From an uncultured Winogradskyella sp. (GTDB lineage: Bacteria; Bacteroidota; Bacteroidia; Flavobacteriales; Flavobacteriaceae), in contig CAJXLB010000001.1 in NCBI GenBank assembly GCA_913055905.1, positions 921,746 through 985,745 on the forward strand: DNA of 64,000 nt. The letters are read 5' to 3'. The notes below the pieces were generated by a model. The model was given only the letters and a program-made list of their open reading frames with translations. It was not told the origin of the DNA and did not search any database. Shown one piece after another: positions 1 through 64,000 of this stretch. A program made the translations under genes and the position numbers. Within the stretch, counting starts at the first letter, position 1. Every line of letters starts with the position of its first letter.

Positions 1-1
1 T

Positions 2-250
2 TATATGGAACAGAATCGTGAAGATTTGGCGAAACCAGAATTGGACCAGGCCGAAGTCATTAGTCAGTTTTTACCCGAAGCGATGAGCGAGGCCGACATA
101 GAAAAGGTGGTCGAGCAAACCATAGCAGATGTAGGTGCTAATGGCATGAAGGATATGGGTAAGGTCATGGGAATTGTAAATAAAGCATTAGCAGGTAGAG
201 CCGATGGTAAAACCATCGCTACCATAGTAAAGGCCAAATTAATGGCTTAA
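2..250 (+). CDS. GatB/YqeY-domain protein, 3' part only
   Basis: This is the C-terminal part of a YqeY-like protein. The frame is open to the left edge, so the real start lies outside the window and the Met at base 5 is internal. The visible 80 or so residues carry the family's tail: an EQNREDLAKPE segment, the FLPEAMSEADIE segment, then GMKDMGKVMG and GRADGK, which match the end of the roughly 150-residue YqeY family. YqeY shares a domain with the GatB subunit of the tRNA-dependent amidotransferase, but its own role is not settled. The family call is firm; the function is not. Confidence 0.88.
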   Translation, partial: YMEQNREDLAKPELDQAEVISQFLPEAMSEADIEKVVEQTIADVGANGMKDMGKVMGIVNKALAGRADGKTIATIVKAKLMA

Positions 251-258
251 CAGAAATA

Positions 259-317
259 GGCTGCGTAGTTCAACCTGCCTCGTCTTGCGCCGGGCAAGGC
301 GGGCTGAATAGAGCATG
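259..317 (+). pseudogene. 5' fragment of a tRNA gene split by a palindrome
   Basis: Bases 259-273 match the first 15 bases of the intact tRNA-Arg at 861 with four differences, all transitions. A 30-base palindrome (274-303) is inserted in the D-loop, and bases 305-316 resume the D-arm sequence. After that the sequence changes into the GIY-YIG reading frame instead of continuing as tRNA. It cannot make a tRNA. It looks like the left scar of the element that follows. Confidence 0.6.
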
Positions 318-318
318 A

Positions 319-612
319 ATGGTTTATTATGTCTACATATTGTTCAGTGCGAAGCACAAAAAGTCGTATGTTGGCATGACGAATGATTTGGAGAGACGTT
401 TACTGGAGCATAATTCGGGTTATTCTCCGTATACGGCAAAGTTTGGGCCCTGGGAGTTGTTGCATGCAGAGTCTTTCGAATCGGGACAAGATGCTAGACA
501 AAGAGAAAAGTATTTAAAGAGTGGTGCAGGAAGAAGATGGATGAAGAAAACTATAAAATGGCCACGTAGCTCAGCCTGCCTCGTCTTGCGCCGGGCAAGG
601 CGGGCTGAATAG
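319..612 (+). CDS. GIY-YIG nuclease family protein, copy 1
   Basis: A small single-domain GIY-YIG protein of the UPF0213/YhbQ type (97 residues). The two signature strands are YVYIL near residue 4 and YVGMT near residue 17, followed by the R of DLERRL and the H of LLEHN, and then YTAKFGPWEL. Proteins of this family are predicted to bind or cut nucleic acid; no substrate is known for this one. Its last residues (KWPRSSA and beyond) are read from the tRNA-Arg 5' half and the following palindrome, so the frame ends 10 residues later than in copy 2. The start is the ATG just after a D-arm fragment. It may be either an active copy or a passive duplicate. Confidence 0.85.
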   Translation: MVYYVYILFSAKHKKSYVGMTNDLERRLLEHNSGYSPYTAKFGPWELLHAESFESGQDARQREKYLKSGAGRRWMKKTIKWPRSSACLVLRRARRAE

Positions 613-617
613 AGCAT
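560..617 (+). pseudogene. Second split 5' fragment of tRNA-Arg
   Basis: Bases 560-574 are identical to the first 15 bases of the intact tRNA-Arg at 861. The D-loop is then split by the same palindrome (575-604) and D-arm sequence resumes at 606-617 before the next GIY-YIG frame. It is a broken tRNA made by the duplication. Confidence 0.7.
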
Positions 618-619
618 GA

Positions 620-883
620 ATGGTTTATTATGTCTACATATTGTTCAGTGCGAAGCACAAAAAGTCGTATGTTGGCATGACGAATGATTTGGAGAGACGT
701 TTACTGGAGCATAATTCGGGTTATTCTCCGTATACGGCAAAGTTTGGGCCCTGGGAGTTGTTGCATGCAGAGTCTTTCGAATCGGGACAAGATGCTAGAC
801 AAAGAGAAAAGTATTTAAAGAGTGGTGCAGGAAGAAGATGGATGAAGAAAACTATAAAATGGCCACGTAGCTCAGCTGAATAG
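620..883 (+). CDS. GIY-YIG nuclease family protein, copy 2
   Basis: The second copy of the UPF0213-type GIY-YIG protein, 87 residues. It is identical to copy 1 up to the residues read from the tRNA 5' half. Here the frame runs 23 bases into the intact tRNA-Arg gene (861-934) and stops inside its D-arm, so the final residues KWPRSSAE are encoded by tRNA sequence. Such overlap means transcription of this gene can continue directly into the tRNA. The catalytic GIY-YIG core is intact. Whether the protein acts on tRNA genes in the manner of a homing nuclease is inference. Confidence 0.85.
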   Translation: MVYYVYILFSAKHKKSYVGMTNDLERRLLEHNSGYSPYTAKFGPWELLHAESFESGQDARQREKYLKSGAGRRWMKKTIKWPRSSAE

Positions 884-934
884 AGCACTGGATTTCGGCT
901 CCAGCGGTCGTAGGTTTGAATCCTACCGTGGTCA
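861..934 (+). tRNA. tRNA-Arg (anticodon TCG)
   Basis: A full cloverleaf can be drawn: acceptor stem 861-867 with 927-933, D-stem GCTC/GAGC, anticodon stem 888-892 with 900-904 around the loop TTTCGGC (anticodon TCG), and T-stem 910-914 with 922-926. The discriminator base is A at 934 and CCA is not encoded. It should read CGA codons. Its 5' half overlaps the end of the upstream GIY-YIG gene. Confidence 0.93.
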
Positions 935-938
935 CGAA

Positions 939-1000
939 TAAATACTTCAAAAAGAAAAAACGCCAAGCTCGCTTGAGCGTTTTTTTGTTTGAAGTATTTT
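939..1000 (+). terminator. Terminator-like hairpin after the tRNA
   Basis: An inner CAAGC/GCTTG stem is extended by AAAACGC against GCGTTTT and followed by a run of seven T. An outer inverted pair, AAATACTTCAAA and TTTGAAGTATTT, brackets it. It probably ends the tRNA transcript. Confidence 0.75.
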
Positions 1001-1190
1001 CAGAGCGGAGCGCCAGGGATGCGAAGCAATCCCTGGCGCGATGCTATGACTTTGGACTTTGTGTTTCTGCACTATTTTCAGAGCGGAGCGCAAGGGATGC
1101 GAAGCAATCCAGAGCGCTGCGCTATGACTTACATCAGATTGAGTTAAGACCATTTTCAGAGCGTAGCACAAGGGTTGTGGACGAATCCTA
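996..1190 (+). repeat. 78-bp tandem repeat, three degenerate units
   Basis: A segment starting CAGAGCGGAGCG begins at 1001 and 1079 and, as CAGAGCGTAGCA, at 1157, giving a 78-base period. The first unit contains an inverted pair around GCCAGGGAT/ATCCCTGGC. A 90-residue frame across it looks like an accident. Bases 1191-1402 hold nothing I recognise except the leader of the next gene. Confidence 0.75.
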
Positions 1191-1402
1191 ATGCTTAAGG
1201 AGTTTCACATTTTACGATAACTTGTTGGACCTGGCCTGACTTCAATAGGTCGTAACTCGTTTATTTCAGTGGCACATAACCCTATACCTCACAAAATTCC
1301 CTTACCTTTAATTGAGCTATAGCTGAGATAAAAACCTCAGTGTAGCGTTTTTCACCTGTGTTGTCCATTGGAAGACAAGGCTGGCATGTTTAGCACCATA
1401 CC

Positions 1403-2134
1403 ATGAGATCCATCAATTATGTATTCTTACTCTTAGCGCTATTTGCCGAAATTATCGGGACCATTGGTGGCTTTGGGTCTTCCGTATTTTTTGTGCCGTT
1501 GGGGAACTTTTATTTCGATTTTTATTCCGTTTTGGGCTTAACCGCCATATTTCACCTCTCCAGCAACTTAAGTAAAATCGTATTGTTCAAAAAGGGGTTG
1601 GACAAAAAGCTACTCTTAAGCATTGGCATTCCCTCGGTGTTATTTGTTGTCTTGGGAGGATTACTATCAAAAGTCTTGGAAACAACATTTTTAGAAGTGT
1701 TTCTAGGGCTTTTCCTTGTGGGATTAAGCCTATTCTTTTTAATAAAGCATAAGCTGAGCATTGCAGCACATACTAAAAATGCGATTATTGGTGGGTCGTT
1801 ATCTGGATTTTCCGCTGGTTTACTCGGTACAGGTGGGGCTATTCGTGGGTTGACCATGGCTGCCTTTAATCTCGAGAAGCAGGTGTTTATTGCCACATCG
1901 GCATTTATCGATTTTATGATAGATTTCTCGCGCACCTTCGTTTATTACAATAACGGCTACATCCATGCGCACGACTTAAAATATGTGCCGTTTTTGTTAG
2001 TGATAGGGCTTTTGGGCACCTACCTAGGCAAAAAGATTTTAGCCTATATCCCACAATCGCAATTTAGAAGGTTGTCGCTGGTCTTCATCCTGATTATAGG
2101 TCTAGCTACACTCATAAAGTTAATGCTCAACTAA
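1403..2134 (+). CDS. TauE/SafE (TSUP) family membrane permease
   Basis: A 243-residue polytopic inner-membrane protein with about seven or eight hydrophobic segments. It has the TSUP family's paired glycine-rich half-repeats: the first near residues 20-30 (IGTIGGFGSS), the second near 125-145 (IIGGSLSGFSAGLLGTGGA). Members move sulfite, sulfoacetate or other organic anions; the substrate here cannot be read from the sequence. It is a single gene on the plus strand, ending before a bidirectional terminator at 2329. The ATG follows a long leader with no clear ribosome binding site, which is usual in this phylum. Confidence 0.85.
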   Translation: MRSINYVFLLLALFAEIIGTIGGFGSSVFFVPLGNFYFDFYSVLGLTAIFHLSSNLSKIVLFKKGLDKKLLLSIGIPSVLFVVLGGLLSKVLETTFLEVFLGLFLVGLSLFFLIKHKLSIAAHTKNAIIGGSLSGFSAGLLGTGGAIRGLTMAAFNLEKQVFIATSAFIDFMIDFSRTFVYYNNGYIHAHDLKYVPFLLVIGLLGTYLGKKILAYIPQSQFRRLSLVFILIIGLATLIKLMLN

Positions 2135-2328
2135 TTTGGCATTAAAGTCTTGGGAGTCTCATTTAAAAGCGCTGATATCGTTTGAGTTAGGTGTGATTTA
2201 AGGGGAGTTGGATAACCTAGTACAATTCCTAGAGGTTTCGGACTTTTTAAAAATAGATGAAACGCCTCATCCGATTCATTTTGCCAAGACTTTGGCCATA
2301 ATCCTAGATGAGTGGCTCCGTAGCCAAC

Positions 2329-2358
2329 AAAAAAGCCTCGGCATTGCGAGGCTTTTTT
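2329..2358. terminator. Bidirectional terminator
   Basis: A six-base stem GCCTCG/CGAGGC around a short loop, with six A on the left and six T on the right. It can serve the permease gene from the left and the minus-strand barrel gene from the right. Confidence 0.8.
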
Positions 2359-2383
2359 AAATATTATATAACGGATGACTTCA

Positions 2384-2956
2384 TTATAAGGCAAATACCA
2401 ATTGTAAGTGGGTTTGATAGTGGTTATTATCAAAACCGCTTTCTTCAGCATCTAAGGCAAACTTCGCTATGGTTTGTAAACGCACACCAATCGTCTGGCG
2501 TCTATTTAACCACACTTGCGCACCGCCACCTATATTGGCCGAAATATTGGTTTCATCTATCGTAAAAAATCCTACCCCTGCGTTGCCGTATAACTCGAGC
2601 CAATCCCAATCTGGAAAAATATGCTTTCTAAAATAATATTTGGCATGGGTATCAAAAGATACATAAGTTAAATCTTCTGTAAGAACGCCTTCATCAAGTC
2701 TATCACCTTCATTAAAAGCATTAATGGTAAAGGCCTGCTCTATGGAAAGTCCAGAGGTCCAGGATAATTCAATAGCGGCTGATATAGGCACATTTATAGC
2801 CCAATCTCCAATTTCGCCAACAGGAGAGCGTGTTCCTTGCGTATTAATCGCATTTAATCCAATGCTTGCAAACCATTCCTTATCATAACGCTGGGCAAAG
2901 GTTTCACTATTAAGACTAACTAAAAGAAAGACTAGAGCTAAAAAAATATTCTTCAT
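2384..2956 (-). CDS. Outer-membrane beta-barrel-like protein
   Basis: A 190-residue exported protein. Residues 1-21 form a typical signal peptide ending ETFAQ. The mature part alternates short polar and aromatic strands such as WFASIGLNAIN, THAKYYFRK, LELYGNAGVGFF and QTIGVRLQT, and ends in a hydrophobic strand LQLVFAL, as expected for a small barrel inserted by the BAM complex. No enzyme motif is seen. It lies downstream of the nucleotidyltransferase on the same strand, but an AT-rich hairpin in the 68-base gap suggests it is separately transcribed. Its function is unknown; a porin-like or structural role is only a guess. Confidence 0.7.
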   Translation of the reverse strand: MKNIFLALVFLLVSLNSETFAQRYDKEWFASIGLNAINTQGTRSPVGEIGDWAINVPISAAIELSWTSGLSIEQAFTINAFNEGDRLDEGVLTEDLTYVSFDTHAKYYFRKHIFPDWDWLELYGNAGVGFFTIDETNISANIGGGAQVWLNRRQTIGVRLQTIAKFALDAEESGFDNNHYQTHLQLVFAL

Positions 2957-2996
2957 AATTAACTAGTGTTAAATCATTTACTAAGTTTAACGGGTT

Positions 2997-3030
2997 AAAA
3001 ATAGTATTTTCTATTTAAATACTACTATTT
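2997..3030 (-). terminator. AT-rich hairpin at the end of the nucleotidyltransferase gene
   Basis: On the minus strand AAATAGTA pairs with TACTATTT and a T-run follows. The stem overlaps the stop codon at 3025. It is AT-only and so a weaker call. Confidence 0.35.
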
Positions 3031-4056
3031 ATGGCCCTTAAAAATAATTCGCGACACATTTTTTCTGTAGGAGCCGTTGGTTACAAAAAGGTTAAGTCTA
3101 GCAATGACGTCTGATACCATAAATGTATACCACCGACCAATTTGAGAAAACAGCCTGTAGTTTAGTTTCAATTTATACAAATCTTGTGTCAAAGATTTAA
3201 ATAGTGATGGTTTGGTTTTAAAGAGGTCGAAATACAGCTCCCCAAGGTAACAGAACCTTTTGTAATAGGTTGATGTTGAAAATTCACCCAAATTTATGGG
3301 ACCTTGGTTTCTTTGTATTGAAATGCAATCATAAAACGCCTTAAAACTTGCGTTTAGGAAATAATAGGCTTTGTCATTGATTTGCCAGCTCAGGGCCGCA
3401 AATTTATACATGGTACTGTCATCTAGAACGGGAAGCCCACCTTTGAGCTGCAGGTTTGTAAGAGCGTCTCTAACATTAAGTAGTTTCTGATGTTTCTTGT
3501 CGAAAAATTGGCTGTGAATCTCTATAGCGGCTAACTTCTGGTCATTGATAAGACGGTCCATGTGTCGATGTCCTTTAACCGCGTAATTAAAACCACTGAT
3601 CTTTCCGTAGCCATTTTGATGTAAAATAGAGAACGCCTTTTCCGCTGCCTCAGCTGCCACTAATATATCGATATCACCTACCATTCTTTCGGCGGGGTCA
3701 CTAAATATATTGCTGCTGATATAGGCTATGCCTTTTAGAAACACATGCGCAATGTTATGGGCACTGAGTAATTTGGAAATGTCTGCAGCTTGTCGAAGCA
3801 GTGCCTTATTCCTATTCCGATTGATAGCAGTGATTTCCTCGAGATACTCGTCCAATTCCTCAGGGAGGGTATGTAAAAGGCCTTTACGTTTAAGGTTGCA
3901 GTAAAGCGCTGGCAGCATTAAATGTCCACTCCCTTCAACAACAATAGCATCCCAATCAAAATCTGGGTGTTGGAGGATGGTTTCAAGTTCCGATGCTTTG
4001 GTCTCAGGACTCAATATCTTGGCAATTGCACGGTATGTCTCTAATCGTTGGGCCAT
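3025..4056 (-). CDS. Nucleotidyltransferase family protein (NTP_transf_5-like)
   Basis: A 343-residue cytosolic protein. The motif FLKG at residues 106-109 and GDIDILV at 127-133 fit the NTP_transf_5 branch of polymerase-beta-like nucleotidyltransferases, with D128 and D130 as likely metal ligands. The C-terminal 150 residues are helical and of unknown role. It follows the PqqD/HPr-kinase-like gene with a 28-base gap, so it is probably the third gene of a peptide-kinase-nucleotidyltransferase operon. This class of nucleotidyltransferase is known beside HPr-kinase-like genes in some RiPP (for example lasso peptide) clusters. A role in modifying the small peptide, its kinase or its product is inference. 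Confidence 0.7.
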   Translation of the reverse strand: MAQRLETYRAIAKILSPETKASELETILQHPDFDWDAIVVEGSGHLMLPALYCNLKRKGLLHTLPEELDEYLEEITAINRNRNKALLRQAADISKLLSAHNIAHVFLKGIAYISSNIFSDPAERMVGDIDILVAAEAAEKAFSILHQNGYGKISGFNYAVKGHRHMDRLINDQKLAAIEIHSQFFDKKHQKLLNVRDALTNLQLKGGLPVLDDSTMYKFAALSWQINDKAYYFLNASFKAFYDCISIQRNQGPINLGEFSTSTYYKRFCYLGELYFDLFKTKPSLFKSLTQDLYKLKLNYRLFSQIGRWYTFMVSDVIARLNLFVTNGSYRKNVSRIIFKGHK

Positions 4057-4084
4057 GAGCTATAATGGCTCAAAAATACGACTT

Positions 4085-5218
4085 TTAGGAAAGATGATTT
4101 TGCTTTTTAAAGAGTTCTGACACTGTCTCTATCATCTCCTCCATAGCACCATAAGTGAGTTTATAAAAGTTGAGTTGGCCCAGCCAATCTAAAAAGGCTT
4201 GGGCATGCTCTATTCCGGGATGCAACCAAGAATCTGGAATAATAGTTTCCAAGGCTTCCTTTATGGAAATCGCTTCCAATAGTGTTTCGCTATCAGGCGT
4301 ATAGTTGACCAAAACCAAGGTTTGGCAAGGATAATGTAACTGGTTTGGCTGTTTACAGGGCAGATATTTCAAGACGCCTTTTGCCGGATTAAAGGTGATC
4401 TCTGGCAGTGTTTTTAGCTCAGGCAAAAAAGGCTCCAACACCTTAAAGGCCTTTTCCTTTATGGAAATCGCAGCCGGATTGTAATAGATATGGCCATCGG
4501 CTTTACCTAAGGGCGAAATGTCATCAGAGACAAGGTGATAGCCATGCGCCACCAAAAGACTGCACAGCGTACTCTTACCACTGCCCGAATTACCGATAAA
4601 CATGATAGAGGATTGCCCATCCGTTATGGTAGAGCCATGTATAGTGCCTAGCCAATCCGATTCGTGTTTGTTGTGGATAAGATTAGCCACTTCCATGTGG
4701 AATTTACCTTGAATGAAATGGTAATCTGCTTTTGGCACACTACGCAGTACCATTTTATCTTGAAACAAGTTGATATGGTCTGCAGTGAGATACACATCAA
4801 AGGTGGTATCGCTGTGTTCTGTAAACGGGATTTCATAATGCGCCAAGGACGGATGCAGCGCATTTAAGACCTTTTGGTTATCCGCATGTAAGTTGAAGCA
4901 GGAATCCCCAATCTTATAGGATTTGGATAGCTGGCGGTGGCCTTCCTCAAACACCATAGTACTTAGCGGGAGAGAATCTTGATTATGGTTGCAGGCCTCA
5001 AGGTAATTGCTCAGCTGTGTGGCAATGTTTTTTGCTTCTGCCTTGGATAGCGCGTTTAACTGGTTTTGAAAGTCTGTTATTGTGTCACAGCTCAGATACG
5101 CGTCTAAAATGGCTTTAAATTCCGAGCCAACAACGCTGTAGGAATTGGATCTGGAATACCACAATACATAATAATCACCAAAATCATAGTGCAGATTAGG
5201 TGCTAAGGCATTTTTCAA
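4085..5218 (-). CDS. PqqD-like domain fused to HPr-kinase-like kinase
   Basis: A 377-residue protein with two apparent parts. Residues 10-75 have the strand-strand-helix pattern of a PqqD-like winged helix (DYYVLWYSRSNSYSVVG, then helices with spaced hydrophobics), the fold that serves as RiPP recognition element. The C-terminal part resembles the HPr kinase/PEP-carboxykinase fold: IHG near 193-195, a P-loop GNSGSGKST at 209-217 and SDD near 231-233. HPr-kinase-like enzymes in lasso peptide clusters phosphorylate a C-terminal serine of the precursor, and the adjacent 58-residue peptide ends in serine. The first codon is TTG. It lies in the same frame as the peptide gene, after the peptide's TAA and four sense codons, so translation is probably coupled. 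The kinase fold is well supported; the PqqD-like part rests on pattern only. Confidence 0.75.
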   Translation of the reverse strand: MKNALAPNLHYDFGDYYVLWYSRSNSYSVVGSEFKAILDAYLSCDTITDFQNQLNALSKAEAKNIATQLSNYLEACNHNQDSLPLSTMVFEEGHRQLSKSYKIGDSCFNLHADNQKVLNALHPSLAHYEIPFTEHSDTTFDVYLTADHINLFQDKMVLRSVPKADYHFIQGKFHMEVANLIHNKHESDWLGTIHGSTITDGQSSIMFIGNSGSGKSTLCSLLVAHGYHLVSDDISPLGKADGHIYYNPAAISIKEKAFKVLEPFLPELKTLPEITFNPAKGVLKYLPCKQPNQLHYPCQTLVLVNYTPDSETLLEAISIKEALETIIPDSWLHPGIEHAQAFLDWLGQLNFYKLTYGAMEEMIETVSELFKKQNHLS

Positions 5219-5230
5219 AATTAGCTGTAA

Positions 5231-5407
5231 TTAACTTCCTGCAAACGGATTACCTCCTGGGTCTGGCGGTTGTGTTGGAGATTGTGCTTGCGACTTTTGG
5301 GGATTTAAAATCACAAAAGTACCAATCGCCGTTAGGGCAGCGTATTTCCCCATTTTTTGTAGGGCCTCCTTCCGTGTGATTTTATCGTTGGGGGTATTTT
5401 TTTTCAT
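5231..5407 (-). CDS. 58-residue leader-like peptide, candidate modified precursor
   Basis: A short gene with an ATG at 5405-5407 and TAA at 5231-5233. The product has a charged N-terminus (MKKNTPNDKITRKEALQKMG), a hydrophobic stretch near residues 22-34 (YAALTAIGTFVIL), a likely signal peptidase site after SQA near residue 41, and a short tail rich in Pro, Gln and Gly that ends FAGS. It looks like a secreted microprotein or a precursor peptide with a removable leader. The kinase-like gene starts 12 bases after its stop, in the same frame. A terminal Ser next to a kinase of the HPr type is suggestive. No database match could be checked, so modification and secretion are hypotheses. Confidence 0.65.
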   Translation of the reverse strand: MKKNTPNDKITRKEALQKMGKYAALTAIGTFVILNPQKSQAQSPTQPPDPGGNPFAGS

Positions 5408-5429
5408 AGTTCTAGGTTGAACAACAGAC

Positions 5430-5437
5430 CAAAAATA
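5430..5437 (-). promoter_or_regulatory. Promoter -7 box for the peptide operon
   Basis: TATTTTTG on the minus strand fits the Bacteroidota -7 consensus TAnnTTTG and lies 22 bases ahead of the ATG. No clear -33 TTG was found at the usual spacing. Confidence 0.4.
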
Positions 5438-5489
5438 ATAAAATATTTTATATGGTGCGTTTTATTTTAAAAGGTTTACAATTTATAAA

Positions 5490-5534
5490 CATAAGGCTAA
5501 GGGTTCTGTTTGCGTTTTACGTCTTAGCCTTATG
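5490..5534 (-). terminator. Inverted repeat downstream of a T9SS gene
   Basis: A perfect 12-base inverted pair, CATAAGGCTAAG and CTTAGCCTTATG, with a 21-base loop, just after the stop of the gene at 5546. It lacks a strong T-run, so it may be a terminator or an mRNA end stabiliser. Confidence 0.45.
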
Positions 5535-5545
5535 CTGTAAAGGGT

Positions 5546-7747
5546 TTATCTCAAAATGATCTTTTGTGTTTTACTGAGGGTGCCATTCGATACCTCTACA
5601 ATGTATATACCACTTGTTAAGGCACTGGCATTAATGGTTTGGGTACTTACATTAGCGTTCAATGTTTGGCTCATTACCGCACGGCCTTGTAAATCATAGA
5701 CTTGTGCCGTACTGGTGGTATCTAGTAGACCAGAAATGACTATTTGTTTATTGGCATTCGCAAAAATAAACAAAGAGTCTAGCTCGTTTTCTACAGTTGA
5801 TAAGGCATTTTCTGCAAATCTTAAGAAAAAGCGTCCGCTACCTGATAACACCGTGCTTGGTGTAATCGTGTAATCACCAGAATTTAATAAAGTAAAAGTA
5901 TTTTCAACGCTATCCTCAAGGATCACATCAATACTTTCTGGAACTACGGAATTGCTGTTTAAGCTAAAGGTCATCTGTTCATTAGGGTTAAGATTCACCA
6001 CTAAAGGTACTACTACATCCGTTAAGTTGGCATAAGGTAAGGACTGGTTAAACAAGGCTATTCCTGCATTATCCTCTACCAAATGCGTATACACGCCATT
6101 GGCGTTTTGATCATAAGCTCCTGTGTCATAGCCAGGGTCTAAGCCTAGGGTATTGATATCCCTAAAATACACGTTGGTTTCATAAGATGTAGACGCTGTA
6201 TTTAAGTTTAGGATGGCATGGGCAAAGTTGTTGGTGTTAGCTGCATTACGTCCTGTAATAAAGTCGTCACTAGTGCCAGTGCGTCTCATTGTAGTTGTAA
6301 ATTCAATACCATCGCCGCCACCTGAAGGCGCCGCTACAAAAAAGCCTTGTCCTGGAGTGATGAAGTATGAATCTATTGGAGTGCCTGGATTTCCAGGGTC
6401 GTCCAGGAAATTAAAATCAATTTGAGTCCAGATAGAACCATCTGTGTCATCCGCATCATAGCCATAGATTCCAAAAAAAGTATTATTTAATAAGTTTGCC
6501 GAATTGGCATTTAAGAAGTCTAAAGCAGATAGGTAACTAGGGTACGGGTTTCCTATAAGATTCCAGAAACTTGTGCCGTCCACCAGAGTTACTGGTACAG
6601 CTCCATTATTTGGTGTGCCTGTAAAAGCTAGCGTTTCACCACCAAAAGCTTGGGTGCCTGCTCTATAGCCTGTACCTGGAGTAATCGCTGTGTTAGCATT
6701 GGTACCTGTATCATAGTTGGTATAGGCATTTGCGACAGGGTTAAAAGGGGCAAATGCGCGTATATTTTCAGATGCTGCCAAAGCCCCTGAGTTTGCTGTG
6801 GCAAAAGGCCCAAAATCTTGACCAGAAACCGGTGAGGCTATTAAATCATTGGTGCCCGTAGGTCCTACTTGTGCCGTGTAGCGGTTGTAGGTGATGTCTC
6901 CAGTATAAGTACCATTATTTATAAAACTAGCGAATTCAGTGCTTGTAGAATTAAGAACTATTGGATCATTTGTTACAGTAAGGGTGTTACCTGACTGTAC
7001 AGTAACAGCTCCACCTGCCTGTATTTCAAGATATGGAACAGTAATATCACTCGTTACATTAGTTGACTGGCCATTAGGTATTGTATATTTACTGGTGATT
7101 TCTAAATCGTCAAAACCAAAATTTTGAAGAGCCCCTTGGTTTGTAGACTGAAATTTCACAGAGGTGATATTTGATATATTACTAGAAGCTGTAAAATTAC
7201 TGCCACTTCCGGTTCCAAAAGTGTAGGAATAATTATTGCCACCTTCATAAGTAAAAGTAAAAGCTATGCTTGCAAAGTCATCATAGGCCTGTCCAGACCC
7301 AAAATCACTACCTCCATCATTAATTTGCCAATCTGAGCCACCACTAACAAATTTAAGTGTAAAGACCGGAGTAGAGCCATCTAAAAACTGAATAAATATC
7401 TCACCATTAATTGTTGTGGTATGACCTACATTTACACTAAATGTGTCACCGGGTTGCATAGCTCTATTAAATGCTCTTTCAGCTGCATATAATCCTCCAT
7501 TTTCGGAATTTATACCAAAACTTAAAGTACTTAATCCTGTTCCGCCAATATATCTTCCACCAGTACCGGATGAAATAAAACTCCAACTTCCAAAACCATT
7601 ACCTCCATTGGTGGTAGTGTTCCAAGTGCCTCCAGGATAATTAGAGGCATCATCAGTTGCTAGAATAAAACTATCTGTACCGAGCTGTGCTTGAACATTT
7701 GTAAATCCAAAAATTAGGGTTAAAGCAAAAATGTAAAACTGTCTCAT
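5546..7747 (-). CDS. Secreted T9SS cargo protein (type A sorting domain), 733 aa
   Basis: Residues 1-20 are a signal peptide (FALTLIFGFTNVQA). Residues 20-215 are glycine- and serine-rich strands, probably a jelly-roll or lectin-like domain, ending FGFDDLEI. From about residue 220 begins a long module shared with the two neighbouring proteins: TYNRY, then NDLIASPVSG, WNLIGNPYPSYL, PGQGFFV, DDFITGRNAA and LDPGYD. The last 80 residues are a type A T9SS sorting domain with VYDLQGRAV, GIYIVEV and a final KTQKIILR. It should cross the outer membrane by the T9SS and be released or anchored after tail cleavage. No catalytic motif is seen, so adhesion or sugar binding is a guess. It is probably transcribed alone. 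Confidence 0.9.
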   Translation of the reverse strand: MRQFYIFALTLIFGFTNVQAQLGTDSFILATDDASNYPGGTWNTTTNGGNGFGSWSFISSGTGGRYIGGTGLSTLSFGINSENGGLYAAERAFNRAMQPGDTFSVNVGHTTTINGEIFIQFLDGSTPVFTLKFVSGGSDWQINDGGSDFGSGQAYDDFASIAFTFTYEGGNNYSYTFGTGSGSNFTASSNISNITSVKFQSTNQGALQNFGFDDLEITSKYTIPNGQSTNVTSDITVPYLEIQAGGAVTVQSGNTLTVTNDPIVLNSTSTEFASFINNGTYTGDITYNRYTAQVGPTGTNDLIASPVSGQDFGPFATANSGALAASENIRAFAPFNPVANAYTNYDTGTNANTAITPGTGYRAGTQAFGGETLAFTGTPNNGAVPVTLVDGTSFWNLIGNPYPSYLSALDFLNANSANLLNNTFFGIYGYDADDTDGSIWTQIDFNFLDDPGNPGTPIDSYFITPGQGFFVAAPSGGGDGIEFTTTMRRTGTSDDFITGRNAANTNNFAHAILNLNTASTSYETNVYFRDINTLGLDPGYDTGAYDQNANGVYTHLVEDNAGIALFNQSLPYANLTDVVVPLVVNLNPNEQMTFSLNSNSVVPESIDVILEDSVENTFTLLNSGDYTITPSTVLSGSGRFFLRFAENALSTVENELDSLFIFANANKQIVISGLLDTTSTAQVYDLQGRAVMSQTLNANVSTQTINASALTSGIYIVEVSNGTLSKTQKIILR

Positions 7748-7802
7748 AAGCTTATAGTTAGATTTGTTGTAATCTCGTGTTAGTGTGTTACTTATTTGTT
7801 AT

Positions 7803-7810
7803 CAAATATA
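7803..7810 (-). promoter_or_regulatory. Promoter -7 box upstream of the 733-aa T9SS gene
   Basis: TATATTTG on the minus strand, about 55 bases ahead of the start. A TTG lies upstream but farther than usual, so only the -7 box is supported. Confidence 0.4.
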
Positions 7811-7857
7811 GTGTAGTTTTTTAAAATTAAAAAGCGCAATCGTTTTCGGGTGGAAAA

Positions 7858-8200
7858 GTTTGTTGCAGGTGTTGGGTATTAGGTGTTAGGTATTAGGTGT
7901 TAGGTATTAGGTATTAGGCATTAGGTATTGGATATTGGGTGTTGAAAGGTGAAAGGTGAATGGATAGATGGCACTTTGGTGTTAGGTGTTGTGTTTTCTG
8001 TGATGTGGTGATGTCTTGAGTCGTGAGTCGTGAATGGTGAGTGGTGAGATGGTACTTAGGTATTAGGTATTAGGTATTGGGTGTTGAAAGGTGAAAGGTG
8101 AATTGTGATTCGTGAATGGTGAGTGGTGAGATGGTACTTAGGTATTAGGTATTAGGTATTGGATATTAGGTTATGGGTGTTGGGTGTTGAAAGGTGAATG
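7858..8200. repeat. Degenerate short-unit repeats between T9SS genes
   Basis: The gap consists of TTAGGTATTAGGTGTTAGG-like units of 6-7 bases and GTGAATGGTGAGTGG-like units of 7-8 bases, with the block GGTACTTAGGTATTAGG occurring twice about 80 bases apart. No reading frame or RNA gene is seen in it. Confidence 0.85.
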
Positions 8201-8211
8201 AACATCCCCTT

Positions 8212-8244
8212 AAAAAAGGAAAGCAGGCCTTCCGACCTGCTTTC
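8212..8244 (-). terminator. Terminator of the 1121-aa T9SS gene
   Basis: A nine-base perfect stem GAAAGCAGG/CCTGCTTTC followed on the minus strand by C then a run of T. The same hairpin, with its flanks, recurs at 12295. Confidence 0.8.
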
Positions 8245-8276
8245 TTCTCTTGGTTCTTTTGTCTTGTCTCTCTAAT

Positions 8277-11200
8277 TTAATTCAAAATCACTTTTTGGGT
8301 CTTGCTGTGATTTCCACTCACAAGATTTACGATGTAAACACCCGTCTGTAAGCTATTGGCATCAATCGTATGTAAGGTCGTATCTGCATCCAATGCTGTG
8401 GTATGCACCAATCGGCCTTGCAGATCATACACCTTAGCAACAGTATCCGCATTTAAGGTACCAGCAATCGTAATGGTTTTAGGGCTTTGGTTCGTATATA
8501 TGGAAATACCATCAAGCACGTTATCGCTTAGGGATAAGGCACCATTGGTAAATCGTAAATAAAAACGACCCGTGCCATTTAAAGCCTCAGCAGGAGTCAA
8601 CACATAATCCGAAGTGTTTAATAGGGTAGAAGTGTTGGTCAAAGTATCATCCAAATACACCTCGATAGAAGCCGGTAAGGTATTTTCTGCAATACTAAAG
8701 GTCAATTGCTCTCCCATATTAGCATTAACACCTAGGGCAATGGTCGTATCGTTAAAATCAGTCTTTCCAATAGCTTGCGTTGCAAAAGGCACGCCAGAGT
8801 TCTCTTCAACCAAATGCGTAAATAGAGCAAAGGCTGGAGCAACACCACCGATTAAACTGGCATCGTAACCAGGATCTAAGCCTAAACCTGAAGAAGGCGT
8901 AAAGTACACCTTGGTAATAAAATTGTCGGACGCGTTACTCAGATTAATGTTTACGTTAGTAATCGCAGAAGCCGCATTTCTACCCGCTATAAAGTCATCA
9001 TCGTTAGCGATAATACGCATATCTGGCGTACTGGTGGTAAACTGAAGGTTACCGCCGGTGGTATTGGACGCCACAAAGAATCCTTGGCCAGGGGCAATAT
9101 TCAACGTGTTGTTTTCTATAGCACTGATAATGGTATAGTCATCAGCAGACGTACCATCGGTACTGTCGTTATAGCCATAGATCACTTTGGCGCTAGGGTC
9201 TAACAATGCATCATTGTGGGATAAAAAAGCCTGAGCATCCATATACGAAGGGAACGGATTACCCACCAAGCTCAAAATACTTGCGGTACCTTGTGCTATT
9301 GGGACTTCAACTAAGCTGTTATTTACGGTACCTTCAAACTCTACTAAGTTTGAAGCTGCCAACGGATCTATACCGGTTCTATAACCTACACCAGCAGTTA
9401 AAGGGGTAGTGTCGGTTTCGTCCCAAAGCTCGTAAGGAGCGCTGGCATTGTCACTATCAAAGCCACCAAAAAGCACATTGGTGCCACTTGGATTGGCTAA
9501 GATATTGGTGTTGTTGGCAATAAACACATCAAAGGCCTGCCCTGTAACAGGAGCACTGATAAGGTCGTTACCATTTACGGCATCATTAGAGTTTACATAA
9601 CGGTTATAGGTTACCGTGCCGATAATTGTTCCATCGGATATTAAACTTGAAAAGTTAGAGGATGTAGATTCCAGGTTTAAAGAAGTACATGTCAACGTGA
9701 AACTAGAAGGAATGATTGTAGATGCCTCTGGTCTAATAGTCATATCGTTGATATTTATATCAGAACTTAGAGTATAAGTTCCATTTACAACAACGGCGTT
9801 CCGCGCTCCAGTTGCAGTAGATGGTTCTAGATTCCAAGTACCATTTTTATAAACTAGAGATGCGACAATTTGGTTAGTACCCTCTGTACCTGGTGATCCA
9901 AAATCGTTATCAATACCTTCGGAAACTGTAGCTTCAGCCCATAAAGAACCGTCATTATTGTCTTCGGTATCACTTCCAATAAAAATCATAGCTGCACCAT
10001 TAGGATCTGGCCAATTAGGACCTCCGTCATACTCTGCACGGTCTATTTCGTTGGAGCTACCATCGGTTAAGATAATTTCATCATCACCATTGGCAAGGGT
10101 AAACCCAGAGTATTCATAATCTACGTTTACACCACCATTTGTGAGATTGTCAGCATTGATGCCTAATACAGCAAAACCTAATGAAGGTACAACTACAGAG
10201 CTACTAATGGTATGGCTGTCAGAGCCATTATCACTAATGGTCCATCCAATCATATCGATAGCACTAGCTGTTGGATTATAAACTTCAAAATACTCACCTG
10301 AATTATCACCAACGTCACTAGGGTTTTGCATAATTTCAGTTATGATTAGTTCTGGAACAGGAGGTGTCTCATCATCAATAATAGTAACGGTATGTGTCGC
10401 TTGAGAAATGACCAAACCAGTTACTGAGCTTGTTTCTGTAATGGTCAACTCTACGGTTTCGTCATCAAAATCAGCATCATCATTAATGTCTATAGTAATA
10501 TTTTGTGTACCATCAGCCGTAAATGATAAGGATGTCGGTGACGTAAAGGTATAATCACCAGGCTCAGCAGTACCACCAGTAACACTAACGTCGATGTCAA
10601 TTTGGTTACCATCATAATTGCTTACAGTAATAGGAATATTAGAACTTGTAATCGTGGTATTGGTTTCGATTTCGGTGCTTGTTGCAGTATCAAAACCGAC
10701 TGTTGGAACAGCAGTTGAACAACTTCCGGGATCTGTAATCGTTGCAATTTCAAAACAATTAGTATCAGTATCATCTATGACTAAGGCATCCAAATCGCCA
10801 CCAATCCCAGCACTTCCAGGTTCAAGGTAAAACGTAGTTGATGAACCGTAATTTGCAGTAGCAGTATCAGTTGTAAAAGGACCTGAGATGCTTGTACTAA
10901 TATTAGCAAAACCATCCATGTCTACTGTATAGGTAGTTCCTAGATTACCACCCGTAGGATTAAGCTCAAAAGACGTAATATCGTCCGTACTGTCACTTGC
11001 TGTCCCGTTGTCGTTACAAGTTATGTTTGCTAAACCTGTACTGGTAATTGAACAGCTTGAGCCTCCAAATGTAAATGACCCGATTGGGATTGGTGTTGTT
11101 GCAGAGGCATTTGTCGTTTCGTCGTCTAAAGCATTTGGCCCACTAAATGTCCAATTAGCCAAGGTAAAAGTGCTACCGTCAGGACCGGTTCCATCGACTC

Positions 11201-11642
11201 TGTAAGCCCATCCGTCCATATATTCCCAAGGCTCTCCAGTTCCATCGGTGTTTATATCTCCAAATACATCGATAACAGATCCATTGAAAAACAACTCTAT
11301 CGCATCATCTCCATTTATTTCCATAAATCCAGAAGTGTAGTTTGGAGCAAAACCAAACCAATTTGTAAATTCCGTAGACTCTGAAGCTACATATAAATAA
11401 GTTCCAGCGGTAACTGCATCTGCAGGAAAAGTAAACTCTTCTCCATCAGAACCACCTCCATTGTTGGCGCTTCCAAGGCCATAAAGGCTTAAATCAGGAA
11501 TATCGTTTATAACGTAAAGTTCCACGCCCTTTGGGGTACCTCCAGAAAGAGGGCCATCATAAGCAGCTGTAATTACAAGGTCTTGCCCAAACCCCAAACT
11601 TGTTATCAATAGTCCTAAAAGTGAGATGTAAAATTTTTTCAT
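8277..11642 (-). CDS. Secreted T9SS cargo with two lamin-tail and one Calx-beta domain, 1121 aa
   Basis: After a signal peptide (1-19, ending GFGQ) comes a first lamin-tail-like domain (20-190: GVELYVIND, INGDDAIELF), a spacer, a Calx-beta-like repeat (313-424: GDYTF, FDDETVELTI), and a second lamin-tail domain (430-590: LIITEIMQNP, EYFEVYNP, DDEIILTDG). Residues from about 600 to the end form the same C-terminal module as in the genes on either side (VTYNRY, NDLISAPVTG, LVGNPFPSYM, PGQGFFV, DDFIAGRNAA), ending in a type A sorting domain (VYDLQGRLV, GVYIVNL, KTQKVILN). Lamin-tail and Calx-beta domains are common in large surface or adhesin-like proteins of this phylum; a binding role is likely but the ligand is unknown. 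Confidence 0.92.
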   Translation of the reverse strand: MKKFYISLLGLLITSLGFGQDLVITAAYDGPLSGGTPKGVELYVINDIPDLSLYGLGSANNGGGSDGEEFTFPADAVTAGTYLYVASESTEFTNWFGFAPNYTSGFMEINGDDAIELFFNGSVIDVFGDINTDGTGEPWEYMDGWAYRVDGTGPDGSTFTLANWTFSGPNALDDETTNASATTPIPIGSFTFGGSSCSITSTGLANITCNDNGTASDSTDDITSFELNPTGGNLGTTYTVDMDGFANISTSISGPFTTDTATANYGSSTTFYLEPGSAGIGGDLDALVIDDTDTNCFEIATITDPGSCSTAVPTVGFDTATSTEIETNTTITSSNIPITVSNYDGNQIDIDVSVTGGTAEPGDYTFTSPTSLSFTADGTQNITIDINDDADFDDETVELTITETSSVTGLVISQATHTVTIIDDETPPVPELIITEIMQNPSDVGDNSGEYFEVYNPTASAIDMIGWTISDNGSDSHTISSSVVVPSLGFAVLGINADNLTNGGVNVDYEYSGFTLANGDDEIILTDGSSNEIDRAEYDGGPNWPDPNGAAMIFIGSDTEDNNDGSLWAEATVSEGIDNDFGSPGTEGTNQIVASLVYKNGTWNLEPSTATGARNAVVVNGTYTLSSDININDMTIRPEASTIIPSSFTLTCTSLNLESTSSNFSSLISDGTIIGTVTYNRYVNSNDAVNGNDLISAPVTGQAFDVFIANNTNILANPSGTNVLFGGFDSDNASAPYELWDETDTTPLTAGVGYRTGIDPLAASNLVEFEGTVNNSLVEVPIAQGTASILSLVGNPFPSYMDAQAFLSHNDALLDPSAKVIYGYNDSTDGTSADDYTIISAIENNTLNIAPGQGFFVASNTTGGNLQFTTSTPDMRIIANDDDFIAGRNAASAITNVNINLSNASDNFITKVYFTPSSGLGLDPGYDASLIGGVAPAFALFTHLVEENSGVPFATQAIGKTDFNDTTIALGVNANMGEQLTFSIAENTLPASIEVYLDDTLTNTSTLLNTSDYVLTPAEALNGTGRFYLRFTNGALSLSDNVLDGISIYTNQSPKTITIAGTLNADTVAKVYDLQGRLVHTTALDADTTLHTIDANSLQTGVYIVNLVSGNHSKTQKVILN

Positions 11643-11706
11643 CTATGTAATTTTTTGTTCTAACCAAGGCTTTGGCTATCCATTGATTTTAACTCCAAAG
11701 CAGCCA

Positions 11707-11714
11707 CAAATTTA
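11707..11714 (-). promoter_or_regulatory. Promoter -7 box upstream of the 1121-aa T9SS gene
   Basis: TAAATTTG on the minus strand, about 65 bases before the start codon, fits TAnnTTTG. No -33 TTG is visible at the expected distance. Confidence 0.35.
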
Positions 11715-11771
11715 GACATTAATTTGGCTTTTGGATAAATTTTAGGTTAATAAACGATTAAGAGTTGTTGT

Positions 11772-12285
11772 TCTCGTGAAGCTTGAATCGTGAATCGTGA
11801 ACCGTGAATGGTGAATGGTGAATAGTGAATGGTGAGTGGTGAGTAGTGAGTAGTGAGTGGTGAGATGGTAATTAGGTGTTAGGTGTTGGGTGATGGGTGT
11901 TAGGGTTTTTTGGTTAAAAGGTTAGAAGCTTATAGGGTTATGTGGTTATGCAGTTACAAGGTTATATGGTTATGTGGTTATACGGTGATGTCGTGAACCG
12001 AAATCCGAAATCCTTTGTTCTTATTGGACTGCCGACCACGGACCAAGGACCAAAGACCAAGCACCAAAGACCAAAGACCATTCATCTCTTTTCTCGTCTC
12101 TCTTTTCTCTTTTCCATTGAATAGATTCTTCGGTTACTGCGTTCACTCTGAAATCGAAGATTAGGTGCAGCCAATGACATGCGAGCTGTGATTCGTGATG
12201 TGTGAACCGTGAATTGTGAACGGCGAGATGGTACTTAGGTATTAGGTTTTGGGTATTGGGTATTGGGTGTTGAAAGGAGAATGAA
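11772..12285 (+). repeat. Composite intergenic repeat (A-B-C-D order)
   Basis: The gap holds GTGAATCGTGAAC-type and GGTTATGTGG-type short units (block A, 11772-11995), a GACCAAAGACCAAGCACC block (B, near 12035-12078), a CT-rich block (C, near 12080-12115) and an ATTGAATAGATTCTTCGG block (D, 12116-12175), then A-type units again. The same order recurs elsewhere in the window. No gene is seen. Confidence 0.8.
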
Positions 12286-12294
12286 CATCCCCTT

Positions 12295-12326
12295 AAAAAA
12301 AGAAAAGCAGGCCTTCCGACCTGCTC
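12295..12326 (-). terminator. Terminator of the 1155-aa T9SS gene
   Basis: Stem AGCAGG/CCTGCT with a T-run on the minus strand side. It is almost the same as the hairpin at 8212, including 25 bases of flank, showing that the two gene ends share ancestry. Confidence 0.75.
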
Positions 12327-12358
12327 TCTTTTCTCTATTCTCGTTTCTCTTTTCTGCT

Positions 12359-15300
12359 TTAATTCAAGATCACTTTTTCGGTTTTGCTTTGGGTGCTGTT
12401 GCTCAGCTGTACCACGTACACACCAGAGCTGAGTCCGTTAGTGCTTATGGTCTGGGTACGTAAGCTTTTATCTAGAGCCACTTGTTTTACCAAACGCCCT
12501 TGTAAATCAAAGACCGAGGCTGTTGTGTTTTCATTAAGCTGTCCTGCAATAACAATGGTTTTTTCCGCTGTAAATATGGATAGGCCATCTAAAGCAGCCT
12601 CAGGATTGCTTAAGGCATTGCTTTCAAACCGCAGGAAGAACCGTCCGGTACCATTGAGTGCCGTGGCCGGTGTCACGATGTAATCGGTCATTGTCAGCTC
12701 TGTAACGGTATTGGCCACGGTATCGTCCAGATAGACCTTGGTGCCTGCAGGCAGGGTATTGGTACCTAGGCTGAACGTGATTTGTTGCCCTTGGTTGGCC
12801 TTCACGCCTACAGGTATCACCACATCGTTGTAATCGTCATAGTCCAGGGTCTGAACAGCCAATTCAATTCCTGTATTGCCTTCCACCAGATGTGTAAAAA
12901 TACCGTTAGCGTTGCCAAGATAGGCACTAGCATCATAACCAGGGTCCATGCCGCGTGTGGCATTGCTGTTAAAATAGATAATGGTATTAAAGTCTTTGCC
13001 TTCGCTTTGAAGGTTGATATCTGCCCTTGCCACACTCACACTACTTGCGGAGCGGCCTGCGATAAAATCGTCACTGCCAGCTGTGGTTCGCATCGCTGGC
13101 GTAAAGGATACCATTCCGCCGCCCGTTTTGGACTTCACAAAAAAGCCCTGACCTGGAGCGATGTATTCGGTTTCGGATGTATCGTCAATGGTCGCTTGGT
13201 TCCAGATGGTCCAACGTGCTGCTGTAGCGTTATAGCCATAAATGGCCTCAAAGGAGGGTGCTTCAAATTCTGATTTATTTGCTGTAAAGAACGCATCAAA
13301 ATCGAGATAGGACGGAAACGGATTGCCTATTAAGTTCCATGCCTCGGTACTATTGGTGGCTGAACCTACAGTTATCCCTATGTCCACCTGATTTGTAGCC
13401 ACGCTACCTGTAAAGGATAGCGTTTGGTTAGGACTTGACGTTGCAGCTCTGTAGCCCACGCCGCGCGTTAAGGGTCCTGTAGCATTGGAGTCGAAGTTTT
13501 CATAAACTCCTGAATCATTATTAAAGGGTGCAAAAGCGTACAGTGTTGGTGCGCCTAATTGCGACAATAAATTACTGTTCCCTGTCAAAAATACATTAAC
13601 ATCTGCAATGGCCGTGGGGGGCGATACTAGGTCGTTAGAATTAGCAGCAGTCGTGGCATCGGTACCATCAAAATCATTGACATGACGATTATAGGTTACC
13701 GTACCGGTCAAGTTGCCATCCAAAATAAGGCTAGAGTATTGTGTGGAATTGGATTCTAAAGTCAAGGTGTTGAGTAGCTCTAAGGTCGTGCCTGATGTAA
13801 CAATTAATCCTGCGCCTGGCTCCACAATCAAGGTATTACAGTTGGTATTTGTGTCTATAGTGGCATCGCCATTGACAATAGTAATATCATCTGCAAAGGT
13901 GGCAATACCATTAGGATTAGCAGGTGACCAACCGTTGTCATAAACATAAGAGGTGCCAGGTACAACCGTAATGGTGTAGTCTTCGATTTCACCATCTGTG
14001 GAGCCATCACAGGGGCCATTTGTGGGGATTGGAAAAAAGTAATACTGACAGAGCACACGCAAACGCGTATCGCCTAATACGGCATCATTGGGTATGCTAA
14101 TGGCTAAGGGGCTGTTCGCTGTTGGGCCATCCGGACTATCAATGGTTGCACCCAGATCGTAAGTTTCATTAGGGTCGTCAAAGTCGCCATCTTGGTTCCA
14201 ATCGATCCAAGCGTAGCTGTATATTGCAACATTGCCATCGGTATTTATATTAACGGTTAGATTTTCGCTACTGCCACGGGCAACCGTCGTTCCTATGGCT
14301 GTAAAATCGTCGTAGCCACTGCCTTGTCCTGTGGCATTGTTAATGCTTCCAAAATTCACGAGGGTGATGGAGGTTTCAAACGTGGTGTCGCCATCGACAG
14401 CACAATAATCCAATGTGATACTCAGCGGAATCCCTGCGCTCCAATTGCTCCCTTTTCGTGTAAAAATTTCAAAATGGTAGGTGCTTCCAAAGCTAACGTT
14501 GGTGATTTCAACATTTGTTTGGGTGCCTTTAAAGACGATGAATTCATCGGTACTAATTTCGGTACCAGAACCAAAATTGGTACTGGCAAAGTAGTTGGAC
14601 CCATCTCCTGAAGGTACCGCTGTAACCGGACTTTCTTCTCGTGCCACCACCAGGACCTCATCATAGCAACTGCTTAGCGTCCAGTTTAAATCGATATTGC
14701 CGTCCACATAAGTTGCCGTGGCATTGCTGACGTCTAACGGTGTGCTACAACCAGAAATATCCACGATGGAAACATCATCAAGAAACCAATTGTCGCCATC
14801 ATTTTGTTCCATCACAAAAGCGATATATACAACACCAGAATAGGCCGAGAGATCTACCGTCTTTTCGTTAAAGGTACTGCCCAGTTGGGCTTCGTTATAG
14901 GTTTGAAGGGTGGTGAAGCTACTGATGTCCGTTTGTGAGGTTTGGGAAACACGTATGGTGTATTCGGTGTTGTAATCTATGGTGAACTGCTCTCGTGCAA
15001 AAAAGCGCAGTTGCGCTTGTGCCGTTCCCAAATCTATGGCTGGTGTTACCAACCAATCCTGGGCATTACCACCGGACACCACTTCATATTCCACGAAGGC
15101 CGAGGTCGTGCCGGAATTGGCCACGAGTGTAGAGGTGGTCCAGTCGTTTGCTGTACCTAGGCCATTCGCACCACGGTAACTGTTCCAGCAGGGTGGTGGG
15201 AAAACCCCACCCTCAAAATCCTCGGAAAAAGGTAGGGCAAAGGCCGTACAGTTTTCAAAACCGCTCACAGTGATATTGTCTATGCGCATGCGTTCGCCAC

Positions 15301-15826
15301 CGCCATTGTTCCGCATAATGACACGCAGTTCAAGGGTACTGCCATTAAGTAGGTCTTGGCTTGAAATTGTTGCGTCGAAGTCATTGGAAAAACTACCATT
15401 GGTATTGGCTTGGGTCCAGGCACCTCCATCAATGCGGTATTCAATGGTTACGGTATCATTAGGTTCTAGATTATTGCCACCAGTCCCGTTCGATTCTGAA
15501 ACCTCTAGGCTAAAGGACACATCGAAAAAATTGCTGATATCAATAAGAGGGGAGAACCAAATCGCTTCGGTATCCAAATCGCGCCCTTCAAAAATGGCGT
15601 TTCCACCGACGTTAATCACGCTAAAATAATCGTTGGTATTCGCAAATGAGGCATTGGAGACATCGATGGACCAATTGACTAAACTCAAATCTATATTGGG
15701 ATTCGAGCCGCCAGGGCCTGAAGCGCCTTGGCCTTCCTGGCCGGTAAAATCCTCAGAATAGATGGTGCTTTGACCTTGAGCGAATGTGCTTGTTATCAGG
15801 GCTATTAATATTATTATCTTTTTCAT
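12359..15826 (-). CDS. Secreted T9SS cargo with adhesin-like and GEVED domains, 1155 aa
   Basis: Signal peptide 1-19. Residues 20-190 form a jelly-roll-like domain ending MRIDNITVSGF. Residues 197-356 look like a choice-of-anchor J/cleaved adhesin domain (LPFSEDFEGG, DWLVTPAIDL, NWFLDDVSI). Residues 360-475 resemble a fibronectin type III domain, and 475-622 a GEVED domain (WIDWNQDGDF, LRVLCQY, GEIEDYTI). From about 630 the protein has the shared C-terminal module (VTYNRHV, WNLIGNPFPSYL, PGQGFFV, DDFIAGRSA) and a type A sorting domain ending KTEKVILN. These domains point to surface binding rather than catalysis. The gene is separately terminated, and its 5' side faces the divergent polysaccharide locus. 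Confidence 0.92.
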   Translation of the reverse strand: MKKIIILIALITSTFAQGQSTIYSEDFTGQEGQGASGPGGSNPNIDLSLVNWSIDVSNASFANTNDYFSVINVGGNAIFEGRDLDTEAIWFSPLIDISNFFDVSFSLEVSESNGTGGNNLEPNDTVTIEYRIDGGAWTQANTNGSFSNDFDATISSQDLLNGSTLELRVIMRNNGGGERMRIDNITVSGFENCTAFALPFSEDFEGGVFPPPCWNSYRGANGLGTANDWTTSTLVANSGTTSAFVEYEVVSGGNAQDWLVTPAIDLGTAQAQLRFFAREQFTIDYNTEYTIRVSQTSQTDISSFTTLQTYNEAQLGSTFNEKTVDLSAYSGVVYIAFVMEQNDGDNWFLDDVSIVDISGCSTPLDVSNATATYVDGNIDLNWTLSSCYDEVLVVAREESPVTAVPSGDGSNYFASTNFGSGTEISTDEFIVFKGTQTNVEITNVSFGSTYHFEIFTRKGSNWSAGIPLSITLDYCAVDGDTTFETSITLVNFGSINNATGQGSGYDDFTAIGTTVARGSSENLTVNINTDGNVAIYSYAWIDWNQDGDFDDPNETYDLGATIDSPDGPTANSPLAISIPNDAVLGDTRLRVLCQYYFFPIPTNGPCDGSTDGEIEDYTITVVPGTSYVYDNGWSPANPNGIATFADDITIVNGDATIDTNTNCNTLIVEPGAGLIVTSGTTLELLNTLTLESNSTQYSSLILDGNLTGTVTYNRHVNDFDGTDATTAANSNDLVSPPTAIADVNVFLTGNSNLLSQLGAPTLYAFAPFNNDSGVYENFDSNATGPLTRGVGYRAATSSPNQTLSFTGSVATNQVDIGITVGSATNSTEAWNLIGNPFPSYLDFDAFFTANKSEFEAPSFEAIYGYNATAARWTIWNQATIDDTSETEYIAPGQGFFVKSKTGGGMVSFTPAMRTTAGSDDFIAGRSASSVSVARADINLQSEGKDFNTIIYFNSNATRGMDPGYDASAYLGNANGIFTHLVEGNTGIELAVQTLDYDDYNDVVIPVGVKANQGQQITFSLGTNTLPAGTKVYLDDTVANTVTELTMTDYIVTPATALNGTGRFFLRFESNALSNPEAALDGLSIFTAEKTIVIAGQLNENTTASVFDLQGRLVKQVALDKSLRTQTISTNGLSSGVYVVQLSNSTQSKTEKVILN

Positions 15827-16515
15827 AATTCCAATAAATTTTTTTGGAATGGGTTTTTAATAAGGTAAATAGAGTCAATTTTATCATTTGGGGTTTCCAT
15901 ACGATTATCCTATTTTGCATGGATGAGGTTACAGCATTTATGTATTTTGACGTACTTTACCAGATAGTAAAGTAAATCTGTTAGGGAAGATTAAGACTTT
16001 ATATCTTATAGTAAAGCCTTTTAAATACAACTGGCCTAAGGATATTGAATGTCGTAGGGTATGGATTTGCTATTAATCAAAAAACAAATCGTTGTGTATT
16101 GTATTAAATATCTAGTTTCATAAGCGCCTCTGTTTTAAAATTGTTGAATTGTTTTATAAGGGTTATAGCAAGAAAGAGATGTAGCATAGCTGCTAGACCG
16201 TTACTACATCTATAGTTTATATCGTTAAAATAAGTGGTTAATCCGCTGGCTTTACCGTATCTTGTAAAGTACCTTGAGAAGCTATAAAAGCTGGACCTTT
16301 GTCCGTTGGCTTTAGAAGTCACTAGTTTGAGGGATTTAGTTCTAAAGTCGTTTGTTGTCCTAAAAATCACACAAATATAATAAAACTATTAAAATTCCTA
16401 CAAGCTGTTTTTTCAATGTCTTTACAACCAATATAGTAGGGCCGTTCAACAGAAATCGGTTGAAAAGTTTTAGATTTGCAGGACAACAGCGCTTGTAAAA
16501 AACAGTTGTAATACG
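15827..16515. other. Divergent intergenic region with no clear gene
   Basis: This 689-base gap separates the minus-strand T9SS gene from rfbB on the plus strand. An AT-rich inverted pair (TTCCAATAAA/TTTTTGGAA) lies at 15830-15855. An 88-codon frame at 16104-16370 has neither family features nor codon use like a gene. The right end carries the rfbB promoter. Confidence 0.6.
16445..16478 (+). promoter_or_regulatory. rfbB promoter region with an inverted repeat
   Basis: TAGATTTG at 16471-16478 fits the -7 box. Just upstream TTCAAC (16445-16450) and GTTGAA (16459-16464) form an inverted pair that could be an operator. This would drive the rhamnose genes. Confidence 0.45.
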
Positions 16516-17559
16516 ATGAAACTACTAATTACTGGAGGTGCCGGATTTATTGGGTCGCACGTGGTGCGGCAATTTGTTACGGCTTACCCAGAATATCACA
16601 TCTATAATTTAGATGCTCTGACCTATGCGGGGAATCTTGAAAATTTAAAGGACGTAGAAACTGCTTCCAATTATACCTTTATCAAAGGAGATATTACCGA
16701 TGCCTTGTTTGTAGACCGCCTATTTAAAACACATCAATTTGACGGCGTCATTCATTTGGCGGCAGAATCACATGTTGATCGCTCCATTACAGACCCTCTG
16801 GCATTCGTAAAGACTAATGTCCTTGGGACCATACATTTGCTCAATGCCTTTAAGGGCTTATGGGGCTCTAATTTTGAAGGCAAACTGTTCTATCACATCA
16901 GTACCGATGAAGTCTATGGCACCTTAGGGGAAACGGGTTTGTTTACAGAAACCACTTCCTATGATCCCAATTCACCTTATTCGGCTTCAAAGGCCAGTTC
17001 CGACCATTTTGTCCGGGCCTATGGCGAAACCTATGGCTTGCCTTATGTGATTACCAATTGCTCCAATAATTACGGGCCTAACCAATTTCCAGAAAAATTG
17101 ATTCCTCTGTTTATTCATAATATCATTCAAAATAAACCATTGCCGGTGTATGGCGATGGCAACTATACGCGCGATTGGCTCTATGTTATCGACCATGCTA
17201 GGGCTATTGATTTAGTCTTTCATCAATGTAAGCAGGGCGAGACCTACAATATAGGTGGCTTTAATGAATGGAAAAATATCGATTTGGTCAAATTGCTTTG
17301 CGATAAGATGGACCAACGTTTACATCGACCAAAGGGGCAGTCCGAGCAACTCATCACTTATGTCAAAGATCGACCAGGCCATGATAAGCGCTATGCTATA
17401 GATGCGTCCAAGATTAATGAGACTTTAGGATGGCAGCCCAGTGTTACCTTTGAGCAGGGCTTAGAAAAAACGATTGATTGGTATCTAGGTAATGCTGAAT
17501 GGTTAGCGCATGTGACGTCGGGTGAATATCAATCGTATTATGAGAGGCAGTATAGTTGA
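16516..17559 (+). CDS. rfbB: dTDP-glucose 4,6-dehydratase
   Basis: The second enzyme of dTDP-L-rhamnose synthesis, turning dTDP-glucose into dTDP-4-keto-6-deoxyglucose. It is an extended SDR protein of 347 residues, the usual length. Visible motifs are the NAD site GGAGFIGSHV at residues 7-16, HLAAESHVDRS near 83, STDEVYG near 134 with the catalytic Asp and Glu, and YSASKA near 160 with the active-site Tyr and Lys. It opens the polysaccharide locus behind a TAGATTTG promoter box. Unlike the tightly overlapping rfbA-rfbC-rfbD, it is separated from rfbA by repeats and a four-helix-bundle gene. Confidence 0.97.
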   Translation: MKLLITGGAGFIGSHVVRQFVTAYPEYHIYNLDALTYAGNLENLKDVETASNYTFIKGDITDALFVDRLFKTHQFDGVIHLAAESHVDRSITDPLAFVKTNVLGTIHLLNAFKGLWGSNFEGKLFYHISTDEVYGTLGETGLFTETTSYDPNSPYSASKASSDHFVRAYGETYGLPYVITNCSNNYGPNQFPEKLIPLFIHNIIQNKPLPVYGDGNYTRDWLYVIDHARAIDLVFHQCKQGETYNIGGFNEWKNIDLVKLLCDKMDQRLHRPKGQSEQLITYVKDRPGHDKRYAIDASKINETLGWQPSVTFEQGLEKTIDWYLGNAEWLAHVTSGEYQSYYERQYS

Positions 17560-17625
17560 GGGGTTAGAGGGTTAAGAGGTTAGAAGGTTAAGAGGTTATA
17601 AGGTTAAGGGGTTATAGGTTAAAAT
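17560..17625 (+). repeat. GGTTA-type short repeats after rfbB
   Basis: Units such as GGTTAAGAGGTTAGAAGG run from the rfbB stop to near the next gene. Similar but C-rich units (AACTTTATAACCTTTTAAC) occur at 18025-18063, on the far side of the four-helix-bundle gene. Confidence 0.75.
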
Positions 17626-17653
17626 GCTTGTAAAATTAATTAACAATAAATAA

Positions 17654-18010
17654 ATGAAGACGATAAAATCCCATAAGGATTTAAAGGTTTGGCAGGAGTC
17701 CATGGATTTTGTTGTTAAAATCTACGCTTTAACGGAGCATTTTCCTTCAAATGAAGCTTTCGGTTTAACGGCACAGTTGCGAAGGGCTTCAATTTCTATT
17801 CCGTCCAATATAGCAGAAGGGGCAGGACGAAAAGGAGCAAAAGAATTGTCCAGATTTTTATTTATAGCCTTGGGTTCGCTTTCTGAAGTGGAAACACAAT
17901 TGGAAATTTCCCAAAGACTCGGTTATGTCAACGATTTAGATGACATCAACACAACTATTTATTTTATTAGAAACATGATTTCAAAATTAATCAAGAGTAT
18001 AAACAATTAA
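17654..18010 (+). CDS. Four-helix-bundle protein (23S rRNA IVP/S23 family), copy 1
   Basis: A 118-residue all-helical protein. The family pattern is clear: KDLKVWQESMDFVVKIY at the start, LTAQLRRASISIPSNIAEGAGR in the middle, and RFLFIALGSLSEVETQLEIS later. The family takes its name from frames inside intervening sequences of 23S rRNA genes; members are also scattered through Bacteroidota genomes and their function is unknown. Here the gene interrupts rfbB and rfbA and has degenerate repeats on both sides, which suggests it arrived as a separate unit. A second member lies at 31321, also inside a sugar-nucleotide operon. Confidence 0.9.
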   Translation: MKTIKSHKDLKVWQESMDFVVKIYALTEHFPSNEAFGLTAQLRRASISIPSNIAEGAGRKGAKELSRFLFIALGSLSEVETQLEISQRLGYVNDLDDINTTIYFIRNMISKLIKSINN

Positions 18011-18070
18011 TCCTGTAATGATATATAACTTTATTACTAACTAACTTTATAACCTTTTAACTATAAATCC

Positions 18071-18940
18071 ATGAAAGGAATCATTCTCGCAGGAGGCTCA
18101 GGCACACGCTTACATCCCTTAACCTTATCGGTTAGTAAACAGCTTATGCCTGTTTATGATAAGCCCATGATTTACTATCCTTTATCTACGCTGATGTGGG
18201 CTGGTATACGGGAAATATTAATCATTACGACACCACAGGATTTACCCTTGTTTCAGCATTTGTTAGGAGACGGTACCCAATTAGGGTGTCAATTTCAATA
18301 TGCCGTGCAGGAAGAGCCTAAGGGTCTAGCTGAGGCATTTCTCATCGGTGAGGATTTTATAGGCGGTGATAAAGTGGCGCTCATTTTAGGCGATAACATC
18401 TTTTACGGAACCGGCTTGGCAGAGCTATTACAACAGAACAATGACCCTGATGGTGGTATCATTTATGCCTACCATGTTCATGACCCTGAGCGCTATGGTG
18501 TGGTTGATTTTGATGCGGAAGGTAAAGCCATATCCATAGAGGAAAAACCACAACGCCCAAAATCCAATTACGCGGTTCCGGGAATTTACTTCTATGACAA
18601 TGCTGTTGTGGATATCGCTAAAAATATAGCCCCAAGCCATCGTGGTGAACTGGAAATTACGGATGTCAATAAAGCCTATTTGGAACAAGGCAAATTACAG
18701 GTGAGTGTTTTGGATAAAGGGACCGCCTGGCTAGATACGGGAACCTTTAAATCCTTAATGCAGGCAGCACAATTTGTACAAGTTATTGAAGAACGCCAAG
18801 GTCTCAAAATTGGAGCCATAGAAGAAGCTGCCTTTAGAATGGGTTATATCAATGAAGACCAATTTAGAGCCTTAATAGCACCTTTGACCAAAAGTGGCTA
18901 CGGAAAGCAATTGTTAAGCCTCATAGACCGCAACGCATGA
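18071..18940 (+). CDS. rfbA: Glucose-1-phosphate thymidylyltransferase
   Basis: Joins dTTP and glucose-1-phosphate to give dTDP-glucose, the first step of the rhamnose pathway. It has 289 residues, the usual length. The nucleotide-binding signature [11 protein letters not shown] is at residues 8-18, followed by [25 protein letters not shown] near 110 with the metal-binding Asp, and the [13 protein letters not shown] segment near 157. The stop overlaps the start of rfbC by four bases (ATGA). Confidence 0.97.
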
Positions 18941-19485
18941 CCATTATAGACACCCCATTGGAAGGTTGTTTTGTGCTTGAGCCAACAGTTTATGAGGATA
19001 GCCGTGGCTATTTTCTAGAAACTTTTAACCAACTCGATTTTCGAAAGCTAACCGGAATTGAGGTACCATTTGTTCAGGATAATGAATCCTTTTCCACCAA
19101 GGGTGTGTTACGTGGGTTGCATTATCAAGAAGGTGCTTATGCCCAAGCCAAATTGGTACGTGTCGTTCAAGGTCATGTGCTCGATGTCGCTGTTGATATC
19201 CGTCCAAATTCGCCAAGTTTTGGCCAGCATTTTTCTACGGAACTCTCAGAAACCAACAAACGGCAATTGTTCATTCCACGTGGTTTTGCCCATGGTTTTG
19301 TGGTGCTCAGTGATTCCGCTTTATTTTCCTATAAATGCGATAATTATTACCATAAAGCTGCGGAAGCTGGCATTCGCTATAATGATCCTGAGTTGAATAT
19401 TGATTGGCGCTTATCAGAAGACCAATTGATGTTATCAGATAAGGATAAGCACCTGCCCTTGTTCCATGAAATATCCTTTGAATAA
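18937..19485 (+). CDS. rfbC: dTDP-4-dehydrorhamnose 3,5-epimerase
   Basis: Epimerises the 4-keto sugar at C3 and C5. The 182-residue cupin protein has the expected [12 protein letters not shown] near residue 19, the RGLHYQ motif near 59 with the catalytic His, and [10 protein letters not shown] near 112. It overlaps rfbA by four bases and its TAA shares bases with the ATG of rfbD (TAATG), so the three genes are translationally coupled. Confidence 0.97.
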
Positions 19486-20342
19486 TGGTCATAGCGGTTA
19501 CAGGTCAAAAGGGACAACTGGGTTCGGAATTTAAAGTGCTAGCTAAAGACTACCCACAGTATCAGTTTTTGTTTACGGATAAGACCGATTTGGATATTAC
19601 CAACAAAGATGCAGTGGATGCCTATTTTAAAAACCATAGCCTCGATGTTTTGATTAATTGTGCGGCTTATACGGCTGTCGATAAAGCCGAATCAGAATCT
19701 GAACGTGCTGAAGCTATTAACCATTTGGCCGTGCGTTATCTCGCTGAGGCTTGTAAGGTTCATGGCGTTAAAATGGTTCACATTTCTACCGACTATGTGT
19801 TCGATGGAAAGGCTTCTCGCCCTTATAAGGAGTTAGATAGTCCCAATCCGCAAGGTGTGTATGGCCAAAGCAAATACGCTGGGGAACAAGCTTTAAAACG
19901 TGTAAATCCTTTTGGAAGCTGTATCATTAGGACCTCATGGTTGTATAGTTCATTTGGTCATAACTTTGTGAAGACCATGTTATGCTTGGGACGCGAACGT
20001 GAAGCGATTAAGGTCGTCAGTGATCAGTTGGGCTCACCAACCTATGCTGCGGACTTGGCAGAGGCTATTATGGCTATCATACCTCAGCTGAAAAATTCCA
20101 CAGTTGAAACGTACCATTATGCTAATTCAGGGTACTGTAGTTGGTACGAGTTTGCTACAACTATTTTTGACATGAAAGCTATCGCCTGTGACATAACACC
20201 GATTAAAACGTCTGAGTATCCAACAGACGCACAGCGCCCAAAGTATTCCGTTCTGGATACCTCTAAAATTCAAAAGACTTTTGGTCTAGGTATTTCAAAC
20301 TGGCAAACGAGTTTGCAGCGCTGTTTACAGGATTTGGATTAG
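19485..20342 (+). CDS. rfbD: dTDP-4-dehydrorhamnose reductase
   Basis: The last step to dTDP-L-rhamnose. This 285-residue SDR protein shows the NAD(P) site TGQKGQLGSEF at residues 6-16, NCAAYTAVDKAE near 60, STDYVFDG near 102 and YGQSKYAGE near 126 with the active-site Tyr and Lys. It closes the rhamnose operon. A 600-base repeat-rich gap follows before the legionaminate genes. Confidence 0.97.
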   Translation: MVIAVTGQKGQLGSEFKVLAKDYPQYQFLFTDKTDLDITNKDAVDAYFKNHSLDVLINCAAYTAVDKAESESERAEAINHLAVRYLAEACKVHGVKMVHISTDYVFDGKASRPYKELDSPNPQGVYGQSKYAGEQALKRVNPFGSCIIRTSWLYSSFGHNFVKTMLCLGREREAIKVVSDQLGSPTYAADLAEAIMAIIPQLKNSTVETYHYANSGYCSWYEFATTIFDMKAIACDITPIKTSEYPTDAQRPKYSVLDTSKIQKTFGLGISNWQTSLQRCLQDLD

Positions 20343-20394
20343 GACAGACTAAGTGTTGTTTTTTGTCGTAGGAATACAGTTGTTCAAGACATGT

Positions 20395-20880
20395 TAACTG
20401 TGGTTCGTGTATGGTGAGGTGGTAGTAAGGTTATAAGGTTAGGTGGTTATAAGGTTATGTGGTTATAAGGTTATAAGGTTATATAGTGATTGGTGAGTAG
20501 TGAGTAGTGAGATGGTGTCTATTTTTTTGGTGTTGGGTATTGGGTTTTTTTGTTGTGTTGTGATACGGTTATATGGTTATATAATGATTCGTGAATGGTG
20601 AACCGTGAATCGTGAATTGTGATTCGGTGATGCGTTGGTTTCGTGAATCGTGAATGGTGAATCGTGATTTGTAATCCGTAATTCTTATTTGACTGCCGAC
20701 CACGGACCAAAGACCAAGCACCAAAGACCATTCATCTCTTTTCTCGTCTCTCTTTTCTCTGTTCTATTGAACAGATTCTTCGGTCCCTACGTTCCCTAAT
20801 AATGACATTTGAGCTGTGATTCGTGAATCGTAATCCATAATCCATGAACTTTGAGCATAAGTTCGACTTTCATAACCATC
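20395..20880 (+). repeat. Composite intergenic repeat between rfbD and legB
   Basis: GGTTATAAGG- and GTGAATCGTG-type short units (20400-20690), a GACCAAGCACCAAAGACC block (to 20730), a CT-rich block (20730-20762) and ATTGAACAGATTCTTCGGT (20766-20784), then GTGATTCGTGAATCG units. It has the same block order as the copy at 11772. No gene is seen. Confidence 0.8.
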
Positions 20881-20906
20881 TATAAAATATTTCAGATTAA
20901 TTATTT

Positions 20907-20914
20907 TAGTTTTG
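20907..20914 (+). promoter_or_regulatory. Promoter -7 box upstream of legB
   Basis: TAGTTTTG fits TAnnTTTG and lies 52 bases before the chosen legB start. It probably drives the whole legB-legF operon. No -33 TTG is visible. Confidence 0.4.
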
Positions 20915-20966
20915 TTGACAGGTCAAAGCCTAGTCCTTTCGACCTTAATTGAACCCAATAGCGCAC

Positions 20967-22154
20967 ATGGATATATTGTCATTAATCGGCAGACAACAGG
21001 AACTGTTTCAAGACGACATAGCAACACACGAACAGGCTTTAAGGGAGGCCGTTTCCCAATCGTCCTTCTTAGTGCTCGGTGGTGCCGGAACCATAGGTCA
21101 GGCCGTGGTTAAGGAAATCTTTAAGCGCCAACCACTCAAGCTTCATGTCGTGGATATCAGTGAAAATAATTTGGTGGAATTGGTGCGGGACCTCCGCAGT
21201 TCCTTGGGGTATATCCAAGGTGATTTCCAAACCTTTGCTCTGGACATTGGCTCCGTAGCCTACGATGCCTTTATTGCCAATGACGGCCACTACGATTACG
21301 TTCTTAACTTATCGGCTTTAAAACACGTGCGCAGTGAGCGCGACCCCTATACACTGATGCGTATGATTGAGGTGAACATCCTCAATACTGAAAAAACCGT
21401 GAAACAGGCCATTGCTAAGGGTACAAAAAAATACTTTTGCGTTTCTACAGATAAAGCGGCCAATCCCGTGAATATGATGGGTGCGTCCAAACGGATTATG
21501 GAGATGTTCTTGATGCGACAAAGCGAACAGCTGCCCATTTCCATGGCACGTTTTGCCAATGTGGCCTTTTCCGATGGCTCGCTACTGCATGGCTTTGACC
21601 AGCGCATTAAAAAGAATCAGCCCCTAGTAGCGCCTAAGGACATCAAACGCTATTTCGTCATCCCAAAGGAATCTGGTGAGCTCTGTCTCATGTCCTGTAT
21701 CTTTGGGGAGAACCGCGATATCTTTTTTCCCAAACTAAGTGAGCATTTGCATCTCATGACCTTTGCAGATATCGCTATAAAATATCTTAAGGCTCTCAAC
21801 TACGAACCTTATCTGTGTAAGGATGAGGATGAGGCTAGAGCATTGGTTAAAACCTTACCACAACAAGGCCAATGGCCCTGTTTATTTACGACCAGTGATA
21901 CCACGGGCGAAAAGGATTTTGAGGAGTTCTTTACAGCTAACGAAACCTTGGATATGGAGCGCTTTCACAATTTAGGGGTCATCAAGAACGACGCTGGATT
22001 TGAGGCTGATAAGTTGGAAGCCTTTACAGGAGCGATTCAACAGTGGCGCGGGGCTAAGCTGTGGACCAAAAGGGACATCGTAGCACTATTCAAGACCATG
22101 CTGCCTAATTTCGACCATAAGGAAACCGGTAAATACTTAGACAGCAAGATGTAA
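20967..22154 (+). CDS. legB: UDP/GDP-GlcNAc 4,6-dehydratase, legionaminate pathway
   Basis: Predicted first committed step of legionaminic acid synthesis: 4,6-dehydration of nucleotide-linked GlcNAc. The product is about 395 residues. The NAD site is GGAGTIGQAV near residue 33; STDKAANPVNMMGASKR near 164 carries the conserved Asp-Lys pair, with Met where classical SDR enzymes have Tyr, as in the PglF/FlaA1/CapD group. I chose the ATG at 20967; a TTG 18 bases upstream in frame would add six residues. It starts an operon of seven genes with gaps of four bases or overlaps. Pathway assignment rests on the neighbours; on sequence alone it could be a generic CapD-like dehydratase. Confidence 0.87.
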   Translation: MDILSLIGRQQELFQDDIATHEQALREAVSQSSFLVLGGAGTIGQAVVKEIFKRQPLKLHVVDISENNLVELVRDLRSSLGYIQGDFQTFALDIGSVAYDAFIANDGHYDYVLNLSALKHVRSERDPYTLMRMIEVNILNTEKTVKQAIAKGTKKYFCVSTDKAANPVNMMGASKRIMEMFLMRQSEQLPISMARFANVAFSDGSLLHGFDQRIKKNQPLVAPKDIKRYFVIPKESGELCLMSCIFGENRDIFFPKLSEHLHLMTFADIAIKYLKALNYEPYLCKDEDEARALVKTLPQQGQWPCLFTTSDTTGEKDFEEFFTANETLDMERFHNLGVIKNDAGFEADKLEAFTGAIQQWRGAKLWTKRDIVALFKTMLPNFDHKETGKYLDSKM

Positions 22155-22158
22155 GCCT

Positions 22159-23298
22159 ATGTTTAAAGACACCATTGCCTTTATTCGCGACCTATACCAA
22201 ACCGAGGATTTTATACCCTTGCACGAACCGCGCTTCATCGGGAACGAAAAGCAGTATTTGGAAGACTGTATCGATTCGACCTTTGTGTCCAGCGTGGGTG
22301 CCTTTGTCGATCGCTTCGAAGCAGACATGGCCCAATTCACAGGGGCAAAGCATGCCATTGCTACCGTCAATGGTACGGCCGCCCTACATGTGGCCTTGCT
22401 CTTGGCCGGTGTGGAACGCGATGATGAGGTCATTACCCAACCCTTAACCTTTATTGCCACCTGTAACGCTTTAAGTTATATTGGGGCGCATCCGGTGTTT
22501 GTGGACGTTGATAAAACCACCGTGGGCCTTTCGGCCGAAAAACTGGAGCACTTCTTAAAGCACGAGACTATCATGGTAAATGGTGCCTGTGTTAATAAGA
22601 CCACTAAGAACAAAATTAAAGCTGTCGTGCCCATGCATACTTTTGGGTTTCCGGCCGACATAGCAGGCATCGCCCAGCTCTGTGAGCGCTATAATATCGC
22701 CCTTGTTGAAGATGCCGCAGAATCTCTGGGCAGTTATTATAAAGGCCAGCACACAGGTACTTTTGGGCTCTTGGGAACCTTGAGTTTTAACGGTAATAAA
22801 ACGATTACCACTGGCGGCGGAGGTATGATTTTAACCAACGACAGTAACTTGGCAAAGGCGGCCAAACATTTGACCACCACGGCTAAGGTACCACACCCTT
22901 GGAATTACGAGCATGATAGGATAGGCTTTAATTACCGCTTGCCCAATCTCAATGCCGCACTGGGTTGTGCCCAATTGGAGTCCCTGCCGCAATATTTGGA
23001 GAATAAACGGGACTTGGCCAATATCTACAAGTCTTTTTTTGAATCTCAAGACGTCATCTTTATAGACGAACCAAAGGATACCCGAGCCAACTTTTGGTTA
23101 AACGCGCTGCTGTTAAAGAACAAGAGCGAGCGCGATGCATTTTTAAAGGAAACCAATGATAATGGGGTCATGACTAGGCCCATTTGGAAATTAATGAATA
23201 AATTGCCTATGTTCCAACACGCCCAGACCGCTAATTTGGATAATGCCGAATGGCTGGAGGAACGCATCGTAAACATACCGAGTAGTGTCAGGATTTAA
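22159..23298 (+). CDS. legC: LegC-type PLP aminotransferase
   Basis: A 379-residue DegT/DnrJ/EryC1-family aminotransferase. It would place the amino group at C4 of the 4-keto sugar made by LegB. The PLP lysine is in SFNGNKTITTGGGG near residue 218; NGTAALHVAL near 75 and EDAAESLGSYY near 185 are the other family marks. It starts four bases after legB and its end overlaps the next gene by 14 bases. The neighbours point to the legionaminate branch. Confidence 0.92.
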   Translation: MFKDTIAFIRDLYQTEDFIPLHEPRFIGNEKQYLEDCIDSTFVSSVGAFVDRFEADMAQFTGAKHAIATVNGTAALHVALLLAGVERDDEVITQPLTFIATCNALSYIGAHPVFVDVDKTTVGLSAEKLEHFLKHETIMVNGACVNKTTKNKIKAVVPMHTFGFPADIAGIAQLCERYNIALVEDAAESLGSYYKGQHTGTFGLLGTLSFNGNKTITTGGGGMILTNDSNLAKAAKHLTTTAKVPHPWNYEHDRIGFNYRLPNLNAALGCAQLESLPQYLENKRDLANIYKSFFESQDVIFIDEPKDTRANFWLNALLLKNKSERDAFLKETNDNGVMTRPIWKLMNKLPMFQHAQTANLDNAEWLEERIVNIPSSVRI

Positions 23299-23917
23299 GA
23301 ACATACATCTCTTTGGGTACTCAGGCCATGCCTATGTGGTTATCGATGTGGCTTTGGCCAATAACTTTAAAGTGCTAGGCTATTTTGATAAGTCAGTTAA
23401 GGCTGCGAACCCGTATGCTATAGCCTACCATGGTTATGAGCAGGACCTGGATATCAAGACCATCATTAAAACGGATTGTGCCTTTCCGGCTGTTGGATTT
23501 AATAGGCTGCGAAAACAGCTAGTACAGATGATGGAAGATATAGAGGTAAAGCAACTCAGCTTGATAGACCCCTCGGCCTACGTTTCCCCAAAAGCAGTGA
23601 TTGGTGTATCTACCTTGATTGCACCGCAGGCCACCGTGAATAGTATAGTTAAATTAGGTAAAGGTGTTATTGTCAATACAGCGGCTATTGTGGAGCACGA
23701 GTGTACCATTGGCGACTTCTCCCATATAGCCCCAGGCGCTGTGCTTGCAGGCAATGTAACAGTAGGGGAGCAGGTTTTTATTGGGGGAAATGCTACTGTC
23801 AAGGAAGGCGTTTCCATTGGAGCGGGCGCGACTATTGGCGCAGGTGCCGTCGTATTAACCGATATTCCAGCAGGGGAAACTTGGGTGGGAAATCCGGCAA
23901 AACCAATGCGTAAATGA
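23285..23917 (+). CDS. legH: NeuD/PglD-type sugar O- or N-acetyltransferase
   Basis: A 210-residue protein. The N-terminal half is a Rossmann-like sugar-binding domain (HLFGYSGHAYVVIDVA near residue 8). The C-terminal half is a left-handed beta helix of hexapeptide repeats (residues about 95-200) with the probable catalytic His in VEHECTIGDFSH. In the legionaminate pathway this enzyme acetylates the 4-amino group. The start is GTG inside the end of legC, and the stop overlaps neuB-like legI (ATGA). A NeuD-like O-acetylation role is an alternative. Confidence 0.87.
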   Translation: MSGFKNIHLFGYSGHAYVVIDVALANNFKVLGYFDKSVKAANPYAIAYHGYEQDLDIKTIIKTDCAFPAVGFNRLRKQLVQMMEDIEVKQLSLIDPSAYVSPKAVIGVSTLIAPQATVNSIVKLGKGVIVNTAAIVEHECTIGDFSHIAPGAVLAGNVTVGEQVFIGGNATVKEGVSIGAGATIGAGAVVLTDIPAGETWVGNPAKPMRK

Positions 23918-24921
23918 AACAACAAGTCCTCATCATAGCAGAAGCCGGTGTGAATCACAATGGCGATATTAAGCTGGCAAAGCAGCTTATCGATGTGGCT
24001 GCCGAAGCACAAGTGGATTATGTGAAGTTCCAAACCTTTAAAGCTGAAAAGCTTACCAGCAAATCGGCAGCAAAGGCCCAATACCAAATGGATAGTGCTA
24101 CCGACAAGACCGAAACCCAATATGAGATGCTGAAGCGTTTGGAGCTGTCCGAAGATCAACATTTGGAATTGATGGCCTATTGTGAAAAAAAGGGTGTGAC
24201 GTTTCTCTCCACAGGTTTCGATTTGGAGAGTCTGGATAACCTTAACCGTTTGGGCATCGACCGATTTAAGGTCCCCTCGGGTGAGCTGACCAATTTGCCC
24301 TATTTAAGACGTGTCGCTAGCTTTGGGAAACCGATTATCTTGTCTACAGGCATGGCCGATATGCAAGAAGTAGGAGAGGCCCTAGCGGTTTTTGAGGCGG
24401 CTGGTATAGACCGCAACCAGCTTACCGTATTGCACTGTAATACCGAATATCCTACACCTATGGAAGATGTCAATTTAAAGGCGATGCAAACCATGGCTGA
24501 AGAATTCGGTGTAAACGTGGGTTATTCCGATCATACCTTGGGTATCGAAGTGCCTATCGCCGCTGTCGCCATGGGTGCCACGGTCATTGAAAAGCATTTT
24601 ACCCTAGACCGTACTATGGAAGGGCCCGACCATAAAGCCTCCTTGGAACCACAGGAGCTCAAAGCTATGGTCACCGCTATTCGGCATATCGAAAAGGCTT
24701 TGGGAGATGGGATCAAACGACCCTCAGCCTCCGAATTAAAGAATAAAGTAGTGGCACGAAAAAGTATTGTCGCTAAGATTGCCATAAAAAAAGGTGAGGT
24801 CTTTAGTGAAAACAATCTCACAGTAAAACGGCCTGGAGGCGGACTGTCACCCATGCGCTGGGATGTTATTCTAGGCCAGACGGCAACACGCGATTATCAA
24901 CCCGATGATTTTATTGAATGA
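23914..24921 (+). CDS. legI: N,N'-diacetyllegionaminate synthase (NeuB family)
   Basis: Condenses a 6-carbon 2,4-diacetamido sugar with PEP to form the nine-carbon acid. The 335-residue protein has the TIM-barrel NeuB features: AEAGVNHNGD near residue 8, VKFQTFKAEKL near 38, KVPSGELTNL near 112, YSDHTLG near 204, and a C-terminal SAF domain from about 280 (RKSIVAK, PGGGLSP). It overlaps both neighbours by four bases. The family also makes Neu5Ac and pseudaminate; the presence of LegB, LegC and the CBS-type guanylyltransferase favours legionaminate. Confidence 0.92.
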   Translation: MKQQVLIIAEAGVNHNGDIKLAKQLIDVAAEAQVDYVKFQTFKAEKLTSKSAAKAQYQMDSATDKTETQYEMLKRLELSEDQHLELMAYCEKKGVTFLSTGFDLESLDNLNRLGIDRFKVPSGELTNLPYLRRVASFGKPIILSTGMADMQEVGEALAVFEAAGIDRNQLTVLHCNTEYPTPMEDVNLKAMQTMAEEFGVNVGYSDHTLGIEVPIAAVAMGATVIEKHFTLDRTMEGPDHKASLEPQELKAMVTAIRHIEKALGDGIKRPSASELKNKVVARKSIVAKIAIKKGEVFSENNLTVKRPGGGLSPMRWDVILGQTATRDYQPDDFIE

Positions 24922-26072
24922 AACGAATTTGCGTCGTCACAGGAACCCGAGCCGAATATGGCCTGTTAAAGCCCTTGCTTCACGAACTTGAGGCCAGTCA
25001 GGATTTGGAACTCCAGCTTGTGGCTACGGCCATGCACTTGGTACCGGAGTTTGGCTTTACTGTCGATACGATTATAGCCGACGGTTTTTCCATTGCGAAA
25101 CGCGTACCTTGCCTCGATGGCTCCGACACCGCCCTTGGCGTGTCTAAGTCCATCGCCACGGCTTTAACAGGACTTGCCGAAGCCTTTGAAGACCTAAAAC
25201 CCGATATTGTGGTGATTCTTGGCGATCGTTCCGAAATGCTAGCGGCTGCGACCGCAGCTACCATAGCTAATATTCCCATAGCCCATATCCATGGTGGTGA
25301 AACCACCGAAGGGGCTTATGATGAGGCTATTAGACACGCCATTACCAAAATGAGCTACTGGCACTTCACGTCGACCGAAACCTATCGCAAGCGCGTCATT
25401 CAGCTAGGTGAACATCCCGACCGTGTCTTTAATGTAGGCGCCATAGGCTTGGATGGCATACGGCAATTGGAGCTACTCTCTAAAGCGGATTTGGAAGTCG
25501 CTCTAAACTTTAAGCTCGATGGCCAAACCGCTTTGATTACCTATCATCCCGAAACCATTGGTACCGCAGCGCCAGAACAACAGTTTCAAACCCTTTTGGA
25601 CGCTTTGGAGACACAACCGGACCTTAAACTCATCTTTACCTATGCCAATTCCGACAAGGGTGGCCGTATGATCAACCAGAGGATAGAAGCTTATGTCAAG
25701 GCTAATGCCCAAAGGGCTATGGCGATACCCTCACTAGGGCAATTGCGCTATTTATCGGCCTTGCAACATGTGGATGTGGTTCTAGGAAATTCCTCTAGTG
25801 GTATCATTGAGGTGCCGTATTTTAATATCCCGACCATTAATATCGGAAACCGTCAAAAAGGGCGTGTCATGCCCGAAAGTGTGCTGTCCGTGCCTTGTGA
25901 GACTAGGAATATCACCAAGTCCTTGGAACAGGCCTTAAGTCCAGAGTTCAGGTCGGCCATAGCCCATCAAGAACAGCTCTATGGTGATGGCCATGCCACG
26001 GAAGAGATTATCAGGGTACTCAGGGATTCTAAACCCATTAATTTGCAGAAACCGTTTTACGACTTACCTTAG
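24918..26072 (+). CDS. legG: UDP-sugar hydrolysing 2-epimerase (NeuC/LegG)
   Basis: Removes the nucleotide and inverts C2 to release the manno-configured sugar used by LegI. The 384-residue GT-B-like protein has TGTRAEYGLLKPLL near residue 8, HIHGGETTEGAYDEAIRHA near 123, and GNSSSGIIEVP near 290, all NeuC hallmarks. It starts within the end of legI (ATGA). Confidence 0.92.
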   Translation: MKRICVVTGTRAEYGLLKPLLHELEASQDLELQLVATAMHLVPEFGFTVDTIIADGFSIAKRVPCLDGSDTALGVSKSIATALTGLAEAFEDLKPDIVVILGDRSEMLAAATAATIANIPIAHIHGGETTEGAYDEAIRHAITKMSYWHFTSTETYRKRVIQLGEHPDRVFNVGAIGLDGIRQLELLSKADLEVALNFKLDGQTALITYHPETIGTAAPEQQFQTLLDALETQPDLKLIFTYANSDKGGRMINQRIEAYVKANAQRAMAIPSLGQLRYLSALQHVDVVLGNSSSGIIEVPYFNIPTINIGNRQKGRVMPESVLSVPCETRNITKSLEQALSPEFRSAIAHQEQLYGDGHATEEIIRVLRDSKPINLQKPFYDLP

Positions 26073-26076
26073 TGCC

Positions 26077-27126
26077 ATGGATATAAAGAACCTCATTATT
26101 CACCAACATAAATCCCTTATTGAAGCTTTAGACCAGCTCAATAAACTTTTATATATCGATAGCATCAGCCGCCTCATCCTTTTTGTGGTGGATGATAACG
26201 ATAGGGTGATCGGTTCCATTACCGATGGCGATGTGCGCCGTGCCTTGGTCAAGCATAAGGACCTCCATTTAAATGTCGTGGATATCAGCAATCCCAACTT
26301 TATGTTCGCTTATGATACGGAGGGCTTTATCGATTTTTCGGACTACCGTAAAAAGGACATCAAGATCATTCCCATGCTCGACCAGCAAAAACGCTTGGTA
26401 CGCATCATAGATTTGGACCGTACCAAAGCGCAATTACCGTTGGAATGTATGATAATGGCCGGAGGTCGCGGGAAACGCTTAAGTCCGCTTACTGATACCA
26501 CACCAAAACCCATGCTGCCCTTAGGCGATAAACCTATCATAGCACATAATATCGATAGGCTCATTAGTTTCGGCATCAAAAAAATATACATTGCCGTGAA
26601 GTATTTGGGCGAACAGATTGAAGCTTATTTTGGGGATGGGAGCGACCGTGGTATAAGTATCGAATACATCTGGGAAGACCAGCCCTTAGGTACCGCTGGA
26701 GCACTGGCCCTTATCGATAACATAACGACCGAGCATATCCTATTGATGAATAGCGACCTGTTTACCAATGTCGATTTTGAAGAGCTCTACCAACAGCTTG
26801 TACAAACGCAAGCCGATATGGTCGTAGCTTCTACCGAATATAAGATTGATATTCCCTATGCCATTTTGGAAGAAGAGGACCGCCAAGTGAAACGCATTGC
26901 CGAAAAGCCCAGCTATGTCTACCATTCCAACGCAGGCATCTACATGCTCAGCAAGGCCTTGGTGAACCAAATCCCGAAGCAGCAGTTTTATGATATCACC
27001 GATGTCATGGATGACTTGTTAGAACGCGGACAGCGCTTGGTCCATGTGCCAATCCGTGGCTATTGGATCGATATTGGCAGTCCTACCGATTATAAACGCG
27101 CACAAGATTTTATCAAACACCAATGA
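26077..27126 (+). CDS. legX: CBS-domain sugar-1-phosphate guanylyltransferase (PtmE/LegX type)
   Basis: A 349-residue protein with two CBS domains (residues 1-115: LFVVDDNDRVIGSITDGDVR in the first) and a nucleotidyltransferase domain starting MIMAGGRGKRLSPLTD near 121. The set LLMNSDLFTN near 220 carries the metal-binding Asp. This architecture matches Campylobacter PtmE, which makes GDP-GlcN and sends glucosamine-1-P into legionaminate synthesis; the CBS pair suggests allosteric control. The frame is open upstream to 25981, but I chose the ATG at 26077 because the CBS domain starts there and it clears the legG stop by four bases. Its end overlaps legF. Confidence 0.85.
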   Translation: MDIKNLIIHQHKSLIEALDQLNKLLYIDSISRLILFVVDDNDRVIGSITDGDVRRALVKHKDLHLNVVDISNPNFMFAYDTEGFIDFSDYRKKDIKIIPMLDQQKRLVRIIDLDRTKAQLPLECMIMAGGRGKRLSPLTDTTPKPMLPLGDKPIIAHNIDRLISFGIKKIYIAVKYLGEQIEAYFGDGSDRGISIEYIWEDQPLGTAGALALIDNITTEHILLMNSDLFTNVDFEELYQQLVQTQADMVVASTEYKIDIPYAILEEEDRQVKRIAEKPSYVYHSNAGIYMLSKALVNQIPKQQFYDITDVMDDLLERGQRLVHVPIRGYWIDIGSPTDYKRAQDFIKHQ

Positions 27127-27803
27127 CAAGCCTAGTTCTCATACCTGCACGTGGCGGTTCTAAAGGCGTCCCCGGAAAGAACATCAAAATCCTGGGCGGG
27201 AAACCTCTTATACAACATACCATTGATGCGGCACGCGCGCTGTTTGCCGATGACGAGATTCTGGTCTCCACGGACGACCCTAAGATTAAAGCGGTAGTGG
27301 AAGCTACCGGACTCAGAGTGCCCTTTTTGCGCCCTGCCGAACTGGCTACGGATACCGCAGGCAGCCATGAGGTCATGTTACATGCTTTGGACTATTACGA
27401 AAGCGTTCACGGCCCTGTGGACTGTTTAGTCCTATTACAACCAACCTCACCCTTTCGTACGGCCAAGCATATCAAGGAAGCCTTAGCCCTTTATGACAAC
27501 ACTATGGATATGGTGGTTGCCGTCAAGGAAACTAAAGCCAATCCCTATTATGTCTTACGCGAGGAAGACGACCAAGGCTGGTTACAGCCGTCCAAACCAG
27601 TGGTGGCCACACGCCGTCAGGATGTGCCTACCGTGTATGAAATCAATGGGGCTATCTACATCATCAATGTAACCGCCTTAAGGCAATCCAAATTATCCGA
27701 ATTTAAAAAGGTAAAAAAGTATGTCATGGACGAGCGTTCCTCCCATGATATTGATACACCGCTGGATTGGGCGTTTGCGGAATTACTGCTGAATCATCCT
27801 TAA
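27123..27803 (+). CDS. legF: CMP-legionaminate synthetase (NeuA family)
   Basis: Activates the nine-carbon acid with CTP. The 226-residue protein shows the NeuA signature ARGGSKGVPGKNIKILGGKPLI near residues 9-30, then ILVSTDDPKI near 42 and LLQPTSPFRT near 102. It starts in the stop codon of legX and is the last gene of the pathway. A repeat-rich 2.3-kb gap follows. Confidence 0.93.
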   Translation: MTSLVLIPARGGSKGVPGKNIKILGGKPLIQHTIDAARALFADDEILVSTDDPKIKAVVEATGLRVPFLRPAELATDTAGSHEVMLHALDYYESVHGPVDCLVLLQPTSPFRTAKHIKEALALYDNTMDMVVAVKETKANPYYVLREEDDQGWLQPSKPVVATRRQDVPTVYEINGAIYIINVTALRQSKLSEFKKVKKYVMDERSSHDIDTPLDWAFAELLLNHP

Positions 27804-27848
27804 TTGAGCTAGCTTTGGCCGTGTAAGCTTATTATTTTGTTTCTACCG

Positions 27849-27872
27849 TACTTTTTTGTGCCCAAAAAAGTA
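27849..27872. repeat. TACTTTTTTG/CAAAAAAGTA palindrome
   Basis: A perfect ten-base inverted pair with loop TGCC. The same palindrome and ten or more flanking bases occur at 28812-28835, and a variant with a seven-base loop at 33146-33172. Placed 45 bases after legF it could act as a terminator. Confidence 0.7.
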
Positions 27873-27988
27873 GGCAAAAAAGCCTTTTGCTGTCGAAGGT
27901 ATTTTTGAGGGCGTTACCCTCAAAACCATGACCAAAAGTCTAAATGACGTCCAAGGCTTCCGTCATTCTTAACGACTTTTGCCCATCT

Positions 27989-28146
27989 ATACTGCCGACA
28001 GCATTTCCCGACGTTGTCGGGATTTGGTTTGGAAAACGGTTCTTTGCTAACAGTATAAACAATAGAAAAGGAAAAGACTAGGGATTATTATACGTCTCCA
28101 CTCTCAGATTGAACGTAATTTATAGACGGCCTACCAAGCGACTTCA
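27989..28146 (+). repeat. Direct repeat, partner at 29349-29507
   Basis: About 158 bases beginning near TACTGCCGACAGCA and containing the small hairpin CCCGACGTTGTCGGG, then AACAGTATAAACAATAGAAAAG and ending at GGCCTAC. The partner lies 1.36 kb downstream with a handful of differences. Confidence 0.8.
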
Positions 28147-28280
28147 GAATCCATAGCTGAAACGGGCGTAAAAAACAAAACGCTCTTTGAGGTGGCAAAG
28201 CCATCGATTTAGTTCTGTTTAGCCCGTAAGGCGTTATGGGTGAATAAGCTTGGTAAGCCTAGATTTTCTTGCCTACCGGG
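28129..28280 (+). repeat. Foldback element, core type 1
   Basis: Begins GGCCTACCAAGCGACTTC and ends AAGCTTGGTAAGCCTAGATT. The two ends are imperfect inverted repeats. The 3' part (AGCCCGTAAGGCGTTATGGG) recurs in the element at 32960. The ends recur with another core at 29489. Confidence 0.7.
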
Positions 28281-28283
28281 AGG

Positions 28284-28505
28284 TTTTTAGGTTCTGCTTT
28301 GAGCGCAGTCGAAATGTAATACTCCTGCTGGTGATTCTTTTTTTCATGAAGTCTCCCTAAGCTCTATTGAATCATCTTGTCACATTGAGCGCAGTCGAAA
28401 TGTGGCACTCTTGATAAATTTTATCGTTACCGAAGGGGTCTCGACGCAGCCTGTCTTGAGCTTGTCGAAAGGCTCGAGCTGGTCTCGACTGCGCTCGACC
28501 TGACA
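28284..28505 (+). repeat. TTTCGACTGCGCTC-type dispersed repeats
   Basis: Several copies of GAGCGCAGTCGAAATGT and the related GGTCTCGACTGCGCTCGACC. The block is present in inverted orientation at 61630-61860. Such palindromic sequences are widespread in Flavobacteriaceae genomes; no function is assigned. Confidence 0.75.
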
Positions 28506-28841
28506 AAAGACGAGATTAGAAAAGAGAGAAGGGACGAATCGTCTATGGTCTTGGGTCTTTGGTCAGTGGTCTTTGGTCACTGGTCTTTAGACCTTTGTCG
28601 GTATTCAAATTACGCATCACGTCTTACATGTCATCGGCTACGCCGACTACGAAGTGCTGACTATCTGCGATTTCTGAGGGAATGGAGTGACCGAAGAATC
28701 TATACATTGAGACGGAGATTTTTTTGGCTGATCTTCATGCTTGCACTATGGCTTTTGGGGCAAGGGAAATATCCTTTCTATCGGCTATGATTGGGCTATT
28801 CGTTGGAACCGTACTTTTTTGTGCCCAAAAAAGTAGGCAAA

Positions 28842-28862
28842 CCTGCCTGTCGGCAAGGCAGG
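28842..28862. repeat. CCTGCC...GGCAGG short palindrome
   Basis: A 21-base palindrome. Related copies lie at 29679-29699 and 54716-54736, and a GC-rich cousin interrupts the tRNA D-loops at 274 and 575. Confidence 0.7.
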
Positions 28863-29084
28863 AACATCAAGACCATTTATAGGAAATTGCCTGCGGCACC
28901 GTTCGCCAATACATGGAAAATGGAAATTATTGGTTAAACTGACAGTTTCAATCCTCAATGGTTTTTCAAAACAATCGTCCTTGCTCACTATTTCTGAAAA
29001 TGGTCGATTCTTTTCAGGTGAGAATAATCCAGATGTCATTTAGGCCATATACTGCCGACAGCAGTTCCCGACGTTGTGGGGATA
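28863..29084 (+). repeat. Direct repeat, partner at 29164-29384
   Basis: About 220 bases beginning AACATCAAGACCATTTATAG, repeated 301 bases downstream with few changes and no gaps. Frames run through both copies but their products have no family features and differ in readable strand, so I treat it as non-coding. Confidence 0.85.
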
Positions 29085-29488
29085 GTGTTAATGGATTGAT
29101 TCTCTTCAATCAAAAAAAGACTGTTTCTTTCTGTTCATTTTACCTTGATGCAAAACGAACCAAAACATCAAGACCATTTATAGGAAATTGCCTTTGGCAC
29201 CGTTCGCCAATACATGAAAAATGGAAATTATTGGTTAAACTGACAGTTTCAATCCTCAATGGTTTTTCAAAACAATCGTCCTTGCTTACTATTTCTGAAA
29301 ATGGTCGATTCTATCCAGGCGAGAATAATCGAGATGTCATTTAGGCCATATACTGCCGACAGCAGTTCCCGACGTTGTCGGGATTTGGTTTGAAAACGGT
29401 TCTTTGCTAACAGTATAAACAATAGAAAAGAGAAAGGACTAGGGATTATTATACGACTCCACTCTCAGATTGCACGTAATTTATAGAC

Positions 29489-29699
29489 GGCCTACTAAGA
29501 GACTTAGGGATACGTAGTTTGAAACGGTAGAAAAAAATGGCCTCAGTTTTTAGTTGTAGCAAAACCCAAAAACAGCGTCGCGGCGGGCAGCGGAGCATGG
29601 CCTAACGCAGTGGTTGCCATGCGCACGATAACGGTGTTTTGCAAGGTTTTCAAGACTAAAAAGTGCAGCCTAGATTTTCCTGCCTTGCCGGCAGGCAGG
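29489..29699 (-). repeat. Foldback element, core type 2, with terminal palindrome
   Basis: Ends are GGCCTACTAAGAGACTT and GCAGCCTAGATTTTCC; the interior is a long imperfect hairpin with AGTTTTTAGT/GACTAAAAAG and GCAAAAC/GTTTTGC arms around a GC-rich centre. Inverse-orientation copies lie at 54841 and 61871. A CCTGCC palindrome adjoins the right end. Confidence 0.75.
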
Positions 29700-29734
29700 T
29701 TTGTTTCTTTTTTCATCAATGGAAAAAAGAAAGA

Positions 29735-29990
29735 ATAGAGATTCTTCACTTCCTCCTACGCTGAAGCTTCGGTGGACGAGTCGCTCAGAAACCGAAGGTT
29801 CGACGAAGTCAATGACAAGAAAAGAACAGAGAGACGAGAAAAGAGAACAGAGACGAATAATCAATGGTCTTGGGTCTTAGGTTCTGGGTCTTTGGTCAGT
29901 GGTATTTAGTCCTTGGCCTATTGTCGGCGGTCATATAAGAACCAAGATTCACAAATTACGCTTAACGGTTCACAAATCACGAATCACGCC
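29735..29990 (-). repeat. Composite intergenic repeat, reversed order
   Basis: GATTCTTC block, then CTTCGGTGGACGAGTCGCTC, GA-rich AGACGAGAAAAGAGAACAGA, GGTCTTGGGTCTTAGGTTC, and CACAAATCACGAATCACG. This is the reverse complement order of the plus-strand copies. A very similar copy starts at 32730. Confidence 0.75.
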
Positions 29991-30054
29991 AGGGTCCATA
30001 ATTTAAATCTAAGCGTTTTCATGCTTCTGACTATGAGAGTCTTTCTAAATGTTT

Positions 30055-30062
30055 TAGATTTG
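30055..30062 (+). promoter_or_regulatory. Promoter -7 box for gmd
   Basis: TAGATTTG, 37 bases ahead of the gmd ATG. The whole promoter segment from 30032 is repeated at 35901. Confidence 0.5.
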
Positions 30063-30091
30063 TCACTAGAGTTAAAACACAACACTAGAGT

Positions 30092-31207
30092 ATGGCTAAG
30101 GTAGCATTTATAACAGGCGTTACAGGACAGGATGGGGCTTATTTAAGCGAATTTTTACTAAAAAAAGGCTATATCGTACACGGCCTTAAGCGTCGTTCGT
30201 CCCTATTCAATACCGATCGTATCGACCACCTGTACCAAGATCCGCATGTAGAGCATCAGAAGTTCATTCTACATTATGGGGATATGACGGATAGTACCAA
30301 CCTTATTCGCTTGATTCAAGAGATCCAGCCCGATGAGATTTACAACTTGGCCGCTATGAGTCATGTGCAGGTGTCTTTTGAAATGCCCGAATATACTGGT
30401 AATGCCGATGGTCTCGGAGCGTTGCGCCTCTTGGATGCCGTGCGTCTTTTGGGTTTGGAACACAAAACACGTATTTATCAGGCCTCAACTTCAGAGCTGT
30501 ATGGTAAGGTGCAAGAAGTGCCACAATCAGAAACCACACCCTTTTATCCGCGTTCGCCCTATGCCGTGGCTAAGATGTATGCCTATTGGATTACGGTAAA
30601 TTACCGAGAGGCTTATAATATGTTTGCCTGTAATGGGATTCTGTTCAACCACGAGTCGCCCATTCGTGGGGAAACCTTTGTAACCCGAAAAATAACACGA
30701 GCCGTAGCCCGCATTGCCTTAGGACTTCAGGATAAATTCTATCTCGGTAACCTCGATGCCCAACGCGATTGGGGCCATGCCAAGGACTATGTACGGATGA
30801 TGTGGTTGATTTTGCAGGCGGACGAAGCCGAAGACTGGGTCATTGCCACGGGAAAGACTACCTCGGTACGTGATTTTGTGCGTATGAGCTTTGCCGAAAT
30901 CGGTGTGGAACTGGAGTTTAAAGGAAGTGGCGTCGATGAAAAAGCCTATGTCAAGTCCGCTACCAATCCCAACTATCCTTTAGCCATTGGAACCTGTGTC
31001 CTGGAAGTAGATGCCCGCTATTTTAGACCAACGGAAGTAGATCTTTTGATTGGAGATGCCTCCAAGGCACAGCAAAAATTGGGATGGGAGTGTCAGTATG
31101 AGCTTCAAGATTTGGTAAAGGATATGGTACATAGCGATATCAAACTCATGCAAAAGGACCAGTATCTCAAGGATGGGGGTTATGATACGTTGAATTATTT
31201 TGAGTGA
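30092..31207 (+). CDS. gmd: GDP-mannose 4,6-dehydratase
   Basis: Converts GDP-mannose to GDP-4-keto-6-deoxymannose, the first step to GDP-L-fucose. It has 371 residues, normal for the family. Motifs: [15 protein letters not shown] near residue 9, [16 protein letters not shown] near 33, [11 protein letters not shown] near 132 and [10 protein letters not shown] near 156 with the active-site Tyr and Lys. fcl follows, with a four-helix-bundle gene between them. A fragment of this gene and its promoter is repeated at 35901-36006. Confidence 0.97.
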
Positions 31208-31320
31208 TGTAGTGATACGGTGATGCGGTGAAGCAGTGATTTAATAGGAATAATTTAAAAATGACCTTTGGCATTTGACCATTAGCCATTGACCTTTTAC
31301 CTTTGAGCAGCTTAACTACT

Positions 31321-31686
31321 ATGAGAAATTTTAGAGTCTGGGATATTTATAAAGACGGCATGTTGTTAGTCAAAGATATCTATGTTATTACCAAGGAATT
31401 TCCTAAAGAAGAAGTTTATGGTCTCAGTTCTCAAATTAGAAGGGCTGCGGTTTCGATAGTAAATAATATTGCTGAAGGAGCTTCAAGAAAATCTTCAAAA
31501 GATTTTCATCGTTATTTAGAAATGAGTCTTGGTTCAGCATTTGAAGTAGAAACGTTATTAAAGATAATACAAGATTTAAATTATTGTGAACTAGAAAGGG
31601 TCGAGGAGCTCCTCATTAAAATAGATAGTCTCGAAAAACGGATTAACGCATTTATTCAAAAAATAAGAAAAGAGGATTTAAATTAA
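31321..31686 (+). CDS. Four-helix-bundle protein (23S rRNA IVP/S23 family), copy 2
   Basis: A 121-residue helical protein of the same family as the one at 17654: NFRVWDIYKDGMLLVKDIY, LSSQIRRAAVSIVNNIAEGASR, and FHRYLEMSLGSAFEVETLL. I chose the ATG at 31321; a TTG six codons upstream lies in repeat-like sequence. The two copies are clearly diverged, so they are separate acquisitions rather than a recent duplicate. As with copy 1, it splits two adjacent pathway genes (gmd and fcl) and has low-complexity repeats on each side. Function unknown. Confidence 0.9.
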   Translation: MRNFRVWDIYKDGMLLVKDIYVITKEFPKEEVYGLSSQIRRAAVSIVNNIAEGASRKSSKDFHRYLEMSLGSAFEVETLLKIIQDLNYCELERVEELLIKIDSLEKRINAFIQKIRKEDLN

Positions 31687-31724
31687 CCAATAGGCAGTAG
31701 CCATTATCAACAGCCAATAGCCAA

Positions 31725-32693
31725 ATGTCAACAGCCAAAAGTCAAACAACAACAGTCAACACTCACAGTAAAATCTACATCGCCGGCCATCGCGGTATGG
31801 TAGGGTCTGCCATATGGCGTCTGTTAGAAGCCAAAGGCTATAAAAATTTAGTAGGACGAACAAGCCAAGAACTGGATTTACGCAATCAAGCAGCGGTGAA
31901 TGCCTTTTTTGAGGCGGAACGCTTTGATGTGGTCATAGATGCGGCCGCCAAAGTGGGCGGTATACTGGCCAATAGTGAGCAGCCCTATCCTTTTTTAATG
32001 GACAACCTACAAATCCAGAACAACCTGATTGATGCCGCCCATCGGTTTGAGGTGCAAAAGTTTGTGTTTTTGGGCAGTTCCTGTATTTATCCCAAGTTGG
32101 CCCCACAACCGCTAAAGGAAGACTATTTGCTTACCGATAGTTTAGAGCCCACCAACGAGTGGTATGCCATAGCCAAGATTACTGGGGTAAAGGCCTGTGA
32201 GGCGATACGGAAGCAATACGGTAAGGATTTTGTGAGTTTGATGCCTACCAATTTATACGGCCCTCATGATAATTTCGATTTACGAAGTTCGCACGTACTC
32301 CCAGCCATGATTCGTAAGTTCCACGACGCTAAGGTCAATGGACACGCTGCTGTTACCCTTTGGGGCACGGGTACTCCATTGCGTGAGTTTTTGCACGTGG
32401 ATGATTTGGCGCAGGCCGTTTATTTTGCTTTGACCCATACCTTGCCCGAGCATTTGTATAATGTAGGCTCGGGACAAGAGATTTCCATTAAGGCTTTGGC
32501 AACGCTTATTCAACACATCGTTGGGCATCAAGGTCCTATAGTGTGGGACAGTAGCAAACCGGATGGTACGCCACGTAAACTCATGGATAGCTCCAAGATG
32601 CAGGCTTTAGGGTGGCAGCCGCAGATAGGCTTGGAAGCTGGGATTAAAAATGCTTACGCTTGGTTTTTGAAGGCTTATTCTTCTATGATTTAG
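31725..32693 (+). CDS. fcl: GDP-L-fucose synthase
   Basis: Epimerises and reduces the Gmd product to GDP-L-fucose. The SDR core begins KIYIAGHRGMVGSAIWR at residue 17; GSSCIYPKLAPQPLKE is near 118 and EWYAIAKITG near 142 with the active-site Tyr and Lys. The annotated ATG adds about 15 residues (MSTAKSQTTTVNTHS) read from low-complexity repeat sequence; the family normally starts close to KIYIAGH. No other ATG lies between, so either the repeat has been recruited as the N-terminus or an unusual start codon is used. Confidence 0.95.
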   Translation: MSTAKSQTTTVNTHSKIYIAGHRGMVGSAIWRLLEAKGYKNLVGRTSQELDLRNQAAVNAFFEAERFDVVIDAAAKVGGILANSEQPYPFLMDNLQIQNNLIDAAHRFEVQKFVFLGSSCIYPKLAPQPLKEDYLLTDSLEPTNEWYAIAKITGVKACEAIRKQYGKDFVSLMPTNLYGPHDNFDLRSSHVLPAMIRKFHDAKVNGHAAVTLWGTGTPLREFLHVDDLAQAVYFALTHTLPEHLYNVGSGQEISIKALATLIQHIVGHQGPIVWDSSKPDGTPRKLMDSSKMQALGWQPQIGLEAGIKNAYAWFLKAYSSMI

Positions 32694-32729
32694 GGCTGAT
32701 TCAATTACCCAAGTACCTATGTAATGAAA

Positions 32730-32945
32730 TAGAGATTCTTCCACATCGCTTCCTCCTGCGCTTAAGCTTCGGTGGACGAGTCGCTCAGAAACCGAAGGTT
32801 CGACAAAGTCAATGACAAAGGAAGAAATGAGAGACGAGAAAAGAGAACAGAGACGAATAATCAATGGTTTTTGGTCTTAGGTTCTAGGTCTTTAGTCCTT
32901 GGTCGGTATTCAAATTACGTATCACGAATCACGTCTTATATGGAG
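32730..32945 (-). repeat. Composite intergenic repeat, reversed order
   Basis: Closely matches 29735-29990: GATTCTTC, CTTCGGTGGACGAGTCGCTC, a GA-rich run, GGTCTTAGGTTCTAGGTC, then CGTATCACGAATCACG. No gene is seen. Confidence 0.75.
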
Positions 32946-32959
32946 CTCACGTGATATCT

Positions 32960-33135
32960 GGCCTACCAAGCGACTTCGGGACCCGGATCGAGCGTTAAAA
33001 AATCATCCAGTGGATGATTTTAGCGAAGAGGCCAGCTGGCGCATGGCGTTAATCACAAATTAATTTCAATGATTTATTAAGTTCGTTTTGTTTAGCCCGT
33101 AAGGCGTTATGGGTGAATAAGCTTGGTAAGCCTAG
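32960..33135 (+). repeat. Foldback element, mixed core
   Basis: Starts GGCCTACCAAGCGACTTC and ends AAGCTTGGTAAGCCTAG like the element at 28129 and shares its 3' part. Its centre differs, including a perfect eight-base hairpin AATCATCC/GGATGATT at 33001-33019. Confidence 0.7.
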
Positions 33136-33213
33136 CGTTTTTTGGTACTTTTTTGGGCGATGCAAAAAAGTAAAAAAGTGATTTTTCATGGGCCTTCTTA
33201 ATGACAGCATAGG

Positions 33214-33245
33214 AAAAAAAAGCGGAGACCATGCTCCGCTTTTTT
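33214..33245. terminator. Bidirectional terminator
   Basis: Stem AGCGGAG/CTCCGCT flanked by A-run and T-run. It ends the minus-strand gene at 33264 and could stop read-through from fcl. Confidence 0.8.
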
Positions 33246-33263
33246 GTGGCTAAGGGCTTGGCC

Positions 33264-34013
33264 TTACAGCACTTCAATCAGTTGTAGGGCATTAAACGCG
33301 CCGTTATTGAGCGGGTATTGAATGCCGTTGACTTCCTGAAAGAAAGCGACCTTAAGGAAATAGCAACTTTGACCTGTGCCTGTGGCTGGTGCCGCAGGAA
33401 TCAGGTCCACACTGGTGGCTGTGCCGTTAATGGGCAGGTTTACCACATTGCTTAACTGCAGGTCGCTGCTTCCATCTGCGAAATCGAGATTAAGAAACCC
33501 TGCCGAAAAGCTGAGGTGTGTTGCCCCTTCAGGTGCTGCAACTTGTTGCAGTGGCACTAGGTCCGGCACGCTAATGGTACCCGTTGCCGTATCAAGGCTG
33601 TACTGGGCTTGTAGCACGCTATCCAAAGGTGCCCGGCTGTTAAAGTTAAAGCCCTTAAGCCAGGCCTTACCCATGGCCGTAGCCATGCCAAGCGCCACTT
33701 GGCGCTGTCCTCGTGCCGAGGTTGTGTCCTCGTTTTTCACCTGGCTCAACACTTTGGTTAAGCGCGAGGTCACCCTACTGTCCTTAGCATCTGCCAAGAG
33801 GCTGTTAATGGCTTGCCGCAGCAGTTTCCCACTGCGCGCCGTTTGTCCGAATTCCGTAAGGTTTTCTCGCGTCCTTGCGAAATTGGGATCGTTTAGTATG
33901 CGGTTTTTTGATACACCGCCTTTACTGCGAACGTAATAGCCGTCCGCGCCTTTGTAGAAGGTCACCTCACCGAGCGTGCCCTCTACCTTAAATAATGACT
34001 TATATTTCGCCAT
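33264..34013 (-). CDS. Conserved-looking protein of unknown function, 249 aa
   Basis: Starts MAKYKSLFKVEGTLGEVTFYKG, without a signal peptide or membrane segment. The first 110 residues are basic and helical with conserved-looking pieces (GYYVRSKGG, FARTRENLTEFG, GKLLRQAINSLL); the second half is strand-rich with many small residues. I recall proteins with this N-terminus across Flavobacteriaceae but know no function. It is the only minus-strand gene inside the polysaccharide region, has its own terminator, and its GC content is higher than its right-hand neighbours. A structural or phage-like role is possible but unsupported. Confidence 0.7.
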   Translation of the reverse strand: MAKYKSLFKVEGTLGEVTFYKGADGYYVRSKGGVSKNRILNDPNFARTRENLTEFGQTARSGKLLRQAINSLLADAKDSRVTSRLTKVLSQVKNEDTTSARGQRQVALGMATAMGKAWLKGFNFNSRAPLDSVLQAQYSLDTATGTISVPDLVPLQQVAAPEGATHLSFSAGFLNLDFADGSSDLQLSNVVNLPINGTATSVDLIPAAPATGTGQSCYFLKVAFFQEVNGIQYPLNNGAFNALQLIEVL

Positions 34014-34740
34014 CGTTTACTTGATTTATGTGGGGTTCTTGTTTCCCCACGTTTTACAAAAATTAAGATCATGGATGGCCTTTGCTTGGGCTATGTACAT
34101 CTTACCGTCGCGTTGGTTATCCAATGATGCTACTGCAATACTAGGGCGTAATTCAGGATGTTTTGGGAAACGGACTGGTTTGCAACCCTTTAGGGTGTAA
34201 ATACCTTAACGTTACCTTTTTATGGGTGTTGCGGGTGTTTTGGACCGCTTTTTACCGTGTTATCCGTGTAAGTATCTGTTATTTAATACATTATAACTTG
34301 GCTAAAGGGTTGTAAATATGACCTTCCCGGATCTACACTTTTCATAGGGTTGGCATAGGGTATCCATAGGGTTGCTATGGGGGAGGTCTGCTCAATTTAT
34401 ACCAGAGCGATGGTTGAGAGATTAGTGACAACTCTTGTTAGTACTTTGAGTTATATACCCGGCTTATGTTTTGTGACTGACTTAGGTCATACTCTTGCCA
34501 ACAGTTTGCAACGTGTACTGATGTATTTCGATGATTGGATTCCTGTTTCTGTAAGCGGCTTGTGTTTTGGGGACAACATGCTGATCTTTTGCTATGTGGC
34601 TAAACTATCCTCATGGAAAAATTTTTTTACCCAAAAATTACGTCATTTTAAATTATCGCTGAATTGTGGTTGTAGTTTTGACTTCAGTAATCTTTGGATA
34701 GCTAAACTCATCTATACTTTAAATTAAGAGATTAAGCGCA
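34014..34740. other. Gap between the unknown gene and the small paralogs
   Basis: Contains three short units around CATAGGGTTG at 34342-34378. A 116-codon frame at 34377 has cysteine- and phenylalanine-rich composition unlike a gene and no family features. A possible promoter for the next gene (TTTG at 34693-34696, TA-rich -7 near 34713) is at the right end. Confidence 0.5.
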
Positions 34741-34941
34741 ATGCGTTTATTTTTAGATCGACAAGACATACAAAACTTAAATAAGGTCTCTGAAAAGGAG
34801 GCGCTTCATATTATGCGTGAGATTAGGGAGACCTATAAATTACCCAAAAAACGCTATATCAGTGTGCGTGCCTATTGTGACTATTTTAGGGTAAGTTGTG
34901 AAGATGTCTATCACGTGTTAGGCTATAAACAAACGGGCTAA
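34741..34941 (+). CDS. Small basic protein, HTH-like, paralog 1
   Basis: A 66-residue protein: LFLDRQDIQNLNKVSEKEALHIM, then LPKKRYISVRAYCDYF, then EDVYHVLGY. The last 30 residues read like the helix-turn-helix of excisionase or MerR-like proteins (ISVRAYCDYFRVSCEDVYHVL), but this is a pattern judgement. It is closely related to the gene at 35476. Both lie alone in long AT-rich gaps at the left edge of the variable polysaccharide cassette, which would suit a regulator of that locus or a remnant of a mobile element. Not a family I can name. Confidence 0.65.
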   Translation: MRLFLDRQDIQNLNKVSEKEALHIMREIRETYKLPKKRYISVRAYCDYFRVSCEDVYHVLGYKQTG

Positions 34942-35475
34942 ATAATGCCATTTCCATCTGTAACTTATGTCTAAGGATACGTGACAGCATGCGTGGTGCT
35001 CTTTTAAGTCAGGGCCGTGTTGAAAATTATAGATTTTTTACCTATGTCTTGTTAATAATCTTTTGTCTCCTTTCCATTTATTTTTCTTCGTTCTCTATAC
35101 AAAAGAGATTTAAATACAAGGTTCTATGTTATAAAAGCTAAGACTCAATAAAGTTAGTTGAACGACATGGATACCATTAGTTGCTAAAAAACCTCGACGA
35201 ACGGTAAGGCCAGATTTGTGAAAAAAGATGTAAAAAAGCCCCAAAATCTCAAAATTTGAGTCCTATTATTCGTGATAAGCTTTAGATATGGTGTGTTTTT
35301 TAAGATTTAAGTGTAAATCTAGGCTTAAAATATATATAAATACTTACAAAAAATTACTAGTTGTCGAATAAAATATGTATTTAAGCTATTTTTTACTAAT
35401 GTGTCAGTAATTTTAGCATTAAGAACCTTAGTGGGGCTAAGGTCATACTCATTTTAAGTTAATAGGATAAGCACT
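34942..35475. other. AT-rich gap, nothing recognised
   Basis: 534 bases of AT-rich sequence between the two paralogs. The base composition differs from the flanking operons. I see no convincing frame, RNA gene or hairpin. A long leader for the second paralog could lie here. Confidence 0.5.
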
Positions 35476-35730
35476 ATGACGTTGTACTTGCACCGGCAAG
35501 ACATACAAGACTTAAATAAGGTCTCTGAAAAGGAGGCGCTTAATATCATGCGCGAGATTAGGGCGACGTACAACTTACCCAAAAAGCGCTATATCAGTGT
35601 GCGTGCCTATTGCCAATATTTTATGGTGACCAAGGAGGATGTTTACAAACTGCTAAGCACAGCAAAGCGAGCTAATGCTTCTCAGGGTCCATCTGAGTCT
35701 AAAGTTTCCCAATTGTCTGCTACGGCTTGA
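35476..35730 (+). CDS. Small basic protein, HTH-like, paralog 2
   Basis: An 84-residue protein whose first 62 residues closely follow paralog 1 (34741): RQDIQDLNKVSEKEALNIM, LPKKRYISVRAYCQYF, EDVYKLL. Its extra tail is rich in Ser, Ala and Gln and probably unstructured. The match extends over the coding part only, so this is an older duplication or two members of a family kept side by side. Function unknown; DNA binding is inference. Confidence 0.65.
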   Translation: MTLYLHRQDIQDLNKVSEKEALNIMREIRATYNLPKKRYISVRAYCQYFMVTKEDVYKLLSTAKRANASQGPSESKVSQLSATA

Positions 35731-35900
35731 GCTATGAATGCAAGATTTCCGTAAAATAGTACTGTAATTATTGTCAGCTTCATCAAGCAGATGTCCTTAA
35801 GGCCTTAGCGGCATGTTCCCTTACAAACTTTAGTTAACGCCTTTTGCCTTTATGCTGGTTACCAATTTTAGGGTTATGCCCTAATTATAAGGTTTTCCAT

Positions 35901-36006
35901 TATGAGAGTCATTTCAAATGTTTTAGATTTGTCACTAGAGTAAAAACACAACACTAGAATATGGCTAAGGTAGCATTTACAACAGGCGTAAAGAACAGGC
36001 TGGTGC
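35901..36006 (+). pseudogene. Duplicated promoter and first codons of gmd
   Basis: Matches 30032-30137 base for base apart from about a dozen differences, including the TAGATTTG box and the ATG at 35961 with MAKVAFTTGV. The frame breaks at once (GGCGTAAAG gives a stop), and homology ends near 36006. It is a remnant of another gmd gene or a copy left by recombination. Confidence 0.85.
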
Positions 36007-36014
36007 GGATATAA

Positions 36015-36182
36015 TTGATCTATCCATTCTATATATTTGATGAATCCCAGAATAAATACGGTATGACCTTTAAAGATAAAATTTTATACTATGATAATCA
36101 TCACTTAACTAAAGAAGGTACTGTGGCAGTATCTGAAATTTTAAAATCTATATTCTATAATTCCAGGTCTAAATACGATTAA
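36015..36182 (+). pseudogene. 3' end of an acyltransferase (SGNH-type) gene
   Basis: An open frame of 55 codons reads LIYPFYIFDESQNKYGM, then KDKILYYDNHHLTKEGTVAV, and ends at TAA 36180-36182. The DNHHLT motif fits the C-terminal SGNH block (D-x-x-H-L) of OafA-like acyltransferases. There is no start codon of its own near the 5' end. It begins nine bases after the gmd remnant and its stop overlaps the wzx start (TAATG), so the cassette once had a full acyltransferase gene upstream of wzx. Confidence 0.7.
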
Positions 36183-37675
36183 TGAGCAAATCAAATAAAA
36201 TAGTGGACTTTGATAGCAAAGATTTGGGGAGAAAGTCTGTTCGCTCAGGAATGGTTAATATGGGAGGTCAATTGTTATCAGTTATTATTCAGTTAACTTC
36301 TACCGTAGTCTTGGCAAGAATTATAAGCCCTGATTCATATGGTATAATTGGAATGGTAATGGCTGTGATAATTTTTGCAGGCTTATTTAGAGATCTTGGT
36401 CTAAGTACGGCTACGATACAACGGAAAGAAATTAACTCTAATCAAATAAGTGTGTTATTCTGGGTCAATGCAGCGGTGGGTTTAGGCCTTTCTGTTTTGC
36501 TAGCATTTTGCTCTCCGTTGGTGGTATGGTTTTACGGTAAGCCTGAACTATTGTGGGTTACAGTAGTCTTGGGGATTAATATATTTCTTTCAAGCCTGGG
36601 GGCTCAACATGCCGCTTTACTGAATAGACACATGCAATTTGTTAAATTTAACGTAGCTAAAATTTCAAGTGCCTTAACCTATTTTATTGTAGCCCTAATC
36701 GGTGCTTTGTACGGCATGGAATACTGGGCACTTGTTTTAGGTGCTGTAGCCCAGACCATTGTTAATACTGCATTGGTTTGGTTTTTTTCCGGTTGGATAC
36801 CAGGTTTGCCTCAGAGGAATACGGGCAGTAGAGATTTGATTAAGTATGGGCTGAATTTAACAGGGTTTGAATTTGTAAATTACTTTTCCAGAAATTTGGA
36901 TAACGTCCTAATTGGTAAGGTTATAGGTGCCGAAGTTTTGGGTTACTATACGAGGGCATATCGCTTGATTATGTTTCCTATTTCAAATATTAGAACACCT
37001 CTGGCGGCAGTTGCTTTACCAGGCTTAAGTAGCATACAGTCAGAAAAACTTCTTTTTCGTTCCTATTACACGCAGTTATTGGGTATACTATCAGTGGTTA
37101 CCATGCCCATTGCGGCCTTTACATTTTTTGCTGCAGAACCTATTGTTTTGGTTGTATTAGGTTTAGACTGGTTACCGGTAGCTCCAATAATGCAATGGTT
37201 AGCTGTTGCCGCTTTTTTACAGCCGGTTGCAGGGTTGTTTGGCGTAGTTTTATTGGCTTTGGGACTTGCCAAGCGGCACATGCATTGCGGTCTTATATCA
37301 GGGATTGTGTTATCCCTTGTGTTTTTAATAAGTGTAAATTACGGTGTAGAAGTATTGGCAATGGCATATGCCATTTCGGGATATGTATTATTCATACCTA
37401 TTTTCTTGTATGCTTCAAAGAATACAGGGATTAACCTTTCAGATTTTTATAAAGGAGTTTGGCGAGCAGCATTGGCATCAATAATCTCTGTAATTATATT
37501 AAGTTTTATAGATTTTGCGGACTATTTTGATAATATTTACCTTTCTGTATTCATAAAAGCTTTTGAATTTATAATCACATATCTTGCTTTCATTCTAATA
37601 TTGCCAGGCGGTAAGACTCTATTGTTAATGATAGTTAATCGTATTAGGCAATCACTATTAAAACCCACAAGTTAA
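36182..37675 (+). CDS. wzx: Wzx-type oligosaccharide flippase
   Basis: A 497-residue inner-membrane protein of the MOP superfamily with about 12-14 hydrophobic segments. The start (VRSGMVNMGGQLLSVIIQLTSTVVLARIISPDSYGIIGMV) is the usual polysaccharide synthase pattern. It would move lipid-linked repeat units to the periplasmic face, where the Wzy at 48313 joins them. It begins within the stop codon of the acyltransferase remnant, and the next gene starts four bases after its stop. It is AT-richer than the rhamnose and legionaminate genes. Confidence 0.93.
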   Translation: MSKSNKIVDFDSKDLGRKSVRSGMVNMGGQLLSVIIQLTSTVVLARIISPDSYGIIGMVMAVIIFAGLFRDLGLSTATIQRKEINSNQISVLFWVNAAVGLGLSVLLAFCSPLVVWFYGKPELLWVTVVLGINIFLSSLGAQHAALLNRHMQFVKFNVAKISSALTYFIVALIGALYGMEYWALVLGAVAQTIVNTALVWFFSGWIPGLPQRNTGSRDLIKYGLNLTGFEFVNYFSRNLDNVLIGKVIGAEVLGYYTRAYRLIMFPISNIRTPLAAVALPGLSSIQSEKLLFRSYYTQLLGILSVVTMPIAAFTFFAAEPIVLVVLGLDWLPVAPIMQWLAVAAFLQPVAGLFGVVLLALGLAKRHMHCGLISGIVLSLVFLISVNYGVEVLAMAYAISGYVLFIPIFLYASKNTGINLSDFYKGVWRAALASIISVIILSFIDFADYFDNIYLSVFIKAFEFIITYLAFILILPGGKTLLLMIVNRIRQSLLKPTS

Positions 37676-37679
37676 AACC

Positions 37680-39437
37680 TTGGAAAAAGCTAAAGGAAAT
37701 TGCAATATTAAAATTCTTTTAACCAACGCTCACGAGCGTTCTGCTCAAATTGCCATCGGGTCATTAAAAGGAGCAAGTTATAACATAATTATAGCTACAT
37801 CACAAAGTGCTTTACACCTACTACGAAATAAGAATAATATTGTTATACATCCTTGTCCAAATGCACAAACCAATCTTTTTATACAATGGATAAGAGACAT
37901 GCTAAATAAAGAGCAGGATGTTTTGGTTTTGCCTATTAATGAATCAACACTATTTGCATGTGACTCAATACGGACCAATCAACCTGATTTGGCTTCGAGG
38001 TTTATTATGCCCTCAGATCATTCTTTAAAATATGCATTAAGTAAGTTTGAAGCCACTCAAGCAGCCCAAAATGCCAATATTATAACTCCCAAAACATATT
38101 TTATAAGGAAGAGCTCTTCAGAACAAATTAATTGGCCGAATAAGCCTTTAAATTTCCCCCTTATTGTAAAATGGGATAATGTTCTATTTGAAAATAAGTA
38201 CAATAAGGGGAGTTTGCGAATTGTAAATAATGAAGAAGAATTGGGGGATACCGTAATGGAATTAGCTCCTATGAAGTGTAGTATTATTCTTCAAGAGCTT
38301 GTTCTCGGTTATGGTGTAGGTGCTTTCTTTTTAAGGCATAATGGTAAAATACTACTGCAATTTGCTCATAGGCGCTTACATGAAGTGCCATGGACAGGCG
38401 GTGTGTCTGCCTATTGTGAAAGTTCTGATGATGAAGAAGTCTTACATGCTGGAGAGCACTTGCTTAATGCTATCAATTATGATGGTTTGGCGATGGTTGA
38501 GTTTCGGAAAGAGGAAGGTAAACCACCTGTGTTTCTTGAAATTAACGGCCGGCTTTGGGGGTCTACTGGTTTGGCCTTGGCGGCAGGAGCAGATTTTCCA
38601 AAAGCCATGGTAGAATATCATTTGATGCAACAAACTTCCGTAAAGCAGCCAGACTTAAAAACGAAGGTACGATGGCACGAACCCAGGTTTGAGCTATTGT
38701 ACTTACAATCCTTAAAAACAGATAATTCAAAATTGAGTATTGAAAAACCAACTCTATTAAAAGCCAGAAAACAAGTGCTATTAAACTTTATAAATCCGGC
38801 TGTAAAAACTGATTGGTGGTGGGAGGGTGAGTTCCTATTATCGTTACGCTCTTATTTAGGGCTCGTCAAGGCTGAACTGGCCAAAGCTAAAAGGAGTTAC
38901 CTCAAAAATAAAAAGATCGAAAAGCATCCTTTAGTGCTACAGGCCATAGAACAGAGCAAAGGGTTTTTTACAAAAAACAATGAAATTAAAAACATCCTCT
39001 TTGTGTGCTACGGCAATATTTGTAGAAGTCCCTATGCAGAATTTAGATGGCAACAATTTCGGCATGCATATTTGCAATTGCCACTAGCAAAGTCGGTGGG
39101 CTTTCACGATAATATAAATAGAGAGACACCAGCCAGATTTCGATCAGTAGCAAAACATCTAGGCGTTAATTTAGACCAACACCGTTCTAAAAGAATAACA
39201 AAAACACTTGTAGATGACGCTGATGTATTGATTGCTATGGATTTACGAAACCTAAAGGACATAAGAAAAGAATTTCCTGAAGCGATGACCAAAACACTTT
39301 TGCTTGGAGCCTTAGGGGACAATAATAATGCCGAAATTGATGATCCTTATGGAAAGACAATGGGCATAGGAGGAGCAATTTATAGACGCATGGATGAAGA
39401 GCTAATTCAACTTAAAAAATTATTTTTGAATACATGA
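37680..39437 (+). CDS. ATP-grasp domain fused to low-molecular-weight protein tyrosine phosphatase
   Basis: A 585-residue two-part protein. Residues 1-330 look like an ATP-grasp ligase: PLIVKWDN near 163, IILQELVLGYGVGAFF near 208, VEFRKE near 281 and FLEINGRLWGS near 292 with the metal-binding Glu and Asn. Residues 435-585 are a low-molecular-weight tyrosine phosphatase: FVCYGNICRSP with the Cys-x5-Arg loop, and DDPYG with the general-acid Asp. Phosphatases of this type usually act as Wzb partners of the kinase Wzc, which is present at 58424, and no separate wzb was found. The ATP-grasp part may amidate or ligate an amino acid to a sugar. The start is TTG, four bases after wzx; the end overlaps the next gene. 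Confidence 0.88.
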   Translation: MEKAKGNCNIKILLTNAHERSAQIAIGSLKGASYNIIIATSQSALHLLRNKNNIVIHPCPNAQTNLFIQWIRDMLNKEQDVLVLPINESTLFACDSIRTNQPDLASRFIMPSDHSLKYALSKFEATQAAQNANIITPKTYFIRKSSSEQINWPNKPLNFPLIVKWDNVLFENKYNKGSLRIVNNEEELGDTVMELAPMKCSIILQELVLGYGVGAFFLRHNGKILLQFAHRRLHEVPWTGGVSAYCESSDDEEVLHAGEHLLNAINYDGLAMVEFRKEEGKPPVFLEINGRLWGSTGLALAAGADFPKAMVEYHLMQQTSVKQPDLKTKVRWHEPRFELLYLQSLKTDNSKLSIEKPTLLKARKQVLLNFINPAVKTDWWWEGEFLLSLRSYLGLVKAELAKAKRSYLKNKKIEKHPLVLQAIEQSKGFFTKNNEIKNILFVCYGNICRSPYAEFRWQQFRHAYLQLPLAKSVGFHDNINRETPARFRSVAKHLGVNLDQHRSKRITKTLVDDADVLIAMDLRNLKDIRKEFPEAMTKTLLLGALGDNNNAEIDDPYGKTMGIGGAIYRRMDEELIQLKKLFLNT

Positions 39438-40630
39438 TAATTACGTGGCTCATTCCAGATACCTATGGTTTTCTTTTAGATGAATTAGAGGAATTATCTT
39501 CTAAAACATTAAAGCTTAGAGTGTTATCAGGTAAACCTATTCCCAAAAAAGTCCGTGAACGTCTTCCTGAAGTGGCATTTTATTATTGTCCACCAAAATC
39601 GATAGTTCTGCAAAGTTTGCGCAATAAACGGCTAAGATTGTTATGGCAATGGCATGGTTGGCGCTTACTAAAAAATACCTACCATGCTAATCCAATAGCG
39701 GGGTTATATGCTGTGTTAAACCAATTGGAAAAAAAAGCACCAAGTGACGTTATTCACTCCCATTTTGCTTATCCCGGTGGTGTAGGTGCACGGCTTTTAG
39801 ACAAGCCACAACTACTCACGTTAAGAGGTTATGATGTACTCACAACAGGACACTATGGTGCAACCTGGAATTTCTTCTTTAGAAAAAATCTTATAGCATC
39901 TTTTCGTAAAAACACGATTGTGACAGGCGGTAGTGGCTATACAGTTGAAAGAGCACGGCAGATTTTAGGATGGGAGGCGGATATTAGATATGTAAAAGAA
40001 GGCATCACATTTAAATCATTTGATAGAGCGCATAGATTTGATAGGAACGCCTTAGACATAAAACAGAACGAAATGGTTTTGCTTAGTGTTGGTAACTTGG
40101 TAGACGTTAAAAGTCATGCGTTGCTTTTTTCTGCCTATGCTGCACTTGAAGACCGTATAAAACAGACAACCAGAATTATTATATGTGGCGATGGCCCACT
40201 GAGAGCTGATTTAGAAAAACAGTGTAAAAGTTTAGGTATAGATGAGCGCGTAGTATTTTTGGGGCAACTGCCGCGGCAAGAGTTGGCAGATATTTTTGAA
40301 TTGTCCGATGTTTTGGTACATCCATCTATGTCTGAAGGATTTGGCAATGTCATTTTAGAAGCCATGTTTTTTAAATTACTGGTTATCGCAAGTCCGGTTG
40401 GTGTAGCTCGGGATATCATAATGGATACTAAAAATGGCTATTTACCGAAATTAGGGGATAAACAAAGCTGGAAAACATGTTTAGAACATGTGCTTCAAAA
40501 GGATTTGAAGAGCTTTCGAAAGGTATTGGATAAGAATCACCAAATGGTACTCAATACGTTTAGTATGGAGCAACGTATAGATGCGTTTCTTGAGTTATAC
40601 CGTGAGACAGTAAAAAACAGCGCCGAATAA
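39434..40630 (+). CDS. Glycosyltransferase, GT4 family (WcaL-like)
   Basis: A 398-residue GT-B enzyme. HSHFAYPGGVGARLL near residue 108 and LRGYDV near 131 fit the colanic acid WcaL-like branch; the C-terminal half has ICGDGPLRADLE near 250 and the donor-site motif SEGFGNVILEAM near 297. It would add one sugar to the lipid-linked repeat. It overlaps the ATP-grasp/phosphatase gene by four bases and ends directly before the next gene. Confidence 0.92.
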   Translation: MIITWLIPDTYGFLLDELEELSSKTLKLRVLSGKPIPKKVRERLPEVAFYYCPPKSIVLQSLRNKRLRLLWQWHGWRLLKNTYHANPIAGLYAVLNQLEKKAPSDVIHSHFAYPGGVGARLLDKPQLLTLRGYDVLTTGHYGATWNFFFRKNLIASFRKNTIVTGGSGYTVERARQILGWEADIRYVKEGITFKSFDRAHRFDRNALDIKQNEMVLLSVGNLVDVKSHALLFSAYAALEDRIKQTTRIIICGDGPLRADLEKQCKSLGIDERVVFLGQLPRQELADIFELSDVLVHPSMSEGFGNVILEAMFFKLLVIASPVGVARDIIMDTKNGYLPKLGDKQSWKTCLEHVLQKDLKSFRKVLDKNHQMVLNTFSMEQRIDAFLELYRETVKNSAE

Positions 40631-41902
40631 ATGAGTAACGACCCAAAACACAAAATCTTATGGCTTAACCTTATTCCTGGGTTTGAACCAATTTTGAATA
40701 AGCACCAGGATATTACCTCAAATAAAGTTGCGTTAACGCTGGGCTCAATTGAGGATTTCAGCAGTCGTCCTTTAGCCTACTCGGTAATTTTCTTGGCTTT
40801 AGATACTTCTTTTTTAAGTTGGCAACGCTGGCACTTGCAATATATGTCCCGTCAACTTAAGACAGATGGCTATCTATTCATTAAAGGTTATGACTGGCCT
40901 AAGCAGGACAAAGGTTTTATGGCCTATGTATTAAGTATGCTACGCTGGTTTTTATGGCAATGTGCTGCTAAATCAAATTTAACCCTTTTTCAAAATTTCG
41001 TGCTATCGTCAAAGTTTCTTGAGCAGGCAAGTCATTATGGTCTCGAATTAGTGAAGATGCCAAAACAGCTCAAAAAAGTCCAACGCGGTGGCATTACTTT
41101 TCAGAAAAAAATAAATTACGAAGCTAAATTAAAGCAAAGGCTTCAAGATGAAACCTATGTCAAAAATGCGATGCAAAGGGGTTATAAAGACCGGCTTATT
41201 TCTGAGGCTTATCGTGCCAAACAGAAGCCCAAATTGACTTTTCCCCAATCGTTAATTAAAAATATGCCTGCAACTATACTCGTTTTGTCTCCACATCCCG
41301 ATGATGAGCTTGTAGGTTGTGGTGGTACACTCCATGCCTTAAAGAAAGAAGGAGCAAAAATTTATGTTATACAGATGACAGAAGGGGCAACATCAAGTGG
41401 TTTAAGCAATGAGCGCGAATCTGTAATGAGAACAGAACGCTGGAAAGAGGCGGCTGCTGTAGCTGAGAAGCTAGGATTTGAACAGAACTATTGGAATACT
41501 GATAAAACGTTTACGTTAGTGTTTGACAAGACGACTATTGAAAAACTGGGAAAAACACTGCAGCTTTTAAGGCCAGACTTGATTTTTGTGCCATCAAAAG
41601 ACGATTTACATGCCGAACACCAGATTGCCTATAAACTTTTAAGTGCGGCTTTACAAAACTATTCAAATCCAATTAGAGTTCTTCAATATCCAGTATGGGG
41701 TAAGCTCACTGCTATAAATTATGCGGTTGATGTTACAGGATATACGGACAGCATCCTAGACGCAATGTATCACTACAGTACGGCTATGAAACCAGAAGAT
41801 TATAACGCGCGTTTGCAAACCCTCTGGACGTACCAATCTTTAATTTTTGCAGGGGACACAAAACATCAGGTAGAAATATTTAAGGAAGAGCGTCATACCT
41901 AA
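40631..41902 (+). CDS. PIG-L-type deacetylase with methyltransferase-like N-terminus
   Basis: A 423-residue protein. Residues 213-400 are a PIG-L/LmbE de-N-acetylase: LSPHPDDELVGCGG with the zinc-binding HPDDE at 222-226, a TEGATSS stretch, and DLHAEHQIAY with two more histidines. The first 200 residues resemble the C-terminal half of a class I methyltransferase (RQLKTDGYLFIKG), but no SAM-binding GxGxG is seen, so this part may be degenerate or only structural. It probably removes an N-acetyl group from a sugar of the repeat unit. It directly follows the preceding gene with no gap. Confidence 0.83.
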   Translation: MSNDPKHKILWLNLIPGFEPILNKHQDITSNKVALTLGSIEDFSSRPLAYSVIFLALDTSFLSWQRWHLQYMSRQLKTDGYLFIKGYDWPKQDKGFMAYVLSMLRWFLWQCAAKSNLTLFQNFVLSSKFLEQASHYGLELVKMPKQLKKVQRGGITFQKKINYEAKLKQRLQDETYVKNAMQRGYKDRLISEAYRAKQKPKLTFPQSLIKNMPATILVLSPHPDDELVGCGGTLHALKKEGAKIYVIQMTEGATSSGLSNERESVMRTERWKEAAAVAEKLGFEQNYWNTDKTFTLVFDKTTIEKLGKTLQLLRPDLIFVPSKDDLHAEHQIAYKLLSAALQNYSNPIRVLQYPVWGKLTAINYAVDVTGYTDSILDAMYHYSTAMKPEDYNARLQTLWTYQSLIFAGDTKHQVEIFKEERHT

Positions 41903-41912
41903 ATAAAAATCA

Positions 41913-42956
41913 ATGATTCATTTATTAGAACGCAAAACTATTAATATAGCAAAAGCTTTAGTCATAACAAGTGTTGTCTTAGGCCACATTTTAGAGGGTG
42001 TTGTTTTAAATAATGAGGCTGCAACAACCACTAAGGCTTTTTATGATATAATTTATCTGGTACATATGCCGTTCTATTTTTTGCTTAGTGGGTTTCTGTT
42101 TAAAGGAGCACAGCCACAGAGAAAATACTTCATAAAAAAAACAAAGCATTTGTTGGTCCCTTACACAGCTTGGTTAGTGTTATTTAATCTAAAAGCCATA
42201 GCGGGTTTTACCGTAAATGCTTTGCAAGGGCAACTTAACGCCGATAAATTAGCTTTTTATAAAGAGCACTTTTATAGCCAACTTTACGGGGGCATGGAAG
42301 TTCATGGCTATTTAATGATCTTATGGTTTCCCATGTGCCTGTTCTTTACACAGCAAGTCGCAAATTTGCTATTGCATATCTTTAAGAACCGTAAACTGTT
42401 TAGTATTGTGGTGACATTGGGCTTTTATGTTTTGGGTTATATTAACCAGTTTATCTATCCCCAATTTCATTTACCTTTAGCCTTAAATATTGTTGCTGGG
42501 GCATTACCATTTTTTATGTTAGGTTTTTATTTAAAGCAGGATCCGCTAAAGTCTTTGTTTTTTCGGTCGATTATTGGTTTTAGTTTAATATGTGGTATCG
42601 TGATATATGGTTTTGGGTATCCACTAGCGTATCATATGCGAGCTGCTGATTATGGTGTTCCTGTTATTTCAACCCTAGCTGCTTTAGGTGGGTTTTTGGG
42701 TATTTTAGTCTTTAGCCAGCATATATCCAATAACAAGTCGATTTACACGGTGTTATGGCCTATCAGCCGTGCATCCATGACCATTATGTATGTTCATGCG
42801 TTTATTTTAACCTTATGTCGAGCGGTTAGTATTAACAATGGTTTTTTACTTTTGCTCGCAGGGGTTTTGGTGCCAACTTTTATTGATATAGGCCTAAGAC
42901 GTCAGGCTCTTTTATCCAAGGTATTTGTTGGAGCATTAAAACGTAAAGCGCTATGA
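41913..42956 (+). CDS. Membrane acyltransferase, family 3
   Basis: A 347-residue integral membrane protein with about ten hydrophobic segments. The N-terminal block (NIAKALVITSVVLGHI with the conserved His, then VHMPFYFLLSGFLFKG) is typical of Acyltransferase_3/OafA-like proteins that O-acetylate surface sugars. It has no SGNH domain, unlike the remnant at 36015. It starts ten bases after the deacetylase. The 180-base gap that follows holds no gene. Confidence 0.88.
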   Translation: MIHLLERKTINIAKALVITSVVLGHILEGVVLNNEAATTTKAFYDIIYLVHMPFYFLLSGFLFKGAQPQRKYFIKKTKHLLVPYTAWLVLFNLKAIAGFTVNALQGQLNADKLAFYKEHFYSQLYGGMEVHGYLMILWFPMCLFFTQQVANLLLHIFKNRKLFSIVVTLGFYVLGYINQFIYPQFHLPLALNIVAGALPFFMLGFYLKQDPLKSLFFRSIIGFSLICGIVIYGFGYPLAYHMRAADYGVPVISTLAALGGFLGILVFSQHISNNKSIYTVLWPISRASMTIMYVHAFILTLCRAVSINNGFLLLLAGVLVPTFIDIGLRRQALLSKVFVGALKRKAL

Positions 42957-43136
42957 AATTACTGATGATTAGTCAAAAGTGAAGCCTGTAACTTTTTAAA
43001 TTAGAATGACGTAAAAAAATAAATAAAAGTTTTTAAAATATATCTTATGAAAGGGTCAAAAAAAGGGTTGTATGAGTTACAAAGCACCAAAGGCAGCCAT
43101 TGTTTGTTTTAAGCAAACCTCAAAATATTCATTCAA

Positions 43137-44009
43137 TTGATTTCAGTCATCATTCCATACTTTAAAAATGCACAACAGATTGAGCGTAGCTTAAAAAGTG
43201 TGATTAAGCAGACCTACCAAGATTATGAAATTATCATTATAAACGATGCTTCTCCCGACTGGCATAAGGCTTTGGCAATAATTGAACAGTTTAAAGATAA
43301 ACGAATTAAAACCCTATCCCACACCAGTAATAAGAATGGTGCTGCAGCACGGAATACAGGGATAAAGGCCGCAATGGGCCAATATATTGCTTTTCTCGAT
43401 GCTGATGATGAATGGATGCCAAATCATTTAGAAATCCTTTTACAAGTTCAGCAAGAAAACAATGCAGATTTGGTTTATTCTAGTTGCACCGTGTATAGTT
43501 CTAATAATTTTAAATATACTTTACCAAGGCATTCATTACTGGAAAGCAAAAATCTAAGTGAATATCTTTTTTGTGAAAATGGGTTTATACAAACTTCATG
43601 CTTATTAGTCAAAACCAAAATTGCTCTGGACAACCTTTTTAATGAAAATTTAAAAAGACACCAAGATTACGATTTCCTGTTGCGTCTTGAAAACGCTGGG
43701 GTTAAATTCTTTTGGTCTAAGGACTCTAGTGTTATCGTGCATTGGGAGGAAAACGACATAGACAAAAAAGGAGGTACTTGGAAATATTCTGAAAACTGGT
43801 TTTTAGGATATAAAAAATACATGTCTCCAAAAGCCAGAACGTGTTTTATGCTAAAATTCGTAATCATGCGACTTTTGCAAAATAGAAATATAAAACTAGG
43901 TATGTCCAAGTTTTTTAGATATTGCCGGCCGTGGCATATTTCACCAAAACAATTTTACTTTTTAATTTCAACCTTGTTGTTTGGTAAAATAATTATCCCA
44001 AAAAAATGA
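43137..44009 (+). CDS. Glycosyltransferase, GT2 family
   Basis: A 290-residue GT-A enzyme: SVIIPYFKNAQQIERSLKSV at the start, IIINDASPD near 33, NGAAARNTGIKAA near 65 and FLDADDEW near 83, the metal-binding DxD. The start is TTG; no ATG lies near. It overlaps the next gene by four bases. Codons are AT-rich. Confidence 0.9.
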   Translation: MISVIIPYFKNAQQIERSLKSVIKQTYQDYEIIIINDASPDWHKALAIIEQFKDKRIKTLSHTSNKNGAAARNTGIKAAMGQYIAFLDADDEWMPNHLEILLQVQQENNADLVYSSCTVYSSNNFKYTLPRHSLLESKNLSEYLFCENGFIQTSCLLVKTKIALDNLFNENLKRHQDYDFLLRLENAGVKFFWSKDSSVIVHWEENDIDKKGGTWKYSENWFLGYKKYMSPKARTCFMLKFVIMRLLQNRNIKLGMSKFFRYCRPWHISPKQFYFLISTLLFGKIIIPKK

Positions 44010-45085
44010 AACAAATTATCACAAATAATCCCAATGGCTATAATGAAAAACGTAATATTTTTTCTCGTCATTCAGTTGATTTTGTTTATAAAAGAGATGT
44101 TTTTGATCTCGGGTTAAAGATTGTGCACAAATTGACGAGAAAAGGGTACCATCCGTTTTGGAAGGGCTTGTACTATAATTTTAAAGACCAACAAACACCT
44201 TGTGTTTTTTTCAATAGCATAAATTTGGGCCGAAACCCTTGGGAAGTCTATTTTGAAACTACCTTGCCTCGGCTAGGTAAAGCACCAAAGTTTTTTTATG
44301 ATATAGCTGTAAAGCAATTGGCTAAAGATAACTGTAAGGAAATAATAGCCATTTCACAATGTGCTTACGAGCTTCAATTAGCTTATTTAAAAACAACTTA
44401 TCCTAAGTATTACGGAATAATAAAAGAAAAAATGGTGGTCAAATTACCGCCTCAACCTCTACTAATAGAAAATTATACTGAGAAACAATTACCGCAAGAT
44501 AAAATTGTGTTCACCCTTGTGGGTGCAGATTTTTTCCGAAAAGGTGGGAGGGAAGTATTACAGGTTTTTAATGAGTTGATTCCAAAATATCCTCAATTGC
44601 AACTTAATATTGTAAGTTCACTGAATTATGGTGATTATGCAACGCAAACAACAGTTGAAGATTACAAGAATGCTATAAAAATAATAGAAAAACATCGTGC
44701 TCATATTAAACATTACTCAAGGTTGCCAAATAATGAAGTGTTAGACTTATTCAAAAAAAGCCATGTGGGCCTTTTACCAACTTGGGCAGATTCTTTTGGG
44801 TATTCGGTGTTGGAAGCCCAAGCAGCCGGTTGCCCTGTAATAACAACAGATATTCGGGCACTTCCTGAAGTTAATGATAATGATATAGGTTGGATAATTA
44901 ATGTCCCAAAACTTAAAAGTAAAGATGCTATACTGATTAATAAGGAAGAAAGAGTCAAATTTTCAAAGTTGTTAATTTCATCTTTAACAATAATAATTAA
45001 TGATATTTTAAAATCTCCTGGACAAATCGAAATAAAAGGGAAAATTTGCTTGGAAAAAATCATATTTAATAATAATGAAATTTAA
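44006..45085 (+). CDS. Glycosyltransferase, GT4-like
   Basis: A 359-residue GT-B protein. The C-terminal part has FTLVGADFFRKGG near 170, RLPNNEVLDLFKKSHVGLLP near 238 and the donor motif ADSFGYSVLEAQAAGCPVI near 260. The first half is not typical. It lies between two other glycosyltransferases, and its 3' end is strongly AT-rich, as is the next gene. Confidence 0.85.
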   Translation: MKQIITNNPNGYNEKRNIFSRHSVDFVYKRDVFDLGLKIVHKLTRKGYHPFWKGLYYNFKDQQTPCVFFNSINLGRNPWEVYFETTLPRLGKAPKFFYDIAVKQLAKDNCKEIIAISQCAYELQLAYLKTTYPKYYGIIKEKMVVKLPPQPLLIENYTEKQLPQDKIVFTLVGADFFRKGGREVLQVFNELIPKYPQLQLNIVSSLNYGDYATQTTVEDYKNAIKIIEKHRAHIKHYSRLPNNEVLDLFKKSHVGLLPTWADSFGYSVLEAQAAGCPVITTDIRALPEVNDNDIGWIINVPKLKSKDAILINKEERVKFSKLLISSLTIIINDILKSPGQIEIKGKICLEKIIFNNNEI

Positions 45086-45091
45086 AGAATA

Positions 45092-46027
45092 ATGAAATTT
45101 AACAGTATTTATCTTTTGACCAATAAACCTAAGGTTTATTTTTCATGTGGTTCAAAATTTTGGAATAAGCTAGAGGGTGATTCAAAACAGAAATCTTATC
45201 TTATAACTCACCCGATGTGGTATTTTTCTTTTTCTAGCTTGCCTCATTTTTGGAAAATGAAAAAAATGTTGAAATCCAAAAATATAGATTTAATATTATT
45301 TAATAATTCAAAAGAGGAGCATCTTTTTGCAAAGATATTTGGGTTTAAATCTTATCACATCAATCAAAACTTGAATGTAAATGAACATATATTTAAACCT
45401 TTGAGATTAGAAAAGAAATTTGATTGTGTTTATACAGCACAAGCAAAACCTTTTAAACGAATTCATTTGGCTGAAAAAATAAAGTCACTGTTTATTATTA
45501 CCTTTTGTGGAGGAGAACATAGAAACCCAAATGGCAGCTATAATATTGGTATGTATGAACCAAAAGTAAATCATGCCAAATGTAATGAAACCAGAATTGA
45601 CTCTGAAAAAGTAAATCTAATTTTAAATCAATCAAGGTGTGGTTTGGCTCTTTCGGCTAAAGAAGGAGCAATGTTGGCTTTTGTGGAATATTTATTAGCT
45701 GGCATACCTGTAGTAACGACCAAATCAAAAGGTGGTAGAGACCATTATATTAATAAAAGCTTTGTGAAAATTGTAAAGGCAGATCCTAATGAAGTAAAAA
45801 AGGGTGTTGATGAATTGATTCAAAGGGATATTTCTCCGGAATTTATAAGAGAAAAGACACTTGAATTGATTTATATTGAAAGAAAAAAATTCTTTAATGT
45901 TATTCAAAAGATAACTCAATTTGAACAAAGTTTTGTCGACTTTTCAAATCGTATGTGGGGTAACAATAATTCTATTAACCAATTCATTTACTTTGAAAAG
46001 AAGGATGATTATCAAATTATTAAATAG
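45092..46027 (+). CDS. Divergent glycosyltransferase (GT-B type)
   Basis: A 311-residue protein of low GC content. The best mark is SAKEGAMLAFVEYLLAGIP near residue 188 followed by VVTTKSKGGRDHY, which resembles the GT4 donor site though the usual glycine-rich loop is changed. YTAQAKPFKRIHLAEKI near 113 resembles the start of the second GT-B lobe. It starts six bases after its neighbour. I am confident it is a glycosyltransferase, not of its sugar. Confidence 0.75.
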   Translation: MKFNSIYLLTNKPKVYFSCGSKFWNKLEGDSKQKSYLITHPMWYFSFSSLPHFWKMKKMLKSKNIDLILFNNSKEEHLFAKIFGFKSYHINQNLNVNEHIFKPLRLEKKFDCVYTAQAKPFKRIHLAEKIKSLFIITFCGGEHRNPNGSYNIGMYEPKVNHAKCNETRIDSEKVNLILNQSRCGLALSAKEGAMLAFVEYLLAGIPVVTTKSKGGRDHYINKSFVKIVKADPNEVKKGVDELIQRDISPEFIREKTLELIYIERKKFFNVIQKITQFEQSFVDFSNRMWGNNNSINQFIYFEKKDDYQIIK

Positions 46028-46059
46028 ATTTTGATAATGAGTAAATCTTTCATACAGTA

Positions 46060-47196
46060 ATGGAAAAATTAAAACTTACTTTCATCACAACGATGGCAGG
46101 CAACCCTTGGGGAGGGAGCGAAGAACTTTGGGTGAAACTTGCTGAAGATGCGCTTAAAGCTAAACACGAAGTTACATGTTCAATTTTTGATTGGGGAAAA
46201 TTGCCTGAAAAAATAGTATTGCTTAAACAAAAAGGCGCTATTATTCGCAAGCGTACAAGATTTATTTATCCTGAACTACTTAAAAAGCCTGTTGGTAAAC
46301 TAAAAGAACATCTTTTAACGGAGAGTCAACTTTCAAAGCACCTTTTTAATAAAGACTTTGCTGTGGTTAGCATGGGTGGATTTTGTGATTTAGCAGTTAA
46401 AGCGTTTAGAAAGCCCTTGCTTGAAACTTCTACCTCTTTTAGTTTAATTATTCATGCAAATCCGGAAGACACTTATTTTAATTATAGGGTTTTGCCCGAA
46501 ATGATTGAGGTCTGTAAAAAAGCATACAAAGTTTATTTTGTGAGTGAGCGATTAAAAGAAATTGCCATTAGACAAACAGGCTATACATTCCCAAATGGAG
46601 AATTAATAATAAATCCTGTAAATATGACAGAAACAGGAATTATAAAGTATCCTACACATCAGAGGCTACAAATGGCATGTGTCGGTCGCTTGACTGCAAA
46701 AACCAAAGGACAGGCGTTATTATTGCAATGCTTAGCAGAAAATCAATGGCAGCAGCGGGATTGGCACCTAAATATCTACGGAAAAGGTAATGACTTAGAT
46801 TATTTTAAGTTACTGGTTAATAATTTAGGCTTAAAGAGCCGCGTCAGTTTTCATGGACATGTTGATGACATACGCCAAGATATTTGGGCGAAAAATCATA
46901 TTTTATTGATGCCCTCATATTATGAAGGAATGCCCATTGCTTTGGTTGAAGCGATGCTTAGTGGCCGTACTGCGGTAGCTACGGATGTCGGTGGTAATGC
47001 TGAATTAATTAAAGACAATAACACAGGTTTTATAGCAAAAGCTGCCAACAAAAAAGCATTTCAAGATGCTTTAGAGAAAGCTTGGCTAAATAAGGGGGAA
47101 TGGAAGCAAATGGGTGAAAAAGCCTTTAAAGATGCAGAACATTATTTTTTTAGGTCCCATTACGCTAAACATATCAATGATTTACTGCCTTTATGA
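46060..47196 (+). CDS. Glycosyltransferase, GT4 family
   Basis: A 378-residue GT-B enzyme: MAGNPWGGSEELWVKLAEDA near residue 10, ACVGRLTAKTKGQALLLQC near 207, GKGNDLDYFK near 239 and YYEGMPIALVEAMLSGRTAV near 287 with the E-x7-E pair. It stands 32 bases after the preceding gene. A 158-base gap without a gene follows. Confidence 0.92.
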   Translation: MEKLKLTFITTMAGNPWGGSEELWVKLAEDALKAKHEVTCSIFDWGKLPEKIVLLKQKGAIIRKRTRFIYPELLKKPVGKLKEHLLTESQLSKHLFNKDFAVVSMGGFCDLAVKAFRKPLLETSTSFSLIIHANPEDTYFNYRVLPEMIEVCKKAYKVYFVSERLKEIAIRQTGYTFPNGELIINPVNMTETGIIKYPTHQRLQMACVGRLTAKTKGQALLLQCLAENQWQQRDWHLNIYGKGNDLDYFKLLVNNLGLKSRVSFHGHVDDIRQDIWAKNHILLMPSYYEGMPIALVEAMLSGRTAVATDVGGNAELIKDNNTGFIAKAANKKAFQDALEKAWLNKGEWKQMGEKAFKDAEHYFFRSHYAKHINDLLPL

Positions 47197-47354
47197 AATC
47201 TATATGGAGTGTCTTCATATCCTGATATGAGCGGTTAGAATATTTTGTGTATGGTATTTATTAGGTCTAGTAACCTGGCAAAGTTAAGTTTGATTAATGC
47301 ACAGAGCATAAGTGATTTTTTAAAATATGTTCGAAACGTTTAATACATAAAATT

Positions 47355-48233
47355 TTGAAAGATAAACATATAGATATAATTGTGCCTACCTATAATAGGC
47401 CAGATGACATCCGGAGGTTTGTAAAAGAAATTCAGAAGCAAACTTATATTCATTACCGGGTTTTGATTATAGATGATTGTGGTGAGGAAAATATTAAGAA
47501 GTTTATTCCCAATCACAATGAGCATTTTGTTTATACAAGATTAAGTGAAAACAAGGGACAGGCTTATGCGAGAAATTACGCGGTTTCAATGTCAACCGCT
47601 GATATAATAATTTTTATGGATGATGATGCTTGGTTTATGCAAGACAATGCCCTAGAGAACATAGTCCATTATTTTGCTAATAACCCAGATATGGCTGCTT
47701 TAATGTTTGATGTCAAAGAGCCTGAAAGAGCCTATTTGAGTGAGAGGCATAACCTTAAGGAACTACAGGAGATAGGTGAGTTTATAGCGTGTGGATGTGC
47801 CTTTAGAGCAATAGATTTTAAAAACACGAATGGCTTTAGGGAAGAATTTCACAGTTACGGAGAGGAAACTGAATTGTCCATGCAACTTATTAAAAATGAA
47901 AGAAAATTATATTTTAGTCGCGAAATAGGATTGTTTCATAATTATGTTCCAGGTCAAAGAAGTAAAAACTGGTTTAAAAGATTTAAATTTAATTCGGTCC
48001 GTAACGATTTGTTAATTGTATTAAATAGATACCCTGCTTTGTATGTCGTTCCATTTTTTATTGGTAAAGTTTTGAGTCATTTCGTCTATAATTTGTTTCA
48101 TGAAAAATATTTTTGGTTAAGTTCAGTACAGGTTTTTAAGGCAGTCCCGAATAGCTTAGTATTATTTAATCGTAACAAGCGCGAAGCTCTATCAATAAAA
48201 CAGTTTAATTATTGGCGAAAGGTAAGGTTTTGA
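47355..48233 (+). CDS. Glycosyltransferase, GT2 family
   Basis: A 292-residue GT-A protein: IDIIVPTYNRPDDIRRFV at residues 6-23, VLIIDDCGEEN near 36, NKGQAYARNYAV near 63 and IIFMDDDAW near 82 for the metal site. Near the C-terminus EEFHSYGEETELSMQL suggests rhamnosyl- or galactosyltransferase relatives. The start is TTG. It is the last clearly AT-rich gene; composition rises again from wzy onward. Confidence 0.9.
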   Translation: MKDKHIDIIVPTYNRPDDIRRFVKEIQKQTYIHYRVLIIDDCGEENIKKFIPNHNEHFVYTRLSENKGQAYARNYAVSMSTADIIIFMDDDAWFMQDNALENIVHYFANNPDMAALMFDVKEPERAYLSERHNLKELQEIGEFIACGCAFRAIDFKNTNGFREEFHSYGEETELSMQLIKNERKLYFSREIGLFHNYVPGQRSKNWFKRFKFNSVRNDLLIVLNRYPALYVVPFFIGKVLSHFVYNLFHEKYFWLSSVQVFKAVPNSLVLFNRNKREALSIKQFNYWRKVRF

Positions 48234-48312
48234 ACTAAGTACCTTGATTATAAGAAACGATTTAAATTAGAGGTTTTTATTACCGCCTTTTCATTATTAA
48301 GTTCAAAAATAC

Positions 48313-49617
48313 GTGTTGGCATTTTTTCAATTTTATAAAACTTACTCTAGGGCATGGCACATTTTGTTTCTTATGCTGGCTGTGGGCATAATTACTGGTG
48401 CAGCTGGTGCGTCGCTGGCCGCTTTGGGCTTATTTCTTATACGTAAACCGCGTCTTAAATACGAAACTTTATTGGTGTTGTTTTTGTTCACCTTTTTTTT
48501 AGGAGACAATTTTGAAGGGCCCTTGGCCTTTGCCAACACGTTACGCTTTGTTATGTTAGGTATAGCCTTGGTTGTTTTAGGGCCGAAAGAGCTGCTCAGC
48601 AACAATGTGGCCTGGTATATTTTTCCCTTTGCTATTTTGGCCACTGGCATTACCTTGGTTTTAAGCCCCTTGGGTATTGAGGCGGTGGCCAGAGGGCTGA
48701 GTTATTTTTTAATGGCCTTGGTGCTATTTAAACTGGTGCAACTCCTTATCCTGGCAAATCCCCAGCGGTTGTATAATCTACTTATCCTAATCCTCGCCCT
48801 ATATGTTGGGGTTAATTTTTTGCTTTTGGTGGCTCCGATTTTTGGCACTGCCTATATTAAAGGTCGGTTTACAGGGCTTATGGGTAATCCCAACGGTTTG
48901 GGATTGGTGGCCATGTTTTCCTATGCCATTGTCGATGTAATAAGTAGATTAAAAGCCAGTTCCTTTTCTCCTAAAATCTTAGTGGGGTTTAAGGTGCTTC
49001 TTATTGTTTTAATCCTATTAACAGCCTCGCGTACCAGTTTGCTCGGTGTGGTGGCTTACGAGCTTAGTGTACGGTTAATTAAGACGAAAGTGCTTTTGGT
49101 GTTTGCCTTGTTCCTCTTGTTAGTGGCTTATAACACCTTACTCAATATTGATGTGGAAGCCTTGATAAGGGCTTATGGCTTGGCGGACTATTTAAGGGTG
49201 GAATCCCTTTATGACGCCAGTGGGCGCACAGAGGTATGGCAGGTCGCTGTAGATGAAATCTATAGGCAACCTTGGTGGGGGAAGGGTATGTTATACGATG
49301 GGTACTATATAGATTCTTATGCCGATCGTTATATCGGTGAGGTGCGAGAGCGGCATTGGGGTGGCGTTTGGAGTTCTTATCTGAGCTTGTTGCTCAATGT
49401 TGGTATTTTGGGAGTGCTGGCATTTGCCTATTTTTGGTACCATATGTATCGCCTCTCTTGTATGCCTATTGTAAAAACAGCATTCTTAATAATGTGTTTG
49501 CTCTCTGCCCTAACCGAGTCTTGGATGGCGGCTTCTATGAATGCCTTTATGCCCTTGGTATTCCTATGTTGGGGCTTACAGATTTACCAACCTATTAAAC
49601 TACCACAAGCGGCATGA
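48313..49617 (+). CDS. wzy: O-antigen/capsule polymerase (Wzy/WaaL-like)
   Basis: A 434-residue inner-membrane protein with about eleven hydrophobic segments and one large periplasmic loop before the last helices (about residues 290-350), which is the layout of the Wzy/O-antigen ligase family. FTGLMGNPNGLG near 187 and the loop segment SGRTEVWQVAVDEI near 305 fit the Wzy_C pattern. It would link the flipped repeat units. The start is GTG at 48313 or TTG at 48316. The end overlaps the next gene by four bases. Confidence 0.85.
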   Translation: MLAFFQFYKTYSRAWHILFLMLAVGIITGAAGASLAALGLFLIRKPRLKYETLLVLFLFTFFLGDNFEGPLAFANTLRFVMLGIALVVLGPKELLSNNVAWYIFPFAILATGITLVLSPLGIEAVARGLSYFLMALVLFKLVQLLILANPQRLYNLLILILALYVGVNFLLLVAPIFGTAYIKGRFTGLMGNPNGLGLVAMFSYAIVDVISRLKASSFSPKILVGFKVLLIVLILLTASRTSLLGVVAYELSVRLIKTKVLLVFALFLLLVAYNTLLNIDVEALIRAYGLADYLRVESLYDASGRTEVWQVAVDEIYRQPWWGKGMLYDGYYIDSYADRYIGEVRERHWGGVWSSYLSLLLNVGILGVLAFAYFWYHMYRLSCMPIVKTAFLIMCLLSALTESWMAASMNAFMPLVFLCWGLQIYQPIKLPQAA

Positions 49618-50648
49618 AGATTTTAGTACTCTATACACGCTTAACCGGCTATTGGATGGCCTGTATGCGGCATGACCATGCACGCACCGGGAATACTTAT
49701 TTGGTCTTTAGAACACCACCTAGTGCGGAGGCACCTTTTAAGATTAAAAGTGAAGACGGAATCGAGGTCCTAGATTTCAATAAGGAGCAATGGGCTACTT
49801 TAGAACAACACGCTAGGGCGTTTGCACCCGATGTCATTTATGTATCGGGTTGGACCAATAAGCGCTATCTAAATTTAGCCTTGGCCTATAAATTGCAAAA
49901 CGTGCCTGTGGTTCTGGGAATGGACAATCATTGGTTGGGCACCTTGAAGCAGCGCTTAGCAGGCCTGTTGAGTCCATGGTTGGTTAAAAAGTATGTGACC
50001 CATATTTGGGTGCCAGGTCTACCACAGTATCGCTTTGCACAACAACTAGGGTTTCGTCCTAAGCACATTTTAACGGGCTTGTATTGTGCCGATGATAGCT
50101 TATTTAAGAGCATTGCACAAGAGGAACACCAAAGGCAGCTATTGTTTGTAGGACGGGTGGTTGAGCACAAAGGGGTTAAGGTTCTCTTTAGAGCGGTGGA
50201 GGAATTGATTGCTGAAGGGGCTTTTGATATACAATTACATATTATAGGTAATGGCCCTTTGGTGCATTTGATTCCAAAGCATCCCAATGTTATGCATACG
50301 CCTTTTATGGCACCTGAAGCCCTTACGGAGGCCATGTCCAATGCAGGGACCTTTATCTTGCCGAGTCTCTATGAGGCGTGGGGTGTGGTGGTGCATGAGG
50401 CGGCATTGGCGGGACTTCCCATTATCTCAACCTACCAATGTGGTGCGGCATCAGAATTTGTAATAAACGGGTTTAACGGCTATAGGTATGATGCCAAGGA
50501 CGTCGATGCCTTAAAACACATTATACGCCAGGTAGCTCAGCAGTCGGCAGCCGCTTATGTTGCGATGTCTCAAAACAGCAGGCACTTAGGAGGGCATCAT
50601 ACGCTAGAGGATTGGAGTGCCAAAATCAATTCCCTTAAGCATGGGTAA
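49614..50648 (+). CDS. Glycosyltransferase, GT4 family
   Basis: A 344-residue GT-B protein with LLFVGRVVEHKGVKVLFRAV near residue 179, IIGNGPLVHLI near 213 and YEAWGVVVHEAALAGLPII near 257, the Trp-containing variant of the donor motif. It is coupled to wzy by an ATGA overlap and overlaps the following gene by eight bases. Confidence 0.9.
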   Translation: MKILVLYTRLTGYWMACMRHDHARTGNTYLVFRTPPSAEAPFKIKSEDGIEVLDFNKEQWATLEQHARAFAPDVIYVSGWTNKRYLNLALAYKLQNVPVVLGMDNHWLGTLKQRLAGLLSPWLVKKYVTHIWVPGLPQYRFAQQLGFRPKHILTGLYCADDSLFKSIAQEEHQRQLLFVGRVVEHKGVKVLFRAVEELIAEGAFDIQLHIIGNGPLVHLIPKHPNVMHTPFMAPEALTEAMSNAGTFILPSLYEAWGVVVHEAALAGLPIISTYQCGAASEFVINGFNGYRYDAKDVDALKHIIRQVAQQSAAAYVAMSQNSRHLGGHHTLEDWSAKINSLKHG

Positions 50649-51807
50649 GCAAAAACCAAAAGTATTGATTTGTATCGATTGGTTTTTGCCAGGTACAGCT
50701 TCTGGAGGGCCTGTACGGTCTTATGCCAATCTGATAGACCACTTATGTCAGGATTTTGAATTTTATATCCTAACCCGAGCTACCGATTATGGGTCTAGCG
50801 ACCCTTATGAAGGTATTACGCCTAACACGTGGGTTCAACACAAGCCCCATACCTATATTTACTATATCTCGTCGGAACGCTTAAATAATGCCCATATAAA
50901 ACACCTCTTAAAAGAAACCACATTTGATGTGGCCATGATCAATGGTATTTATAGTTGGTACTTTTCAATCTGGCCACTACAGGTGTTGAAACAAGGTGAT
51001 AAACCCGTTATGGTTTCTGCACGTGGCATGCTTAACCCGCAGGCCTTTTCAGTAAAGGGCTATAAAAAGCGCCTATTTTTAGCCTTGGCGAAAATGACAG
51101 GGTTTTATAAAGGCATTACTTTCCATGCGACCAATGCCACGGAGGCGAATTATATTAAGGCTATTTTAGGGAAGACTACCCTAGTTAAAATAGCACCCAA
51201 CTTGCCACGTAAACATGACGTTGGCGTTCTTACTTTCGAGAAAACCAAGCAAAACCCAGTAAGATTCGTGAGTGTTGCACGGATTGCGAAGGAGAAAGGA
51301 ACGCTTCGTTTGCTTAAGGTACTGGTAAAGGTAAACCTGCCTTTGGTATTGGATTTGTATGGTCCTGTATATGATAAGGCTTATTGGGAGCAGTGTCAGG
51401 CAGTTATTAATGCACTTCCAAGTGATATCAAGGTTAGTTATAAAGGCGTACTTAAAAGTGAAAACGTGCCGCAGGTGCTTCAATCGTACGATTATTTTGT
51501 GTTGCTCTCAGAAGGTGAAAATTTTGGCCATGCGATTTTAGAGGCCTTCTCAGCCGGTTGCCCTGTCATCATATCACACCGTACCCCATGGAAAGGCCTT
51601 AGGGCCAAAAATGTGGGCTGGGATGTTAACCTTGATACCGAAGAGGAGATATTACAGGCTTTTAATGAAGCCCTTAACCTAGCCGATTCAGCTTACGGCA
51701 AATGGTCCAAAGCGGCCTTAGTGTATGCTAAGAGCGTGGTTGAAAATCCGGAGGTGATAGAACAAAATAAAAGGTTATTTTTGAACGATAGAAATACAAC
51801 CATATGA
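50641..51807 (+). CDS. Glycosyltransferase, GT4 family
   Basis: A 388-residue GT-B protein. [15 protein letters not shown] near residue 22 and [11 protein letters not shown] near 130 are typical of this subgroup, and [20 protein letters not shown] near 297 is the donor site. I use the ATG at 50641; a GTG at 50617 in frame would lie deeper in the preceding gene. It overlaps the UDP-xylose synthase start by four bases. Confidence 0.9.
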
Positions 51808-52760
51808 AACGAATACTAGTGACCGGTGGTGCGGGTTTTGTAGGGTCGCACCTATGTGAGCGCCTTCTTGCCGAGGGGCATGAAGTGATCTGTTTGGATA
51901 ATTACTTTACGGGCTCCAAACTAAACATAGAGCATCTGATGGACCACCATTATTTTGAATTGGTACGCCACGATGTCACCCACCCTTATTTTGCCGAAGT
52001 GGACGAGATCTATAACCTAGCTTGTCCTGCCAGTCCTGTGCATTATCAATATAATCCCATAAAAACGGTAAAGACTTCTGTTATGGGGGCGATTAACATG
52101 CTGGGCCTCGCCAAGCGCGTTAAGGCTAAAATCCTACAGGCCTCTACCTCAGAAGTGTATGGGGATCCCAAAGTGCATCCGCAATCGGAAGACTATTGGG
52201 GCCATGTAAACCCCATAGGGCTGCGCTCTTGTTATGATGAGGGTAAACGCTGTGCCGAAACGCTGTTTATGGATTACCATATTCAAAATAAGGTCGCCAT
52301 TAAGATCATTCGTATTTTTAATACCTATGGGCCGCGGATGCATCCGCATGATGGTCGGGTGGTCTCCAATTTTATTGTACAGGCCTTAAAAGGGGAGGCT
52401 ATTACCATCTATGGTGAAGGCACGCAGACCCGTAGTTTTCAGTACGTAGACGATCTAGTCGAGGGTACACTAAGAATGATGGATAGCCGTGATGATTTTA
52501 TCGGTCCGGTTAATATTGGCAATCCCGTGGAATTTACCATGCTGGAGTTGGCACAGGAGGTGTTGGATATTACAGGGTCCAAGTCCAAACTGACCTTTTT
52601 GCCCTTGCCCAAGGATGATCCTATGCAGCGCCAGCCCGATATTTCCCTAGCCAAGCGCGAACTTCAGGGTTGGGAGCCTAAGATACCCTTACGTGAGGGC
52701 CTTAAACATACCATCGCCTATTTTGAAGGACTCATGAAAAGCCATCCTGAGATGGTATAA
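51804..52760 (+). CDS. uxs: UDP-glucuronate decarboxylase (UDP-xylose synthase)
   Basis: Oxidatively decarboxylates UDP-glucuronate to UDP-xylose. The 318-residue SDR protein has [15 protein letters not shown] at residues 7-21, LDNYFTGSK near 32, [15 protein letters not shown] near 72 (a mark of this family), STSEVYGDP near 117, and the active site Tyr and Lys in RSCYDEGKR near 144. A UDP-glucose dehydrogenase to supply substrate is not in the window. It starts within the end of the preceding gene. Confidence 0.93.
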
Positions 52761-52769
52761 GCCTCGCCC

Positions 52770-53315
52770 ATGAAAACCGATCTCTCGCAATACGACAATA
52801 GTTGGTACCAGCCAGGAGCTCCGCTCAAAAGAGCCATATGGTATGTGGTAAGCTGTTTGTTCTTTCAACATTCCTGGGCTGTTTGTAACCGATTAAAGCG
52901 ACTGTTGTTACGAGTGTTTGGAGCAGAAGTAGGTAAGGGGGTCGTGATTAAACCCAGTGTTCAGATCAAATATCCGTGGAAGCTCAAGATCGGCAATCAT
53001 TGCTGGATTGGGGAAGGGGTATGGATCGATAACTTAGATGAGGTGACCTTGGGCGATCACGTTTCTATATCCCAAGGTGCCTTATTACTCTGTGGAAACC
53101 ATAATTATAAGTCCGCTACCTTTGATTTGATGGTAGCTCCCATTGTCTTGGACGAAGGGAGCTGGGTCGGCGCCAAGGCGGTTGTTTGTCCGGGTGTCAC
53201 TTTGCAGTCCCATGCTGTATTGGCGGTAGGGGCCGTGGCTACCAAGGATTTGGAGGCTTATGGTATCTATCAAGGGAATCCTGCCGTATTGGTAAAAAAA
53301 CGCAGAATAAACTAA
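52770..53315 (+). CDS. WcaF-like sugar O-acetyltransferase
   Basis: A 181-residue left-handed-beta-helix protein of the WcaF/LacA branch. It begins DLSQYDNSWYQPGAPLKRAIW, as WcaF proteins do, has GNHCWIGEGVWIDNLDEV near 70, and the catalytic His in CGNHNYKSATFD near 107. It likely adds acetyl to the repeat unit. It begins nine bases after the UDP-xylose synthase. Confidence 0.92.
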   Translation: MKTDLSQYDNSWYQPGAPLKRAIWYVVSCLFFQHSWAVCNRLKRLLLRVFGAEVGKGVVIKPSVQIKYPWKLKIGNHCWIGEGVWIDNLDEVTLGDHVSISQGALLLCGNHNYKSATFDLMVAPIVLDEGSWVGAKAVVCPGVTLQSHAVLAVGAVATKDLEAYGIYQGNPAVLVKKRRIN

Positions 53316-53321
53316 TAACCA

Positions 53322-54080
53322 TTGAAAGTTTCCATAATAACGGCCACCTATAACAGTGCAGCAACGATACAGGACTGTATGACGTCGGTATTGAGCCAAA
53401 GCTATACCAATGTGGAATACCTAATTATGGATGGGGCTTCTACCGATGCTACCTTGGCGCGCGTAGAGGAGTTGAAGGAAACGTATCCCGATGTCTGCAT
53501 CAAGATATATTCAGAGCCAGACAAGGGCATTTACGATGCCCTTAATAAAGGGATTAGCCGAGCGACAGGCGATATTATTGGCTTTGTGCATTCCGATGAC
53601 CTGTTGGCCTCACCAAAGGTTGTACAACAGGTGGTCGCTATGCTTACAACGCAGGGCTGTGATGGTGTCTATGGGGATTTAAAATATGTAACGCAACAGG
53701 ATACCGATCAGGTGGTTCGTTTTTGGAAAAGTCGGCCATTTCATCCCAAACTCCTTAAAACAGGCTGGATGCCGCCGCATCCGACGGTGTTTTTAAAGGC
53801 TTCGGTATACGAGGAATTGGGACTGTTTGATACCCGCTACACCATTGCTGCCGATTACGATTTTCTGCTGCGCTTGTTTACGACACCACATATCAGTATG
53901 CACTACATTCCCGAGACCATTACCTTGATGCGCTTGGGAGGTGCTAGTAATAGAAGCCTAAAAAATATCATCAATAAAATGACAGAGGACTATAAAGCCA
54001 TTACCACACATCGTGTTGGGGGCTTTGGGACTTTGTTCTTAAAGACAGCGTCTAAGTTTTCTCAGTTTTGGAAACGGTGA
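53322..54080 (+). CDS. Glycosyltransferase, GT2 family (WcaA-like)
   Basis: A 252-residue GT-A enzyme with VSIITATYNSAATIQDCM at the start, IMDGASTDATL near 38, SEPDKGIYDALNKGI near 66 and FVHSDDLLAS near 89; this subgroup includes colanic acid WcaA-type enzymes. The start is TTG. It is the last gene before a 1.2-kb repeat-rich gap. Confidence 0.92.
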   Translation: MKVSIITATYNSAATIQDCMTSVLSQSYTNVEYLIMDGASTDATLARVEELKETYPDVCIKIYSEPDKGIYDALNKGISRATGDIIGFVHSDDLLASPKVVQQVVAMLTTQGCDGVYGDLKYVTQQDTDQVVRFWKSRPFHPKLLKTGWMPPHPTVFLKASVYEELGLFDTRYTIAADYDFLLRLFTTPHISMHYIPETITLMRLGGASNRSLKNIINKMTEDYKAITTHRVGGFGTLFLKTASKFSQFWKR

Positions 54081-54104
54081 TTGGCTTAGTATTGCGTTAT
54101 GGGA

Positions 54105-54540
54105 ATGGGGGTAATTTGTTAATTGTGATGTGGTGATGGTGTTATGGTGTTATAAAGTTATAGGGTTATGTGGTTATGAGGTTATAAAGTTATATGGTTA
54201 TGTAGTGGTGTGGTGATGGTGTAATTTGACCCAAGACCCAATACCCAAGACCCAAAGACTATTTGTCTTTGTTCTCTTCTCTCTTTTCTCTTTTCTATTG
54301 AACAGATTCTTCGGTCACTGTGTTCCCTCTGAATGCCAGTTCCATTCGTATTTTGGGTGTTAGTGTAGAGTTTGAGTTGTCATTGACTTCGTCGAACCTT
54401 CGGTTTCTGAGCGTTAGCGAAGAATCTCTTTTTTCGGTTTAGATTCTTCGGTCACTGTGTTCCCTCAGAATGACACTGCTTTTTGTCATTCTGACACGGA
54501 GTGTAGCGAGGTGGAAGAATCTTTTTTTTACTTTTTTATT
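54105..54540 (+). repeat. Composite intergenic repeat with extra D-type block
   Basis: GGTTATGAGG-type units (54120-54225), GACCCAATACCCAAGACCC (to 54258), a CT-rich block (54262-54296), then ATTGAACAGATTCTTCGGTC and two more ATTCTTCGGTCACTGTGTTC-type copies. Bases 54377-54432 are the reverse complement of the block found at 29760-29815. Confidence 0.8.
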
Positions 54541-54715
54541 CATGGGATATTTATTTTGATAAAGTGGTATTCATGAATGCATAATCATTTATTCGTGTTT
54601 GCACATTCATTAATGATATGCATTTGCATTGTGCAGACCCTTCGAGTTGTTCCACAACGTACCTTCAATCAAAATATATTTTGATCTCGGTAATGCTCAG
54701 GGTAAAATCCACAAA

Positions 54716-54773
54716 CCTGCCTGCCGGCAAGGCAGGAAGGTCTAGGCTGCACTTTTTAGTCTTGAAAACTTGG
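54716..54773 (+). repeat. Short palindrome plus truncated foldback element
   Basis: The CCTGCC...GGCAGG palindrome (54716-54736) is followed by GGTCTAGGCTGCAC and about 30 more bases identical to the left end of the element at 54841, then the sequence changes. It looks like a broken copy. Confidence 0.7.
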
Positions 54774-54840
54774 CTATATGGTGTTATTGTCTTTTCTGTG
54801 ATTATGTTCTTTTTACCATTGCCGTAAAAAGAACCAAAAA

Positions 54841-55028
54841 GGTCTAGGCTGCACTTTTTAGTCTTGAAAACCTGGCAAAACGTCGTTATCGTGCGCATGG
54901 CAACCACTGCGTTAGGCCATGCTCCGCTGCCCGCCGCGACGCCGTTTTTGGGTTTTGCTACGACTAAAAACTGAGGCCGTTTTTTCCCTACCGCTTCAAG
55001 CTATATGTTCCGAAGTAGCTTGGTAGGC
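54841..55028 (+). repeat. Foldback element, core type 2
   Basis: Left end GGTCTAGGCTGCAC, right end GTAGCTTGGTAGGC. The interior is a long imperfect hairpin (TTTTTAGTC/GACTAAAAA, GGCAAAAC/GTTTTGC). It is the inverse-orientation relative of 29489-29699, and another copy is at 61871. Confidence 0.8.
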
Positions 55029-55059
55029 GCGACCTTAATTGTGTGGAATGTGATTCGTG

Positions 55060-55200
55060 AGTAGGTGAAGGAGTTACAGGGTTATAAAGTTATGTGGTTA
55101 TAAGGTTATAAGGTTATATTGTGATGCAGTGGTGCGTTAATACTTATTTTGACCCAAGACCCAAGACTTAAGACCCAATACCCAAGCCCATTGTCTTTCT
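55060..55200 (+). repeat. Short composite repeat upstream of wecB
   Basis: GGTTATAAGGTTATAAGG-type units then GACCCAAGACTTAAGACC-type units. The rest of the gap to 55307 holds the wecB promoter. Confidence 0.75.
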
Positions 55201-55229
55201 AAAATTTTTTAAACTGTGGTATAAAGCCA

Positions 55230-55260
55230 TTGGCAAAGCTTATTAATTCCTTTACATTTG
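55230..55260 (+). promoter_or_regulatory. Promoter of wecB
   Basis: TTG at 55230-55232, a 20-base spacer and TACATTTG at 55253-55260 give a good Bacteroidota-type -33/-7 pair, 47 bases before the wecB start. Confidence 0.6.
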
Positions 55261-55307
55261 AGGTGCTATAATCAAAACAGCTACGATGCCAACTGGGACT
55301 ATAAATT

Positions 55308-56423
55308 ATGTGTAGAATTACCCTTATCGCGGGCGCACGCCCTAATTTTATGAAGATTGCGCCTATTCTTCATGCCATAGAAGCCGCTAAGGAACAGGGC
55401 AGGACCATAGAGTACCGTTTGGTGCATACAGGGCAACATTACGATCATAATATGTCCGAAAGCTTTTTCGAACAACTCCAGATTCCAGAACCGCATGTGA
55501 ATTTGGAATGCCATGGCGGTACCCAAGCCGAACAAACAGCAGCAATTCTGGTGGCCTTTGAAAAGGACTTACAAGAACACCCTGCCGAAGTCGTTTTGGT
55601 CGTGGGCGATGTCACCTCCACCATGGCCTGTGCCCTCGTGGCGCAAAAGCTGCATACCAAAGTCGCCCATGTCGAAGCCGGGATACGCTCAGGCGATTGG
55701 ACCATGCCAGAGGAAATCAATCGTCTGGTAACCGATAGTATCACCAATTATTTCTTTACCACCTCGGAATTGGCCAATGCCAATCTGTTAAAAAGTGGCG
55801 TAGATCCCAATGCCATCTTTTATGTGGGCAATACCATGATCGATACCTTATTGAAACATAAGCCTTACTTTAAAACACCTGCCTTTTGGGAGGATAAAGG
55901 TTTGGAACCTCAAAATTATTTGGTGCTGACTTTACATCGTCCAGCCAATGTCGATCAAGAGGCGCAGCTTAAGGCTATGCTGGATGCGTTGCTGGCCCAT
56001 TCCAGGAATTTGCCCATTATCTTTCCCGTTCACCCCAGAACAGCTAAAATATTGGAAGGTCTGGATATAAAGCATCCACAATTGCATTTGGTACCACCCT
56101 TATCCTATTTGGAATTCAATTACTTGGTGCAACACGCCAAAGCGGTGGTTACGGATTCCGGAGGGATTACCGAAGAAGCCTCCGTTATGGGTGTGCCCTG
56201 TATGACGCTGCGGGACACTACGGAACGCCCCGAAACCATCACCTTGGGGACCAATGAACTGGTTGGGACCAACCCGAAACACTTAAAGCCCTTTATGGAT
56301 ATCCTGTTTAAAGGCGATTGGAAGGAAGGACGACCCATACCCATGTGGGATGGAAAGACCGCCAAGCGTATCGTGGATATTTTACTGGAATTGCAAAGCC
56401 GACAAGATCTGGGAAATTTATAG
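55308..56423 (+). CDS. wecB: UDP-GlcNAc 2-epimerase (non-hydrolysing)
   Basis: Interconverts UDP-GlcNAc and UDP-ManNAc. It is a 371-residue GT-B-like protein: GARPNFMKIAPIL near residue 8, VEAGIRSGDWTMPEEINR near 123, and VTDSGGITEEASVMGVPC near 282 with the conserved acidic and UDP-binding residues. It differs from LegG above, which hydrolyses its substrate. No dedicated ManNAc dehydrogenase lies beside it. Confidence 0.95.
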   Translation: MCRITLIAGARPNFMKIAPILHAIEAAKEQGRTIEYRLVHTGQHYDHNMSESFFEQLQIPEPHVNLECHGGTQAEQTAAILVAFEKDLQEHPAEVVLVVGDVTSTMACALVAQKLHTKVAHVEAGIRSGDWTMPEEINRLVTDSITNYFFTTSELANANLLKSGVDPNAIFYVGNTMIDTLLKHKPYFKTPAFWEDKGLEPQNYLVLTLHRPANVDQEAQLKAMLDALLAHSRNLPIIFPVHPRTAKILEGLDIKHPQLHLVPPLSYLEFNYLVQHAKAVVTDSGGITEEASVMGVPCMTLRDTTERPETITLGTNELVGTNPKHLKPFMDILFKGDWKEGRPIPMWDGKTAKRIVDILLELQSRQDLGNL

Positions 56424-56492
56424 CGGACGTTACCCGAAAACGTATTTTATTTGTATCTTTTCACCCCCTTAGAGCATAAACGCTATTGTGCT

Positions 56493-57578
56493 ATGATCCA
56501 ACAACTACTTGACGACTTTTCGCCAGAACAGCACAGCCTGTTGTGGCTCTTAATGGCCTTTGTCTTGGCGTTTTTTATTGCCTCACAATCCTTTCCTACG
56601 ATTTTGTATGTGGCTCGAAAAAAGCATCTCATGGACGAGCCCGATGATCGTAGTGTGCATTCCACACATACCCCTACCTTGGGCGGTATCGGTATTTTTT
56701 TAGGACTCGTTGTAGTGATGACCATTGTGGGTGCCTTTTTAAATACCAAGGTTTTGCTTTTGGTTATGGGAGGTCTTACCGTATTATTCTTTTTAGGGCT
56801 GAAGGATGATTTAACCTTATTGTCGGCACAAAAGAAATTTTTAGGACAATTGTTTTCTGCCCTTCTCCTTATTGTCTTTACGGATACACGGATTATTGGC
56901 TTTTCAACCATTCTGGGTATCGATGTGCTGCCGTATTGGGTGTCCGTCGGTTTTACCCTGTTTGTCTATATCTTGATCATCAATGCGTATAACCTTATTG
57001 ACGGCGTTGACGGGCTAGCAGGTACCATAGCCCTCTGTGCCAGTGGCATCTTCAGCTATTTGTTTGTCATGGCCGGTGATTTGAGCTTGGCTACCATCGC
57101 CATTGCCTTATGTGGGTCCTTGATTGCCTTTTTACGCAAAAATTTCTCCTCAAAACAGAAATTGTTTATGGGGGATACAGGTTCCATGGTCGTGGGCTTT
57201 TTATTGGCGGTATTTACGGTGAGCTTTATCCATATGGCCCAAAGTGATGCCAGTTCTGATTATTACAGGGCAGCACCTGCTTTAGCGCTAGCCTTGTTGT
57301 TTTATCCTTTGATCGATACCTTACGTATCTTTTTTATTCGTCTTTTTGTGCATAAGACCAGTCCCTTTAAAGCCGATAAGAACCATATCCACCACCGCTT
57401 TATCCAGGCGGGTTTTAGCCATTTGGCGACCACTTTAAGCATTTCGGGGATTAATATCCTCATTGTGACTATCGCCTTTAATTTAACAGGGCTGTACCTC
57501 GATAACCAGATTTTTAGTTTGTTAGTCTATGGTTCGGTCTTATATTTGATTCCTTTTGGCATCAAGAAAATAAGTTGA
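56493..57578 (+). CDS. wecA: Undecaprenyl-phosphate sugar-1-phosphate transferase (WecA/TagO family)
   Basis: A polytopic membrane enzyme of about 361 residues that starts the lipid-linked repeat unit by moving GlcNAc-1-P or a relative onto undecaprenyl phosphate. Motifs: DEPDDRSVHSTHTPTLGGI near 48-66, NLIDGVDGLAGT near 168, FMGDTGSMVVGF near 226, and the cytosolic NHIHHRF near 293. I use the ATG at 56493; an upstream in-frame TTG (56451) would add 14 residues. It follows wecB by 69 bases and precedes the export genes, so it probably initiates this polymer. Confidence 0.93.
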   Translation: MIQQLLDDFSPEQHSLLWLLMAFVLAFFIASQSFPTILYVARKKHLMDEPDDRSVHSTHTPTLGGIGIFLGLVVVMTIVGAFLNTKVLLLVMGGLTVLFFLGLKDDLTLLSAQKKFLGQLFSALLLIVFTDTRIIGFSTILGIDVLPYWVSVGFTLFVYILIINAYNLIDGVDGLAGTIALCASGIFSYLFVMAGDLSLATIAIALCGSLIAFLRKNFSSKQKLFMGDTGSMVVGFLLAVFTVSFIHMAQSDASSDYYRAAPALALALLFYPLIDTLRIFFIRLFVHKTSPFKADKNHIHHRFIQAGFSHLATTLSISGINILIVTIAFNLTGLYLDNQIFSLLVYGSVLYLIPFGIKKIS

Positions 57579-57605
57579 CCAAGGGGGCATATTTGCCTTT
57601 AGTTT

Positions 57606-57635
57606 TTGCCAGTCCTTGAAATGCGATTATATTTG
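57606..57635 (+). promoter_or_regulatory. Promoter of the wza-wzc pair
   Basis: TTG at 57606-57608, a 19-base spacer and TATATTTG at 57628-57635, 24 bases before the wza start. It is one of the best promoter matches in the window. Confidence 0.6.
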
Positions 57636-57658
57636 TCCGATATAGAGGTGATACAACG

Positions 57659-58420
57659 ATGAAAATACGGTTTTTGGTGCTATTGATTTTAGGCGTTTTA
57701 AGCTCTTGTGCGTCTAAGAAGGATATTTTTTATATGCAGGACGCGACACCTATTGCTGAAACGGAAGTCAATTATGTGTCGTCCGTGATACAACCTAATG
57801 ATATCCTTAGAATTAATGTTGAGAGTATTGTCCCCGAAGCGGCGATACCTTATAATCGAGGCACAGGGCAGGGTATGGTTCAACAGAATCCACAAATGCT
57901 TCAATTAGACGGTTATTTGGTGTCTGAACAAAATACCATCAGTTTTCCTATTTTGGGGACCATTAGTACTGCTGGCAAAACCACTGAAGCCTTGGCCAAG
58001 CATATCACAGAAATCTTAGTGTCAGGTGGGCATTTAAAACAGCCTACCGTTAACGTCCGCTTGGTCAATGCCAAGGTCACGATTTTGGGCGAAGTGAATC
58101 AACCCGGTACCTATACCTTTACCGAGCAGAATATAACCCTTTTGCAGGCTCTGGGCTATGCTGGGGATCTCACCATCAATGGAAAGCGTGATGATGTGCT
58201 ATTAACCCGTGAAGTTGATGGGAACCGCCGCGTTACGCATATTGATCTCACGTCTGCTGAATTTATGAATGGTGAATTTTATTTTATAAAGCCTAATGAT
58301 GTCATTGTGGTAAATCCAAATAAGCCTCGTGTTATGAATTCCGGTTATATCAGTAATGTGGGAGTTGTATTTGGTGCGGTATCTTTAGCATTAAGTATAG
58401 CCGTATTATTGTCACGCTAA
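57659..58420 (+). CDS. wza: Polysaccharide export outer-membrane lipoprotein (Wza-like)
   Basis: A 253-residue lipoprotein: signal peptide with lipobox LSSC, Cys near residue 17. The polysaccharide export domain starts at VIQPNDILRINVESIVPEA (near 42), then a SLBB-like segment VTILGEVNQPGTYTF near 140. A hydrophobic stretch near the C-terminus (VGVVFGAVSLALSIAVLL) probably spans the outer membrane as a helix. It is shorter than E. coli Wza (one SLBB domain instead of two), as is usual in Bacteroidota. wzc follows three bases later. Confidence 0.93.
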   Translation: MKIRFLVLLILGVLSSCASKKDIFYMQDATPIAETEVNYVSSVIQPNDILRINVESIVPEAAIPYNRGTGQGMVQQNPQMLQLDGYLVSEQNTISFPILGTISTAGKTTEALAKHITEILVSGGHLKQPTVNVRLVNAKVTILGEVNQPGTYTFTEQNITLLQALGYAGDLTINGKRDDVLLTREVDGNRRVTHIDLTSAEFMNGEFYFIKPNDVIVVNPNKPRVMNSGYISNVGVVFGAVSLALSIAVLLSR

Positions 58421-58423
58421 GCT

Positions 58424-60760
58424 ATGGAACAGTCTCAATTTAACATCACTAATTTTAAGGAGGACGATAGTTTGGACATCAAACAAGAGGTGCAGCGCTA
58501 TCTCAATTATTGGCCCTGGTTTCTCCTCGCGGTTGTGGTGGCCCTTTTTGCTGCCTATACCTATTTACGGTATACGCCTAAGGTGTATCAAAGCACCGCT
58601 AAGATTAAGATTTTGGACGAATCTGAAGGTTTGGAATTGCCCTCTTCAGCCTTTGTTTTTAATCGCAGCAATATCAATTTGGAAAATGAGATTGAAATCC
58701 TCACCTCCTATATTATCGCCGAGCGCGTGGTGCGGGACCTCAACTTAAGCACTACCTTTTATGATCAGGGCACGATAAGAACCACGAGAATTTTTAGCCT
58801 ACCGTTTACTTTTGAGCAACATATTAAACCTGATAGTATTGTACAGCCACAGCAGTATCAAGTGGATGTGCAGGAGGATGGGTTTTTAGTCACCGACCTC
58901 CGTACTGAGCAACAACTGCAGTTTCCGGGCTACAGTACTTATGCTAAACCGCATGATTTGCCCTTTGATATTCGATATAATCCCGAGCGTTCTGAAGAAA
59001 GCTATGTTGGTAAAAGTTATATTATTAACTTCTCTTTGATCAAGTATGCGGCACTGGCTTTAAAATCACAAATTCAGGCTGAACCGATTGGCAATGGGAG
59101 TGATCTCTTAAAACTAACACGTAAAGGTGAAAGTCAGGATGTATCTGAAGCTATTTTAAATTCATTGATTGAGGTTTTTAATCAGGATGGTATTAAAGAC
59201 CGACAACTCGTTTTTAAGCGAACCTTGGACTTTATAGACGACCGTTTTGTGTACCTAGCACAGGAATTGGATTCCATAGAGGTGAGTCGGCAAGATTTTA
59301 AACAAGAGAATAATCTGGTGGATTTGGTAGCCGATGCCCAGGTGGGCCTAGAGCAACGCACCAAATCGGATGAGGAGGTCTTTCAATTGGAAAACCAGTT
59401 GACTTTGGCCCAACTTTTACAGGACGTCTTGGACAACAACCCTAAAGGGAACCTTTTGCCGGCTAATATTGGCCTGGATAACGGTGGGGTTAATGCCTTG
59501 ATTTCAGAGTATAATACTGCGGTGTCGGAGCGCGATAAACTGGCCAATAGTGCTGGGGAGAATAATCCGGCCGTGCAATTGGCCTCAGGAACCATCCAGG
59601 ATTTAGGCCACAATATTAAGCGCTCTTTGGAGTCGTATGTCAACCAATTGCAGGTCTCCCTGAAGCAATTGGAAAGCCGCAACACGAAGTTTGTGGGCCA
59701 GGTCTCCAGTATTCCGGAAAAAGAAAAACTGTTACGGGCTATAGAGCGGCAACAAAAAATTAAGGAAAGCCTCTATCTGTTGCTTTTACAGAAGCGGGAA
59801 GAGGCCGCTATTAATCTGGCGATAACCGAACCCTCCATTAAGGTGGTAGAGAATGCCTTAACGGGTTCCCAACCGATTTCGCCCAAGCCAAGTATTATTT
59901 ATGCAGGTGCCCTTTTAGCAGGCTTATTGGTGCCCTTTGGTGTCCTATACCTGCTATTTATGCTGGACACCAAACTGCATAGTAAGGATGATATCTTGAA
60001 TTTAACCTCTGACATACCTGTACTGGCCGAGATTCCCGACTTAAAGAAAACCAAAGACGTCGTCTTTACCGATCCCAACGACCGGTCGCCATTGGCGGAG
60101 TCCTTCAGGATATTGAGTGCCAATGTGGATTTTATTCTACCCGTGAAGGACCAGCCTAAAGGTCAGGTGATATTCTGTACCTCTACCATCAAAGGCGAGG
60201 GGAAGACCTTAGTGAGCCTCAATCTGTCCTTAGCCCTCTCAAGTATCAATAAAAAAGTGTTACTCATCGGTGCCGATCTGCGGAATCCGCAAATCCACAC
60301 CCATATTGCCGCCGATAAGCACAAACCGGGCTTGTCCAATTACCTGCATGATGGGGACTTCGATTGGCAGTCGGCCATCGTCAAAGGCTTTGAGAAACAT
60401 CCCAATCACGATATTATCCTTTCGGGAAGCATTCCGCCCAATCCGGCGAGTCTTTTAACCAACGGCCGTTTTAAACTCCTTATAGAAGAGGCAAAAGATA
60501 TTTATGATTACATTATCGTAGATACCGCGCCCACCATCTTGGTGACGGATACCTTGCTCATCTCACAAATTGCAGATGCCACACTCTATATTGCACGTGC
60601 CAATTTTACCGAGAAGAAACTCTTGGAATTCTCAAAGGAATTGCACAAGGGCGGCAAACTCAAAAATATGGCTTATGTGGTGAATAGTGTAGGGGCCAGC
60701 AAGTCTTATGGCTACTCCTACAACTATGGCTATAATTACGGTTACGGACAAAATAGTTAG
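58424..60760 (+). CDS. wzc: Tyrosine-autokinase, chain-length regulator (Wzc)
   Basis: A 778-residue inner-membrane protein. An N-terminal Wzz domain follows a hydrophobic segment (WFLLAVVVALFAAYTYL near residue 34), coiled periplasmic helices come next, then a GNVR-type segment (ERQQKIKESLYLLLLQKREEA near 443) and a second membrane segment near 495. The cytosolic BY-kinase domain has Walker A TSTIKGEGKTLVS near 586, Walker A' LLIGADLRNP near 613 and Walker B YIIVDTAP near 696. The tail is a tyrosine cluster (YGYSYNYGYNYGYG). It controls polymer length and export with Wza. The matching phosphatase is probably the fused domain at 37680. Confidence 0.96.
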   Translation: MEQSQFNITNFKEDDSLDIKQEVQRYLNYWPWFLLAVVVALFAAYTYLRYTPKVYQSTAKIKILDESEGLELPSSAFVFNRSNINLENEIEILTSYIIAERVVRDLNLSTTFYDQGTIRTTRIFSLPFTFEQHIKPDSIVQPQQYQVDVQEDGFLVTDLRTEQQLQFPGYSTYAKPHDLPFDIRYNPERSEESYVGKSYIINFSLIKYAALALKSQIQAEPIGNGSDLLKLTRKGESQDVSEAILNSLIEVFNQDGIKDRQLVFKRTLDFIDDRFVYLAQELDSIEVSRQDFKQENNLVDLVADAQVGLEQRTKSDEEVFQLENQLTLAQLLQDVLDNNPKGNLLPANIGLDNGGVNALISEYNTAVSERDKLANSAGENNPAVQLASGTIQDLGHNIKRSLESYVNQLQVSLKQLESRNTKFVGQVSSIPEKEKLLRAIERQQKIKESLYLLLLQKREEAAINLAITEPSIKVVENALTGSQPISPKPSIIYAGALLAGLLVPFGVLYLLFMLDTKLHSKDDILNLTSDIPVLAEIPDLKKTKDVVFTDPNDRSPLAESFRILSANVDFILPVKDQPKGQVIFCTSTIKGEGKTLVSLNLSLALSSINKKVLLIGADLRNPQIHTHIAADKHKPGLSNYLHDGDFDWQSAIVKGFEKHPNHDIILSGSIPPNPASLLTNGRFKLLIEEAKDIYDYIIVDTAPTILVTDTLLISQIADATLYIARANFTEKKLLEFSKELHKGGKLKNMAYVVNSVGASKSYGYSYNYGYNYGYGQNS

Positions 60761-60860
60761 GTCCGTTCGTTCACAGGTTCCTTTTTTAACATGATATTTA
60801 TCATACTTTCTCTGATGGATAAGGCTTACTTTTAATAGTGAATTATAAATCCTAGAAATC

Positions 60861-61280
60861 ATGAGAACTATAGAACCCATATCGTCAATAATGTCTACGG
60901 ATATTATTGCCTTGCATCGCGATGATGATCTTGAAACGGCCGAAATGCTTTTTAAGCGTCATAAGATAAGACACATTCCTGTGGTAGATAAGGATGTTAT
61001 TATAGGGATGTTGAGTTATACTGATCTGTTGCGTATCAGTTTTGCTGATGCCGTAGATCCTTACGACACTGACGTAGATACGTTGGTCTATAATATGTTT
61101 ACCATTGAACAGGTGATGGCCAAGAATATTATTTCCGTGCCCTCCACAGCTTCTATCAAGCAAGTGGCAGAGCTCTTGGCACAACGTGAGTTCCATGCCT
61201 TACCTGTCGTGGACAACGGTAATTTGGTGGGTATTGTCACCACTACCGATTTGATTAACTATCTATTGAAAAAACTGTAG
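60861..61280 (+). CDS. Two-CBS-domain protein
   Basis: A 139-residue cytosolic protein made of two CBS motifs: residues 8-60 (IMSTDIIALHRDDDLETAEMLF, HIPVVDKDVIIGMLSYTDLL) and 85-139 (VMAKNIISVPSTASIKQVAELL, HALPVVDNGNLVGIVTTTDLI). Such stand-alone pairs usually bind adenine nucleotides and regulate a partner. No partner is evident; it is 100 bases after wzc on the same strand and ends before a terminator at 61377. Confidence 0.92.
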   Translation: MRTIEPISSIMSTDIIALHRDDDLETAEMLFKRHKIRHIPVVDKDVIIGMLSYTDLLRISFADAVDPYDTDVDTLVYNMFTIEQVMAKNIISVPSTASIKQVAELLAQREFHALPVVDNGNLVGIVTTTDLINYLLKKL

Positions 61281-61376
61281 AAGGCCAGTGACTTGGGATT
61301 TCTATAGTGATTAGACTCTATGGTACTGGTTGCCATAGGACGTGCCGTACCGCCATGTTGTTTTAATTGCGGTATT

Positions 61377-61412
61377 GAAAACGGGCTTTTGTATATCAAG
61401 AGTCCGTTTTTA
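61377..61412 (+). terminator. Terminator after the CBS gene
   Basis: A ten-base stem with two G-T pairs (ACGGGCTTTT with AAGAGTCCGT), loop GTATATC, then TTTTTA. Confidence 0.7.
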
Positions 61413-61439
61413 TTTTGGGAATTTTATTGTTTTGGAGTT

Positions 61440-61625
61440 AGATAGTTGTGATTGGTGTTTCGGTGATGCGGTGATGTGGTTAAGGAGTTATGGAGTAATA
61501 TGGTTAAGTAGTTATAGGGTTATAAGGTTATATGGTAATGCAGTGGTGCGGTCATAAGTAATTTGACCTAAGGCCATTGCCTTTTTGTCTCTTTTCTCTA
61601 GTCTCATCTCTCTTGTCTTTTTTTG
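61440..61625 (+). repeat. Composite intergenic repeat after the CBS gene
   Basis: GGTTAAGGAGTTATGG and GGTTATAAGG-type units, GACCTAAGGCC, and a CT-rich run (61588-61620), in the order A-B-C. No gene is seen. Confidence 0.75.
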
Positions 61626-61627
61626 TT

Positions 61628-61860
61628 AGGTCGAGCCTTTCGTCAAGCTCAAGACAGGCTACGTTGAGACCTCTTCGATAAAACAAACTTCATCAACAAC
61701 ATCACATTTCGACTGCGCTCAATGTGACAAGGCGGTAAGGTGACAGGCTAGTTCTTTTGTCAGGTCGAGCGCAGTCGAGACCTCTTCGGTAACGATAAAC
61801 TTCATCAAGAGCGCCACATTTCGACTGCGCTCAGAGCAGAACCTAAAAACCTACCGGCAG
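61628..61860 (-). repeat. TTTCGACTGCGCTC-type repeats, inverted copy of 28284-28505
   Basis: Contains TTTCGACTGCGCTCAATGTG, GGTCGAGCGCAGTCGAGACC and CAGAACCTAAAAACCTACCGG. The order is the reverse complement of that at 28284. Confidence 0.8.
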
Positions 61861-61870
61861 TCAGGAAAAT

Positions 61871-62020
61871 CTAGGCTACAGTTTTCAATTTTGAAAACTT
61901 GGCAAAACGTCGTTATCGTGCGGATGGCAACCACTACGTTAGGCCATGCTTCGCTGCCCGCCGCGACGTCGTTTTTTGGTTTTGCTACGACTATAAACTG
62001 AGGCCGTTTTCATCCTACCA
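61871..62020 (+). repeat. Foldback element, core type 2, diverged
   Basis: CTAGGCTACAG at the left, TTGGCAAAACGTCGTTATCG and GGTTTTGCTACGAC inside, ATCCTACCA at the right. Close to 54841-55028 but shortened and with more changes. Confidence 0.75.
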
Positions 62021-62039
62021 TTTTATGAAATAGTAAATA

Positions 62040-62850
62040 GTTGAAAGGTCTTTGGTGTTTGGTCATCTGTGATACCGTGAATCGTAAATCGTTAGTGGCG
62101 AATGGTGAATGGTGAATGGTGAATGGTGAATGGTGAATCCGTAATGTGGTGATGCGGAATTTGTAATCCGTAATCCGTAATCCGTGATTCGTGAACCGTG
62201 ATTCGTGAATGGTGAATGGTGAATGGTGAATGCGTGATTCGGTGATGCAGTAATACGGTTAAGGAGTTATGGAGTTATATTGTTAAGTGGTTATAAGGTT
62301 ATATGGTTACAAGGTTATAAAGTTATGTGGTCATATGGTAATGCAGTGGTGCGGTCATAAGTAATTTGACCCAATACCCAATACCCAGGACCCAAGACCA
62401 TTTGTCTCTGTTCTCTTTTCTCGTCTCTATTTTCTATTGAACAGATTCTTCAGTCACTTCGTTCCCTCTGAAATCGAAGATTCGGCGTAGCCAATGACAT
62501 GTGAGTCGTGATTCGTGAATCGTGAACCGTGAACCGTGAATCGTGAATGGTGAATGGTGAATGGTGAATGCGTGAATCGGTGATGCAGTAATACGGTTAA
62601 GGAGTTATGGAGTTATATTGTTAAGTGGTTATAGGGTTATAAGGTTATATGGTTACAAGGTTATAAAGTTATGTGGTCATAAAGTTATGTGGTTATAAGG
62701 TTATAAGGTTATATGGTTATAAGGTTATATGGTTATGCAGTGGTGCGGTCATAAGTAATTTGATCCAATACCCAATACCCAATACCCAAGACCTTAAGAT
62801 TACTTGTCTCTTCTCTCTTTTCTTTTTTGGCTAGATGAAGACCCTTCGAA
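62040..62850 (+). repeat. Two successive composite repeats before rpe
   Basis: Two A-B-C arrays (62075-62480 and 62500-62830). Units are GTGAATGGTGAATGG, GGTTATATGGTTACAAGG and CCAATACCCAATACCC, then CT-rich runs; the first also has ATTGAACAGATTCTTCAGTC. This is the densest repeat area in the window. No gene is seen. Confidence 0.85.
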
Positions 62851-62902
62851 GGCGCCTAATATGCTACATCAAACACTTAAATTATGGTTAGAAATATTAG
62901 TC

Positions 62903-63565
62903 TTAGGAATTTGCTAAATCTTTTAAACGCTGAATGGTGGCTGTAGGATTGTCACTTTTAAAGATATGGCTCCCTGCAACAAAGGTGTCTGCACCGGCTG
63001 CTACCAGGGCTTCAATATTTTGGTCGGTTACACCGCCATCAATTTCAATTCTCGTATCCAGGTTTTGGGCGTCGATAAGGGCTCGTAATTTTTTGATGCG
63101 CTGGTAGGTGACGGCTTCAAATTTTTGCCCTCCAAAACCAGGGTTAATAGACATGAGTAAAACCATATAGCATTCCGGTAAGATATCCTCCAACATACTA
63201 ATGGGCGTCGTGATATTTAAAACTACACCTGCTTTACACCCAGCCGCCTTGATTTGCCTTAGGGTCCGGTGTAAATGTACTGTAGATTCGTAATGCACCG
63301 TGATGATATCAGCACCAACCTTGGCGAACTCCTCGATGTAGCGTTCGGGTTTTTCAATCATGAGATGCACATCCAAAGGTTTCGTCGCGTGCTTTTTTAT
63401 GGCTTGGATAACAGGCATACCATAGGAGATGTTAGGTACAAAATGCCCGTCCATAACATCGATATGAAACCAGTCGGCAGCACTGGCATTTACCATTTCT
63501 GTATCACGTTGTAAGTTACCAAAATCGGCAGCCAGCATCGATGGCGCAATAAGTTTTGAAGCCAT
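62903..63565 (-). CDS. rpe: Ribulose-phosphate 3-epimerase
   Basis: Interconverts ribulose-5-P and xylulose-5-P in the pentose phosphate pathway. It is a 220-residue TIM barrel with the family marks: IAPSMLAADFGNL near residue 6, WFHIDVMDGHFVPNISYG near 32 with the metal-binding His and Asp, LDVHLMIEKPERYI near 63, MSINPGFGGQKF near 138 and EIDGGV near 172. It is a housekeeping gene, transcribed toward the polysaccharide locus and separated from it by 1.6 kb of repeats. Confidence 0.97.
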   Translation of the reverse strand: MASKLIAPSMLAADFGNLQRDTEMVNASAADWFHIDVMDGHFVPNISYGMPVIQAIKKHATKPLDVHLMIEKPERYIEEFAKVGADIITVHYESTVHLHRTLRQIKAAGCKAGVVLNITTPISMLEDILPECYMVLLMSINPGFGGQKFEAVTYQRIKKLRALIDAQNLDTRIEIDGGVTDQNIEALVAAGADTFVAGSHIFKSDNPTATIQRLKDLANS

Positions 63566-63591
63566 AGTTAAGGGTGTTTTTTAATCCGTTG

Positions 63592-63599
63592 CAAAGGTA
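63592..63599 (-). promoter_or_regulatory. Promoter -7 box of rpe
   Basis: TACCTTTG on the minus strand, 26 bases ahead of the rpe start. Confidence 0.55.
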
Positions 63600-63619
63600 G
63601 TGATTTTGTGGAAGTTTAT

Positions 63620-64000
63620 GAGGGTGTGGTGGTTTTTTGGTGTTGGGTTATGGGTTATGGGTTATGGGTTATGGGTCATTGGTCTTTGGTTTTATTTGAT
63701 TTAGTTATATGGTTAAGTAGTTATATGGTTGATAAGGTTATAAGGTTATGAGGTGAAAGGGTGTATGGTCATGGGTCATGGGTCTTTGGTTATCTGTGAT
63801 GCGTAATTCGTGAATCGATGATGCAGTGATGCGGTGATAAGGTTATAAGGTTATGAGGTGAAAGGGTGTATGGTCATAGGTCATGGGTCTTTGGTTATCT
63901 GTTATGCGTAATTCGTGAATCGATGATGCAGTGATGCGGTGATAAGGTTATAAGGTTATGAGGTGAAAGGGTGTATGGTCATAGGTCATGGGTCTTTGGT
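63620..64000 (+). repeat. Repeat array at the right edge
   Basis: GGGTTATGGGTTATGG units, then a unit of about 120 bases (GGTTATAAGGTTATGAGGTG, GAAAGGGTGTATGGTCAT, GGGTCTTTGGTTATCTG) seen two full times and starting a third at the window edge. It probably continues beyond the window. Confidence 0.85.

Follow-up and report, generated by a model that had tools for sequence, protein, structure and literature searches.

Organization of the locus

The window, that is, the whole 64,000-nucleotide stretch of DNA that was analyzed, carries a short precursor-like peptide, a kinase fusion and a nucleotidyltransferase-like (NT) protein, encoded by three adjacent reading frames on the minus strand (Table 1). 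The gaps were 12 bases between peptide and kinase and 28 bases between kinase and NT, and the trio reported in the initial annotation was borne out in its positions and spacing. According to the list of reading frames and the family matches, the neighbors of the trio were type IX secretion (T9SS) cargos, a small outer-membrane-like protein and a TauE-type protein. In addition, a surface-polysaccharide locus was adjacent to the cassette proper. Seven of its reading frames were scanned against Pfam and six had a family, and the rest were named from reading the sequences. Polysaccharide genes were found at 21 of 41 kinase loci, compared with 0/20 loci without the kinase and 0/20 hand-placed control regions.

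Table 1. Features of the cassette and its surroundings in the window.
Feature	Position	Strand	Basis
NTP_transf_5 nucleotidyltransferase-like (NT) protein, 343 aa	3025..4056	-	PF14907 match, 23-homolog alignment
Putative RRE (PqqD-like)-HprK-like kinase fusion, 377 aa, TTG start	4085..5218	-	Profile matches, AF2, Foldseek
HprK-like kinase part, about residues 188-377	4085..4657	-	28-kinase alignment, TIGR04352 match
RRE-like domain, kinase residues 1-76	4991..5218	-	AF2 of residues 1-93 and Foldseek
Precursor-like peptide, 58 aa	5231..5407	-	ORF, homologs, alignment, pN/pS
Codon of Ser43, candidate modified residue, 7th residue after the NP motif	5279..5281	-	82-peptide alignment
T9SS type-A cargo, 733 aa, upstream of the peptide, 138-base gap	5546..7747	-	TIGR04183 3.2e-11, over cut-off
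Cognate ~400-aa domain, residues 231-638 of the 733-aa cargo	5834..7057	-	Homology group of 45 cargos
Second cognate T9SS-A cargo, 1121 aa	8277..11642	-	Domain-alignment match C1:930313-931512, 457.5 bits; TIGR04183
Third cognate T9SS-A cargo, 1155 aa, choice-of-anchor J and GEVED	12359..15826	-	Domain-alignment match C1:934389-935600, 453.5 bits
Adjacent surface-polysaccharide locus (nucleotide-sugar, flippase, glycosyltransferase, Wza-/Wzc-like genes)	16516..60760	+	Context, outside the cassette proper

The precursor-like peptide

The translated peptide had a charged N-terminus, a 13-residue hydrophobic stretch and a Pro/Gly tail with a final Ser. In the homolog alignment, residues 1-41 made up the leader/signal peptide with the motif ITRKEA..KMGKYAALTA..NP. 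A cleavage-like site was found at S39-Q40-A41, which gives a predicted core of Q42-S58; this core has 17 residues, and the median among the peptides was about 12. Because an intact copy preceded the kinase by 10-21 bases in 28 of 30 loci, including the window's own, the short reading frame is more than chance. The remaining two loci comprised one with a broken copy (L007) and one cut at a contig end (L017), whose peptide was on a second contig (L099). Furthermore, the pN/pS of 28 peptides was 0.20 overall, 0.10 in alignment columns 10-36 and 0.31 in the tail, which points clearly to purifying selection on the peptide.

The larger set consisted of 82 peptides, obtained from 84 reading frames after removal of the broken copy in L007 and a cut duplicate in L050. 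The peptide tails varied between genera. The motif [AS]-Q-[AS] stood ahead of the core in 62/82 peptides, consistent with the exported-looking leader noted initially. A hydroxyl residue occurred two positions past the signal-peptidase-like site in all 82 peptides (Ser in 80, Thr in one and Tyr in one). The C-terminal Ser, pointed out in the initial annotation by analogy with lasso peptide clusters, ended only 8/82 peptides, and it was rejected as the phosphosite. Export by the Tat pathway was also considered and rejected. No RR was present in the first 35 residues of any of the 84 reading frames; therefore, Sec was preferred over Tat, despite the presence of TatC in 4/4 genomes. The leader seems to be dual-purpose, serving as an RRE-recognized leader and as a signal peptide.

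The fusion kinase and the NT protein

The best AF2 model of the full kinase-like protein had a pLDDT of 90.8 and a pTM of 0.87, and with this protein Foldseek gave PEPCK as the best match, with HprK/P also among the matches. The kinase half carried a P-loop. Residues 188-369 matched the HprK-related kinase A model HprK_rel_A (TIGR04352) with an E value of 1.4e-18. This likeness was confined to the C-terminal half, since the RRE-like N-terminal part lay outside the match, and the score of 67 bits was below the cut-off of 200, as were the scores of the kinases of three relatives (41.8-60.6 bits). The Hpr_kinase_C model matched the kinase half at E 5.5e-5, under its cut-off. H194, K215, D232 and D233 were invariant across 28 aligned kinases, and His-Lys-Asp-Asp is the motif described for lasso-tailoring kinases in the available text of a previous study (PMC9266682).

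The N-terminal part was modeled alone as residues 1-93. The best AF2 model (pLDDT 85.3, pTM 0.71) had three strands and three helices. With this model, Foldseek ranks 1-9 were lasso B1 proteins and a sactipeptide enzyme (5v1u, 5v1v, 5why, 6jx3 and 5wgg), with marginal E values of 0.069-0.77 and probabilities of 0.72-0.99; from rank 10 onward, unrelated chains were mixed with other RiPP enzymes. By sequence, no PqqD was among the Pfam/NCBIfam matches listed (the best 25 of 27 in one listing), and no RRE was among 17 weak matches of a PDB-sequence profile search. The N-terminal domain models as an RRE/PqqD-like fold in a modifying enzyme, judged by the predicted fold only. The comparison with PqqD had been proposed as a check in the initial annotation, and the predicted fold, with RiPP proteins as its nine best though marginal structural matches, agrees with that suggestion.

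The NT protein matched PF14907 (NTP_transf_5) with an E value of 1.4e-30 and 107.1 bits, compared with a gathering cut-off of 31.2. An alignment of 23 homologs showed K108-G109, R124, D128-x-D130 and E179-x-H181 to be invariant. The NT gene was present in one copy in the window's genome, and it was found in none of six cassette-negative genus members searched.

Pairing of kinase and peptide across genomes

Among 149 relatives, the kinase was found in 61 and the peptide in 59; both were present in 59, the kinase only in two and the peptide only in none. Conserved pairing in other genomes, a further check named at the outset, was accordingly seen. In the family sample, the kinase was present in 28 of 32 peptide genomes, and neither the kinase nor the NT gene was found in four peptide-positive genomes that were 82-92% complete (G262, G400, G408 and G420). 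In four genomes of this sample (G249, G275, G193 and G181), the kinase was away from any found peptide, and therefore the kinase can act in trans. For the phylum sample, four candidates were scored in each of 395 genomes, and 210 had a match. Five of these (G000, G011, G507, G715 and G257) matched at E < 1e-70; the other 205 had a best E of 1.7e-12 or weaker, and those listed were mostly short matches around the P-loop. In G507 and G715, the kinase and NT genes were present without an adjacent peptide.

The lasso-type partners were also searched for. PF13471 (Transglut_core3), which we take to be the lasso B2 leader peptidase family, was absent from all 20 cassette genomes searched, so the protease noted as lacking was indeed not found there. 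No lasso macrolactam cyclase (C protein) was recognized by eye in the reading-frame lists of the window.

Association with T9SS cargos

All three cargos in the window had the TIGR04183 C-terminal sorting domain over its cut-off. The upstream neighbor of 58 peptides was defined as the longest same-region reading frame of at least 100 aa, at most 1200 bases upstream. For 45 of them it was a cargo with a shared domain, at a distance of no more than 357 bases in 44 cases and of 1049 bases in one. In the others, the upstream gene was another one on the same strand (three; L072, L074 and L081) or lay on the opposite strand (four; L082, L150, L154 and L158), or the peptide was at a contig end (four; L087, L151, L160 and L161); L078 was the second peptide of a tandem, and L093 had upstream a short masked fragment resembling the domain end. 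The 45 peptide-linked cargos formed one homology group, and 44 had a TIGR04183 tail at E 0.001. The domain alignment was built from 40 of these cargos, and none of the 40 had a Pfam or NCBIfam match in the cognate domain at E 0.001. Among loci L001-L030, a cognate cargo was present in 29/29 with a peptide, the window's own included. Furthermore, five orphan peptides without a nearby kinase (L147, L148, L149, L155 and L156) were directly behind cognate cargos, with gaps of -46 to 17 bases. A PPDPGG-like motif was sought in the cargos and none was found.

The cognate-domain profile was built from the peptide-linked cargos. In 149 genomes, the domain and the kinase were both found in 60, the kinase only in one, the domain only in three and neither in 85. 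In 299 genomes, the domain and the peptide were both found in 30, the peptide only in two, the domain only in five and neither in 262; counted by genus, the values were 22, two, five and 207, respectively. The domain was present without kinase or peptide in the genus members G009 (99% complete), G014 and G044, and without the peptide in the family genomes G174, G192, G247, G378 and G417. All candidates were scored in 39 hand-picked genomes; since only 12 or 6 first-look candidates were scored per genome in the searches over 149 and 299 genomes, the domain copy numbers are minimum values, and the domain may have been missed in some of the genomes scored as lacking it. With the full-length model in the 299 genomes, G378 (137.3 bits) and G322 (139.9 bits, part) had scores close to the gap that separates cognate from generic domains, so that the two classes part less cleanly across the wider family than among the 39 genomes. 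Fisher values for the co-occurrence overstate the case because related genomes are not independent. By genome context, the peptide set is associated with one T9SS cargo class. In this respect the initial annotation, which was supported in its pairing, fold and export claims but not in its C-terminal target, also missed the wider unit. The locus is not a minimal one of three genes: the peptide lies behind T9SS cargos with a specific domain, and surface-polysaccharide genes lie next to about half of the loci with a kinase.

Proposed function and alternative explanations

On balance, the locus is somewhat more probably than otherwise a linear, RiPP-like, signal-peptide-led putative phosphopeptide cassette dedicated to a T9SS cargo subgroup, similar to the linear polyphosphorylated peptides (LPP), a Bacillota family of 2026 (PMC13381572). 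Given the RRE fold predicted for its N-terminal part and the strong conservation of the leader, the fusion enzyme would bind the leader through its RRE half in the cytoplasm, and the leader would double as a Sec-type signal peptide. The HprK-like half would then phosphorylate the universal hydroxyl residue, Ser43 here, as its fold, invariant His-Lys-Asp-Asp and precedent suggest. The NTP_transf_5 protein may add a nucleotide or sugar group to this phosphate, a reaction like the one that PsmN appears to carry out on pseudomycoidin. This step is the weakest chemistry of the scheme, and the chemistry of NT is uncertain because the lppN deletion in the LPP system was without visible change, according to the available part of the report (PMC13381572). 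The peptide would be exported by general secretion, and signal peptidase would free a core with a median length of about 12 residues; such a route would account for the fact that the cassette showed no peptidase or transporter of its own. The product would work with the T9SS cargos bearing the ~400-aa domain, and one peptide/kinase/NT set would serve several cognate cargos per genome, five such domains being present in the window's genome.

The core, modified or not, might rather be a ligand or chaperone that binds non-covalently to the cognate domain, either in the periplasm or on the cell surface, and aids folding, translocon passage or anchoring. The peptide-domain association and the several cargos per peptide fit such a role, but the tails vary between genera, and we consider it rather unlikely. 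It is unlikely that the product is a free secreted phosphopeptide, an LPP-like RiPP acting as a signal, antimicrobial or matrix component, which only shares operons with the cargos without a molecular link. LPP and paeninodin genes are often in capsule loci and, in the words available from the LPP authors, the roles of both are not known (PMC13381572); the polysaccharide genes near the kinase suit this explanation, but the kinase-less orphan peptides are also directly behind cognate cargos and the domain-cassette co-occurrence spans genera. The same orphans, elsewhere in the genome, speak against simple hitch-hiking, in which the cassette and the cargo subtype would be inherited or transferred together in a single operon, neither depending on the other for its function. 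Moreover, eight genus members lacking the cassette comprised five with a single generic domain copy (<=87.1 bits) and one with none, but G009 and G014 had cognate copies. Such domain-only genomes (3/149 and 5/299) and the relatedness of the genomes favor hitch-hiking, which nevertheless appears very unlikely.

A covalent adaptor is the boldest explanation, and we hold it to be highly improbable. Here, the RRE-kinase and the NTP_transf_5 protein would place a phosphate-linked glycan, or its precursor, on the conserved serine, the leader/signal peptide would direct export of the peptide, and the T9SS sortase would attach cognate cargos to the free N-terminus of the modified core as acceptor, linking them to surface polysaccharide. 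In Porphyromonas gingivalis, T9SS cargos are joined to LPS via a seryl-bearing sugar, as the accessible text describes (PMC13086638), and the universal hydroxyl residue near the predicted mature N-terminus and the polysaccharide neighborhood would suit such a linkage. However, F. johnsoniae is able to release type-A cargos into the medium as well, according to the part available (PMC12618676), and the window's genome has 43 T9SS-A tails but only five cognate domains. If true, the adaptor would make a RiPP-type peptide a structural part of protein sorting. The preferred phosphopeptide cassette points to a possible additional, accessory level of type IX secretion and hints at a step in the production or attachment of surface proteins. 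In addition, the analysis provides a genetic handle on HprK/NTP-transferase-type peptides, tied by genome context to one definable secreted-protein set, and it defines a ~400-aa cargo domain named by neither Pfam nor NCBIfam.

Comparison with known systems

Type-A anchoring in P. gingivalis resembles the present system in its T9SS cargos, and a serine-bearing acceptor is used there; the available part of that study describes no peptide/kinase/NTP_transf_5 cassette, and a comparable linkage here is hypothetical (PMC13086638). The K and N enzymes of the lasso peptides paeninodin and pseudomycoidin likewise act on a ribosomal peptide and pair an HprK-like His-Lys-Asp-Asp kinase with a protein annotated as a nucleotidyltransferase, as far as the accessible text goes (PMC9266682). 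Unlike the paeninodin-type lasso peptides, the C-terminal Ser target is not conserved here.

The closest known system is the LPP family, compared here on the basis of the available text (PMC13381572). In that family, LppK phosphorylates core Ser3, and the core is released by a signal-peptidase-like enzyme. LppK did not phosphorylate S3T or S3Y, yet one Thr and one Tyr peptide were observed here, a point against the preferred explanation. The RRE is fused to the kinase here, whereas that of LPP is a discrete protein. The LPP leader motif is of the YxxPxVLxHQxIxFETxxS type, and [YW]xxPx[LVIFA] was present in 0/84 peptide reading frames. The SpI-like peptidase and MsbA-like transporter of LPP were not seen among the window neighbors of the cassette. 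Moreover, the phylum is other than Bacillota, as inferred from T9SS, and the partners here are T9SS cargos; the host is probably a flavobacterium-like bacterium of the Bacteroidota. Both systems have an NTP transferase gene in the cluster, here of the PF14907 family. They also share an HprK-like kinase with His-Lys-Asp-Asp, an RRE (predicted here), a conserved N-terminal leader with a variable tail, a cassette in which no cyclase was recognized, a Ser soon after a signal-peptidase-type site and a polysaccharide-locus neighborhood.

Organization of the three genes

The initial annotation had described three adjacent genes for a peptide, a kinase-like protein and a nucleotidyltransferase-like (NT) protein, and this observation stands: open reading frames were found where it placed them, with gaps of 12 bases (peptide to kinase) and 28 bases (kinase to NT). 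The NT protein matched NTP_transf_5 (PF14907, E 1.4e-30), and K108-G109, R124, D128-x-D130 and E179-x-H181 were kept over 23 homologs. The P-loop half of the 377-aa protein was related to HPr kinases by TIGR04352 (E 1.4e-18) and Hpr_kinase_C (E 5.5e-5), each below its cut-off, and H194, K215, D232 and D233 were invariant in 28 kinases. The peptide matched no family in Pfam and NCBIfam scans.

Features of the window, with positions in nucleotides
Feature	Position	Strand	Remark
GIY-YIG ORF	319-612	+	PF01541, E 1e-15; first of a tandem pair
Second tandem ORF	620-883	+	nearly identical to the first
tRNA-Arg gene	861-935		adjoins the tandem pair
NT protein	4056-3025	-	343 aa
Kinase-like protein	5218-4085	-	377 aa, TTG start
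Peptide	5407-5231	-	58 aa
Cognate cargo 1	5546-7747		
Cognate cargo 2	8277-11642		
Cognate cargo 3	12359-15826		
Surface-polysaccharide locus	16516-60760		
Opposite-strand ORF in this locus	33264-34013	-	249 aa, no Pfam match
Fusion ORF in this locus	37680-39437	+	ATP-grasp-like part with low-molecular-weight phosphotyrosine phosphatase (PF01451)

Predicted fold of the fusion enzyme

The 377-aa protein was modelled with AlphaFold2, and the five models ranged in pLDDT from 90.8 (pTM 0.87) down to 67.0. Foldseek placed PEP carboxykinases at the top for the best model, followed by HPr kinases. Residues 1-93 modelled alone reached a pLDDT of 85.3 and a pTM of 0.71. The nine PDB chains ranked highest for them came from lasso B1 structures that include leader peptides (5v1u, 5v1v, 6jx3) and from a sactipeptide enzyme (5why, 5wgg), which we take to be CteB. 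TigE, ThcOx, the heterocyclases 4v1v and TruD, and MibB, all presumably RRE-bearing, followed at lower ranks, interspersed with unrelated chains; the E-values were marginal throughout (best 0.069, none below 0.001). The PqqD-like N-terminus proposed initially is therefore supported as an RRE by its predicted fold and not by sequence, since no sequence method found a PqqD in this protein.

Distribution of the cassette

The expected pairing of peptide and kinase was found in other genomes. Among 149 relatives, the kinase occurred in 61 and the peptide in 59, always together with the kinase; in G045 (79% complete) and G145 (72%), which have the kinase alone, a contig end truncates it. Of 30 loci, counting that of the window, 28 had an intact peptide ORF 10-21 bases before the kinase and an NT-like ORF after it. 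In a family sample of 299 genomes, 32 carried the peptide (E < 1e-4) and 28 of these the kinase, while G262, G400, G408 and G420 (82-92% complete) showed neither kinase nor NT. The enzymes apparently can act in trans, because in G249, G275, G193 and G181 the kinase lies apart from every peptide detected. Some genomes hold multiple peptides, at most five (G028, with two kinases). The NT family is single-copy in the window's genome and was absent from six cassette-negative genus members searched.

Several variants were observed. In G061, a stop breaks the kinase-adjacent peptide gene (L007 2700-2801, -), and a second, intact copy lies directly behind a cognate cargo (C7:950239, L156). The kinase of G166 reads as two pieces of 298 and 32 aa (L067 9233-10367, +) beside an intact peptide and NT, which is either a sequencing error or decay. 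The divergent G071 has the order peptide-NT-kinase (L080 4916-7219, -) instead of the usual peptide-kinase-NT. In G507 and G715, two genomes of one other genus, a different small protein precedes the kinase and NT (L113 1489-2619, -; L114 1489-2652, -).

Conservation of the peptide

Over 28 peptides, pN/pS was 0.10 in columns 10-36, indicating strong conservation, and 0.31 in the looser tail; judged by sequence, this is the pattern of a putative recognised leader and a variable core. Of 82 peptides (84 reading frames minus one broken copy and one cut duplicate), 62 have a signal-peptidase-I-like [AS]-Q-[AS] site ahead of the core. Two residues beyond this site, at the seventh position past the NP motif, Ser was found in 80 of 82 and Thr and Tyr once each (72, 1 and 1 of 74 distinct tails). 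The C-terminal Ser had been suggested as the phosphorylation target, and the window copy does end in Ser; this idea was rejected for the family, because 8 of the 82 peptides end in Ser and 42 in Asp. Longer peptides (85-156 aa) carry an extra tail beyond the conserved part (L078 8680-9150, L050 1363-1650, L040 1384-1659, L048 1387-1644), with Lys-Pro-Gly repeats in L050.

Association with a T9SS cargo class

What is surprising is that the cassette is linked to one specific class of T9SS cargos. For the larger loci, a peptide's partner was defined as the longest ORF of at least 100 aa within 1200 bases upstream. For 45 of 58 peptides, the partners were same-strand proteins of one homology group, even without their last 95 residues, and the first window cargo matched the other 44. 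Its common part, the domain (about residues 231-638), lies just ahead of the sorting tail, and the N-terminal parts differ among cargos. TIGR04183 matched the last 130 residues in 44 of 45 (E 0.001), and none of 40 members scanned matched a Pfam or NCBIfam family in the domain at E 0.001. In the smaller loci (L001-L030), the domain was upstream in all 29 having a peptide. Orphan peptides, with no kinase nearby, also lie behind cognate cargos, some touching or overlapping them. This genome, with 43 T9SS-A tails in total, has five cognate cargos: three in tandem ahead of the window peptide and two at other sites.

Domain scores were bimodal in 39 hand-picked genomes (cognate, at least 144 bits; generic, at most 126.6 bits). 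All 12 cassette-positive genomes had cognate copies; among eight cassette-negative genus members, five had a single generic copy, none was found in G012, and cognate copies were present in G009 and G014. In the 149 relatives (E ≤ 1e-38), domain and kinase occurred together in 60, kinase only in G145, domain only in G009, G014 and G044, and neither in 85. The family sample gave domain and peptide in 30 genomes, peptide only in 2, domain only in 5 and neither in 262 (by genus 22, 2, 5 and 207). In both sets, the co-occurrence p-values are weakened by kinship of the genomes, partial scoring and how the domain profile was built.

Genomic neighbourhood

A surface-polysaccharide locus follows in the window. 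A tblastn search (E 1e-15) with 14 of its proteins gave homologs in 21 of 41 kinase-bearing loci, and in none of 20 loci without kinase or 20 regions of the same genomes chosen by the authors. Near an orphan peptide, L072 4753-5503 holds a tandem pair of small ORFs similar in appearance to the pair at 319-612 and 620-883 of the window.

Comparison with known systems

Judged by titles and abstract openings, none of the papers listed by searches of open-licence PubMed Central text describes the cassette. The interpretation as a RiPP holds up for the most part, with a target residue other than the C-terminal Ser; the chemistry of the cassette and the use of its peptide are what we infer. By motif, H194/K215/D232/D233 match the His-Lys-Asp-Asp reported for lasso-tailoring kinases (PMC9266682). 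By the tests made, identity as a lasso cluster was rejected: none of the 20 cassette genomes searched has PF13471, and a Ser at the C-terminus is not a conserved feature of the peptides.

According to PMC13381572, clusters for linear polyphosphorylated peptides (LPP) of Bacillota combine an HprK-like kinase, RRE, NTP transferase, SpI-like peptidase and transporter; LppK adds several phosphates to core Ser3, S3T and S3Y are not phosphorylated, and lppN deletion has no visible effect. Of the LPP features tested, the cassette lacks the discrete RRE and the leader motif, and it is therefore not filed as LPP. By analogy, it would work like the LPP system in outline, and the LPP authors report the same kind of surface-polysaccharide neighbourhood.
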